DNA of 39,879 nt, from positions 1 to 39,879 of the IMG/VR virus record IMGVR_UViG_3300035670_000548. One strand, given 5' to 3'. Below, in pieces: positions 1 through 39,879 of the stretch. The position numbers were made by a program, and so were the translations under genes. A model generated the notes under the pieces. It searched no databases and was not told where the DNA came from. It was given only the letters and a program-made list of their open reading frames with translations. This DNA comes from a virus. The stretch's first letter is position 1; each line of letters opens with the position of its first letter.

Positions 1-1024
1 CTGAGTCGAGTGCTTTAGAAACACTTACATGCTTCTCAAGAAGATTTCCTTGGATTCCGGTTACAGATCCAGTGTCATCTACGATAGCGATGTGCATCGC
101 ATCGTTCTTACCATTTCTTGATGCAGAGTATGCATTAGTTCTTGGTTTTGGTGCAATTGACTTCCAGTAAATGACTGAATTCGTCAAACCAAGAGTTTGT
201 TGATCATACCAATCGAGAACTTGACCTGCAGAAGCTCCAGAACTTGCTGATAGACCAGTGTTGATTCCTGAGTTGTTTACAAAATAAAGAGTATCTGATA
301 GACCAAATGAAGAAACCGAATTTCCTTCAGAATAAGTTATTGATGTCTCTGTTCCTGCAGAAGAAACTCTTGAAACAATCTTAACATCAATTGTGCTGCT
401 TCCGTTTGTGGTATCTGTAGAAACACCCGTGATAATCCCCTTCAGATAACCAGTAAATGAAGTTGTTGTTCCTACCCCTGCAATAGCAGTGCTTGTGATC
501 GCAGTTGTTATGCCATAACCGACTTGAGCGCCAATATTGCTTAGATCAGTTGTATTGATGCCAATTGTTTGATCTGCAAAATCATCAATAAAGCAAACTT
601 TCAAGTTATTTGCCCAAGAACCTGGATTCTTTGCTGCATAAACAAACTCTACTCCTTCACCGGACCAAGAATTATTGTAATTATCGTAGTTCTTGATCTT
701 TGCACTGCTTGTAGCCGCATAACCAACAGCAGCATTTGCATTGTTTAGTGCAGTTCCATCAACTCTTGCTACCTTGAGAACACCACCATATGATAGGAAT
801 GATGATGCGGTCATCCAATACTCATACTGAGCATCAGTTGAGATTGGTTTTCCGAAAGTGTTAATTAGTTCTTGCTCTGTTGTGATGTCAATTGCTTGCT
901 CTACAGGACCAATTGCAAAAGGTCCCGCAATTGCACCAATATTATCCAATACATTATCAGCTCTCCCAACAGTTAAATCAACTTCCCTAGTAAGTACTCC
1001 AGGAGATAATTGAGGAGTCGCCAT
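1..1024 (-). CDS. gp18: Contractile tail sheath protein, gp18-like (partial, C-terminus beyond window)
   Basis: This encodes the subunit of the contractile sheath that surrounds the tail tube and drives it through the host envelope. 341 residues are visible; T4 gp18 has about 659, so roughly half is missing past base 1. The N-terminus begins MATPQLSPGVLTREVDLT, the strongly conserved start of marine T4-like sheath proteins. A globular region with YEYWMTASSFLSYGGVLKVARV follows, where the sheath fold begins. The start ATG (1024-1022) is preceded by a clear GGAG ribosome site about eight bases upstream, and an AATAAATA late-promoter octamer lies 35 bases upstream. It follows gp17 and a small zinc-ribbon gene, as expected for T4-type order. 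The family call is from remembered sequence similarity; the missing C-terminal half was not seen. Confidence 0.93.
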   Translation of the reverse strand, partial: MATPQLSPGVLTREVDLTVGRADNVLDNIGAIAGPFAIGPVEQAIDITTEQELINTFGKPISTDAQYEYWMTASSFLSYGGVLKVARVDGTALNNANAAVGYAATSSAKIKNYDNYNNSWSGEGVEFVYAAKNPGSWANNLKVCFIDDFADQTIGINTTDLSNIGAQVGYGITTAITSTAIAGVGTTTSFTGYLKGIITGVSTDTTNGSSTIDVKIVSRVSSAGTETSITYSEGNSVSSFGLSDTLYFVNNSGINTGLSASSGASAGQVLDWYDQQTLGLTNSVIYWKSIAPKPRTNAYSASRNGKNDAMHIAIVDDTGSVTGIQGNLLEKHVSVSKALDS

Positions 1025-1058
1025 GTTTTTCTCCGTAAATCTCAGTTTATCTAAAAAA

Positions 1059-1066
1059 TATTTATT
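1059..1066 (-). promoter_or_regulatory. T4-type late promoter octamer (AATAAATA) ahead of gp18
   Basis: Read on the minus strand the bases are AATAAATA, matching the NATAAATA form of T4-like late promoters, which are read by polymerase carrying the phage gp55-type sigma. It sits in the 82-base gap between the zinc-ribbon gene and gp18, 35 bases ahead of the sheath ATG. This leaves room for a short leader with its GGAG site. It is the only late octamer in the window that does not overlap a stop codon. Confidence 0.7.
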
Positions 1067-1106
1067 AAAATGTTATTTTTCAGGGGGGAAACATGACGCG
1101 AACTAT

Positions 1107-1337
1107 CTACCAGTCAGGATACTCCCATTTATCAATAACTCTAGTAACCATTTTACTTGTAACAACTCTCTTAATTGTACAGTCTTTACATTCATATGAA
1201 TATGATGATGCTACTGGACCTCTTTCCTTATGAGTCCTATAAAAACTTTCTATTAGATTTTTAACTTCTCCACAAGATCTGCACTTCCTATCAGTAAGCA
1301 ATAAATGACTAAGTTTTATTTGCTTATCTAGATCCAT
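1107..1337 (-). CDS. Small zinc-ribbon-like protein between gp17 and gp18 (76 aa)
   Basis: Function unknown. The protein carries two CxxC pairs (CRSCGEVK and ECKDC, about 28 residues apart), which is the layout of a four-Cys zinc ribbon, plus a basic C-terminal half (IKRVVTSK). I chose ATG 1337-1335, not the in-frame GTG at 1352. The ATG overlaps the terminase stop as TAATG, and a GGAG ribosome site lies eight bases before it, which points to translation coupled to gp17. Similar CxxC-x(n)-CxxC proteins in phages are often HNH or recombination-endonuclease relatives, but no HNH residues are visible here. A DNA- or packaging-associated role is only an inference from position. Confidence 0.75.
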   Translation of the reverse strand: MDLDKQIKLSHLLLTDRKCRSCGEVKNLIESFYRTHKERGPVASSYSYECKDCTIKRVVTSKMVTRVIDKWEYPDW

Positions 1338-2980
1338 TACATATACTCCCACATGTATGATCTATCACCATATTCATCAGTAAACCATCTATCACCATCC
1401 GCATCTACAAAACTATTTCCGTCAAGACCATCTGATATAAAACCAAAAGGTGCCATATCTTGTTCTATTTGATTTTTTTGTTCTTCATATAATCTCTTCC
1501 TAACATCCTGATCAGTGAGTTCTTTGAAATAATCTTGGGCGACTAACCAAGCATAAATTACGAGGCACATTGCTAAATCATCATTACATCCTTCCTCAGC
1601 TTCAAATGAGTTATGCTTTTGAATAAATGTTGTTAGTTCTGAAATTATCTCATAATCATTTAAGTAAAGTTTATCCTCCTCAATCATAGTTTTGAGGTTA
1701 AGACAACCAACCTTCTTGACAGTTTTGGACATTTTTACGCCAAGTTGAGTTTTCTTTCCAGAAAAACCTTGTCCAACTATCTGACCGGCTCTACCTCTCA
1801 TTGAGCACATGAGGAGATTCTTGTATTCTAGATCATATTGAAGAATGCTAGCTACTTGATCTCCAACATCATTTACTTCACATAGGATATATGCTTCGTT
1901 ATAACTTTTCCCAACCTCATCAATAATGCTTGGGAAAAGCATTGGTTTGATTTCATTATTTCTATACTTAGCAACCACCTTATGTGGAAACTGTGTAATG
2001 TCTACAACAGTGAAAGCCGAATAATCATTTCCAACGCCCCTAGCAACATCCACAGTGATCAAATAGTCGTTATTCTCTATAGGATCCACATATACATCTA
2101 AACCTGCGCTACGGGTCTTAGGGTGGTCGTAGACGAGGTTTCTAAGTTTAGATGGTGCAATCAGAGTATCGACAGATCCTAAAAATTCACATTCAAACTC
2201 AACTTTAAATTGTTGTTCTGATGTGTTTGCAATTGTCTGTTGTTTCCATTGCTCATCTCTTCCAGGAACTTCAGACCAATGAACATCAGTATATACATAT
2301 TCATTCTTTCCTTTTTCTGCATCATGCCACATACGGTAGAAATGATTCATACCATGTGGTGTTGATACAATAATTACTTTTGTGTTTTTACCCGAAGTAA
2401 TTGTTGGATATACTGAAGCAAAGAACGAATCTGCGATGTGATTTGGAACGAACGCAAATTCGTCCAAAAATAAGATATTGAATGACATACCACGAACCGC
2501 AGAAGCAGAAGTAGAAGCAGCCAAGATCTTACTTCCGTTCTCAAGTTCAAGAGAACCTTTGTTCCAAGAGATGATTCCTTGCTGCATCCACTTTGGTAAG
2601 TTTTCATATGCTGTCTGCAATCTGTCTAATAGTTCTCTAGCAGTTGCTGCTTTGTTTGCAAGAATACCTATATTTACATTATCATTGAATACTGCATAAT
2701 GAAGAAGAAAAGATACCACAGTGGTAGATTTACCTGTCTGACGAGGCATCTTACAGATATTAAATCTGTGTTGGTGGAAATTTTTAATTAACTTCTCTTG
2801 AAAATGATATGGTTTGAAGGTTTGTAGGCCATGATCCAGAGTAACAATCTTTACATAATTATTTGCAAAGTAAACTGGATCTTCTTGACATTTTAAAAAC
2901 TCAAGAACCTGTTCTTCAGTAAACTCAATTGGAGTATTGGCCTTCTTCAGTAAAGGATTACCAAGATATACATCACTCAT
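1337..2980 (-). CDS. gp17: Terminase large subunit, gp17-like (packaging ATPase and nuclease)
   Basis: This is the motor that pumps DNA into the prohead and cuts the concatemer. The 547 residues (T4 gp17 has 610) contain an N-terminal ATPase with Walker A RQTGKST at about 80-86, Walker B ILFLDE at about 169-174 and a coupling motif VIIVSTPHG at about 202-210. A C-terminal RNase H-like nuclease follows, with acidic residues in TVDVARG (Asp 311), YILCEVND (Glu 368) and CNDDLAM (Asp 467/468). All expected catalytic residues are present, so it should be active. The ATG at 2980 has an AAAGG about nine bases upstream and lies six bases after the preceding 424-aa gene. In T4 gene 17 directly follows gene 16; here about 3.8 kb of other genes lies between them. 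Confidence 0.97.
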   Translation of the reverse strand: MSDVYLGNPLLKKANTPIEFTEEQVLEFLKCQEDPVYFANNYVKIVTLDHGLQTFKPYHFQEKLIKNFHQHRFNICKMPRQTGKSTTVVSFLLHYAVFNDNVNIGILANKAATARELLDRLQTAYENLPKWMQQGIISWNKGSLELENGSKILAASTSASAVRGMSFNILFLDEFAFVPNHIADSFFASVYPTITSGKNTKVIIVSTPHGMNHFYRMWHDAEKGKNEYVYTDVHWSEVPGRDEQWKQQTIANTSEQQFKVEFECEFLGSVDTLIAPSKLRNLVYDHPKTRSAGLDVYVDPIENNDYLITVDVARGVGNDYSAFTVVDITQFPHKVVAKYRNNEIKPMLFPSIIDEVGKSYNEAYILCEVNDVGDQVASILQYDLEYKNLLMCSMRGRAGQIVGQGFSGKKTQLGVKMSKTVKKVGCLNLKTMIEEDKLYLNDYEIISELTTFIQKHNSFEAEEGCNDDLAMCLVIYAWLVAQDYFKELTDQDVRKRLYEEQKNQIEQDMAPFGFISDGLDGNSFVDADGDRWFTDEYGDRSYMWEYM

Positions 2981-2986
2981 AAAAAA

Positions 2987-4261
2987 TTACCTTTGTTCAA
3001 TCCAGTTCAATACTGCAAGTGCTGCTTTGTTAGTATTTGGAGAAGCACAAGCAAGGGTATAAGTATCACTAATTGTTCCAATACCACTTCTACCTATCTG
3101 AAGTGATGCTTTTTCATCAACATCAATCAGTGCTGCACCACCACCAACAACAAATCCGTTCAATAAAGTATCTCCTCCAGTTAATGCAGTTTGAGTAATA
3201 TTGTATTGCATAAAAGAATTTGGATCTGGATGATCTACCCAAGTTCCTCCAGTTAGTGTTGCATTTTGAATAAGTTTCCAATAAACATTAGTGTTATCAT
3301 TAGTTGCTGCCTGTAATGACCTCAGAAGCATTACACCAGTTAAATTATTACTCTTCAAACGAATACTTATAATTGGATAGAATATATTTGCAGATGTCAT
3401 TGTTGTTCCCGTGATGGGGTTTGCAATACTCAAAAGAGTTCCAAGTTTTTCTGGTTCTCCTTCCTGAATAAGAGAATTGGAACCTTGATACATGTAATGA
3501 GTTCCTGCAACACCAGTTACATTCTCAATCTCAACTCGAATGGGAAGGAATGGTGTAGAACACCAAACTTTATCTTGAATATTTGAGTTATCAAAAGTAT
3601 GACTCTTGATCGTTTCTCCCTTCATTAACCAAGCAAAATCTACAGTTCCTGCACCATACCATTCATAATTAATAGAGATCATTTGTTGTTTTGTTGGATC
3701 TGCAATTACACCAGTCCAACCATTGCCATCAAATTTTTCTCCATTCCAATCACCTCTACCTACTCTTACTTCTGTGGTAATTCCAGTTGTAGATGTGCGA
3801 ATTACATACGAATATGTTCCACCATCATCCTCAAAATAAGCACCATTGTATTCATCAAATAGACCAAATCTTCTACGAATACCTACTTGAGGTTGTTCTA
3901 ATCTGATTGCAAATGCTAATGTTGCTGGTCTACCAGGAATATATCTCATTACATTCTTGGTCTGTCTGATAACTTTACTACCTGAAGTAGAACCAACTTG
4001 CATAATTACATTACTGGCATTTGCATTATGAGTTGCAGTTCCAACACCAACTACACTTTCATCCCAAACATCAGTTTCTTTACCATATTGAAAGGTATTA
4101 AAGAAAACTGTTTGAAAAGGTGCTACTTTTAATCTATTATTATTAGAAAAATTAGGTCTCCAATCAGTTTGATTTCCCCAATGATCTGCAATATTGAAAA
4201 CTTCAAAAAGAGTTCTTTCTTGATTTAAAAAATCCTGTTCATTTTTATTCCACTGAGCCAT
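2987..4261 (-). CDS. Putative virion structural protein inserted between terminase genes (424 aa)
   Basis: Function unproven. The core from about residue 125 to 260 (GRPATLAFAIRL, RFGLFDEYNGAYFEDDGGTY, YEWYGAGTVDFAWL, STPFLPIRVEIENVTG) resembles a beta-rich family I recall from many marine phage genomes and usually labelled structural protein. The protein has no signal peptide or membrane segment and is rich in Thr, Asn and Gly, like capsid- or tail-decorating proteins. It begins three bases after the 102-aa gene, with GGGGTG as a plausible ribosome site, and ends six bases before gp17, so it is co-transcribed with packaging genes. A head decoration, a fibre and an internal protein are all possible; position alone does not decide. 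Confidence 0.72.
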   Translation of the reverse strand: MAQWNKNEQDFLNQERTLFEVFNIADHWGNQTDWRPNFSNNNRLKVAPFQTVFFNTFQYGKETDVWDESVVGVGTATHNANASNVIMQVGSTSGSKVIRQTKNVMRYIPGRPATLAFAIRLEQPQVGIRRRFGLFDEYNGAYFEDDGGTYSYVIRTSTTGITTEVRVGRGDWNGEKFDGNGWTGVIADPTKQQMISINYEWYGAGTVDFAWLMKGETIKSHTFDNSNIQDKVWCSTPFLPIRVEIENVTGVAGTHYMYQGSNSLIQEGEPEKLGTLLSIANPITGTTMTSANIFYPIISIRLKSNNLTGVMLLRSLQAATNDNTNVYWKLIQNATLTGGTWVDHPDPNSFMQYNITQTALTGGDTLLNGFVVGGGAALIDVDEKASLQIGRSGIGTISDTYTLACASPNTNKAALAVLNWIEQR

Positions 4262-4264
4262 TAA

Positions 4265-4573
4265 TCATTCACCCCAAGTTAATCTTTCTGGTTGATATCT
4301 CTGTACATTTTTGATTCTTGATGCTTGTGGAGCTGCTGGATAAATGTTATGAACAATAGCTCCAGGATATTCTCCTTGAAGATGCTCTGCAAGTTCATTC
4401 TTGTTCATCATTCTACCTTCAACTTCCATCCTATAAATTTTTCCTTCCCAAACTACATCAGCAACAAATGATTCTTTCGCCACTTCAGGTTCCGAACTAT
4501 TAATGTAAAGATTTCCGTTGAAATCTCCAGAGATATTTACTGACTCTGATAAGAATTGTTTAAAACTTTTCAT
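4265..4573 (-). CDS. Putative capsid-internal protein with targeting-peptide-like N-terminus (102 aa)
   Basis: The N-terminus MKSFKQFLSES resembles the T4 capsid-targeting peptide of internal proteins (form MKTYQEFIAE), which the gp21 prohead protease removes after a (Leu/Ile)-x-Glu site. Here LSE at residues 8-10 would be the cut. Residues about 40-80 (VVWEGKIYRMEVEGR, then NELAEHLQGEYPGAIVHNIYP) match in pattern the region 545-595 of the neighbouring 684-aa protein (LNWRGKYFMIKLFF, then NRQEVQSQIEKVYPGSKVQSYYV), so the two share a small domain. It starts one base after that gene stops (TAA-A-ATG) and is probably translated by coupling. Packaging inside the capsid and ejection with DNA is an inference from the N-terminus and neighbours. 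Confidence 0.75.
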   Translation of the reverse strand: MKSFKQFLSESVNISGDFNGNLYINSSEPEVAKESFVADVVWEGKIYRMEVEGRMMNKNELAEHLQGEYPGAIVHNIYPAAPQASRIKNVQRYQPERLTWGE

Positions 4574-4574
4574 T

Positions 4575-6629
4575 TTAGTTACAGTTCCAACGACGTAGTG
4601 CTTTGTTGATTCTTGAATCTGGATCTCTCGCAGTTTCAGCAGAAGTTAGTTTTGACTTCATACCTTCCATACGACGGCAAAAGGACTTGCGACGTTCAGC
4701 CCTCTTGCCCGTAGGCTTTTTTTCAGTTACTGCAGTTTGTAGTTTTGAACCTGGATTCTCCCTACGATATGCATTGACCGCTTTCTGACTTAAACCATCA
4801 GTTTTATCTTGACGATTTACTTTTTGCCAATCTTCTACTTGAAGAAATTGTTCACCTGGTTTAATGTCAGAAACATAGTAAGATTGAACTTTTGAACCTG
4901 GGTAAACCTTTTCAATTTGAGATTGAACTTCTTGACGATTTGGTTTTGTTGTTTGTGGGAAGAACAATTTGATCATAAAATACTTTCCTCTCCAATTAAG
5001 AGTAACTAGAATAATATTTCCAGTTTTTGATGGGATGCGAACTGCTTCCTCCACCTGTTCAATTTGATCTGGTTTGATAAGATCTATTATTTCTACAAAA
5101 GTATCTCCATTCAAATCTTCAATAGTTTCCTCACTAACTGACTTCCAACCACCACCTTCTGATTTATATCCCTTCGCAGCCCAACCATTTGCATATGCTG
5201 AAGGATAAACATCAAACTTTGCCTTTGCCTTTGCTTTCCACTTAGCCCAAAGTTTTGGATTAGTTGGTTTGTTTTCTTCTTCCAAATCAAACTCTTCAGG
5301 AACACAATTTGGAACTTCTTTTCCATTTTTCTTTTTCATTCCAACTTGCTTATAACCAGTCCAGCAAGGATCTTTTGCCTCTTTCATTTCACTATCTTTC
5401 ATGATGGCTCCATTTGGCATTAAATGATATCCCTTTGGAATTGGTTTACACTTATTTTCTCTGTTGCAAAAATATTGACCTTCTGGACACTTATTTTTCT
5501 CTTCATCCATAGAATTATGAACATTATGCTCACCACTATCAATGTAATCTGCGGCCGCATCAATATAATCTGCTGCTTTTGTTATCTTTGATTGAACCCA
5601 TGCTTCTACATTTCCTTCGCCTTTCATTTTTTTCTTAAGACGATCTGCTGCTCTTTTAATTGTTTCAAGTTCTGAACGAATCATAGAATGTTCGTGATCA
5701 GGTTCTTTTCTTTTAGTAGATTCTTGAAAATTTTTAATAGTCATTTTATCCCACATTTCTGGTCCGTATGAGCACTGGTTTCTAGTTTCCATTTTCTTAC
5801 ACTTAATACAATATCTTTTCTCTTCCATTTCTTCTCCACGAAGTTGTTGAAGATGAACTCTTCTTTCTGCCGCAGGAGAACTTTTCAACCATGGGTCATC
5901 ATATTGGCCACTTTCAACTTTCTTTTTTCTAGAAGCATCTACTTTCTTTTGTTGATTTTCCCTTCTTATTTCATCTTGTGTTTTTCCACCATAGGTCACA
6001 TTGGATTTTTGTGGTTTGATGGATTGATAAATTTTTCCACCAGATGCAGTACGACCAATTTCTTTTCTACCTTTCAGTCTGTCTAAAAGACCTTCATCAA
6101 TTTTATTTGATGACATAATTGGTTTTCCTCCTTTTCCTGGACGATCTGCTACTGGATCTTTTTCTCTCTTTCTTTTTACTGCAGCAGCAATTTCATCTTT
6201 AGACATTTTTGCTGCTTTTTCCCTCGATAAACATTTTGGTTTTGGTTCACCAGGTTCACGAGCACATTTACCAATTCTTTCGCCTTTAGTGTTATAGCGA
6301 TCCCATCCACCGCCGCCAACTCCACCTTCTCCACCAGTTCCAAACCACTTACGAAGATCTTCGTAAGCCATACCTCTTTTAGTGTGCTTTATTTCCCCCT
6401 TTTCTTTTGCAATCAATTTTTTAGATGTGGTTGCAAAATTTGCAGTTGGATTTTCGTCAGGAACCAATTTTGGTTTCTTATCATATTCATCAACATCACC
6501 ATCGTTGTCCCAATCCACATATTGGACAGTTGCGTGCTTTACTAACTGCTTTACATCTAAATTTGGATCCAACTGATGTTGTTTTCCTTTTAAATGTGGT
6601 GTTTTGTGGGAGAACTTTTGACTTTTCAT
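4575..6629 (-). CDS. Modular basic, Cys-containing protein built from several small phage modules (684 aa)
   Basis: No single function is recognised. Modules are separated by charged linkers. An EF-hand-like loop with Asp at 39, 41, 43, 45, 47 and 50 and Gly 44 is followed by a Lys/Arg-rich stretch at about 86-170 (GKCAREPGEPKPKC, AVKRKREKDP). A CIKCKK...C metal-site-like piece lies at 274-286 and a helical ITKAADYIDAAADYID region at 349-364. Two Cys-pair pieces follow at 380-445, one of them DPCWTGY...VPNC. KFDVYPSAYANGWAAKGYK lies at 471-489 and a WRGKY...YPGSKV domain at 546-582. A basic end holds AYRRENPGSK, RRKSFCRRM and ALRRWNC (620-683). I recall several of these pieces as separate small proteins in marine phages. 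The ATG overlaps the stop of the 51-aa gene (ATGA). A packaged DNA- or host-interacting protein is the favoured guess. Confidence 0.8.
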   Translation of the reverse strand: MKSQKFSHKTPHLKGKQHQLDPNLDVKQLVKHATVQYVDWDNDGDVDEYDKKPKLVPDENPTANFATTSKKLIAKEKGEIKHTKRGMAYEDLRKWFGTGGEGGVGGGGWDRYNTKGERIGKCAREPGEPKPKCLSREKAAKMSKDEIAAAVKRKREKDPVADRPGKGGKPIMSSNKIDEGLLDRLKGRKEIGRTASGGKIYQSIKPQKSNVTYGGKTQDEIRRENQQKKVDASRKKKVESGQYDDPWLKSSPAAERRVHLQQLRGEEMEEKRYCIKCKKMETRNQCSYGPEMWDKMTIKNFQESTKRKEPDHEHSMIRSELETIKRAADRLKKKMKGEGNVEAWVQSKITKAADYIDAAADYIDSGEHNVHNSMDEEKNKCPEGQYFCNRENKCKPIPKGYHLMPNGAIMKDSEMKEAKDPCWTGYKQVGMKKKNGKEVPNCVPEEFDLEEENKPTNPKLWAKWKAKAKAKFDVYPSAYANGWAAKGYKSEGGGWKSVSEETIEDLNGDTFVEIIDLIKPDQIEQVEEAVRIPSKTGNIILVTLNWRGKYFMIKLFFPQTTKPNRQEVQSQIEKVYPGSKVQSYYVSDIKPGEQFLQVEDWQKVNRQDKTDGLSQKAVNAYRRENPGSKLQTAVTEKKPTGKRAERRKSFCRRMEGMKSKLTSAETARDPDSRINKALRRWNCN

Positions 6630-6781
6630 TCAACTGGATTTGATTTAGTTTCTTCACCTTTCGCTCTTTTTCTTCTCGCTGCACAATGAGCGCGTTGAGA
6701 AAATCCTTTTGGATTTGAGCAATCAATACTCTTTTTATATTTATTACTCCACTCTTCTTGAAACTGTTTAAATGTTTTCAT
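6626..6781 (-). CDS. Small protein with capsid-targeting-like N-terminus (51 aa)
   Basis: The reading frame starts MKTFKQFQEEW and continues with IDCSNPKGFSQRAHCAARRK to a very basic C-terminus. The first nine residues resemble the T4 internal-protein targeting peptide and the start of the 102-aa protein two genes on. The exact (Leu/Ile)-x-Glu cut site is absent; the nearest sequence is QEE. The second part is a two-Cys basic motif I recall from many marine phage proteins. It overlaps the end of gp16 by 14 bases and its TGA overlaps the ATG of the 684-aa gene (ATGA), so it fits the dense minus-strand gene chain. No good ribosome site is visible, which suggests coupled translation. Function unknown; capsid packaging is inferred. 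Confidence 0.78.
   Translation of the reverse strand: MKTFKQFQEEWSNKYKKSIDCSNPKGFSQRAHCAARRKRAKGEETKSNPVE
6738..6745 (-). promoter_or_regulatory. Possible internal late promoter octamer (AATAAATA)
   Basis: The minus strand reads AATAAATA inside the 51-aa gene, across its Asn-Lys-Tyr codons, about 110 bases ahead of the 684-aa gene. The match is as good as the other late octamers in the window. It lies in A-rich coding sequence, however, so chance occurrence is quite possible. If real, it would give the inserted capsid-protein genes their own late transcript. Confidence 0.3.
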
Positions 6782-7226
6782 CAGTAGATTGCTTTTTAAG
6801 TAGTTTTGCTAATTCTGCAGTTGAACCCACAAATAGTGCATTTGTAACGTTGGTGGGCCCTTTTGATTGCTTTTCTTCCTCTATGCCCTTCAATTTCTTC
6901 TGCAAATCCATTAACTTATCTGTTGCATCGGCAACATTTTTTATTAATTGTCCTGCAACTTCATATGCTCTAGGCATTTCACTTTCTTGTGCGAGTTCTA
7001 GAATTCCATTGATAGCTTCTTGACCCTTCTCAATTAATGAGTACAAATTTCCTCTAGTGTATTCATAATCCTTTTTTATATCTTCGTTTATAGAAGATAC
7101 TTTTTCTATTTTTTCTATATGAGAATGATCAATATCCTCACTCTTTTCTACACCATCGATAGGGACTATTTCTCCATCAACATTGAAAGTTTCATTTAAT
7201 TTTTCATATTTTTTTGTCATTTTCAT
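6768..7226 (-). CDS. gp16: Terminase small subunit, gp16-like
   Basis: This is the DNA-recognition and regulatory partner of the gp17 motor. The 152 residues compare with 164 in T4 gp16. The diagnostic central helical hairpin is present: DYEYTRGNLYSLIEKGQEA (about 53-71), then ILELAQESEMPRAYEVAGQL and an IKNVADATDKLMDLQKKLK helix. It corresponds to the T4 region with LELAQQSEHPRAFEV. N-terminal and C-terminal tails are charged and probably flexible. The ATG overlaps the gp15 stop as ATGA; a second ATG two codons later is an alternative start. Gene 17 does not follow directly: four other genes come first. Confidence 0.9.
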   Translation of the reverse strand: MKMTKKYEKLNETFNVDGEIVPIDGVEKSEDIDHSHIEKIEKVSSINEDIKKDYEYTRGNLYSLIEKGQEAINGILELAQESEMPRAYEVAGQLIKNVADATDKLMDLQKKLKGIEEEKQSKGPTNVTNALFVGSTAELAKLLKKQSTDENI

Positions 7227-8224
7227 ATCACGCTACCACTAAATCCAAAATCATCCCCTTCTTCTATTAAAGCGTTATCTTGAGTTGTTATAGACTTTAT
7301 TGGAGATCCTTTCAAATGTGATGTTATTGTAGTACCATCTTTCCCTCTTTCTACTGTAAGTATATTTCCATTTTTCAACTTCACATATACTTCTTCGCCT
7401 TCTATATCCAAATAAGTTCCTTTGGAAATTGTACTTGCATCATCCACTGTGATTAAAGTGTCTGTTGTAGTAATGTCTTTAGATAATAAAGTAACTATTA
7501 TTCCAGTATAATTCTTTATTGCCCTGGGTTCTGCAGAATATACAACTTCTCTAGTTACATTATCTGTACTTGATCCTGTTAGATAACTGACAGTCGCCTT
7601 CTTGACAATATCTTTTGTTGCACTTGCTACTGGTCCGAACAAATATGTTTTGGCAGTAAATCTTAAAGTATAAAGTAAAACTCTTCTTGTAGTGAAGTTT
7701 CCTTCATAATCATCTTGCATAGTAACATTTTCTAAAACTATTGGAATATCTCTTTTCTCATTTATACTCTCCACTAGTTCTACAGTCAAATTGTATGAAG
7801 GTTGAAAATATGGTAAAATTTGCTCAACAATCTGCAAAGCATCATCATTTAATTTGGCCATAATACTCAATTCAAATTGCATATTATATGGAACAGGCAT
7901 ATACGCCTTTTTAGTTTCTGAACCATCATTAGGGTCCTTTACCGTAAAGGTCTGAGTAGTGGTAACCTTTCTTCCGGGATCATAAGTTAGTCCAGTAAAC
8001 TCAAATGACATTCTTGGCAAAGTAATTGCCGTTGATTTATTTAAATCTGGAGACTGTTCCAGTCTTGCTAAGAATTTTTGTGTTGGGCCATATGCTAGAG
8101 GAACTTTTATAACACTAGTCACTTGGTCAGAACTATTGAGATGTTTAATTGATATATTATTAAACAAAGTTCCGAAAGCAATTACTGTCTTTCTTAAAAT
8201 TTCGTTATAAAAGTATTCAAACAT
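7223..8224 (-). CDS. gp15: Tail sheath stabiliser / tail completion protein, gp15-like
   Basis: gp15 caps the tail tube and sheath and joins the tail to the neck (gp13/gp14). The 333 residues exceed T4 gp15 (272). The start MFEYFYNEILRK and the central LQIVEQILPYFQPSYNLTVEL (about 130-150) closely match T4 MFGYFYN and QIVEQILPYFQPHFN. After about residue 245 there is an added domain (TLITVDDASTISKGTYLDIEG, VYVKLKNGNILTVERGKDGT, SHLKGSPI). Its pattern recurs in the gp7 counterpart and the DUF4815 protein of this window. A CATAAATA late octamer lies 43 bases upstream, so gp15 probably heads a transcript that includes gp16 and the inserted genes. Confidence 0.95.
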   Translation of the reverse strand: MFEYFYNEILRKTVIAFGTLFNNISIKHLNSSDQVTSVIKVPLAYGPTQKFLARLEQSPDLNKSTAITLPRMSFEFTGLTYDPGRKVTTTQTFTVKDPNDGSETKKAYMPVPYNMQFELSIMAKLNDDALQIVEQILPYFQPSYNLTVELVESINEKRDIPIVLENVTMQDDYEGNFTTRRVLLYTLRFTAKTYLFGPVASATKDIVKKATVSYLTGSSTDNVTREVVYSAEPRAIKNYTGIIVTLLSKDITTTDTLITVDDASTISKGTYLDIEGEEVYVKLKNGNILTVERGKDGTTITSHLKGSPIKSITTQDNALIEEGDDFGFSGSVI

Positions 8225-8266
8225 TTTTATTACCTATTATAATACTATTTAACCATTGATAAAATT

Positions 8267-8274
8267 TATTTATG
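8267..8274 (-). promoter_or_regulatory. Late promoter octamer (CATAAATA) ahead of gp15
   Basis: The minus strand reads CATAAATA, and its TAA is also the stop codon of gp14 (8272-8270). It lies 43 bases before the gp15 ATG in one of the few real intergenic gaps (8225-8269). This placement supports a functional T4-type late promoter. Confidence 0.7.
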
Positions 8275-10846
8275 GCATTCCGAATGGATTAAGTTCACTG
8301 AAGTCAATTATAGAATCTCCTTCCTCTTCTATTTCGTTATTCTCTGCATATCCATCATCATTAATTGAAGAGTCTACTACTCTTATTTCGTAGCTTGCAC
8401 CAGAAGTTGAACCAACAACAACTTCTCCTCTGACAAATTCTCCAGAAACATTTGATATTTCCAATTCATTTGTGACAGAACTCCATTTTCTCACAATAGC
8501 AGTAGTCCCTGAAGTGCTTCCCGTTATAGTCTCATTAAATATGAAGGTTCCTATTCCAGAACTATAAGGAGTCTGTATCGTTATTGTTGGAGGAAGAACG
8601 TAATTTGATCCGGCATCAGTTACGAGAATTTGTGTAATGGTTCCTGCAGAACTTACTACTGCTCTTCCAGTTGCTGTGTTTACTCCCACAACCAATTCAA
8701 TATAATTTTTTATGGAGGGGTCATTTTGGATAGTCACATTTGGTGGAGTTAAATATCCCCCTCCACCAAATGTTACTGCTATTCCCGTAACAATTCCACA
8801 CTGATCTATTCCAAATTCAAATGAAGTTGTCGCTATTCCTACATTTGTAGAAGATTCTGACAAGAAAATAGTCCCATATCCAATAGAAGAGACATATGTG
8901 CTAGTAGATATGAAATTGACTGATGGATATGTTGTATGATCTTTTGTATAATCATATTGTAGTCTTACTCTATCTCCCTTTAGGATACCGGTAGTTACTA
9001 TTCCAGTTATAACATCAGAACCAATTCCTATTGTTCCGGATGTTTTTACTGAATCATATCTCATAGTTGCAACACCTAGAGCTCTAAACTGCTCCCCAAT
9101 TCCTCCAGGTCCTTGTATAGAAACTGTTGCAACAGAACCATTTGCATATCCAAAACCACTATTTCCTATAGATATGGAACTTACGGTTCCTGCTATAGAA
9201 ATATTTGCTGTTGCAGTAGCTGTAACGGGGGATGGATTGCCGATAAAAGTTAGAATAGGTGCTGTAGTATATCCAGAACCAACTGTTGCTGCCGTGCCAA
9301 CACACCATGGAAGAGATTGGTCAAATCCAACATCTGTAACTACACCAGTAACTGTATTAATTGTTGCAATTCCAATTGCAACTTCTGTTGGTGCATCTTG
9401 TCCTGGACCTGTAGAAATAGCAACAGTTGGTGCAGTAGTATATGCTCTTCCTCCATTTGTTATTACCAGAAATGCAGGATCTATACTTGAACCATCGATT
9501 CCTCCTCCATTATCGATAGTAGCTGTTGCATAACTAAATCCTGGAGGTGATATCGTCACAGTTGGAGCACTAGTATAGTATTTTCCTTCAGATGTAATTG
9601 CTATACTAGAAACTGTTCCTCCTGTAGTATCATAATCTCCCATAATTGCAGTTGCAATTGCGGCATTTCCAGTACCTGCAGGTAAATCTACAATGACAGT
9701 AGGTACACTTCCTGGTTTGTAAAATCTACCTCCTGTCGTATCTGTAAATAGGTAGTATGGACCACCTTGACTGATAATTATATCAGTAACACTTCCTCCA
9801 GTTCCTACTGTAGTGTCAATAACAGCTGTGGCTGCAGCGCCAACATGTTTTGGTGTAGAGAAAGTAACTGTTGGTGTTGTTGAGTATCCAGATCCACCAG
9901 AAGTAACTGTAACAACACCAACCATTCTACTATCAATGACTGATGTAGCAGCTGCTCCTGATCCTCCTCCTCCAATAAATCTTACTCCAGGTGCTAAAGT
10001 GTAACCAGCACCTACATTTAGTAATTGGACAGACTGTACAGATTTAGCTACAGGATTTATATTATCATTACACACAACTACTCCACTTATCATAGACGCA
10101 GTTGCAACACCTGTTATTCCTCCAGATGGTGCAGAAGAAATCGCAACTCTAGGTGTTGACGTATAACCACCACCTCTATTTGTAACGGCAATAAATCTTA
10201 TTCCACCATCTCTTAAAGATGTGATAGCAGTAGCAGTAGAAGCAGCTCCAACAAGAGTTAAAGTTTGAGTTCTTCCCACAAAAACATCACTTCCACCAGA
10301 TCCTTCAATCTCTTCTAATACATCATCAATTTCATCTACTCCAGTATTAATTATTTCATCTTCATATCTGAATAGTTCACATCTAAGTTCATAAACGTAA
10401 TTTTTTTGTAGTTGATAAAATGGTTTTTCATGTTCAACGTATTTTATTTCAAATAATCTATCTCCTAAAGGAAAATACAAAAGATCTCCTTCTTTTGGTC
10501 TCGAAGATAACTTTATATTATCTTTTCCTTTAATTAATGGTGAAATGTATTCATCATACCTTTCTTTTGAAATTATTAAAGTAATTTCATTTGTTGCTTG
10601 GATTCCAAATTTTGTTAATATTGATGAATTGTCAGAATATCCATCATAATTTTCTACATATGCTTCTATTGGATGTGCTATTTCAAATTTTGACTCTATA
10701 ACTTCTCTAATTACAGTTTTTTCTGTAACATACTGTCTTGGTAAATAATATATTTCGACGCCATAAATTCTCAACTGTTCGTTGATAAGATCCTGTATTA
10801 AACTTTGTTCTTCTCTAGATCCTTGCTGGAAAAATGGATTTAGCAT
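8270..10846 (-). CDS. gp14: Neck protein gp14-like with a large beta-repeat insertion (858 aa)
   Basis: gp14 forms part of the neck ring that closes the filled head and receives the tail. Residues 1-165 match T4 gp14 (YGVEIYYLPRQYV, KFGIQATNEITLIIS, PKEGDLLYFPLGDRLFEI, KPFYQLQKNYVYELR), and the end SELNPFGMP resembles the T4 C-terminus (ESSPFDNDFMD). T4 gp14 has only about 256 residues. Here about 600 residues (roughly 186-800) are inserted between these two parts. They are made of repeated units of the form G-x-GYT-xx-P-x-V-x-I followed by GA-x-A-x-A-x-I. The ATG is preceded by an AGGG that overlaps the gp13 stop, four bases away. The inserted repeats probably project from the neck; adhesion or whisker-like roles are guesses. 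Confidence 0.93.
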   Translation of the reverse strand: MLNPFFQQGSREEQSLIQDLINEQLRIYGVEIYYLPRQYVTEKTVIREVIESKFEIAHPIEAYVENYDGYSDNSSILTKFGIQATNEITLIISKERYDEYISPLIKGKDNIKLSSRPKEGDLLYFPLGDRLFEIKYVEHEKPFYQLQKNYVYELRCELFRYEDEIINTGVDEIDDVLEEIEGSGGSDVFVGRTQTLTLVGAASTATAITSLRDGGIRFIAVTNRGGGYTSTPRVAISSAPSGGITGVATASMISGVVVCNDNINPVAKSVQSVQLLNVGAGYTLAPGVRFIGGGGSGAAATSVIDSRMVGVVTVTSGGSGYSTTPTVTFSTPKHVGAAATAVIDTTVGTGGSVTDIIISQGGPYYLFTDTTGGRFYKPGSVPTVIVDLPAGTGNAAIATAIMGDYDTTGGTVSSIAITSEGKYYTSAPTVTISPPGFSYATATIDNGGGIDGSSIDPAFLVITNGGRAYTTAPTVAISTGPGQDAPTEVAIGIATINTVTGVVTDVGFDQSLPWCVGTAATVGSGYTTAPILTFIGNPSPVTATATANISIAGTVSSISIGNSGFGYANGSVATVSIQGPGGIGEQFRALGVATMRYDSVKTSGTIGIGSDVITGIVTTGILKGDRVRLQYDYTKDHTTYPSVNFISTSTYVSSIGYGTIFLSESSTNVGIATTSFEFGIDQCGIVTGIAVTFGGGGYLTPPNVTIQNDPSIKNYIELVVGVNTATGRAVVSSAGTITQILVTDAGSNYVLPPTITIQTPYSSGIGTFIFNETITGSTSGTTAIVRKWSSVTNELEISNVSGEFVRGEVVVGSTSGASYEIRVVDSSINDDGYAENNEIEEEGDSIIDFSELNPFGMP
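8550..10290 (-). repeat. Degenerate repeats within gp14 (G-x-GYT..P.V.I units)
   Basis: At least nine units with the pattern (I/V)-x-x-x-G-x-GY-(T/S)-x-x-P-x-(V/I)-x-(I/F), followed by a GA-A-A-rich strand, occur in the translated insertion. Examples are GGGYTSTPRVAIS, VGAGYTLAPGVRFIG, GGSGYSTTPTVTFS, VGSGYTTAPILTFIG and GGGGYLTPPNVTIQ. Spacing is irregular (about 40-80 residues). The copies have diverged in DNA sequence, so this is an old protein-level expansion and not a recent tandem array. Boundaries are approximate. Confidence 0.8.
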
Positions 10847-10851
10847 ATTCC

Positions 10852-11700
10852 CTACCCGATCATATCTAGTGGTGGAAGTTCATATGTATTGGACATTTTT
10901 TCCATTATTGCATCTATCTCTTTTTGTGCATCATCATATATTTGTCTACCATTGAGTTCTACACCTCCAGGAAGTTTTACGCCCTGAAACTTAATTAAAT
11001 TTTGCCCCCACTGCCTTTTTATCAAAGAAGTCAGATAAATTTTAAGGAAAGAATCGTTCCAAACTCTAGAAAAATCATTTGGGTTTAATGCTCTGTAACA
11101 ATCAATAATCAAATAGTCTCCCGCAGAAACACTTCCCCAGTCTATGTCCAAATATAATCTATCTTGTCTTTGATTGAATCTAATTTGCTTTTGGGTTGTC
11201 AATAGAAAATCAATATCTTCTAGATATGTCTTTGTCATTGCATAGGTTAAGATTTCAGTTGACCCCCAGTAGTAAATATCATTTAAAAATAATTGATATT
11301 TTACACTAAACATATTATTAGTTGTAGTATTTGTTCCATCAAAATGATATATTTTTTGAATTCCTATGACAGATGAGGGAACTTGTAAAAAATTACTATT
11401 TTCTTTGTAATTAAAAGTGACTGTAGAACCTCCTATATTTGCAGTAGCAGAAGTATTTGCTATTCCTGCAGTAGGACTTTCTCCTCCAGGTGCTCGTCCT
11501 CTATTAATATCATCTTGAGTTACTTGATACTTTAAGTATACTTGGCCAACTCCATCAAAGTGCCTTTCTTGAAAAAACTGTATTGCATCATCTACAAGGT
11601 CATCTATTTGCTCATCAGCAACATTTATTTCCAACACGGGCGCACCAAGTTTTCTCTTGCAATAATCTATTAGTTGTTGTCTAGATGCTGGTTGCGCCAT
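10852..11700 (-). CDS. gp13: Neck protein gp13-like
   Basis: gp13 works with gp14 to complete the DNA-filled head and form the tail-docking neck. The 282 residues compare with 309 in T4. The N-terminal part RQQLIDYCKRKLGAPVLEIN, then VADEQIDDLVDDAIQFFQERH (about 8-47) and YQVTQDDINRGR, parallels the T4 helices FIKGELGYPVINLEITDDQ and LQLTQEDIDRG. The C-terminal DYLIIDCYRAL (about 193-203) and a helical tail with WGQNLIKFQGVKLPGGVELNG are typical of the family. A perfect TATAAATA lies 20 bases before the ATG, with AGAGG as ribosome site nine bases away, so gp13 and gp14 start a late transcript. The gene stops five bases before the gp14 start. Confidence 0.93.
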   Translation of the reverse strand: MAQPASRQQLIDYCKRKLGAPVLEINVADEQIDDLVDDAIQFFQERHFDGVGQVYLKYQVTQDDINRGRAPGGESPTAGIANTSATANIGGSTVTFNYKENSNFLQVPSSVIGIQKIYHFDGTNTTTNNMFSVKYQLFLNDIYYWGSTEILTYAMTKTYLEDIDFLLTTQKQIRFNQRQDRLYLDIDWGSVSAGDYLIIDCYRALNPNDFSRVWNDSFLKIYLTSLIKRQWGQNLIKFQGVKLPGGVELNGRQIYDDAQKEIDAIMEKMSNTYELPPLDMIG

Positions 11701-11719
11701 TTGTTATTACCTCTCAAGG

Positions 11720-11727
11720 TATTTATA
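11720..11727 (-). promoter_or_regulatory. Late promoter octamer (TATAAATA) ahead of gp13
   Basis: This is an exact match to the T4 late consensus TATAAATA on the minus strand, 20 bases before the gp13 ATG. The inner TAA is the stop codon of the 60-aa gene. It is the best of the late promoters in the window. Confidence 0.82.
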
Positions 11728-11905
11728 TTTTATTAATTGATAATAAATTCGATAAAACCTCTTGTTGTTTCATATATAACTTCATGTATGCTTTAGATAT
11801 ATTTTTCAATTCATCAATATCAGAGATTGAATCAATTTCAATACATGCTTTTACATATTCAAAATTTTTGGAAAGATTTTCTAACTCAATTTTATCAGGA
11901 TCCAT
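11723..11905 (-). CDS. Conserved small protein upstream of gp13 (60 aa)
   Basis: Function unknown. The protein is acidic and helical (IELENLSKNFEYVKACIEID, DELKNISKAYMKLYMKQQEVL) and resembles short proteins I recall at this place in T4-like cyanophages. The start is well supported: an AGGAG ribosome site lies eight bases before ATG 11905-11903. The start overlaps the end of the 74-aa gene by 11 bases, and the stop lies inside the gp13 late promoter. A role in neck or tail assembly is suggested only by neighbours. Confidence 0.75.
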   Translation of the reverse strand: MDPDKIELENLSKNFEYVKACIEIDSISDIDELKNISKAYMKLYMKQQEVLSNLLSINKI

Positions 11906-12119
11906 TAACTAAACTCCTAAGTAGATTTTTTATTTCTTGTATATCATCTTTCATGCTAGCAACTTCACTTTCAATATTCTGTATCTTTTCAATCTCTTTA
12001 TTTTTTGATTTTTTTCTTGAAATATATTCATTATATTCTGAAGTGTTCATATTAATAATAGAATTTGTTTTTGGGTCACGAATTAAACTATCATGACCCT
12101 TTACTCTCATATAATCCAT
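11895..12119 (-). CDS. Conserved small coiled-coil protein (74 aa)
   Basis: Function unknown. The N-terminus MDYMRVKGHDSLIRDPKTN followed by NTSEYNEYI forms a compact motif I recall from marine T4-like phages. Residues about 35-70 (KNKEIEKIQNIESEVASMKD, then DIQEIKNLLRSL) show a heptad pattern expected to form a coiled coil. It starts one base after the stop of the 2,713-aa gene (TAA-T-ATG) and overlaps the next gene. In T4 this interval holds wac (fibritin), also a coiled-coil protein, but at 74 residues this is not an obvious fibritin, and homology is not claimed. Confidence 0.8.
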   Translation of the reverse strand: MDYMRVKGHDSLIRDPKTNSIINMNTSEYNEYISRKKSKNKEIEKIQNIESEVASMKDDIQEIKNLLRSLVNGS

Positions 12120-12120
12120 A

Positions 12121-15100
12121 TTATGCTAAAGCGATAACTCTTAGATCTTTTATTCTAGGAACATAGACTTGACTTGAGGAAGTCATTATTAATTTAATAC
12201 GATAAGATCTGAAAGAAGGCAATTGGTCAGCAGTAAATGTATACTCCTTGTATCCCAATTCTTCTGCAGTAAATCCTAAAGTATTCACAGGAGTTACATA
12301 AGAATCTGATCTTCCATCGCTATCTTCCGGATTAATAACTTGATTTTTGAAATCTAAATTATTATATCCGGGGAAAGGAGTGAATATCGGAACAAAGTTT
12401 GGATTATCGCCTATTGCATAGAATGCACGTATATCACAATATGGATTTACATGACCATTTAATATAACTTTAATAGAAGATGCTGGCGATTCTAGAGTCA
12501 ATTCTTTAGAAATATATTGGAATGCAGTTGGATCAGAATCTAAAGTAGAAACTCTTAAATCATTCGCATAATCTTCAATAATATTATTCACTCTGTTTGA
12601 TGTTAAAATCAAAGCAACTCTTTGAGTATCAATCACTGGCGATAACTTAGTATTGGTAGTTGCCAAAACTAATCTCATATTTACGGATTTATTGCCGGGG
12701 AGATCATTTAACTTCAATTCTTCATTAACTTTGGAGCAAACAATTCTTGGAGAATCTAGATAATTTGGAGTGTTGACTACCAGATCTTCAAAACCATTGT
12801 CGATGAATGGAATTTCATTGCCACTTATACTCTTTCCTGTTATTGTTCTAATCTGAGAATTGACAGTTGTTCCAGTAACAGTGAGGTTTTGTACAATAGG
12901 AGTTACAATTTCGAAAGGAATATTCTGAGTAGCCTGGATATTATATCCACCAGAACTCTTTGTGCCATTTTGATAAAGTATTGGGAAACTAGTTCCGTCA
13001 GTTCTATCAATTCCATCCATAGTTGTATCCAATTTGATATAGTAAGAATCAAAAGTAATTTGATCTAAAATAGTTACATCGCCAAGATAGTGTGTTTTGT
13101 TTATTCTCTTTAATGAAATATTATTCAATTCATATTTGTAAACAGGACTTCCTACAGAGTGAGATACTGGATTAGTTCCTCTTACTATATTTCCTCCAAT
13201 AATATTCCCAAAAACTGAAGTATATTCAATAATTTCATTGCCAATCATCAAATAACCTGGGTTAGTTGTTCCAATTCCAACACCTTCAAAAGTAGCAAAC
13301 TCAGATGCATCATCTACGCTGATAGTTCCTACAGAATCTGCCTCATACACAACACTAAGTTTTGTTGGTTTAACATCAGGTAAGACATGAGAAATTTCTA
13401 CATAGTTTTCATTCGAATACATTCCATGATTTTTATGATTTACTTTTATGTGTAAACCATCACTTTCAACATCGATATTGGAGATGGCAATGTTTCCGCC
13501 ATATTGCCAATTTAAGTCCGTAGTAATTCCTGCACTATCAGTATATCTCATTGTATTTGCAATACCAGTCGCAAAATCACCCTGAACGTTATCGAGAATA
13601 ATTTGGTTTGTATTTGCAATAGAAACGATAGAGAATCTAGCATTTCTTCCAACATTGGCAACACCAATAGAAGATATTTCAACAACATCACCTGACTTAT
13701 AACCATTTCCACTGGAACTAATTGTTGCAGCAATCGCAACACCATTGGAAACTACAATATTTGCCGTGGCACCAGATCCCTTTCCAGTTATTGTCGAAAG
13801 AACTACATTATTGAAGATATATGAACCGGAAGAAGGAGTATAACCAATTCCAGAATTAATAATATTCAGATTTCCAGTAGCAATTCCTGCATTTCCTACA
13901 TAATTTCCAGATGCATTCGACCCATATTGGAAAACAGTATTTCCAAATTGAATACCAGAATCTGATATTGTTGATGCTAAACTAATTCTCAGTTTTCTTG
14001 AATACATTTCAAGAGAATTTGGAAGTAGTTTAGCGATCTGACTATTTCCTAGATTTAACTCTGGATTATAGAATTCGACAGTTCCAGTTTCTAAGAAGTC
14101 CGCTCTGTATAATTCAAATTTAAGATCTTCCCACTGACTTGGTTCCCAAGTAGAAGCATTTTGAGATTTGAATAGAGAACCTAAAGTAGGTTGATTCGAT
14201 ACAAAAGCTTGAGTAATAAGATCATTTTCACCTACTCTAGAAATATAGACACTATAATTTGGAGATGGTGAAAGTAAAGTAATAGCATACTCGGTTCCTC
14301 CATTCAAGTATACCGGTGCTTCAAATTCAAAATATGTTACAGCAGAACCATCATTTGATGTGGTAATTTGCTGTGGATACAGATAGACTTCTGAGAATGG
14401 AAGCACCTTTTGACTTGGAAGACCAAGTTCTATAGTTCTAATCTGAAGAACCACAGGCAAGTTGGAATCATCAACAGTTCTAAAATATATTCCACATTTT
14501 GTTAAGAAAATACCTTCTGCCTCTTCAACCAAGAATGATTGTGCGAGGGGATCCCAACGACGAGGTGGTGGTGGAGGTGGGTTTCTTGGTGGTGGAGGTG
14601 GTGGTGGTGGAAATACAATAGTTCTAGATGATATTACAGTTGAAGAAACGACCTGCGTTCCTGTAGATCTTCTTGCATCTCTTTGTTGATTTTGCTGTAC
14701 AAGATCAACTCTACCATTTCTTACAGATACAATATTTTCTTGAACCGTTTCTAATGTACCTGAAGACTCAAATGATTCTGTAGCAGATGTTGTTGCTGTA
14801 GTTGGGTCATTGTTTTCATCATTGATCAATACAAAAGTTTTTGACCCTGTTTCAAAACGTGGATTTACATCAATATTTGGATTTGGAACAAACAAACTAC
14901 CAGACACAGTAGCAGTGATATCAGAAACCAACTTAAGATCTGTTATCTGTGCTTGTGCGCCACTACTTCTGCCAACAAGGATCATTCCTTGCTCAATCCA
15001 ACCACTAAATTGCCCCTGAGCAATGTTTGATAGTGAGAAAGAGTCTACATTGAGAATAGTTGAAGTTGAAGAATATGCCTCTGGTAGGGGTTGATTATTA

Positions 15101-18100
15101 TATGGATTTATTGGGTATGTTAGGTTAGGAGTATCGAATGGTCCTGTTCTATGATTTGATTGTGCAACTCTAAATGTAATAGAAGGAGAAACATCTTGCA
15201 AGTCAGGACCAAGACCAGTAACCTCCATGACACCATCAACTGTTTCACCAACTTCAAAAGTTCCAGAAATCATACTAATCTCAAGAAGTTTTGGTGTGCA
15301 GAATCTAGTTACATCAACTCCATCAAAGAAAGCGTATACTCTAGTATTGGGTTTGATTCCATTTGCTGTGAAAGAGATATTTCTCGATCTCATGAATGGA
15401 ATCAAGTCTCTACTTACAACTCTATCTCCAACAGAAGTATTATCAATCTGTTCACTGAATACAGCTCTTGTTCCTGTTCTATTTTCTACACCAGTATCAA
15501 TAACCTCTAAAAGATTATCTTGAATGGTGTTGAATGTTACACCCCAACCAAACCAGTTTGATGTTTCTCTAGTTCTAGTCGATGATATTCTTTGCTGACC
15601 AGTCCAGTTAGCAACCCAAGAGTTCCAAACAGTAGGAGCAAACCCAGTTTGTGGGTCTACGTTTAGATTTCTTACCGCATCATTAAGAACTCTTGCATAA
15701 TTTCCTTCAACATTAATGAATTTTGCTTCAATTCTTACAGTGTCAACCCAAGTATCTGAGGCTGGAGTCAGTTGTAAAGAACCTCTCCAGAAATTCAATA
15801 TGAAAGGAGTTACACTTTCAGATCTAGTTCCAAATGTTTGTTTTTGCCATTCTATTTCCGCATAATCGAGGGTAATGATGTCGCCAGTCCTTCTAACATT
15901 AATTCCTTCTGGTGGAGTAAACGCTAAATCTGCTGATGGGCTTAGACCAACTACCGGACCAGGAATTAAATCAATTGCATTTGTGTAGTGTGATGGTCTT
16001 AACTCTTTGGATCTTATATCAATACTATTTTTGTATAGGAAAGAATCTTCTTGTGCTAAAAGTGACGTGAAATTATCTACAAAGAATCCCGACTTAAATC
16101 TTGACAAACCATCAGCATCAGGAATAAACAAATTAGCTGTATTGGTTTCTAGTAAAGAAAGTGCAGTATAGTATTCTAGATTTTTGATTCTATTTTCTAA
16201 CTGTCTGATATCAGACATTCTATATCTCTTATGATCTAAAAATTCAACTGAAGAATCTCCTACAGTATAGAGATATGGAGGTAGAGATATTGAAGATATT
16301 TCTAGTGCATCATCAACTATTACTGGTTTTTCTGGTTTTTCTGCTGGAGTTCCATATTTGACCTGGAAAACACCAGACTTTGTTAGATATATTCTATCTA
16401 TTCTACCAAGGTAGAATGAGAAAGAAGTTACAATATCTTCATCTGATGCTAATATATTAGAAGCTGAATTTCCCGTAGTATCAAAAGATCTTCCATAAAA
16501 CTCAAATGGCGATCTTGTCGGAGAAATAGAATCATAGTCAGAAACTCTTGGTCTGATATCAATTATGTCAGAATTTCTAACACCATTAATTCTTCTAATT
16601 TCGGTGCCATAATTAAAATCTGCATATGAATTAACGGTAGTTATATCGCCATCATCGGAAGAATCATAGTAAGTATTTGAGAAGTAAACTTTTATTTTCT
16701 TATTTGGTTCAGATGATGTTGATTTTCTCGTTATATATCCATAATCATAGAAAGTGCCTTTTTGTCCTGTTCTAAAAGTATAATTTGTGGATACATCGAA
16801 ACTTTCTGAATTTAATGTTGAAACAATAGCACTGGTGTTTGATTCGGAGAAAAGAATAGTTTCTCCCTCTTTGAAATTATTCTTATTTTTGTAAATAAAC
16901 GATATTTGTGCGGAAGATAACTTTTCTGCACAAATTGCGACAGCACCACTTGTTTGTCCAACAAATTCTTCGCCAATAATTATATCGGCAGTAGTAGATG
17001 ATGGAGTAGTGATTGATGTCAGAATTGCTTTTGGTGGTTCTGGGTCATTTGTATTGGCAGACTCATAAATCGCATGTATCTCAATAATATCTGATGTATT
17101 CAATGATATGTTTTCATCCTGAACTCTAGTTCCATAGGGGAAACTACCATAAGTTAATCCATCATCTAATGTTGTTGCACCTATTCCAGAACCTTCATAT
17201 TTTGATTTATCTATTAATACGCTATTTACTCTATTCTTTCTTTTGAATTTTGCTTTTGGTTTTATTTTTCTTAATGTAGCTATTAATGTTGCGCCAGAAT
17301 CATCGCTGCCCAAATTATAAATTTGTATTTGAGACCCTCCAAGAATATATGAGAATTTATCAGAACTTAGATTCTCATATGAGCCATCAGATCTAACTAA
17401 AGAATATCTTTCTTCATCAAATGGCAAGAATGTCTCATTAGAACCTGCAGAAAGTGGAATTGATAGTTCCCCATTGGTTATATTAACGGTAAATGACCTT
17501 CTTATAGTCAATGAAGAGTTGGTCAGATCTACATCAGATATATTATCCTTAGGTAATCTTGTATATAAAGTATTATCTGTTGATGTATCTAAACTACTGC
17601 TAACTACAGTTAGGTCTGTAACATCTAATGAAGATGATGGGAGTATAGATGATGTTACTCCCGTTACCGTTTGTACTTGCTTTACTTCTACAAAATTAGA
17701 TCCTACAACGGCAATTTTCGCTAAAACCGGATCTGATAGATTATTATCAGTATACTTAATTAAATCATTTTCTTTTGCAAGAGTTCCTGGGAAAATAGGA
17801 TTTAGTGTAGTAACTCTACTTGCAAATGCTTTTTCTGTAAAAGTTACTGCACTACCTTCAACTAATGTGGAAACATTAGAGAATGTTACTGCAGAACCAG
17901 TTATCATCGAAGAAACATTTGAAAATGTTACTGCTGTTCCTACAGTGAGTGCAGAAGATGATGTAGAGAATCCAGCAATAGTGACAAAAGTGTCTCCAAT
18001 AGAAACGACAGGTGCATCAGTAAGACCAGATCCAACACTAATGGAACTTCCTATAGAAACTCCAGTTACAATACCAACAAAAATATCCGTTCCACCTATA

Positions 18101-20262
18101 GAAACTTCTGAAGTAATTGTCGTTTGTAGTGGGTGAGAAGAAACATCTCCAATATCAATTGTAAAGAATGTATCACCTATAGAAACAACATTTACATCAG
18201 TAAGACCTGCTCCTACAGAAACTGTACTTCCTATAGTTACACCCGTAAGATTATTTACATAAAGAATATTAGAAGAAAGACCAACAGTTTCTGATAAAGT
18301 TGTCAGTAATGTTGTTCCTGCAGGTGTCTCTGAAGGATCGATGTATACAAATGTTCCCGCAACACCTACCACTTCTGCTGTTACTAAGGAAGAACCTACA
18401 GTTATTGAACTTCCTATCGATACTAAATCGGTATCATTTACGTAAATTGCTGTAGAACCAACGCCAATAGTGGATGACAATAAAGTTTCTGCTATTGTTT
18501 CATTTCTAAGGAATCTTAATTCACCTACGGTTGCTATTCCAATTACATATTTGTCATACTGGGATACATCTGCAGAAAAAGTAAGTCCAGATCCAACAAT
18601 TCCATAAATTGACTTTACATTAGATGTTCCATATGATGTTATTGCTATTCCAGTGATTCCACTTTGAACGCCATCAAAAATAAATGATTCATTTGGAATA
18701 AAAGTTCCATCAGTATTATACAAAGTTATTGAAGAACTATCACTTACTGAATTCATTAAGAATCCTGTAGCTCCACTGTTAGCACCCTTAATATGAGTAG
18801 GTGTTGTTAATGATACTGGATAATTTAGTGTTATTTCAGTAGTTGTTTGTAAATCGTATAATGAAATTTCCCATTCATTTAAGTTTTGGTTTGAAAGGTT
18901 ATATGAACCAGAGGTCAATTTATAGTCATATACTCTAGCAACACCAATTTCCTTTCCACTAGGTGTTGTGCTAGAAGATCCTACTCTTTCATCCCTCAAA
19001 CTTACTATAAAAGTATTTCCTATTCCAATAGTTGGAGCACCATAAATTCTATTAAGTCTAAAGGTAGGCCCAGTATTGTATAGTAGGGATTGGTTCTCTA
19101 AAGTTTTAGTTGTTCTTGGTTTTGGAACATCTAAAAATATAGATCCTGTAGTTTCAACCTCATATCCTTTAACAAAAGCCTTTCCTGGGGAAATTTGATA
19201 TAAGGCTAGTTCGTCTGAAGGTGTATCCCCGGAATATGTAAATTGACCTTCGTTAAATATTCCTCGATTTCCCTTTCTATTATTAAGAGATTCTTTTACA
19301 GAAACGTCAAATGGAGTGACTACATAGTCTCCAGATTCTGCATAAGTTCTTCTTGCTAATTCGTCAGCAATAATACTCTTATCTGTTGATAATGGTTTAA
19401 TTTTTACAGCACCGTCAACAATTGTGGCTAGTTCAATAAAATTATTATCATCAAAATCATCAAGATCTTTTTTGAACAATCTTACCGAAATTTGCAGTCT
19501 ATCTGCTCCAGGAGCACCATAGTTGTTAAATCCCTGCGAGTTGTCATTTAAAGACTCGTCAAGATCCGAATTTATGATTTGTTCAGTAATATACAATCCA
19601 ACTCTGTAATTGGATAAATTATCATATTGATCTAGAATTAGGGTTTCGCTGTTTACATTAATGAACTGACCTCTTATAAAATATATTCCCTCAGCGATGC
19701 TAAATGCAGATCCTATTGAAGTTGCATTATTCGCCAATGTAATTGCAAATGGAGAACCTGCAGAAATTGCAGTGTTTCCTAAAAGACCACTTGTAATAGA
19801 TTCTGTAGTAAAAAGAAGTTCTCCGTCTGAAAATGCCTCTGTTGAATTATCCTGAGTATTTGAACTCTGATAATACACATATAGAGTCAGATTTCCTCTT
19901 TCAGAATCTTCTGGAAGTAAAACCTTATCTACTATTGCAGTAACACCTGAAGTTTGGCCAGTAATCTTAAGGCCTACTAGTTGATCGGCGTATGCTGCAA
20001 CAGGAATTCCTTGATAATTATTATTTAATTCTACCGCATAATAATATCCATTGAAATTAGTATTTCCTGGGATTACTTTCGCACCCTCTTTAAAGAAATG
20101 CTGACCAAATTTTTCTATTTGGTTTTGTAATATAGATTGTAAACCTGTTAACTCTCTGGCCTGAACAGGATATCCAGGTTTAAATAAAATTTTATGATAG
20201 TCATTATTTGCATCAAAATCGTCAAAATAGGGGGATACATTTAAATTGGTTTGTTGTGCCAT
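12121..20262 (-). CDS. Giant DUF4815-type baseplate/tail structural protein (2,713 aa)
   Basis: This large virion protein occupies the T4 place of genes 9-12 (baseplate pins and short fibres). The N-terminus NLNVSPYFDDFDANNDY, then FKPGYPVQARELTGLQSILQ (about 6-44) and FFKEGAKVIPGN, is the DUF4815 signature of marine T4-like phages. Residues about 590-813 are three 59-residue and three 14-residue tandem repeats. A proline-rich hinge PPPPPPPPRNPPPPPPRRW lies at about 1884-1902 and is followed by DPLAQSFLVEEAEGIFLTK. A G-x-GY repeat unit sits near 2140-2180, and a copy of the module shared with gp15 near 2310-2380 (YLMIGNEIIEY, VRGTNPVSHSVGSPV). There is no signal peptide or membrane helix. It starts six bases after gp8. 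A role as a baseplate-attached fibre is inferred; receptor binding was not seen. Confidence 0.88.
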   Translation of the reverse strand: MAQQTNLNVSPYFDDFDANNDYHKILFKPGYPVQARELTGLQSILQNQIEKFGQHFFKEGAKVIPGNTNFNGYYYAVELNNNYQGIPVAAYADQLVGLKITGQTSGVTAIVDKVLLPEDSERGNLTLYVYYQSSNTQDNSTEAFSDGELLFTTESITSGLLGNTAISAGSPFAITLANNATSIGSAFSIAEGIYFIRGQFINVNSETLILDQYDNLSNYRVGLYITEQIINSDLDESLNDNSQGFNNYGAPGADRLQISVRLFKKDLDDFDDNNFIELATIVDGAVKIKPLSTDKSIIADELARRTYAESGDYVVTPFDVSVKESLNNRKGNRGIFNEGQFTYSGDTPSDELALYQISPGKAFVKGYEVETTGSIFLDVPKPRTTKTLENQSLLYNTGPTFRLNRIYGAPTIGIGNTFIVSLRDERVGSSSTTPSGKEIGVARVYDYKLTSGSYNLSNQNLNEWEISLYDLQTTTEITLNYPVSLTTPTHIKGANSGATGFLMNSVSDSSSITLYNTDGTFIPNESFIFDGVQSGITGIAITSYGTSNVKSIYGIVGSGLTFSADVSQYDKYVIGIATVGELRFLRNETIAETLLSSTIGVGSTAIYVNDTDLVSIGSSITVGSSLVTAEVVGVAGTFVYIDPSETPAGTTLLTTLSETVGLSSNILYVNNLTGVTIGSTVSVGAGLTDVNVVSIGDTFFTIDIGDVSSHPLQTTITSEVSIGGTDIFVGIVTGVSIGSSISVGSGLTDAPVVSIGDTFVTIAGFSTSSSALTVGTAVTFSNVSSMITGSAVTFSNVSTLVEGSAVTFTEKAFASRVTTLNPIFPGTLAKENDLIKYTDNNLSDPVLAKIAVVGSNFVEVKQVQTVTGVTSSILPSSSLDVTDLTVVSSSLDTSTDNTLYTRLPKDNISDVDLTNSSLTIRRSFTVNITNGELSIPLSAGSNETFLPFDEERYSLVRSDGSYENLSSDKFSYILGGSQIQIYNLGSDDSGATLIATLRKIKPKAKFKRKNRVNSVLIDKSKYEGSGIGATTLDDGLTYGSFPYGTRVQDENISLNTSDIIEIHAIYESANTNDPEPPKAILTSITTPSSTTADIIIGEEFVGQTSGAVAICAEKLSSAQISFIYKNKNNFKEGETILFSESNTSAIVSTLNSESFDVSTNYTFRTGQKGTFYDYGYITRKSTSSEPNKKIKVYFSNTYYDSSDDGDITTVNSYADFNYGTEIRRINGVRNSDIIDIRPRVSDYDSISPTRSPFEFYGRSFDTTGNSASNILASDEDIVTSFSFYLGRIDRIYLTKSGVFQVKYGTPAEKPEKPVIVDDALEISSISLPPYLYTVGDSSVEFLDHKRYRMSDIRQLENRIKNLEYYTALSLLETNTANLFIPDADGLSRFKSGFFVDNFTSLLAQEDSFLYKNSIDIRSKELRPSHYTNAIDLIPGPVVGLSPSADLAFTPPEGINVRRTGDIITLDYAEIEWQKQTFGTRSESVTPFILNFWRGSLQLTPASDTWVDTVRIEAKFINVEGNYARVLNDAVRNLNVDPQTGFAPTVWNSWVANWTGQQRISSTRTRETSNWFGWGVTFNTIQDNLLEVIDTGVENRTGTRAVFSEQIDNTSVGDRVVSRDLIPFMRSRNISFTANGIKPNTRVYAFFDGVDVTRFCTPKLLEISMISGTFEVGETVDGVMEVTGLGPDLQDVSPSITFRVAQSNHRTGPFDTPNLTYPINPYNNQPLPEAYSSTSTILNVDSFSLSNIAQGQFSGWIEQGMILVGRSSGAQAQITDLKLVSDITATVSGSLFVPNPNIDVNPRFETGSKTFVLINDENNDPTTATTSATESFESSGTLETVQENIVSVRNGRVDLVQQNQQRDARRSTGTQVVSSTVISSRTIVFPPPPPPPPRNPPPPPPRRWDPLAQSFLVEEAEGIFLTKCGIYFRTVDDSNLPVVLQIRTIELGLPSQKVLPFSEVYLYPQQITTSNDGSAVTYFEFEAPVYLNGGTEYAITLLSPSPNYSVYISRVGENDLITQAFVSNQPTLGSLFKSQNASTWEPSQWEDLKFELYRADFLETGTVEFYNPELNLGNSQIAKLLPNSLEMYSRKLRISLASTISDSGIQFGNTVFQYGSNASGNYVGNAGIATGNLNIINSGIGYTPSSGSYIFNNVVLSTITGKGSGATANIVVSNGVAIAATISSSGNGYKSGDVVEISSIGVANVGRNARFSIVSIANTNQIILDNVQGDFATGIANTMRYTDSAGITTDLNWQYGGNIAISNIDVESDGLHIKVNHKNHGMYSNENYVEISHVLPDVKPTKLSVVYEADSVGTISVDDASEFATFEGVGIGTTNPGYLMIGNEIIEYTSVFGNIIGGNIVRGTNPVSHSVGSPVYKYELNNISLKRINKTHYLGDVTILDQITFDSYYIKLDTTMDGIDRTDGTSFPILYQNGTKSSGGYNIQATQNIPFEIVTPIVQNLTVTGTTVNSQIRTITGKSISGNEIPFIDNGFEDLVVNTPNYLDSPRIVCSKVNEELKLNDLPGNKSVNMRLVLATTNTKLSPVIDTQRVALILTSNRVNNIIEDYANDLRVSTLDSDPTAFQYISKELTLESPASSIKVILNGHVNPYCDIRAFYAIGDNPNFVPIFTPFPGYNNLDFKNQVINPEDSDGRSDSYVTPVNTLGFTAEELGYKEYTFTADQLPSFRSYRIKLIMTSSSQVYVPRIKDLRVIALA
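17823..18490 (-). repeat. Tandem repeats in the DUF4815 protein (3 x ~59 aa, 3 x 14 aa)
   Basis: Three consecutive units share the pattern VSIGSSI-(S/T)-VGSGLT-(8)-SIGDTFVTI. Units 2 and 3 remain clearly alike at DNA level (shared blocks such as acatcagtaagacc and acttcctatag about 177 bases apart). They are followed by three 14-residue units containing GSAVTFSNVS. DNA-level similarity suggests recent duplication or recombination within the gene. Boundaries are approximate. Confidence 0.8.
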
Positions 20263-20268
20263 AATTCT

Positions 20269-21819
20269 TTAGAACTGCAAAATGACTTTGATATCTTCTT
20301 TTTGGTTTGATGATCTTGTTATCGATGGTCTATTATCGACATAAATTATATTCCCCGAATATTTTTTAACTTCTGGAGAAGACAACCCTTGCGAAAATGA
20401 TTGACCAAGGTAGTATGTTCTATTATTTATTACTGTAGATATACCCGTAAATGTTGTACTGATTGACAACGTTACAGATCCTCCAATAATATTGACACTT
20501 CCTCCAACATCTGGATTGCTTGTGAATTGATTCAAATTATATCCATATGTTGGATTAGTTTGTGCAGTTCCTACAGTATTAAAACCTGCAAGAGTTCTAT
20601 CTTGCCAGTATTTTAAAACTCCAGTTGTCTGGTCATAACTAACAACTCTTCCAACTGCTGTTGTTCCAGCAGAAATTGTTTGTGATACGTATGAATCTGG
20701 AGTAAAAACAGCAGAACTGTAACCAACACCAGTTAGTCTAATGGCATTCAATGCACTGACTTTATCCGAACTTAAAATTTGGGTAGATCCAAAAAATTCT
20801 GGATTTTCTACTATACCTACTCTTGCTATTTGATTTCCTGTGATAAAATCTGGATTTTCATTATCATTTTCAATTCTTGAATAAAGTAGAACATTATATG
20901 CCCCAAGTTCTCTGTATATATTCGCTCCATGGCCACCTTTAGGTGAAATAATAACATCAAATGTTGGTCTTGTTGTTCCTGTAGGGACATTCCCTGCTAC
21001 CAAATCAACATTTCCATAAGTATATCCAGATCCTTGGTTGGAAACTGTTATTGATTCTACCTGTTGATTGTTATTAATTACAATAGTACACTCTGCTCCT
21101 GTCCCATCCCCTCTTACAGGAACTCTTGTGTATGTTCTATTTGCTGTACCTATTCCTACTCCCCTATTAGTAATAGTTACTATTTTAATAGATCCGTCTA
21201 CTGCATTATCTCTTACAGATGCGTTGTCTGTATCATTTTCCCAGTCTGCTGGAACTGGCATAAAATCTGTAGATTCAAATTTTATGATATCTGTTGGTCT
21301 TATGGTATAAAGATATTTCCAAATATACCCATCTCCACTTGTCCCTGCTGATTTTGGTTCTAAGTCTACAAAAGTTGGTTCATCCAGAGAAGGTTTTCCG
21401 TTTGGATTATCTGGATCTGTACCGTTTTGTAGGCATATATAAACCCTATAATCGTTATTAATTACATAATAATTTGCTGAATATAAATTCGTTGCTCCAG
21501 AGACTTTTGCTGGGTTTGATCTACTGTAATCATGTCTATACATGTCATAGGTTATTCCAGAAGACCAAAATCTCTTTTGAACAACCTGTCTAACATCATT
21601 TGCACTAATTTTTTTCAGTGCAACCATTGTATCCCAATAAGCATTCTCTTCATCAAAACTATCTCTTGGTGATGGTGGGTTAGTATCCCAATCACTTTGA
21701 ATATCATCAGGATTTGTTAATCCAATGAATGAATAATATGAATTCGTGGAGGAACTAACCCCTGCAACAAAATTCTTCGCATTTAATATTCTAATTTGAT
21801 CAGTTATAATAGCGGCCAT
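20269..21819 (-). CDS. gp8: Baseplate wedge protein gp8-like
   Basis: gp8 is part of the six baseplate wedges and contacts gp7 and gp10 in T4. The 516 residues exceed T4 gp8 (334). Matching landmarks are YWDTMVALKKI near the N-terminus, SGDGYIWKYLYTIRPTDIIK (about 160-179; T4 has EPGDGYVWEYLFEIPP) and the C-terminal YSGNIIYVDNRPSITRSSNQ (T4 has GEMIYMENRPPIIMAMDQ). The extra length includes a G-x-GY repeat pair around residues 215-275 (ITNRGVGIGTANRTY, SNQGSGYTYGNVDLVAG). An AATAAATA late octamer is 20 bases before the ATG; no clear ribosome site is seen. It ends six bases before the DUF4815 gene. Confidence 0.94.
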   Translation of the reverse strand: MAAIITDQIRILNAKNFVAGVSSSTNSYYSFIGLTNPDDIQSDWDTNPPSPRDSFDEENAYWDTMVALKKISANDVRQVVQKRFWSSGITYDMYRHDYSRSNPAKVSGATNLYSANYYVINNDYRVYICLQNGTDPDNPNGKPSLDEPTFVDLEPKSAGTSGDGYIWKYLYTIRPTDIIKFESTDFMPVPADWENDTDNASVRDNAVDGSIKIVTITNRGVGIGTANRTYTRVPVRGDGTGAECTIVINNNQQVESITVSNQGSGYTYGNVDLVAGNVPTGTTRPTFDVIISPKGGHGANIYRELGAYNVLLYSRIENDNENPDFITGNQIARVGIVENPEFFGSTQILSSDKVSALNAIRLTGVGYSSAVFTPDSYVSQTISAGTTAVGRVVSYDQTTGVLKYWQDRTLAGFNTVGTAQTNPTYGYNLNQFTSNPDVGGSVNIIGGSVTLSISTTFTGISTVINNRTYYLGQSFSQGLSSPEVKKYSGNIIYVDNRPSITRSSNQKEDIKVILQF

Positions 21820-21838
21820 TGTTGAGTGGTTTTTTACT

Positions 21839-21846
21839 TATTTATT
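21839..21846 (-). promoter_or_regulatory. Late promoter octamer (AATAAATA) ahead of gp8
   Basis: The minus strand reads TAATAAATA, where the first TAA (21847-21845) is the stop codon of the gp7 counterpart and the octamer follows overlapping it. It lies 20 bases before the gp8 ATG, the same spacing as the gp13 promoter. Confidence 0.72.
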
Positions 21847-24800
21847 AGGTATAATTTGAATACTTAAGAGGACTTGTTCTTTGTATGATTGTTCCTGTCA
21901 TAATTCCAACAAAACCTGAATAGGTGTATGCATCATAAGAGTTCAATTCTGGTCGTGATGTAAGTGTTATTCTTCCCCAACTATAATTTCCATAGTAATT
22001 ACTATTTCCAATTCCCGTCAAACCATTGTAATCAGTTACACTTACTACTATTTTTGCAACATAAGTCAATCCAATTCCAGGTGCAGATGTTTGACCAATA
22101 GACACAGAAGTTACTTGATAAATGTTATCTAAACAAGTGGAACCAATTCCTACCGTAAATCCATCACTATCTATCGATGTGACTCCATTGCCAACATTTG
22201 AATTAAATATTGCAACGTAATATCCCGTTTGAATTCCACTGATAGTAGTAACACCAGTAATAGAAGAATTTCTGAAGAAAGAGTCTTCTGGAATGTAGAG
22301 ATCTAGAATTATTCCTGTGGGAACTCCAACATTAGTAGTTGTAATTCCTATAATAATTCCAGAGTCTCCTTCATAAAGATCAACAGATGCCTTTTCTGAA
22401 TCTAAAGTTGGAGGTTCAATAAGAACTAGGGGAGGATTAGACGATGTATATCCAGTTCCAGGTCCAGTAATAGCAATAGAAGTAACAATTCCACTAGTTA
22501 TTGAAGAAACTGCCTCTGCTCTTGCTGAAGTTCCAACTCCAACTGGATTCTGGATAGTGACAGATGGTGAAGTAGAATAACCAATTCCACCATCTGTGAT
22601 ATCAATTGAAGTTATTGTTCCAAGACCCGAAACAATGGCAGTTGCTGAAGCAGAAACTTTGGTGTCTTGCGAAATAAATGTAATGTTGTCTTGGAAACTT
22701 AAACTAGTATCATTCTCATTGATTTGATTGAAGAATGGTCTAATATTATCAACATAAACAATTGTTGTTCCTACTCCAACTGGTTGAATTAAGTAAGCAA
22801 AAGGATTGATGACAGGTTCATATAGAATTCTATCCTTTCCTATTTCCTTTCCATTAATAATTTTATCTTCGGTCTGTCTACACCAAACAACTGGCCTAAA
22901 GAGACTTTCATCATTGGTATTTCCTGGACCAAAATAAGGATTTGTGGTTACAAAATCTGTTGAGTTTATTTGAGTAACTGTTCTACTTTCTTCTTGTAAA
23001 GAAGCAGGTTGACCCAAATAAGAATCATATCCAATTGTCAATTCATCTCCAATTTTAACTGTTTCTAAAATATCACGCTCTATCACATCAACAGATCCGC
23101 TACCTTTATAGAACAGTATCTTGCAAGTATCATTTTCTTTTGGAGGTTCTGTGAATGAAATCAAACTCCCTCCATTGAAAATATATCCTTCGCCCGGAAC
23201 CTGTAGTATATCATTTACAAATACTAACAATACATCTTTGACATCAATATTAGATCCTTTTGCTGATCTAATAGAAACTAGATTATCAGCGACTCTTAAT
23301 GGGAATACAAACTGAGCTCCATCAAATAAATCTTCTATACTATCAATAACCTGAAGTTCTCCTATAGTCCAACCTGCAAATCTATCAGTAAATATTCTTT
23401 CAATTGTTATTTGGAATTCGTAATACGAAGATGTTGTTGGAATTCCAGTAGATCCACCAATAGGAATTGTTAGAATTTCATTTTCTTTATATCCATAACC
23501 AGTATTTTTTATCTCAAAATTAATTACACTAGAACCTTGTCCAACAACAATATCAACAGTAGCTTCAGTTCCCAGTCCAGAAGAAGAAGAACTATAAATT
23601 AGAGGAACATCTGAGTATGATAATGGGTAATCGAAAAATACATATGGTGGATTTGTTGAAGTATATCCAGAACCTGGATTGGTTATCGCAATACTAACAA
23701 TATTTCCATTACTTACGGATGCTGTACCAATAAATTCAATATTTGGAGTTGATGTAGATGAAGTTCCAACACCAACTCTTACTGTTTGAATTCCGGACCT
23801 ATAACCAGATCCACTGTTTCCAATGCTAACTGATTGTATAGTTCCCGCTAAAGAAACAATCGCTGTTCCTCCAGCAGCAACTAAAGGTTGATATCCAAAT
23901 CCTTCTGTGGAACCAACAGAGACTATTATTCCTCCAGAAGGTAAAGTGGAAGTATTAATATCATAAGAAATAGAAGTACCGGTTCCAGTAAATCTTATTG
24001 ATGTTATACCTAAAGATTCTTCCAGCACATAATTCAATGTCTGTCCAGGACCTTGGAAAACATCATTAACTAAAATGATAGCATTTTCTGTGGATATTCC
24101 AGTTACATTTGAGTTTGATGCTAGAAGATCAAAAGAATTTGATGTTCCGTCAAATTCATCAGAAATATCATCAAAAACATAATTTTTAGTATATGTTTCA
24201 TCTGAACTATTAATAATTCCAGATCTTAAGAAAACTCTACCTTGGAAACTAGATCCTGTAGAAATTCCGGTCCAATCTCTTTCATCAGGAGGATTTGTTG
24301 TTGAAGACAGTGGGAGATTTCCATATGGGGCAGTGACAAAGTTGATAACATTGTCGGTAATATTATAATTTCCAGTAACTTTTGTTACAATAGAGTTTGT
24401 AGAATATCCTGCCGTAACAGTTCCCAACCAAGGTCTTCTTACACGAATAGCATTTGTTGTGCCAACGCCAACAGATTCTATTCTCATTATTTCGCTACCT
24501 ATTCTAATTAAATCGCCACCAAAGAATGATGTTATTCCTGTGAAATATACTATATCATCTATAGTAGATGCAGCCTCTGATAGCGTTGTTGTTAGTGCTG
24601 TAGATACTATTGGTGATTGTATTACATTATCGATGGCAACAACAACTTTGGGATTTTGATTGGTTGAAACAAATCTATGTGAAGTTCCTATGCCAACACT
24701 AACAATGTCCAAAGAATTTGGTACTGATTTTAGTGCATTTTCTGCACTAGATGCGAGTTTGATTGTATTATCATTAATTTTAATAGCATAAATGTCCAAA

Positions 24801-27800
24801 GGTAGTTTATCTGTAGTGCCAATACCAACAAAAGTTGTTGCTGCAATGCCTATAGCCTGAGTAGTTCCTGCTCCAGCATGATGATATTTTATTTTTTCGC
24901 CCGTAACAAAGAAGTGATTAGGTATCTTAACAGTATTATTTAAAGTGTCTACCGTATCAGAACTACTTCCATCAAAATATCTCTCAAAAATAGGAACATT
25001 TTTGTGATTTAAATTGAATGCACGTTTTACATCAGAATCTGTTCCTGTGTAATTTGCATAACCTGTTCTAATAGTAGCATTCATTAAATCAATTATATCA
25101 TTATCATCGTTTTCATGACGTAATGAATTCATAAAAACTTTTACTTGAACATCGATATCTGGTATCGGAGTGAAGACAAGTTCTGTTATGGAACTTGTCC
25201 TTCTTGTTCCTATTGTTCCTAATCCGGATAAAGTTTCGATGTTTCCATACTCTGTACTATAGGTTTCTGTTTCATCATCTATAACTAAAACCTCAGAGAG
25301 TTGATTTTCGTTATTAGTTAAATCAAAGACTTGTACGATATAATATGCAGTATCATAAACATCTGGATAATCTCCGATAACATGTGGTACTGGAGAAGTT
25401 GATGCTGCAATGGAAACAGTTCTTGACTCTAAGCGAGCATGTTTCATATCAAAAGTCCCTATTCCAGTCGATTCCGTATTTCCTAAAGAAACCTGAATAG
25501 TATTGACTGTGAGAGCAACTCCTGGATTTGGAATGAAATCAATATTAATATTAGATCCTGAAATATATGGGTAATAAGTTCCAAAACCTGATGAAGAATA
25601 AGGTCCAAGTTCTGTTGTCAATTGCCCATACTCCACAAATTCAACTTCCGACCCATTTGTGACAACATTTAGTTCATCAAATTCAAATTCATTATTAATT
25701 CCATTCAGTTCAACTAAAACTTTTAATGAAGTATAAGTAGATCCTAAAGAAACTATAGTTGTAGTAGACCCTGCAGAAACAAATGTACTTGCACTACTGA
25801 TTAAAGATGGACCTATAGAAGTACTTCCAACTCCAAGTAAATTGTCATTTAAATTGTATGATATTACCGCAATATCATAATCGTTTATGGAGTATTTTAC
25901 TGGATAGTAATTCAAGATACCCTGGGATCCTGATATTGCAAAATCAAAAGAACCTAAATCAGAATAAGTTTCCAATCTTCCGTATTGATTGATATATCCA
26001 TTGAAATCGTCATGAATAAGAGTAACAAACATTAATTGTCTTTGATTGAAAAATCTCTTATCTTTTACATAAATTGCATATTTTTGTGCTCTTACATCAG
26101 CTAAATCAAATCTAAAAACCTCAGAGTATCGAGTTGGTCTAGGATTGCTGTTAAATTGACCACTAACATCATCAATAGATAATACTCTATTTCCAACAGA
26201 TTCTAGATAATCTGTCAAGATTCTGTTTGCAAAAACTATTTCATCAGAAAAAATTCTTGATGATAGTTCTAGAGAATTTTCACTCACTAAATCAAAATCA
26301 TAAACACAATTCAAATCGACAACTCCAATAATATCGTTTACTACTTCAATTGAAGTTGTAGTTGTTGTGACTCCAACAGTAATTGGAATACTTGGAATTG
26401 ATTCCAATTGATAATCTGAGAATTTTTTAAATCCTGCAGTGTGGTTTAATGTACTTACAGAATCGTTCCAAGTATCATAATCAACTCTCGACTTTAGACT
26501 GTATGAGAAATTTTGATAATAGAAATTATCTTGAATTCTCTGTAAATTATTGTTTAGAACGCCCGCATCACTTTCCCAACCATTCTCTACTTTTGAGAAA
26601 GGACCTAAATTCATGTATCCTTCAAAATATGTTATTGATGATGCTATGCCTTGTGTATTTGATGAAGATCCTTCTATGACTTCGCCAATAGAAAACTTCT
26701 GATCAGATATTACCTTTAGATAATTATTTTTAGAATCCCAACTATCAACTACTCCATAGGAAACAGAATTTGAATATACTTCTTCTCCCTCCAAGTAATC
26801 ATTTTTAGTTAACTCTATATTAAATAGTGGAAAATCTTTTTCTGGAATTATTCTCCCCGCAGAATTTATAGGATCAAATTTTCCTGGGAATTCGGATCCA
26901 GTTAAGAATTGACTTAAGTTATATGTGACTGATCCTATTCCTCCTCTATTTTCATCGACAGAAGTTAAAGTAAATAGAGAATAGTTATAACCATCAGAAT
27001 TATAACCCTTTCCTGTTGATCCTAAACCAACGCTAATATTCTCAATCAATACTTTATCATTGACTTTAAAGGGGAAAGAATCTGCAGTGCTAAACCCAAC
27101 AGAAAGTCTTACCGTAACATCTTTTGTTGATTCGTTGAAACTAATTGTGGAAATACCAACTCCGTTAGAATTTTCGATAGGAAGTATTCTAGGAATAACA
27201 TCAGATATTCCATATGTGTTTCTTATTATCGAAACATTTGAGTCTCCTAGACTATATCTCAAATCAATCTCTGGAATAATCTGACCGGTCTTACCATCAA
27301 AAACTAATAGTTTTGGTGGACTTGTGTATCCCTTGCCAAAAGAACTTATTCCTATAGAGAAGAAAGAAGATAGTGGTTCTACTTTTATCACCTGAGGCAA
27401 TGATGTAGAAGGTCTAAGTGTATAGTCTGATGGGAAATTAAATCCAATATCATTGACTTTTGAATTTTTTATTCTTCCTATTGATTTACTATCTGCCTCC
27501 AATAATGCTCCTGTTCCAAGTAGACTGTCAACAGTGCTAATTCCGGGCAAAGAACTATAAGAAAATCCTCTATTGAGTATTTTTACATCATATATTGGAC
27601 CAATAACATTTTTTGAATTGGTATCATACTTTATTTCAGCCTCAGAAGAAGTGTAGGATACTCTTTCTGGTACTTTTTGTAAGGTGTAATTGAAAGATGT
27701 TGAAGAAGCTATAGAGATTGTATGATTTCCACTATAGAGACTATTCTTAAATGTAATTTCACTACTTGAAAAGACAGTATCGTCTACTACTATCGACTCT

Positions 27801-30800
27801 TTCTCTAATGGAATATTTCCATCATATACAGGTCTCAATCTATAATATAATCTTTCCGGAAGATTGTTGTTTATTGAAAGAGTGATTTTTGCATCTGTAC
27901 TAATACCAATAGATCCCGTTTTTTGTATGTCAAATAATCTTGAATTTTGTGATGTCTCAAATTCTTCTGTGAAATTAGAATTCTTATAAAACTCAAATTC
28001 AAAAGCGGGATAATTTGTAGATTGATAAGTGTATGAAAGTGATGGATCTGATAAATTAAATTCTACGATAGAATTTTTATAAAGTTCTACGCCCGGATTT
28101 ACTAAGGCAATTTCTCCAAAAGATGCACTAGTAATATCGACGATGAGTGGTTTTAGTTTTGTAGCATCGAAGTATGAAGTTGATAATTTTATTGTGTTTG
28201 GATCAAAAACCACAACATAATATTCGCCATTATCATCTAGTCCTCCGCATGGAGAAGACGATGTATGAATAACTTTTTGACCCGACTTCAATCCGTGATT
28301 TGGAATGGTTATAGAATTTGAAGATGTGCTAACTCCAGAAATAGAGAAAGATTTTGGATCAACTAAAAGAACTCTATTATAATCATTATATTTGATTACT
28401 ATTTCTGTAGTAAGTCCTACATTAATGTTTACGTTTACAGAATCTCCATTTCTCAATCCATGTGTTTGTGCTGTAGAAACAGTAACGATATTCCTGGAGA
28501 TTTCTCCTGCAATTACAGAATGATTTGTCTTAAAACTATGATATTCTCCTGTTCCAACACCTACAAAGTATAAAGTTTCTATAGAAGAAGTTTCTGATGT
28601 TATTCCTGAGAATACACCTGTTGAACCCAATCCCACTCTCACCGTAGATAAACCTATCAAATCATTAGAAATCTTGGCTACGTATAGGGTTGATGGATCA
28701 GTTAGACTAAAACTTGTCGAAATGCCATTAGTGGAAACTCCTATAACACTTCCACCATTTGTCGAATATGTGACCTCATCTCCAGTTATCAGACCATGGC
28801 CTGGTAGATATATTGTTTTTGATGGAACAAATATTTGTGTGAATCCAACCCCCGGATTTGAGATACTTAGAGTAGTTCCTATGCCAACTCCAGATACAGT
28901 ACCTAAACCAACCGATTCAGATGGAATAAAATATATTTCTTTATTAATCTTATAATTATAATCACTTCTAAAACCAGTACTAATTGTTAATTTTCTTGGA
29001 TTTTCATATAACGCTGACGTTATTGAATGTGAAGATCCTACAGTGCCATTAATTTCTCTTAAAACTCTTAGTCTTGAAGAATCATTATCAATGTTCAATA
29101 CTTTTAGTTTTTCTGAGTCTACCTCAAGAATATCATTTTCTCTAATAAATTGTGATGATAAATTGCCTCTTACTGAGATATAAGTGACAATTCCAGTTAC
29201 TCCTACACTATGGAGACCAACTGTTGAAGATCCTGATCCCACCAAGAATAAGGCATTAGAAGAAATTCCTGCACGATAAGTTCCTTCTAATCTAGATGAG
29301 GTTGTGTTTAATCCAGATACATTAATAAAATCAGTGTTTCTTAAGTTATGTGGATTTTCTGCATAAATTACATACTCATCTTTCTGGAAACCTGGATATA
29401 TTTCAACATTATAAATTGTAGTTGATGCTATACTGATTGAATCAACACTCTTTCCTTCAATGCTTGATACTGATGCAGATGCTGCAAATCCTCTAGGAGT
29501 TCCATTTGCGTCTAAGTTATCGAAAACAAGAACATCACCAACTCTATAATTATTTCCTCCTGTTGAAATGGAAACAGTATCTACTTCTCCTGTAAATGTT
29601 GACTTAATCTCTACAGTTTGATCTATATTATTTGGAACGTAAACATACTTATAATAATCATTATTGAAACCAATATTGTAATAATAAGTATTCCTTTTCC
29701 AATTTGTATCGTTTAGATTTATTTGATCTTGATTGGAGGAATAGTCGAAGTTAAAATCATTTGGCTTGGATCTAAAAGAATTTCCTATTAAAAATGGAAA
29801 TACAGGTCTCTTATATCCAGCAAAACTGCCTGAAGAATCTGCATTTCCATCACTAATTGTAGCAAAGTATGCATAAGTTCCATTTGGAAAATCTGGAGTT
29901 ACACAAAATCTTCCATTATTCTCATCCAAAACAGTTTCATCATTTACATTATAGTGGGTATAATCCTCAACAAAGAATCCCTCAGGAAAAGAACTTGTAG
30001 GAGGTCTATTTGGTTTAAGATCTATTTCATACCCAGACTTCATCTGGGAAACTGATCCTCCCTGTTTAGAAATGTATCCATAAGGTCCGTATATTGGATT
30101 TCCGTCATATGCCCATCCAATAATAGGAGAATGGTCCGTAGAATTTGATTCTAGATTATTTACTTTTCTTAAATCTTTTTTAGAATAAATTATTTCTCCA
30201 GATTGATCTACTGCATAAATCGTTTCTCTAAGATTTCTTGGTGCATATATGTGAGAGTACTCTAAACCAAAGTCTGGATTTGCAGACTCTGTAACAAATC
30301 CATCGTCTTTTGTTATGTTATTGATATACTTCTGGAATAGATTTACTGTCCAAGTTTGTATTTTTGCATTTGCTTTAAAATTGTTTCCTGGAGAAACAAC
30401 TTCTATCGAAGTAGTATCTGGACTATATCCTATACCACTGTCTAAAACTTTTATAGAAGTTATCTGACCGTTATCAATTATTGGGGTTAGTACTGCACCC
30501 ACACCATCACCAGTTATTATTAGATCTGGAGCAGAAAAATATTTTTCTCCTACATTAGACACTAATACTTCACTTATTCTTCCGTCAGAGATTATAGGAA
30601 TTAATTGGGCATTTGTTCCTTTTGATAAGTCAAAGTTTGGTTGTCTTTGGTAATTTAAAGTTTCTGAAGATCCATAATCTGAACCATTAGAATCTAAATG
30701 AATTGAAGTTATAGACCCTCTAAATACTGGTCTAATTTTTGCCTTAAAATCTACTCCATTAGTGGAAGAGATACCTACATTTCCTAAAACGTTTACACTT

Positions 30801-33800
30801 ATCTCCGGATAATTGAAAATATGTGTACCATTACCAATGGAATTGAAATCAACATATTGTTTAGTTTTATAATAAAAATCTCTACTCTCTATAGAATTAG
30901 AAACTTCAGATAACCTAAAGTTATTATCATCAACCTTTGTTAAGTAATATTCTGTATTAGTTGTCAATCCGCTTATAGGAGTTCCATCATTATAATACTT
31001 TACAATCTCTCCAGAGTTAAAATCATGATTTTTTATTGTAATAGTGTTTAGTGAAGTATTAACACCGACAAAAGAGCATGTTCTTTTTTTATTTTGATAT
31101 CCAGAACCAGAACTTATAACGTTTATAGAATCTAAAACCAGTTTTTTGTTGGTGGATTCTAGAATATGATTTCCAATTCCATATGAAGATAGAGTTATTG
31201 TGTTAATTCCAGATATTGCTTCATTTCTATTTTTGTGTAATTTTACAATGTATGGGGTCTGTGTAGAAACATAATAGATAGCATCTGTAGACAATCCACC
31301 TACAGATGTTTGAGAATCTGTCCTATAAATTACAGGTTCTCCATTTCTAAATTTATGATAAGTGGAAAATCCAATTGTTGATAATGATGATCCTAAAGAA
31401 ACAAAATTAGATTCTATTTCGGAATTAAAAGAAACTCTATGTTCTATGAGTCTGGTTTTTGCACTAGCCTGAGCTCCTACACCATTACCTCCAGTAATAG
31501 TTACTATTGGGGTTTCCTGATAATCAAATCCAGGGTCTATTATATCAATTCTTTGTAAAGATCCATCTACAGCACAAAATCCCGTAGCACCAGAACCTAC
31601 TCTGTCAGATATTAAGAGATTTGGTGGATTTATGACATCATATTCATCACCGCCAGAAGTTACTTCCACTTCATCAATTTGACCATAATATAAAACATCA
31701 GATGACTTATAATTTAATATTTCAACACCGTTTACAAGAATACCCGTTTTTCCTGGAGTTGTTTCATAAAACTTTCCGTCATTTTCTGGGGAGGCAACTT
31801 CTCTAAGAATTTTTTGGTTATCTAGATATTTTGAATATAAGTTATATGGAGTTATTTTATTCGATGATACAGTAGTTTGAGAAGAAACTTCTACAAATCT
31901 AGAATTATCAATATCCGATCTACTTCTTGCAAATTTTACATTATTCGAATCAATCCTTTTTACAAAATATAAACCTTCGTCAAATAATGAAGTTCCGTCC
32001 TCTTCTAAACTTATTTGATTGCCGTCAACATCAAAAGTTGAAACTTGAATCTTTTCTGGTGAATAATAGACCGCATCTCCAGTATAAAATCCATGATCAA
32101 ATAAATTAGTAATTTTAAAAGTTTCTCCAACATATGTGCCAGAAAAAGTAATAGATCTATTACCTACTTCTAAAGATGTATTATTGTATGATGGAAGTGA
32201 TGGAGAAGCTACTAAAATTTTATCATCATCTAAGTAAACATTTTGTATATCTGATGAGAAAATATTAGAATTTGGGAAATTATTTGATCTTACCTTCGAT
32301 AAATTTCTATTTACTGTGAATTTTCTACCTTGTAGAGGTATAGTAACAGGAGATTTTGCAATTATTGATGTTGCAGATGTTACATCAGATATTGTCAATA
32401 TCTCATTGAAGTTTGCACCATCATCAATGGTGAGAGAATTACCTATACTAAAAATATGGTCTTTATCTAAACGTATTGAATAGATTTTATTCAAAGAATC
32501 AACCAATGAAATAGAATCAACATTATAAGTTGTCGAAATATTTAAAATCCAATTCTTTGATTTTAAATTCTTTTCATTGATTCCAAGAGACTTTAATTTT
32601 AATGAATCTCCTTTATTATAAAAATAAGAGTTTGTGTCGAGAGAAAAAGAGTTTAGTACTGAAGTAACCTTAACTCTTATCTCAGTACCAAAACCTGTAG
32701 TTGCATATGCATACGTGTTTATTCCTACAGAAGATCCATCAAGTATATTCAAATTTAAATTTGAACAACCTAAAAATTGACTTATTGATTTTGAAGAATA
32801 ACTTACTATACCAATAGATCCATCAAAATATTTTACTTCCAGCTCTCCACTATTTGGAAATCCTACTGTAGAATCGACATCAATAAATGAAGATCCTGCA
32901 GAAACGTTCCCTATATTGGAAGTTCTGGCATGTATAGAAAAATTACCATAAACAATACCATCATAGTTAATATCTCTGTTGTAACCAGCATCTATTTTTA
33001 ATTTGTAGAATTCTCCCTCAGTTTTGGTGTTTAATCTACTTACATTGGTTACTGGAGCATATGCTTTTTCGATTTCACCATACTGATTTTGGAATAATGT
33101 CAAATTCTCTAAATCAAAAGGATTTCCAGAAACACTTTCCACCACCAGATCATTCGTAATCCTATAGTGTGCATCTGATGGTCTAAAGAGAAACTCCTTT
33201 GGCTTTATTACCTTTACATCTTCATTATAAAGTGCTTTAAACAATATTTCAAAGGAAAAGTCAGTTCCCTTACTCAGATAAAAATCTTTTGCTTGTTTTA
33301 TGAAAAGATTTTGATTTAAGTCTGGAGTAAGTTCCCTATCTTCCAATCCAGGAGTTAGTTGGTACTTAGTTTTCAGTAAAAATTGCTTTAAAAATAAGTC
33401 ACTAAGATTATAAATTACTTCTCCAGAAGTATGACTTGTAGATTCTGAATCTGAAAAAGAAAGTTCTTGATCGTAGGATGTTATCCCACTAAATCCTCTA
33501 ATACAACCAGTAAAAGAGTTTATAGTCTTTCCTGTATAAGTAATAATTTCATCACCTATTCTCAAAAGACCATAAGATTCTGGAAATCCATAGGTCCCTT
33601 TTGGAGATTCTAATAAATTAACGACAATAGTTGTGTCAGTAGATGAAATATCGTCATTCAATACTACAGAATCTATAGTATTTGTTGTCTCATCAAGTTT
33701 GATGTATCTATCAATATTTTGAATTAAGTCTAAAGGTGCTCCCTTAAACTCTTGGGCAAGATAGTATTGTGATAAAAAATCAATAACTAATGGAAATTCC

Positions 33801-33865
33801 TCTCTTACGTAAGATGGAACTTGATTTTTTACAATTTTGTTGATCTGAATTCTTTTTTCTGTCAT
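21845..33865 (-). CDS. gp7: Giant gp7 counterpart, baseplate wedge protein (4,006 aa)
   Basis: This sits between gp6 and gp8, exactly where T4 gene 7 lies. Residues about 191-219 (QAKDFYLSKGTDFSFEILFK, then ALYNEDVKVI) match the T4 gp7 segment RSYDFYSTKGIEASYKFLFK followed by VLYNEEVEI, supporting a true gp7 relation. T4 gp7 has 1,032 residues; this protein is almost four times longer. A YHYH domain lies at about 1235-1335 (IIGWAYDGNPIYGPYGYI ... NGTYAYFATI). The rest is repeat modules: at least eleven G-x-GY units, six or more NHG-x-x-TG-x-x-V-x-Y units and several IG-x-EI...RG-x-x-GT units. It starts one base after the gp6 stop. It probably forms the wedge base plus long peripheral extensions. 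No frameshift or internal stop was found across 12 kb. Confidence 0.9.
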   Translation of the reverse strand: MTEKRIQINKIVKNQVPSYVREEFPLVIDFLSQYYLAQEFKGAPLDLIQNIDRYIKLDETTNTIDSVVLNDDISSTDTTIVVNLLESPKGTYGFPESYGLLRIGDEIITYTGKTINSFTGCIRGFSGITSYDQELSFSDSESTSHTSGEVIYNLSDLFLKQFLLKTKYQLTPGLEDRELTPDLNQNLFIKQAKDFYLSKGTDFSFEILFKALYNEDVKVIKPKEFLFRPSDAHYRITNDLVVESVSGNPFDLENLTLFQNQYGEIEKAYAPVTNVSRLNTKTEGEFYKLKIDAGYNRDINYDGIVYGNFSIHARTSNIGNVSAGSSFIDVDSTVGFPNSGELEVKYFDGSIGIVSYSSKSISQFLGCSNLNLNILDGSSVGINTYAYATTGFGTEIRVKVTSVLNSFSLDTNSYFYNKGDSLKLKSLGINEKNLKSKNWILNISTTYNVDSISLVDSLNKIYSIRLDKDHIFSIGNSLTIDDGANFNEILTISDVTSATSIIAKSPVTIPLQGRKFTVNRNLSKVRSNNFPNSNIFSSDIQNVYLDDDKILVASPSLPSYNNTSLEVGNRSITFSGTYVGETFKITNLFDHGFYTGDAVYYSPEKIQVSTFDVDGNQISLEEDGTSLFDEGLYFVKRIDSNNVKFARSRSDIDNSRFVEVSSQTTVSSNKITPYNLYSKYLDNQKILREVASPENDGKFYETTPGKTGILVNGVEILNYKSSDVLYYGQIDEVEVTSGGDEYDVINPPNLLISDRVGSGATGFCAVDGSLQRIDIIDPGFDYQETPIVTITGGNGVGAQASAKTRLIEHRVSFNSEIESNFVSLGSSLSTIGFSTYHKFRNGEPVIYRTDSQTSVGGLSTDAIYYVSTQTPYIVKLHKNRNEAISGINTITLSSYGIGNHILESTNKKLVLDSINVISSGSGYQNKKRTCSFVGVNTSLNTITIKNHDFNSGEIVKYYNDGTPISGLTTNTEYYLTKVDDNNFRLSEVSNSIESRDFYYKTKQYVDFNSIGNGTHIFNYPEISVNVLGNVGISSTNGVDFKAKIRPVFRGSITSIHLDSNGSDYGSSETLNYQRQPNFDLSKGTNAQLIPIISDGRISEVLVSNVGEKYFSAPDLIITGDGVGAVLTPIIDNGQITSIKVLDSGIGYSPDTTSIEVVSPGNNFKANAKIQTWTVNLFQKYINNITKDDGFVTESANPDFGLEYSHIYAPRNLRETIYAVDQSGEIIYSKKDLRKVNNLESNSTDHSPIIGWAYDGNPIYGPYGYISKQGGSVSQMKSGYEIDLKPNRPPTSSFPEGFFVEDYTHYNVNDETVLDENNGRFCVTPDFPNGTYAYFATISDGNADSSGSFAGYKRPVFPFLIGNSFRSKPNDFNFDYSSNQDQINLNDTNWKRNTYYYNIGFNNDYYKYVYVPNNIDQTVEIKSTFTGEVDTVSISTGGNNYRVGDVLVFDNLDANGTPRGFAASASVSSIEGKSVDSISIASTTIYNVEIYPGFQKDEYVIYAENPHNLRNTDFINVSGLNTTSSRLEGTYRAGISSNALFLVGSGSSTVGLHSVGVTGIVTYISVRGNLSSQFIRENDILEVDSEKLKVLNIDNDSSRLRVLREINGTVGSSHSITSALYENPRKLTISTGFRSDYNYKINKEIYFIPSESVGLGTVSGVGIGTTLSISNPGVGFTQIFVPSKTIYLPGHGLITGDEVTYSTNGGSVIGVSTNGISTSFSLTDPSTLYVAKISNDLIGLSTVRVGLGSTGVFSGITSETSSIETLYFVGVGTGEYHSFKTNHSVIAGEISRNIVTVSTAQTHGLRNGDSVNVNINVGLTTEIVIKYNDYNRVLLVDPKSFSISGVSTSSNSITIPNHGLKSGQKVIHTSSSPCGGLDDNGEYYVVVFDPNTIKLSTSYFDATKLKPLIVDITSASFGEIALVNPGVELYKNSIVEFNLSDPSLSYTYQSTNYPAFEFEFYKNSNFTEEFETSQNSRLFDIQKTGSIGISTDAKITLSINNNLPERLYYRLRPVYDGNIPLEKESIVVDDTVFSSSEITFKNSLYSGNHTISIASSTSFNYTLQKVPERVSYTSSEAEIKYDTNSKNVIGPIYDVKILNRGFSYSSLPGISTVDSLLGTGALLEADSKSIGRIKNSKVNDIGFNFPSDYTLRPSTSLPQVIKVEPLSSFFSIGISSFGKGYTSPPKLLVFDGKTGQIIPEIDLRYSLGDSNVSIIRNTYGISDVIPRILPIENSNGVGISTISFNESTKDVTVRLSVGFSTADSFPFKVNDKVLIENISVGLGSTGKGYNSDGYNYSLFTLTSVDENRGGIGSVTYNLSQFLTGSEFPGKFDPINSAGRIIPEKDFPLFNIELTKNDYLEGEEVYSNSVSYGVVDSWDSKNNYLKVISDQKFSIGEVIEGSSSNTQGIASSITYFEGYMNLGPFSKVENGWESDAGVLNNNLQRIQDNFYYQNFSYSLKSRVDYDTWNDSVSTLNHTAGFKKFSDYQLESIPSIPITVGVTTTTTSIEVVNDIIGVVDLNCVYDFDLVSENSLELSSRIFSDEIVFANRILTDYLESVGNRVLSIDDVSGQFNSNPRPTRYSEVFRFDLADVRAQKYAIYVKDKRFFNQRQLMFVTLIHDDFNGYINQYGRLETYSDLGSFDFAISGSQGILNYYPVKYSINDYDIAVISYNLNDNLLGVGSTSIGPSLISSASTFVSAGSTTTIVSLGSTYTSLKVLVELNGINNEFEFDELNVVTNGSEVEFVEYGQLTTELGPYSSSGFGTYYPYISGSNINIDFIPNPGVALTVNTIQVSLGNTESTGIGTFDMKHARLESRTVSIAASTSPVPHVIGDYPDVYDTAYYIVQVFDLTNNENQLSEVLVIDDETETYSTEYGNIETLSGLGTIGTRRTSSITELVFTPIPDIDVQVKVFMNSLRHENDDNDIIDLMNATIRTGYANYTGTDSDVKRAFNLNHKNVPIFERYFDGSSSDTVDTLNNTVKIPNHFFVTGEKIKYHHAGAGTTQAIGIAATTFVGIGTTDKLPLDIYAIKINDNTIKLASSAENALKSVPNSLDIVSVGIGTSHRFVSTNQNPKVVVAIDNVIQSPIVSTALTTTLSEAASTIDDIVYFTGITSFFGGDLIRIGSEIMRIESVGVGTTNAIRVRRPWLGTVTAGYSTNSIVTKVTGNYNITDNVINFVTAPYGNLPLSSTTNPPDERDWTGISTGSSFQGRVFLRSGIINSSDETYTKNYVFDDISDEFDGTSNSFDLLASNSNVTGISTENAIILVNDVFQGPGQTLNYVLEESLGITSIRFTGTGTSISYDINTSTLPSGGIIVSVGSTEGFGYQPLVAAGGTAIVSLAGTIQSVSIGNSGSGYRSGIQTVRVGVGTSSTSTPNIEFIGTASVSNGNIVSIAITNPGSGYTSTNPPYVFFDYPLSYSDVPLIYSSSSSGLGTEATVDIVVGQGSSVINFEIKNTGYGYKENEILTIPIGGSTGIPTTSSYYEFQITIERIFTDRFAGWTIGELQVIDSIEDLFDGAQFVFPLRVADNLVSIRSAKGSNIDVKDVLLVFVNDILQVPGEGYIFNGGSLISFTEPPKENDTCKILFYKGSGSVDVIERDILETVKIGDELTIGYDSYLGQPASLQEESRTVTQINSTDFVTTNPYFGPGNTNDESLFRPVVWCRQTEDKIINGKEIGKDRILYEPVINPFAYLIQPVGVGTTIVYVDNIRPFFNQINENDTSLSFQDNITFISQDTKVSASATAIVSGLGTITSIDITDGGIGYSTSPSVTIQNPVGVGTSARAEAVSSITSGIVTSIAITGPGTGYTSSNPPLVLIEPPTLDSEKASVDLYEGDSGIIIGITTTNVGVPTGIILDLYIPEDSFFRNSSITGVTTISGIQTGYYVAIFNSNVGNGVTSIDSDGFTVGIGSTCLDNIYQVTSVSIGQTSAPGIGLTYVAKIVVSVTDYNGLTGIGNSNYYGNYSWGRITLTSRPELNSYDAYTYSGFVGIMTGTIIQRTSPLKYSNYT

Positions 33866-33866
33866 T

Positions 33867-35792
33867 TTATGATCTTACTAAATTGCCGTTGCTGTAACTT
33901 GAGGAGACTATGTAATTTGATGCTGAAGGATCTAATCCAGAAGCAATTTCATCAACAACCATTTCAAAATTGCTGTTATTAATATCTAGTTGCAAATAAA
34001 GGTCTTGTAATCCGATCACATCATTTGATCTTGGAATTGCTGAAATCTCTATAATACTTTGACCATCTTTTACTTTTGAGGAAACTATATTAATTGGATT
34101 TAAGGTCACAATACCACTCTTATAATTAATAGTTCCAACATTTCTTTTAACTATTGTGGGAGTTGGAGAATTTACTGATGGAACTGTAAATAAAAATATA
34201 GATCCAGTTATTCTATCTGTATCTGGAACATCAGAAAGATAAACATCATTGTTTATATCAGCAGTTCTGAATGCTGAAGATTTAATATTGTATCCATTCA
34301 TACTCTTAATATAGAATTCATTCCCAAAACCTATTTGATATTCGGTAAATGCATTCAATACAACTCTCAAATCTCTTCTCATTTGAATAGTAGTGATGTT
34401 TGAAGTTACAGAACTATCACTATCATCAATTATTTTTAGAAATTTACTATATTTAAATCTTGCACCATATCGATTTAATTCTGTCGATTCTGCATACTTA
34501 TTAACATTTGATTGAACAATACTAGAAACATAGTCTGCGCCAGGAGCTAGGTTAGTATTATAATAAATTTTAGAATCAACCTCAACATAAAGATATTTCA
34601 AATCCAATATTTCTGGAACTATACCAGCAACAGCATACTTTTTAAGTCTCAACTTAATATTTTCCTTCACCAAATTAGGCAAAAAGTCACCAAATCTTGG
34701 TTTAATACTGATGAATACCTTTCCATATTGCGGAGGAATTAACTCTTCCCCACCAAAAACAGATATTGATTCTGTTTCTGGATAAATTTTGGCAGGAATT
34801 AATGTCTCATAATCATTAGAAGTTAATGCTCTATTTTGAGATGCATATATTCTTGGTGCATATTTTTTTATTGATTCTACTGACTCTATTTTCTCACCTC
34901 CAGAAGCAGGAATACCTGTTGTTAGAAGAGAAATTCCTGATGTTACAATATATTCTACTCCGTTTCTGGTATAAGATAAATTTCCTGCAAAACTAAATTG
35001 ATTAATTCCGTTTGCACTATCTCCATTAGTTACAATATATGAAATATTAATATAATTACCCTCTTCTAATTTTCTTCCAAATATTCCATCACCAAAGATA
35101 AGTTCATATCTCTCATCTTCTATCTCTTGGAGGAAAAATACATTAGAATTTGAATCAATATCAAAAAGACTGTCCTGATAGGAATATTTTACAGAGTTTG
35201 TTGAGTTCTCATTACTTCTAACTCTTGTAGATATTAATTCAGTATCGATACCAATATTATCTAATATGAATCTTTGGTTTTGATTATATTCAGAATATGT
35301 AAAGTTAGTTGTAAGCAAACTTCCTTCGTAAATGTTTATATCATTAAATTCTGCAATACCATTCACCACAGGAACTGTTATATCTTCTAATATTGAAAAT
35401 ACAAAAGATTGATTTCCAAAGGTTCCTGCTGTGGCTCCAACTGGTCCCTTTTTTAAGGTTAATGATGATGGGACAGGAGTTATATTTGTAGTGTCAACAA
35501 AAAAACTAATTGTTGCTCTTGATGCTTTTCTTGAGCGTGGGATATATCCAATATTTCTAGCGAGAGATACTACATTTTCCCTAAGAGTAGCACTATCAAT
35601 AAACACCTCATTTGCAATCATATTTGCATTATATGAGGATATGTAAGTATTATATGCCAATACATCAAGAATTGTTGAGAGATTGGAACCCTCAAAATCG
35701 TAATCTGTAAAGTTTGGATTTGATCTTAAATAATCTCTAAGAGTTATTTTGACTTGATCAAAATCTAGATTGGAGAAATTAACTAATGGCAT
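33867..35792 (-). CDS. gp6: Baseplate wedge protein gp6-like
   Basis: gp6 forms the conserved ring that joins the baseplate wedges, together with gp25 and gp53. The 641 residues are close to T4 gp6 (660). The N-terminal DYDFEGSNLSTILDVLAYNT (about 30-49) followed by ANEVFIDSATLRENVVSLAR and NIGYIPRSRKASRA matches the T4 pattern DYDFEGSRLNVLCDLLAYNT. The central IEDERYELIFGDGIFGRKLEEG (about 210-231) and RALTSNDYETLIPAKIYPET are typical of the J/gp6 baseplate fold. The gene starts one base after the gp25 stop, with AGG in the stop region serving as ribosome site, so it is translated together with gp25. Confidence 0.96.
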   Translation of the reverse strand: MPLVNFSNLDFDQVKITLRDYLRSNPNFTDYDFEGSNLSTILDVLAYNTYISSYNANMIANEVFIDSATLRENVVSLARNIGYIPRSRKASRATISFFVDTTNITPVPSSLTLKKGPVGATAGTFGNQSFVFSILEDITVPVVNGIAEFNDINIYEGSLLTTNFTYSEYNQNQRFILDNIGIDTELISTRVRSNENSTNSVKYSYQDSLFDIDSNSNVFFLQEIEDERYELIFGDGIFGRKLEEGNYINISYIVTNGDSANGINQFSFAGNLSYTRNGVEYIVTSGISLLTTGIPASGGEKIESVESIKKYAPRIYASQNRALTSNDYETLIPAKIYPETESISVFGGEELIPPQYGKVFISIKPRFGDFLPNLVKENIKLRLKKYAVAGIVPEILDLKYLYVEVDSKIYYNTNLAPGADYVSSIVQSNVNKYAESTELNRYGARFKYSKFLKIIDDSDSSVTSNITTIQMRRDLRVVLNAFTEYQIGFGNEFYIKSMNGYNIKSSAFRTADINNDVYLSDVPDTDRITGSIFLFTVPSVNSPTPTIVKRNVGTINYKSGIVTLNPINIVSSKVKDGQSIIEISAIPRSNDVIGLQDLYLQLDINNSNFEMVVDEIASGLDPSASNYIVSSSYSNGNLVRS

Positions 35793-35793
35793 T

Positions 35794-36195
35794 TTACCTA
35801 GTTTGTTGCAAGACGAATTGTAATTGTTGTGCTGGAATATCTGCTCCTATAATTTCATATATGATTGTCACATCAAAAGAATTATTGTCGTAATCTGGAA
35901 ATGCTTGGACATCAATCAATCTAACTCTTGGTTCATAATTTGTAATTGATTCTCTAATTTCATCGACAATAACTGATGCAGAAATATCATCTACATTTTC
36001 AAATAGAGATCTTGTGATGTTTGAACCAAAGTTTCTATCGAAAAATTTTTCTCCAGGAAGGGTAAACACAATATTTTTAACTGAACGTGCGATTGCATTC
36101 TCATTTTTCAGTCCAATTAAATCCCCATTTAGGGGATTACTTTGGAATGATAGACTGATATCTTTAAAACCTTGACTTACCCTTTCTAGAGGCAT
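35794..36195 (-). CDS. gp25: Baseplate wedge protein gp25-like
   Basis: gp25 is the small conserved wedge protein that starts sheath polymerisation and is shared with type VI secretion systems (TssE). The length of 133 residues is nearly that of T4 (132). Landmarks are NENAIARSVKNIVFTLPGEK followed by FFDRNFGSNITRSLFE (about 31-66) and the helix IVDEIRESITNYEPRVRL with DVQAFPDYD. The EPRV motif is the family hallmark. It is preceded by an AATAAATA late octamer and heads the baseplate transcript gp25, gp6, gp7. Confidence 0.96.
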   Translation of the reverse strand: MPLERVSQGFKDISLSFQSNPLNGDLIGLKNENAIARSVKNIVFTLPGEKFFDRNFGSNITRSLFENVDDISASVIVDEIRESITNYEPRVRLIDVQAFPDYDNNSFDVTIIYEIIGADIPAQQLQFVLQQTR

Positions 36196-36214
36196 TTATT
36201 ACTATAAATCTATC

Positions 36215-36475
36215 TTATTTATTAGTGTTTTTTGATTCATAAAGAGGTTCTGTTCCATATTCCCAATCATCATAATCTTCATCATTACGAATTTTTGCAT
36301 GAATTTCATTTTGATGGTGAAAATCGTGCTTTTTAGGTGTTAAATCGTCATTTGCGATCTCACGAAGCATCTTTTGCTTCTGAATTTTGTCTTCCCAACC
36401 ATACTCACTAGCTAAAAATTCAGTCCCCCACTCATTTCTCATAAAATTCTGGTCCTTATCGACTTTTTTGGTCAT
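36215..36475 (-). CDS. Hypothetical acidic protein (86 aa)
   Basis: Not recognised with a function. The protein is strongly charged, with NEWGTEFLASEYGWEDKIQK near the start, HDFHHQNEIHAKIRNDEDYD and WEYGTEPLYESK near the end. It has no membrane segment or Cys pair. The start is well supported by GGAG about eight bases before ATG 36475. It overlaps the 3' end of the 223-aa gene by 20 bases, and its TAA lies in the gp25 late promoter. It belongs to the last gene before the baseplate operon; a link to baseplate assembly is only positional. Confidence 0.75.
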   Translation of the reverse strand: MTKKVDKDQNFMRNEWGTEFLASEYGWEDKIQKQKMLREIANDDLTPKKHDFHHQNEIHAKIRNDEDYDDWEYGTEPLYESKNTNK

Positions 36476-37127
36476 TTTTTTGCTCCTGATTTGTTAGATC
36501 AGAACTTTTTACGGGGTTGCTATCCCGTGTATCGATATAAAATCCTTCTCTTAGGTAGTCTTTGTCCTCAACAAAGGTCAAATTTTCCATTTTTTCTATT
36601 TTTTCACCAACCCAAACTGGAATAGCAACATTATTCCCATATCTGAAGTCAGGATTTCTTCTAAAATGAACTTCTATGAGTTTATTGTCAATGAATTCAC
36701 AATTTATCCACTCATAATCACCTTTCAAGTCATTTAGAATTTCAGGAAATTCTACTTTTCTATCTACTTTATACCACTTTTTCCATTTGTAGAATGGAGC
36801 TTCTAATTGTTTCTCTCCAATCACAACTAAAGAGGATTCTTTTCTATAGAAATCAACACTCATGTGTTCACCTTCAAAGATTTCACACCAGAATTCTGCT
36901 GGATGAAAATGTTCCGTACTATCTTCTATAGGTACTACACGAGAAAATCGCCCCATACCGAGTATATTAATACTTGGTCGGACGATATAATTACCTGGAT
37001 ATGGAACAGGCACCCCTGTAGGTCCACAGAGATGCCTTAGACGAGTATTTAAGATTAGTTTGTTATATACCCACAGATCTTCTTCATGAATTGATTTCCA
37101 TTCATCGTTGGAATCAAAATAATACAT
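36456..37127 (-). CDS. Conserved phage protein of unknown function, ATP-grasp-like features (223 aa)
   Basis: Not assigned to a T4 gene; comparison with T4 gp53, expected near gp25, shows no match. The order of motifs resembles small ATP-grasp enzymes: WVYNKLILNTRLRHLCGPTG then VPVPYPGNYIVRPSINILGM (about 19-58), PAEFWCEIFEGEHMSVDFYR (about 76-95) and INCEFIDNKLIEVHFRRNPD (about 141-160). In the last of these the E..H/R.N region would correspond to the metal-binding end. I recall similar proteins in cyanophages annotated only as hypothetical. The C-terminus is polar and disordered-looking (LTNQEQKNDQKSR). A modifying or ligase role is speculative. The ATG at 37127 has only a weak GGA ahead. 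Confidence 0.72.
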   Translation of the reverse strand: MYYFDSNDEWKSIHEEDLWVYNKLILNTRLRHLCGPTGVPVPYPGNYIVRPSINILGMGRFSRVVPIEDSTEHFHPAEFWCEIFEGEHMSVDFYRKESSLVVIGEKQLEAPFYKWKKWYKVDRKVEFPEILNDLKGDYEWINCEFIDNKLIEVHFRRNPDFRYGNNVAIPVWVGEKIEKMENLTFVEDKDYLREGFYIDTRDSNPVKSSDLTNQEQKNDQKSR

Positions 37128-37153
37128 GTTCCAATCTGTGACCTCTTTACTAT

Positions 37154-37288
37154 TTAACCTTTACCTTGTCCACGATACTTCTTTTTACGACCATTGCGAG
37201 AGGTTGCTGATAGAAGTGTGCGAGCAGAGCGGCCTTGACGAGTTTTCTTAGGTGCTCCGGGTTGAAAAGTATTTCCTTTAAGTGCCAT
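37154..37288 (-). CDS. Very basic small protein (44 aa)
   Basis: The sequence MALKGNTFQPGAPKKTRQGR continues with SARTLLSATSRNGRKKKYRG and ends QGKG. It has about a dozen Lys/Arg and no acidic residue. Similar Arg/Lys-rich short proteins with the SARTLLSATSRN core occur in T4-like cyanophages, by recall. It has a strong GGAGG ribosome site and its ATG shares a base with the stop of the 51-aa gene upstream (TAATG), so the two are co-translated. Nucleic-acid or ribosome binding is likely from composition, but unproven. Confidence 0.82.
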   Translation of the reverse strand: MALKGNTFQPGAPKKTRQGRSARTLLSATSRNGRKKKYRGQGKG

Positions 37289-37443
37289 TAGATTTCCTCC
37301 AGTTCAATTAAATTTGGATCAACGTCATCTCCCGAGAAAAAAGATTCTGAGAGTTCTTGAAGAACCTCAGTACATTCTTCTGCACTGAGGTTTGAATAAA
37401 TTTTACGTCCTTCATATAGGACATTGTAGAGTTTTTCCGTCAT
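37288..37443 (-). CDS. Conserved small acidic protein (51 aa)
   Basis: The sequence begins MTEKLYNVLYEGRKIYSNLS and continues with AEECTEVLQELSESFFSG. It resembles a short protein common in cyanophages (by recall), with an N-terminal beta hairpin and a helix. The ATG overlaps the glycosyltransferase stop as TGATG and the stop overlaps the next ATG as TAATG, so three genes are translationally linked. Function unknown. Confidence 0.82.
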   Translation of the reverse strand: MTEKLYNVLYEGRKIYSNLSAEECTEVLQELSESFFSGDDVDPNLIELEEI

Positions 37444-38210
37444 CAAATAATACGAGTCTTTTCGTGCCCAACACGAATACGAGGATCACACCAAATCTGA
37501 TAACCCTTGTCAATTGCATCAAGACAGAATGACACATCTTCTCCACACATATCTTGTACTGCACCAGACTCAAAGACTTGCATCTTAGGAGCAAACCAAG
37601 GATATTCAATATTCTCAAAGACACCCTTCTTAATGAGCACCCATCCAAAACCTGTGTAGTCTACAGTAAATGGCTTACGACGCTTCTGAATAGAATCCAC
37701 AGTTTCGTGGTTCATGACTCCACCATTCTTACGGAAGTCATCTTCTTCCAACCAGTGTGCGACAGAGGTTGTGTGTCCATCTTCTGTAGCATACCATCCA
37801 GCAACAATCTCCTTCTCTTCACCTTCTTGATTCAGAGCAAGATCACAGAGCTGCCAGAACTTGTTAGAATCAAAAACAATATCACTATCAATCCAGAGTT
37901 GATAATCATATTGCAATTTCCCATCCCAAGGTACTTGCTTAGGTCCACGAAGTACATTTGCTCCAAGAACTTTACAACGTGCAAAGTTTACCATGGACGA
38001 ATAATCTTGTGAAATCTGAATACTCATTCCATTTTGTACAAGATCAAAACAAAGTTGTACAAATGCTTTTAGAAAAATAAAAGAGCATCCTCGACCAGGT
38101 AGACAAAATACAATTGACTTCCCTTTCATCCTCTCTTTAATAGCACCATAATCCCAATCTTCAGTTTGTTGCTTAGGTGCTGCTGCTTTAACAGTGAATC
38201 CTTTTGCCAT
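37443..38210 (-). CDS. Glycosyltransferase, GT-A fold (255 aa)
   Basis: This is a likely sugar transferase. Residues 31-110 form the nucleotide-sugar part. KSIVFCLPGRGCSFIFLKAF opens it, SSMVNFARCKVLGANVLRG follows, and the DxD-type metal site is LWIDSDIVF (Asp 108, Asp 110). Later landmarks are GFGWVLIKKGVFENI (187-201), the acidic acceptor-site motif CGEDVSFCLDAIDKGYQIW (222-240; Glu 224, Asp 225) and a C-terminal His in RVGHEKT (249). The order matches GT2-like enzymes found in T4-like cyanophages. Target unknown: phage DNA, capsid or host surface glycans are all possible. It has its own sigma-70-type promoter 25 bases upstream, unlike the late genes. Confidence 0.85.
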   Translation of the reverse strand: MAKGFTVKAAAPKQQTEDWDYGAIKERMKGKSIVFCLPGRGCSFIFLKAFVQLCFDLVQNGMSIQISQDYSSMVNFARCKVLGANVLRGPKQVPWDGKLQYDYQLWIDSDIVFDSNKFWQLCDLALNQEGEEKEIVAGWYATEDGHTTSVAHWLEEDDFRKNGGVMNHETVDSIQKRRKPFTVDYTGFGWVLIKKGVFENIEYPWFAPKMQVFESGAVQDMCGEDVSFCLDAIDKGYQIWCDPRIRVGHEKTRII

Positions 38211-38234
38211 AAGAAAAATAAACCTTCAGTTCAA

Positions 38235-38264
38235 ATTTTAACAGTCTATATATGCCTTTGTCAA
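38235..38264 (-). promoter_or_regulatory. Sigma-70-type promoter for the glycosyltransferase operon
   Basis: On the minus strand a perfect TTGACA (38264-38259) is followed after 18 bases by TAAAAT (38240-38235); TTAAAA at 17 bases is the alternative. The start of transcription would fall near 38228, about 18 bases before the ATG, with GAAGG in the short leader. It fills the 55-base gap after the 63-aa gene. This points to transcription by the host polymerase before late genes. Confidence 0.65.
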
Positions 38265-38265
38265 A

Positions 38266-38457
38266 TTAATGTGATGAATTTAAAATAGTCTCCTTATTTA
38301 CCAATAATTCTTCATATGACAAATCCTCAACACTATAATCAGTCTTCATTAAACCAACCATATTATTGAGCGTCTGCCAAGTTATTTGAAACTCTTCTTC
38401 TTTTATTGAATGAAATAAACATCTATCCTTTGCATAGATGTGATAAACCTTTTCCAT
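38266..38457 (-). CDS. Conserved small protein of cyanophage type (63 aa)
   Basis: The start MEKVYHIYAKDRCLFHSIKE is followed by a helical part, ITWQTLNNMVGLMKTDYSVE, and then DLSYEELLV. It resembles a short protein widely present in T4-like cyanophages, by recall. No catalytic motif is visible. GGAG lies about eleven bases before the ATG. A possible promoter is inside the preceding gene. Function unknown. Confidence 0.8.
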   Translation of the reverse strand: MEKVYHIYAKDRCLFHSIKEEEFQITWQTLNNMVGLMKTDYSVEDLSYEELLVNKETILNSSH

Positions 38458-38492
38458 ATGAAAAATATCTCCGGAAATTTTTTTAGCAAATC

Positions 38493-38633
38493 TTAATTTA
38501 CTATTGCATTATATATCAGTACTATCAAAAACCCAAGTGGTATTAGCACTACTCTACTTGTCGTCTTTGGATATCTGATTATCCAACCTGCAAGTATTAC
38601 TCTCCAAAAATTCCAGTATGGGGTCTTTCTCAT
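38493..38633 (-). CDS. Small single-pass membrane protein (46 aa)
   Basis: The frame reads MRKTPYWNFWRVILAGWIIR, then YPKTTSRVVLIPLGFLIVLI, then YNAIVN and TAA. The second half (about 27-44) is a hydrophobic helix of membrane length, preceded by a basic aromatic segment, so an N-in topology is likely. The ATG overlaps the HNH endonuclease stop as ATGA, fitting coupled translation. I recall similar short WNFWR..AGWIIRYP proteins in cyanophages. Function unknown; inner-membrane action during infection is inferred. Confidence 0.78.
   Translation of the reverse strand: MRKTPYWNFWRVILAGWIIRYPKTTSRVVLIPLGFLIVLIYNAIVN
38508..38536 (-). promoter_or_regulatory. Possible sigma-70-type promoter inside the 46-aa membrane gene
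   Basis: The minus strand has TTGGGT (38536-38531), 17 bases, then a perfect TATAAT (38513-38508). It lies within coding sequence, about 50 bases before the 63-aa gene. The -35 matches only three of six bases, so this is tentative. Confidence 0.35.
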
Positions 38634-39031
38634 CGATTTGCTCTATTCGTTTTTCTATCACACCATCTTAGATTTGATGGATGATTGTTTTCCTTATTCC
38701 TATCAATATGATCAACCTCTGATAACCCTAAAGGATTCTCAATAAGTGTTTCTGCAATTAATCTATGAACAGAATATCTGAACCTCTTTAAGTTCTTTCC
38801 AGTATTATCTTTAATTGATATATTGATACCTTTGTATGCCCCACCTTTGAACTTTTGATACCTAGTGTCACCTCCTCTATAATGCTCAGGAACTCTTTTT
38901 AATTTCCCTTTCCAAGACTTATTTCCACTAGTGTGCCATTCTGTCCATATTTGTCCATCTTCAGAAATATAATATCCATTAAACTTTGTGGGGTAAAAAT
39001 TACCTCCGGAAAAATTTTTTGAGTGTGACAT
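38630..39031 (-). CDS. HNH homing-type endonuclease (133 aa)
   Basis: This is a free-standing homing-endonuclease relative that would nick or cut DNA. The N-terminal FNGYYISEDGQIWTEW (17-32) resembles a NUMOD4-type DNA-recognition element. The C-terminal HNH_3-type core is VHRLIAETLIENPLGLSEVD followed by HIDRNKENNHPSNLRWC (88-124), with His 108, Asn 120 and the usual spacing. It appears intact. Its TGA overlaps the ATG of the small membrane protein, and it has an AGATAA-rich leader without a clear ribosome site. A second HNH gene lies on the opposite strand less than 500 bases away, so this is a mobile-endonuclease hotspot. Confidence 0.88.
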   Translation of the reverse strand: MSHSKNFSGGNFYPTKFNGYYISEDGQIWTEWHTSGNKSWKGKLKRVPEHYRGGDTRYQKFKGGAYKGINISIKDNTGKNLKRFRYSVHRLIAETLIENPLGLSEVDHIDRNKENNHPSNLRWCDRKTNRANR

Positions 39032-39190
39032 TTATCTCGAAAAAGACATACAGTGTAGGTTAGGGTAGTGGTCGATTTTTAATAAGGGGGGGGGGGTTAT
39101 AAACGCAACGCCCCCAGGCGCTATAAACGATCCGCCCAAATTAACTGCCAAACGACTACATTAACGCATAAGGTATTCGTGTACTTTATG
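39032..39190. other. Leader region with 11-G tract, no gene seen
   Basis: This non-coding stretch lies between the HNH gene and its upstream promoter. It contains a run of eleven G (39086-39096; C on the transcribed strand) and a pair of TATAAACG octamers. No ORF with a credible start and no tRNA was seen. If the promoter at 39191-39219 is used, this would be a roughly 150-base 5' leader. The homopolymer may also mark a sequencing weak point. Confidence 0.6.
39098..39129. repeat. Short direct repeat TATAAACG, 24 bases apart
   Basis: TATAAACG occurs at 39098-39105 and 39122-39129. Each is followed after three bases by CGCCC (CAACGCCC and ATCCGCCC with the preceding bases), giving a two-copy unit of about 16 bases. 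It lies directly after the G11 tract. It is too short and too few in number to name; a protein-binding site is possible. Confidence 0.5.
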
Positions 39191-39219
39191 AGTATAACAT
39201 AAGGGCACCACAGTGTCAA
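39191..39219 (-). promoter_or_regulatory. Strong sigma-70-type promoter for the HNH/small-gene cluster
   Basis: The minus strand reads TTGACA (39219-39214), a 17-base spacer, then TATACT (39196-39191). The -35 is perfect and the -10 matches five of six bases. Transcription would begin near 39184 toward the HNH gene. The -35 element and part of the spacer lie inside the dyad at 39202-39232, which may serve as an operator or as a terminator of the preceding 46-aa gene. Confidence 0.7.
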
Positions 39220-39232
39220 ACTGCAGTGCCCT
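39202..39232. terminator. Interrupted hairpin overlapping the promoter (terminator or operator)
   Basis: AGGGCAC (39202-39208) pairs with GTGCCCT (39226-39232), and CAGT (39211-39214) pairs with ACTG (39220-39223), with a CA/CA internal loop and a GTCAA tip. It begins nine bases after the stop of the minus-strand 46-aa gene, as a terminator would. The T-run after it is weak (TTATGTTATAC). The overlap with TTGACA makes an operator equally plausible. Confidence 0.5.
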
Positions 39233-39240
39233 CTAAGTTA

Positions 39241-39381
39241 TCAGAAGTCGATCACATCTGCAGTGGGTTCGTTATAACCCTGCTCAGAGGATTGATCAGC
39301 AACGATTGCATCCAGAATGGACAGAATCTCAGCGCCATTAGATGCTTTGCTGATCAGAGAAATCATCAGTGACTTAGACAT
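39241..39381 (-). CDS. Conserved small protein of cyanophage type (46 aa)
   Basis: The frame reads MSKSLMISLISKASNGAEIL, then SILDAIVADQSSEQGYNEPT, then ADVIDF and TGA. The MSKSL..SL......GxEILxILDAIVAD pattern is shared with short proteins I recall from many T4-like cyanophages. It is helical at the N-terminus with an acidic tail. No Shine-Dalgarno site is seen. It is transcribed away from the plus-strand HNH gene; its own promoter was not identified with confidence. Function unknown. Confidence 0.78.
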   Translation of the reverse strand: MSKSLMISLISKASNGAEILSILDAIVADQSSEQGYNEPTADVIDF

Positions 39382-39414
39382 AATAAAGAAGAAAGAGTAA
39401 TGAACTGTGAGGTG

Positions 39415-39457
39415 CCTAGTTTAGAGCCATTCGACAGGGCTTGAGTTGTTAACTAGG
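39415..39457. repeat. Inverted repeat CCTAGTT / AACTAGG around the plus-strand promoter
   Basis: CCTAGTT (39415-39421) and AACTAGG (39451-39457) are perfect 7-base inverted copies separated by 29 bases. The right arm lies within the spacer of the plus-strand promoter and the -35 lies between the arms. A looping operator or a long-loop hairpin is possible. A degraded tRNA-like element was considered because of the acceptor-like arms, but no cloverleaf fits. Confidence 0.45.
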
Positions 39458-39469
39458 GTGTGATATAAT
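39441..39469 (+). promoter_or_regulatory. Sigma-70-type promoter for the plus-strand HNH gene
   Basis: TTGAGT (39441-39446), 17 bases, then a perfect TATAAT (39464-39469). Transcription would start near 39476, about 19 bases before the ATG at 39495. This favours that start over the in-frame ATG at 39468, which would lie in the -10 region. Confidence 0.65.
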
Positions 39470-39494
39470 GATCTTAAGGTATATTCAATGTGTG

Positions 39495-39879
39495 ATGGTT
39501 AGTGATAAGAGACATCCATACTTCAGTGACTATTCAATAACAACTGATGGGCGAGTAATCAGTCACAAATGGGGTAAAGATAGAGAACTTAAGCAACATC
39601 ATGACAGGAAAGGTTACTTACAAGTTAAGGTCCTAAAAGAAGGAAAAGAGTATACTAAAAAGGTCCATAGATTAGTAGCAGAGACCTATATCGAAAATCC
39701 AAATAATCACTCACAAGTTAATCATATCAATGAGATCAAAGACAATAACAGTGTCGAAAACTTAGAGTGGTGTGATAACCAATACAACCAAGAATACTCA
39801 AGATCAAAGTATTATCTGTTGGAGAACTTAGAGACTGGTGATATAGTCTCAGTCTTCAATCTTAGAAAGACCTGCAAAG
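39495..39879 (+). CDS. HNH homing-type endonuclease (partial, C-terminus beyond window)
   Basis: 128 residues are visible on the plus strand, opposite to every other clear gene here. The N-terminal HPYFSDYSITTDGRVISHKW (7-26) is NUMOD4-like. The HNH_3 core is VHRLVAETYIENPNNHSQVN followed by HINEIKDNNSVENLEWC (57-93), with His 77 and Asn 89. After this YYLLENLETGDIVSVFNLRK begins a NUMOD1-like DNA-binding tail that continues outside. ATG 39495 is chosen because the promoter start is near 39476; an in-frame ATG at 39468 would add nine residues (MILRYIQCV) and cannot be excluded. The protein differs clearly from the minus-strand HNH gene, so the two are not recent duplicates. Confidence 0.85.
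   Translation, partial: MVSDKRHPYFSDYSITTDGRVISHKWGKDRELKQHHDRKGYLQVKVLKEGKEYTKKVHRLVAETYIENPNNHSQVNHINEIKDNNSVENLEWCDNQYNQEYSRSKYYLLENLETGDIVSVFNLRKTCK

Follow-up and report, generated by a model that had tools for sequence, protein, structure and literature searches.

The window, the whole 39,879-nucleotide stretch of DNA that was analysed, is part of a T4-like cyanophage. The region of interest lies on the minus strand and is composed of a glycosyltransferase-like gene, two small genes, an open reading frame of 223 residues, a further small gene with an RNA leader, and the genes of two baseplate wedge proteins. The features were located as follows.

37443-38210, minus strand: 255-aa glycosyltransferase-like protein (phrog_1574, E 1.7e-114; phrog_34859 glycosyltransferase, E 1.2e-5)
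37288-37446, minus strand: 52-aa small protein (weak phrog_3252)
37154-37288, minus strand: 44-aa very basic peptide (phrog_516) with the C-terminal end KKYRGQGKG, directly upstream of the accessory slot
36456-37127, minus strand: phrog_3577-family ORF of 223 aa with an ATG start and a predicted ATP-grasp fold (profile match, model, dN/dS)
36528-37127, minus strand: conserved protein part, residues 1–200, predicted ATP-grasp core without the pre-ATP-grasp domain
36456-36527, minus strand: C-terminal tail, residues 201–223, produced by reading through the RNA leader of the following gene
36474-36531, minus strand: conserved structured RNA leader of the 86-aa gene, just before its ATG and overlapping the 3' end of the ATP-grasp ORF
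36215-36475, minus strand: 86-aa small protein with an acidic C terminus, downstream of the slot (no PHROGs or Pfam match)
35794-36195, minus strand: gp25 baseplate wedge protein (PF04965, E 4.3e-14)
33867-35792, minus strand: gp6 baseplate wedge protein, 75% identical to gp6 of Synechococcus phage S-SM2

The 223-residue reading frame contained, on the minus strand and in the expected order, the three motifs from which a small ATP-grasp-like enzyme had originally been proposed: GNYIVRPSINILGMG (residues 45–59), FWCEIFEGEHMSVDF (residues 79–93), and INCEFIDNKLIEVHF (residues 141–155). The glycosyltransferase named among its neighbours was also found, at 37443-38210. The protein matched the phrog_3577 profile of PHROGs v4 with an E value of 1.2e-58 over profile positions 6–201 of 202, and the label of this family is "unknown function". 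Matches to the protein were obtained by tblastn in 50 phage records, all of Synechococcus phages and mostly near-identical ACG-2014f isolates. The "hypothetical proteins" of Synechococcus phages S-T4, S-SRM01, ACG-2014f, and BUCT-ZZ01 belonged to the same family, with identities to the window protein of 72%, 54%, 48–52%, and 30%, respectively. A relative was encoded in 273 IMG/VR stretches, the best 80 of which were taken for comparison. The dN/dS values between the window gene and its relatives were 0.07–0.22 in eight of ten pairs, dS being saturated in the other two, and the ORF is therefore a real gene under purifying selection.

The protein was 196–205 residues long in 49 of the 80 relatives, at least 215 residues long in 28, and of intermediate length in three. 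The DNA of the tail, after approximately residue 200, was kept in other reading frames and past stop codons in the relatives. Because of these two observations, residues ~200–223 are placed outside the conserved protein, as a translation of the nucleotide element of the next gene. In S-SRM01, a frameshift located at the glycine loop interrupted the family copy (~6000-6600 of the fetched stretch), and the annotated CDS began downstream of the break; either the gene is dispensable there or a pseudogene, or the record contains a sequencing error.

The structure of the window protein was predicted by AlphaFold2 from an alignment of 50 sequences, comprising the window and IMG/VR loci, with a pLDDT of 83.6 and a pTM of 0.77. 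The model was confident to approximately residue 203, and residues 204–223 were disordered with a pLDDT below 50. The predicted model contained the two-domain ATP-grasp core, a RAGNYA lid and a kinase-like domain. When the model was compared with the PDB by Foldseek, 434 matches were obtained at E ≤ 10 and seven at E ≤ 0.001, and all 50 of the matches listed were ATP-grasp proteins by title. The top matches were 3df7 (E 7.9e-6) and PylC (4ffl, E 1.7e-5), followed among the better ones by the graspetide ligase PsnB (7dro, E 6.8e-4); the L-amino-acid ligases 3vot, RizA (4wd3), and BacD (3vmm) were matched as well. In two matches to acyl-CoA carboxylase, the matched chain was presumably the biotin carboxylase. 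The TM-scores were modest, at 0.3–0.5. VIA-align gave Z scores of 10.1–11.9, again with ATP-grasp proteins by title in all 50 matches listed, including PurK (4mam; Z 11.9, rmsd 4.5 over 197 residues) and Ddl (8evw; Z 11.6, rmsd 2.8 over 145 residues); a family missing from these fold lists is not thereby excluded.

A second model was predicted for a relative of ~49% identity. Its pLDDT was 68.3, and the lid was poorly predicted (pLDDT 34–54 over residues 31–80). ATP-grasp proteins made up 48 of the 50 Foldseek matches listed, with a best E value of 4.9e-3 and none at E ≤ 0.001, and all 50 VIA-align matches listed, with a best Z score of 9.2. The alignments behind the two models share sequences, and the second model is thus not a fully independent test. 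At the fold level, the original prediction was supported by AlphaFold2, Foldseek, and VIA-align in all of the matches listed for the window model. Its remark that a phage ligase or protein modifier would be unusual here needs some qualification: in a comparison with viral models, the best match was a family member of 45% identity, and several proteins named ATP-grasp came next.

In most VIA-align matches, model residues ~1–4 were paired with residues ~66–105 of the solved chain. The pairing began at residue 74 in PurK (3orq), 66 in GAR synthetase, 79 in biotin carboxylase, and 97–105 in Ddl, while some other PurK alignments began at residues 8–26. In most matches, for the second model as well as the first, the aligned part thus begins just past the pre-ATP-grasp domain of the solved enzymes, and the window protein is modelled as a reduced ATP-grasp core from which this usual N-terminal domain is absent. 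It shares the common core fold with the solved ATP-grasp ligases 3df7, PylC, 3vot, RizA, BacD, PsnB, 8evw, and PurK (4mam and 1b6s), whereas it is only 8–13% identical to them, lacks the pre-ATP-grasp domain, and has ExH in place of ExN.

The predicted ATP-grasp assignment rests on the predicted structure and the residue pattern. No Pfam match above chance was found in 50 family members, no ATP-grasp match was found for the family in NCBIfam, and neither the single protein nor the family profile matched a PDB sequence. PADLOC returned nothing for the phrog_3577 protein. Comparisons by hhalign with E. coli CarB, DdlB, PurK, PurT, and RimK, and with small alignments of Ddl, RimK, and ATP-grasp_3, scored no better than unrelated controls; a local CarB match that sat on the IVRPSINILGMG motif did not outscore the unrelated PpiB. 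Thin profiles (Neff about 2–3) were compared here, and for this reason the failure does not refute homology.

The BUCT-ZZ01 protein retrieved no distant relatives from IMG/VR, and the family alignment retrieved none from bacterial genomes. The family profile matched none of 386 cyanobacterial genomes and none of five further records, and in a control search it found four of four carrier phages and neither of two non-carriers. The family is so far phage-restricted, with no cellular donor seen. The phrog_3577 family had no assigned function before, and its reading as an ATP-grasp family is new here. No assignment of phrog_3577 was present in the available portions of the literature on cyanophages and ATP-grasp proteins (PMC7824862, PMC3597751, PMC10580990, PMC13332234, PMC4431377, and PMC3037559), and an earlier description is possible in Iyer et al. 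2009 (PMC3268129).

According to PMC4431377, the ATP-grasp catalytic template consists of one basic residue each in the linker and at the end of strand 2 of the RAGNYA domain, an acidic residue in the penultimate strand, and an ExN motif in the final strand, the Asn of which is sometimes exchanged for other polar residues. Residue conservation was counted over 76 distinct sequences out of 92 rows, extending down to ~30% identity (BUCT-ZZ01), and the residue roles were read from where each residue falls in the motifs and strands rather than from a superposition of atoms. The residues corresponding to the template were encoded as follows.

37059-37061, minus strand: codon of K23, proposed linker lysine before the strand of residues 45–51 (Lys in 76 of 76)
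36978-36980, minus strand: codon of R50 (within IVRP), proposed basic residue closing RAGNYA strand 2, in the strand of residues 45–51
36948-36959, minus strand: codons of G57-M-G-R60 (LGMG), glycine loop after strand 2, placed by residue conservation
36696-36698, minus strand: codon of E144, proposed first metal ligand, in the strand of residues 141–146 (Glu in 76 of 76)
36666-36674, minus strand: codons of E152-V-H154, ExH instead of ExN, at the end of the strand of residues 149–154

Position 50 was Arg in 70 sequences and Lys in six. In the glycine loop, G57 and R60 were invariant and G59 was present in 74 of the 76 sequences; the basic residues R60 and R63 of the loop were both conserved. 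Position 152 was Glu in 74 sequences and Asp in two, and position 154 was His in 75 and Gln in one. The last-strand motif was therefore [ED]x[HQ], in which the acidic position was kept and Asn occurred in none of the 76 sequences. Residues R156 and N158 were each found in all 76. The Lys and Glu residues expected to be conserved in an ATP-grasp enzyme were indeed kept (K23, E144, and Glu or Asp at position 152, each in 76 of 76), as was a basic residue at position 50. All of the catalytic-type residues were retained in BUCT-ZZ01, the most diverged member, in which position 82 was Lys, compared with Glu in the other 75 sequences.

ATP-grasp proteins of the R2K clade (CDC123, DUF4343, and relatives) also occur in phages, where they have been proposed to modify host proteins, as described in PMC4431377. 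In that source, the clade is characterized by the loss of the linker lysine and of the glycine loop motif, with the second basic residue supplied by the RAGNYA loop. The window family, in contrast, keeps K23 (76 of 76) and the G-x-G motif, in addition to the loop basic residues R60 and R63. Membership in the R2K clade was rejected on the presence of the linker lysine and the glycine loop, and there was no Pfam match either.

The genome neighbourhood was compared in 119 family-bearing loci, which included the window and some repeated contigs; the denominators below are the loci with enough sequence or a match. Downstream of the ATP-grasp gene and on the same strand, gp25 was found in 118 of 119 loci and gp6 in 110 of 111. 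Upstream, 110 of 111 loci carried the phrog_516 basic peptide and 103 of 104 the glycosyltransferase-like gene. Of the 119 loci, 105 had the 86-aa gene downstream; S-T4 was without it. The speD gene occurred in the slot region in 14 of 107 loci and also in S-SRM01.

When loci were fetched by the leader motif, and those with both the basic peptide and gp25 were considered (n = 102), the ATP-grasp gene was present in only 20. By protein clusters, the slot contained phrog_3704 (42), phrog_10325 (31), the ATP-grasp family (21), or single other genes, among them a 2OG-Fe(II) oxygenase in metagenomic loci. In the isolates, a 2OG-Fe(II) oxygenase occupied the slot position in P-SSM2, and a phrog_3704 protein occupied it in S-SM2. 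The slot (36215-37288) thus lies between the phrog_516 peptide and the leader and gp25, and alternates between the ATP-grasp gene, phrog_3704, phrog_10325, the 2OG-Fe(II) oxygenase, and speD. Because other genes fill the same place in other phages, the ATP-grasp gene is read as accessory cargo in an interchangeable slot and not as a part of the baseplate. The placement next to a baseplate block held in so far as gp25 and gp6 adjoin the gene; the functional link it might imply did not, since interchangeable slot contents make baseplate adjacency weak evidence of a tail function. Recombination could use the common leader and flanks as borders of the slot. One of the closest known systems is the set of cyanophage accessory-gene hot spots of Sullivan et al. 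2010 (PMC3037559), in the available part of which the ATP-grasp gene is not mentioned.

The S-SM2 slot gene (5933-6616 of the fetched stretch) was annotated as purM, yet it belonged to phrog_3704, the PHROGs label of which is ferredoxin. A slot relative of this protein had no Pfam match, and both labels look doubtful.

The leader at the edge of the slot was composed of a CGGG-AUAGnAA-CCCG stem, an A-rich stretch, and a GUUCU segment able to pair with the loop AGnAAC, followed by a second stem, CUGAUUU..AAAUCAG, which runs into the GGAG ribosome-binding site. Its 19-mer was found in at least 120 IMG/VR stretches, and by eye a start codon followed ~25–40 bases past the 19-mer at nearly all of the places listed. 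A leader profile matched 208 of 219 loci, which had been chosen for the leader element or the ATP-grasp family. In an alignment of 42 sequences, compensatory double changes were seen at two pairs of stem 1 (in eight and three sequences) and at two pairs of stem 2 (in seven and one), and the pairs of a candidate H-type pseudoknot were unbroken throughout. Pairing was kept in 93.5% of the leader cells of these sequences, compared with 88.9% in shuffles and 25–57% when slid. From the same alignment, RNAalifold predicted only four pairs of stem 1. The single-strand fold had an energy of −12.6 kcal/mol (z −3.36). The leader was single-copy at clear scores in five of nine records, and the weak extra matches (E 0.01–0.9) were probably due to chance.

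No Rfam family at the gathering cut-off and no tRNA were found in the window. The GP20-b RNA (RF03003) scored 15.0 bits in the window and 12.7 bits in a second locus, against a gathering cut-off of 36.2, and none of the matches listed placed it in a third. The leader is not an Rfam family at the cut-off and has a weak likeness to GP20-b; a literature search for GP20-b and GP20-a found nothing. Among 118 leader places, the ATP-grasp family was directly upstream in 21; it was not in 83 others, which had 700 bases or more of sequence on that side, and in the remaining 14 the contig start was too near to tell. The 86-aa protein and the leader were rejected as parts of an ATP-grasp system on these 83 places without the family. 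The leader may control the translation of the downstream gene.

The most likely function predicted for the phrog_3577 protein is that of an accessory carboxylate-amine ligase. The main reading, to which a probability of roughly 0.7 was given, is a reduced ATP-grasp enzyme encoded by an interchangeable accessory gene of T4-like cyanophages and not a baseplate part. On this reading, which we infer for catalysis, reaction type, residue roles, and accessory role alike, the enzyme would consist of ~200 residues forming a linker, the RAGNYA lid, and the kinase-like core, with no pre-ATP-grasp domain. If it works as other ATP-grasp ligases do, Mg-ATP would be bound between the lid and the core, with the phosphates held by K23 and R50 and the metal held by E144, E152, and H154. 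A carboxylate would be activated as an acyl phosphate and then attacked by an amine (or another nucleophile), with an amide-type bond, ADP, and phosphate as the outcome. The gene may serve a host-takeover or metabolic accessory function.

The best Foldseek matches (PylC, the L-amino-acid ligases, PsnB, ArgX, and Ddl) form amide-type bonds. The substrate class is not narrowed by them, because VIA-align placed PurK, PurT, biotin carboxylase, and GAR synthetase on a par with them. A macromolecular substrate appears plausible, because the N-terminal domain is absent from the model. A more specific reading is rather unlikely as a whole: phrog_3577 would be a phage-only minimal ATP-grasp lineage, with an ExH metal site and without the substrate-binding N-terminal domain, that joins an amino acid or peptide to a protein of the host or the phage during infection, and the right border of the slot would be a new structured RNA controlling translation of the next gene.

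The gene lies immediately ahead of gp25 and gp6 in the same orientation; this location, the replacement of ExN by ExH, and the absent N-terminal domain would also suit a pseudo-enzyme or virion protein, in which the ATP-grasp fold acts as a tail or baseplate scaffold or binding protein without ligase chemistry. This was considered unlikely: the catalytic-type residues are invariant or conservatively exchanged down to ~30% identity, the baseplate genes remain in phages without the ATP-grasp gene, and other phages have enzymes in the slot. A baseplate protein, as suggested by the neighbourhood, was accordingly rejected as the leading view on the other genes found in the slot. An enzyme of small-molecule central metabolism, for example one of the PurK, PurT, or GAR synthetase type or an amino-acid ligase for phage nucleotide or polyamine supply, was judged quite improbable. 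PurK topped both VIA-align lists and the slot can carry speD, but PurK was tied with Ddl within one Z unit, so that a purine enzyme could not be separated from Ddl by the top matches. Moreover, those enzymes have an N-terminal domain ahead of the matched part that is absent here, and no profile match to PurK or PurT was found.

A graspetide-like modifier that cross-links or tags the 44-aa basic phrog_516 peptide or the 86-aa acidic neighbour was held to be highly improbable. PsnB was among the better matches of the window model and ranked 3–5 for the second model, and the two small genes flank the enzyme gene at nearly all and at most loci, respectively. However, loci with a different gene in the slot have both peptides beside it as well, the 86-aa protein is missing from S-T4, and PsnB, PylC, Ddl, and the L-amino-acid ligases score alike. 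A dedicated precursor-peptide gene travelling with the ligase, the hallmark by which a PsnB-type system was judged, was not found. The small neighbours were lowered as dedicated substrates, as both occur without the ATP-grasp enzyme.

For an "unknown function" family of widespread cyanophages, the predicted reduced ATP-grasp enzyme supplies a fold and a reaction type that can be tested, and the baseplate adjacency of its gene is traced to an exchangeable accessory slot. If a host protein is modified, the reaction would be a step of host takeover new for cyanobacteria of the sea and of fresh water. At the slot edge, the RNA element offers a separate, compact study target.

Further genes were observed around the slot. 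An HNH endonuclease gene (phrog_959, PF13392) lies near it (38630-39031, minus strand); another ORF, where the window ends (39468-39878, plus strand), resembles the HNH endonuclease gene by eye. The baseplate and tail block contains very long ORFs on the minus strand, one of 4006 aa at the gp7 position (21845-33865) and one of 2713 aa (12121-20262).
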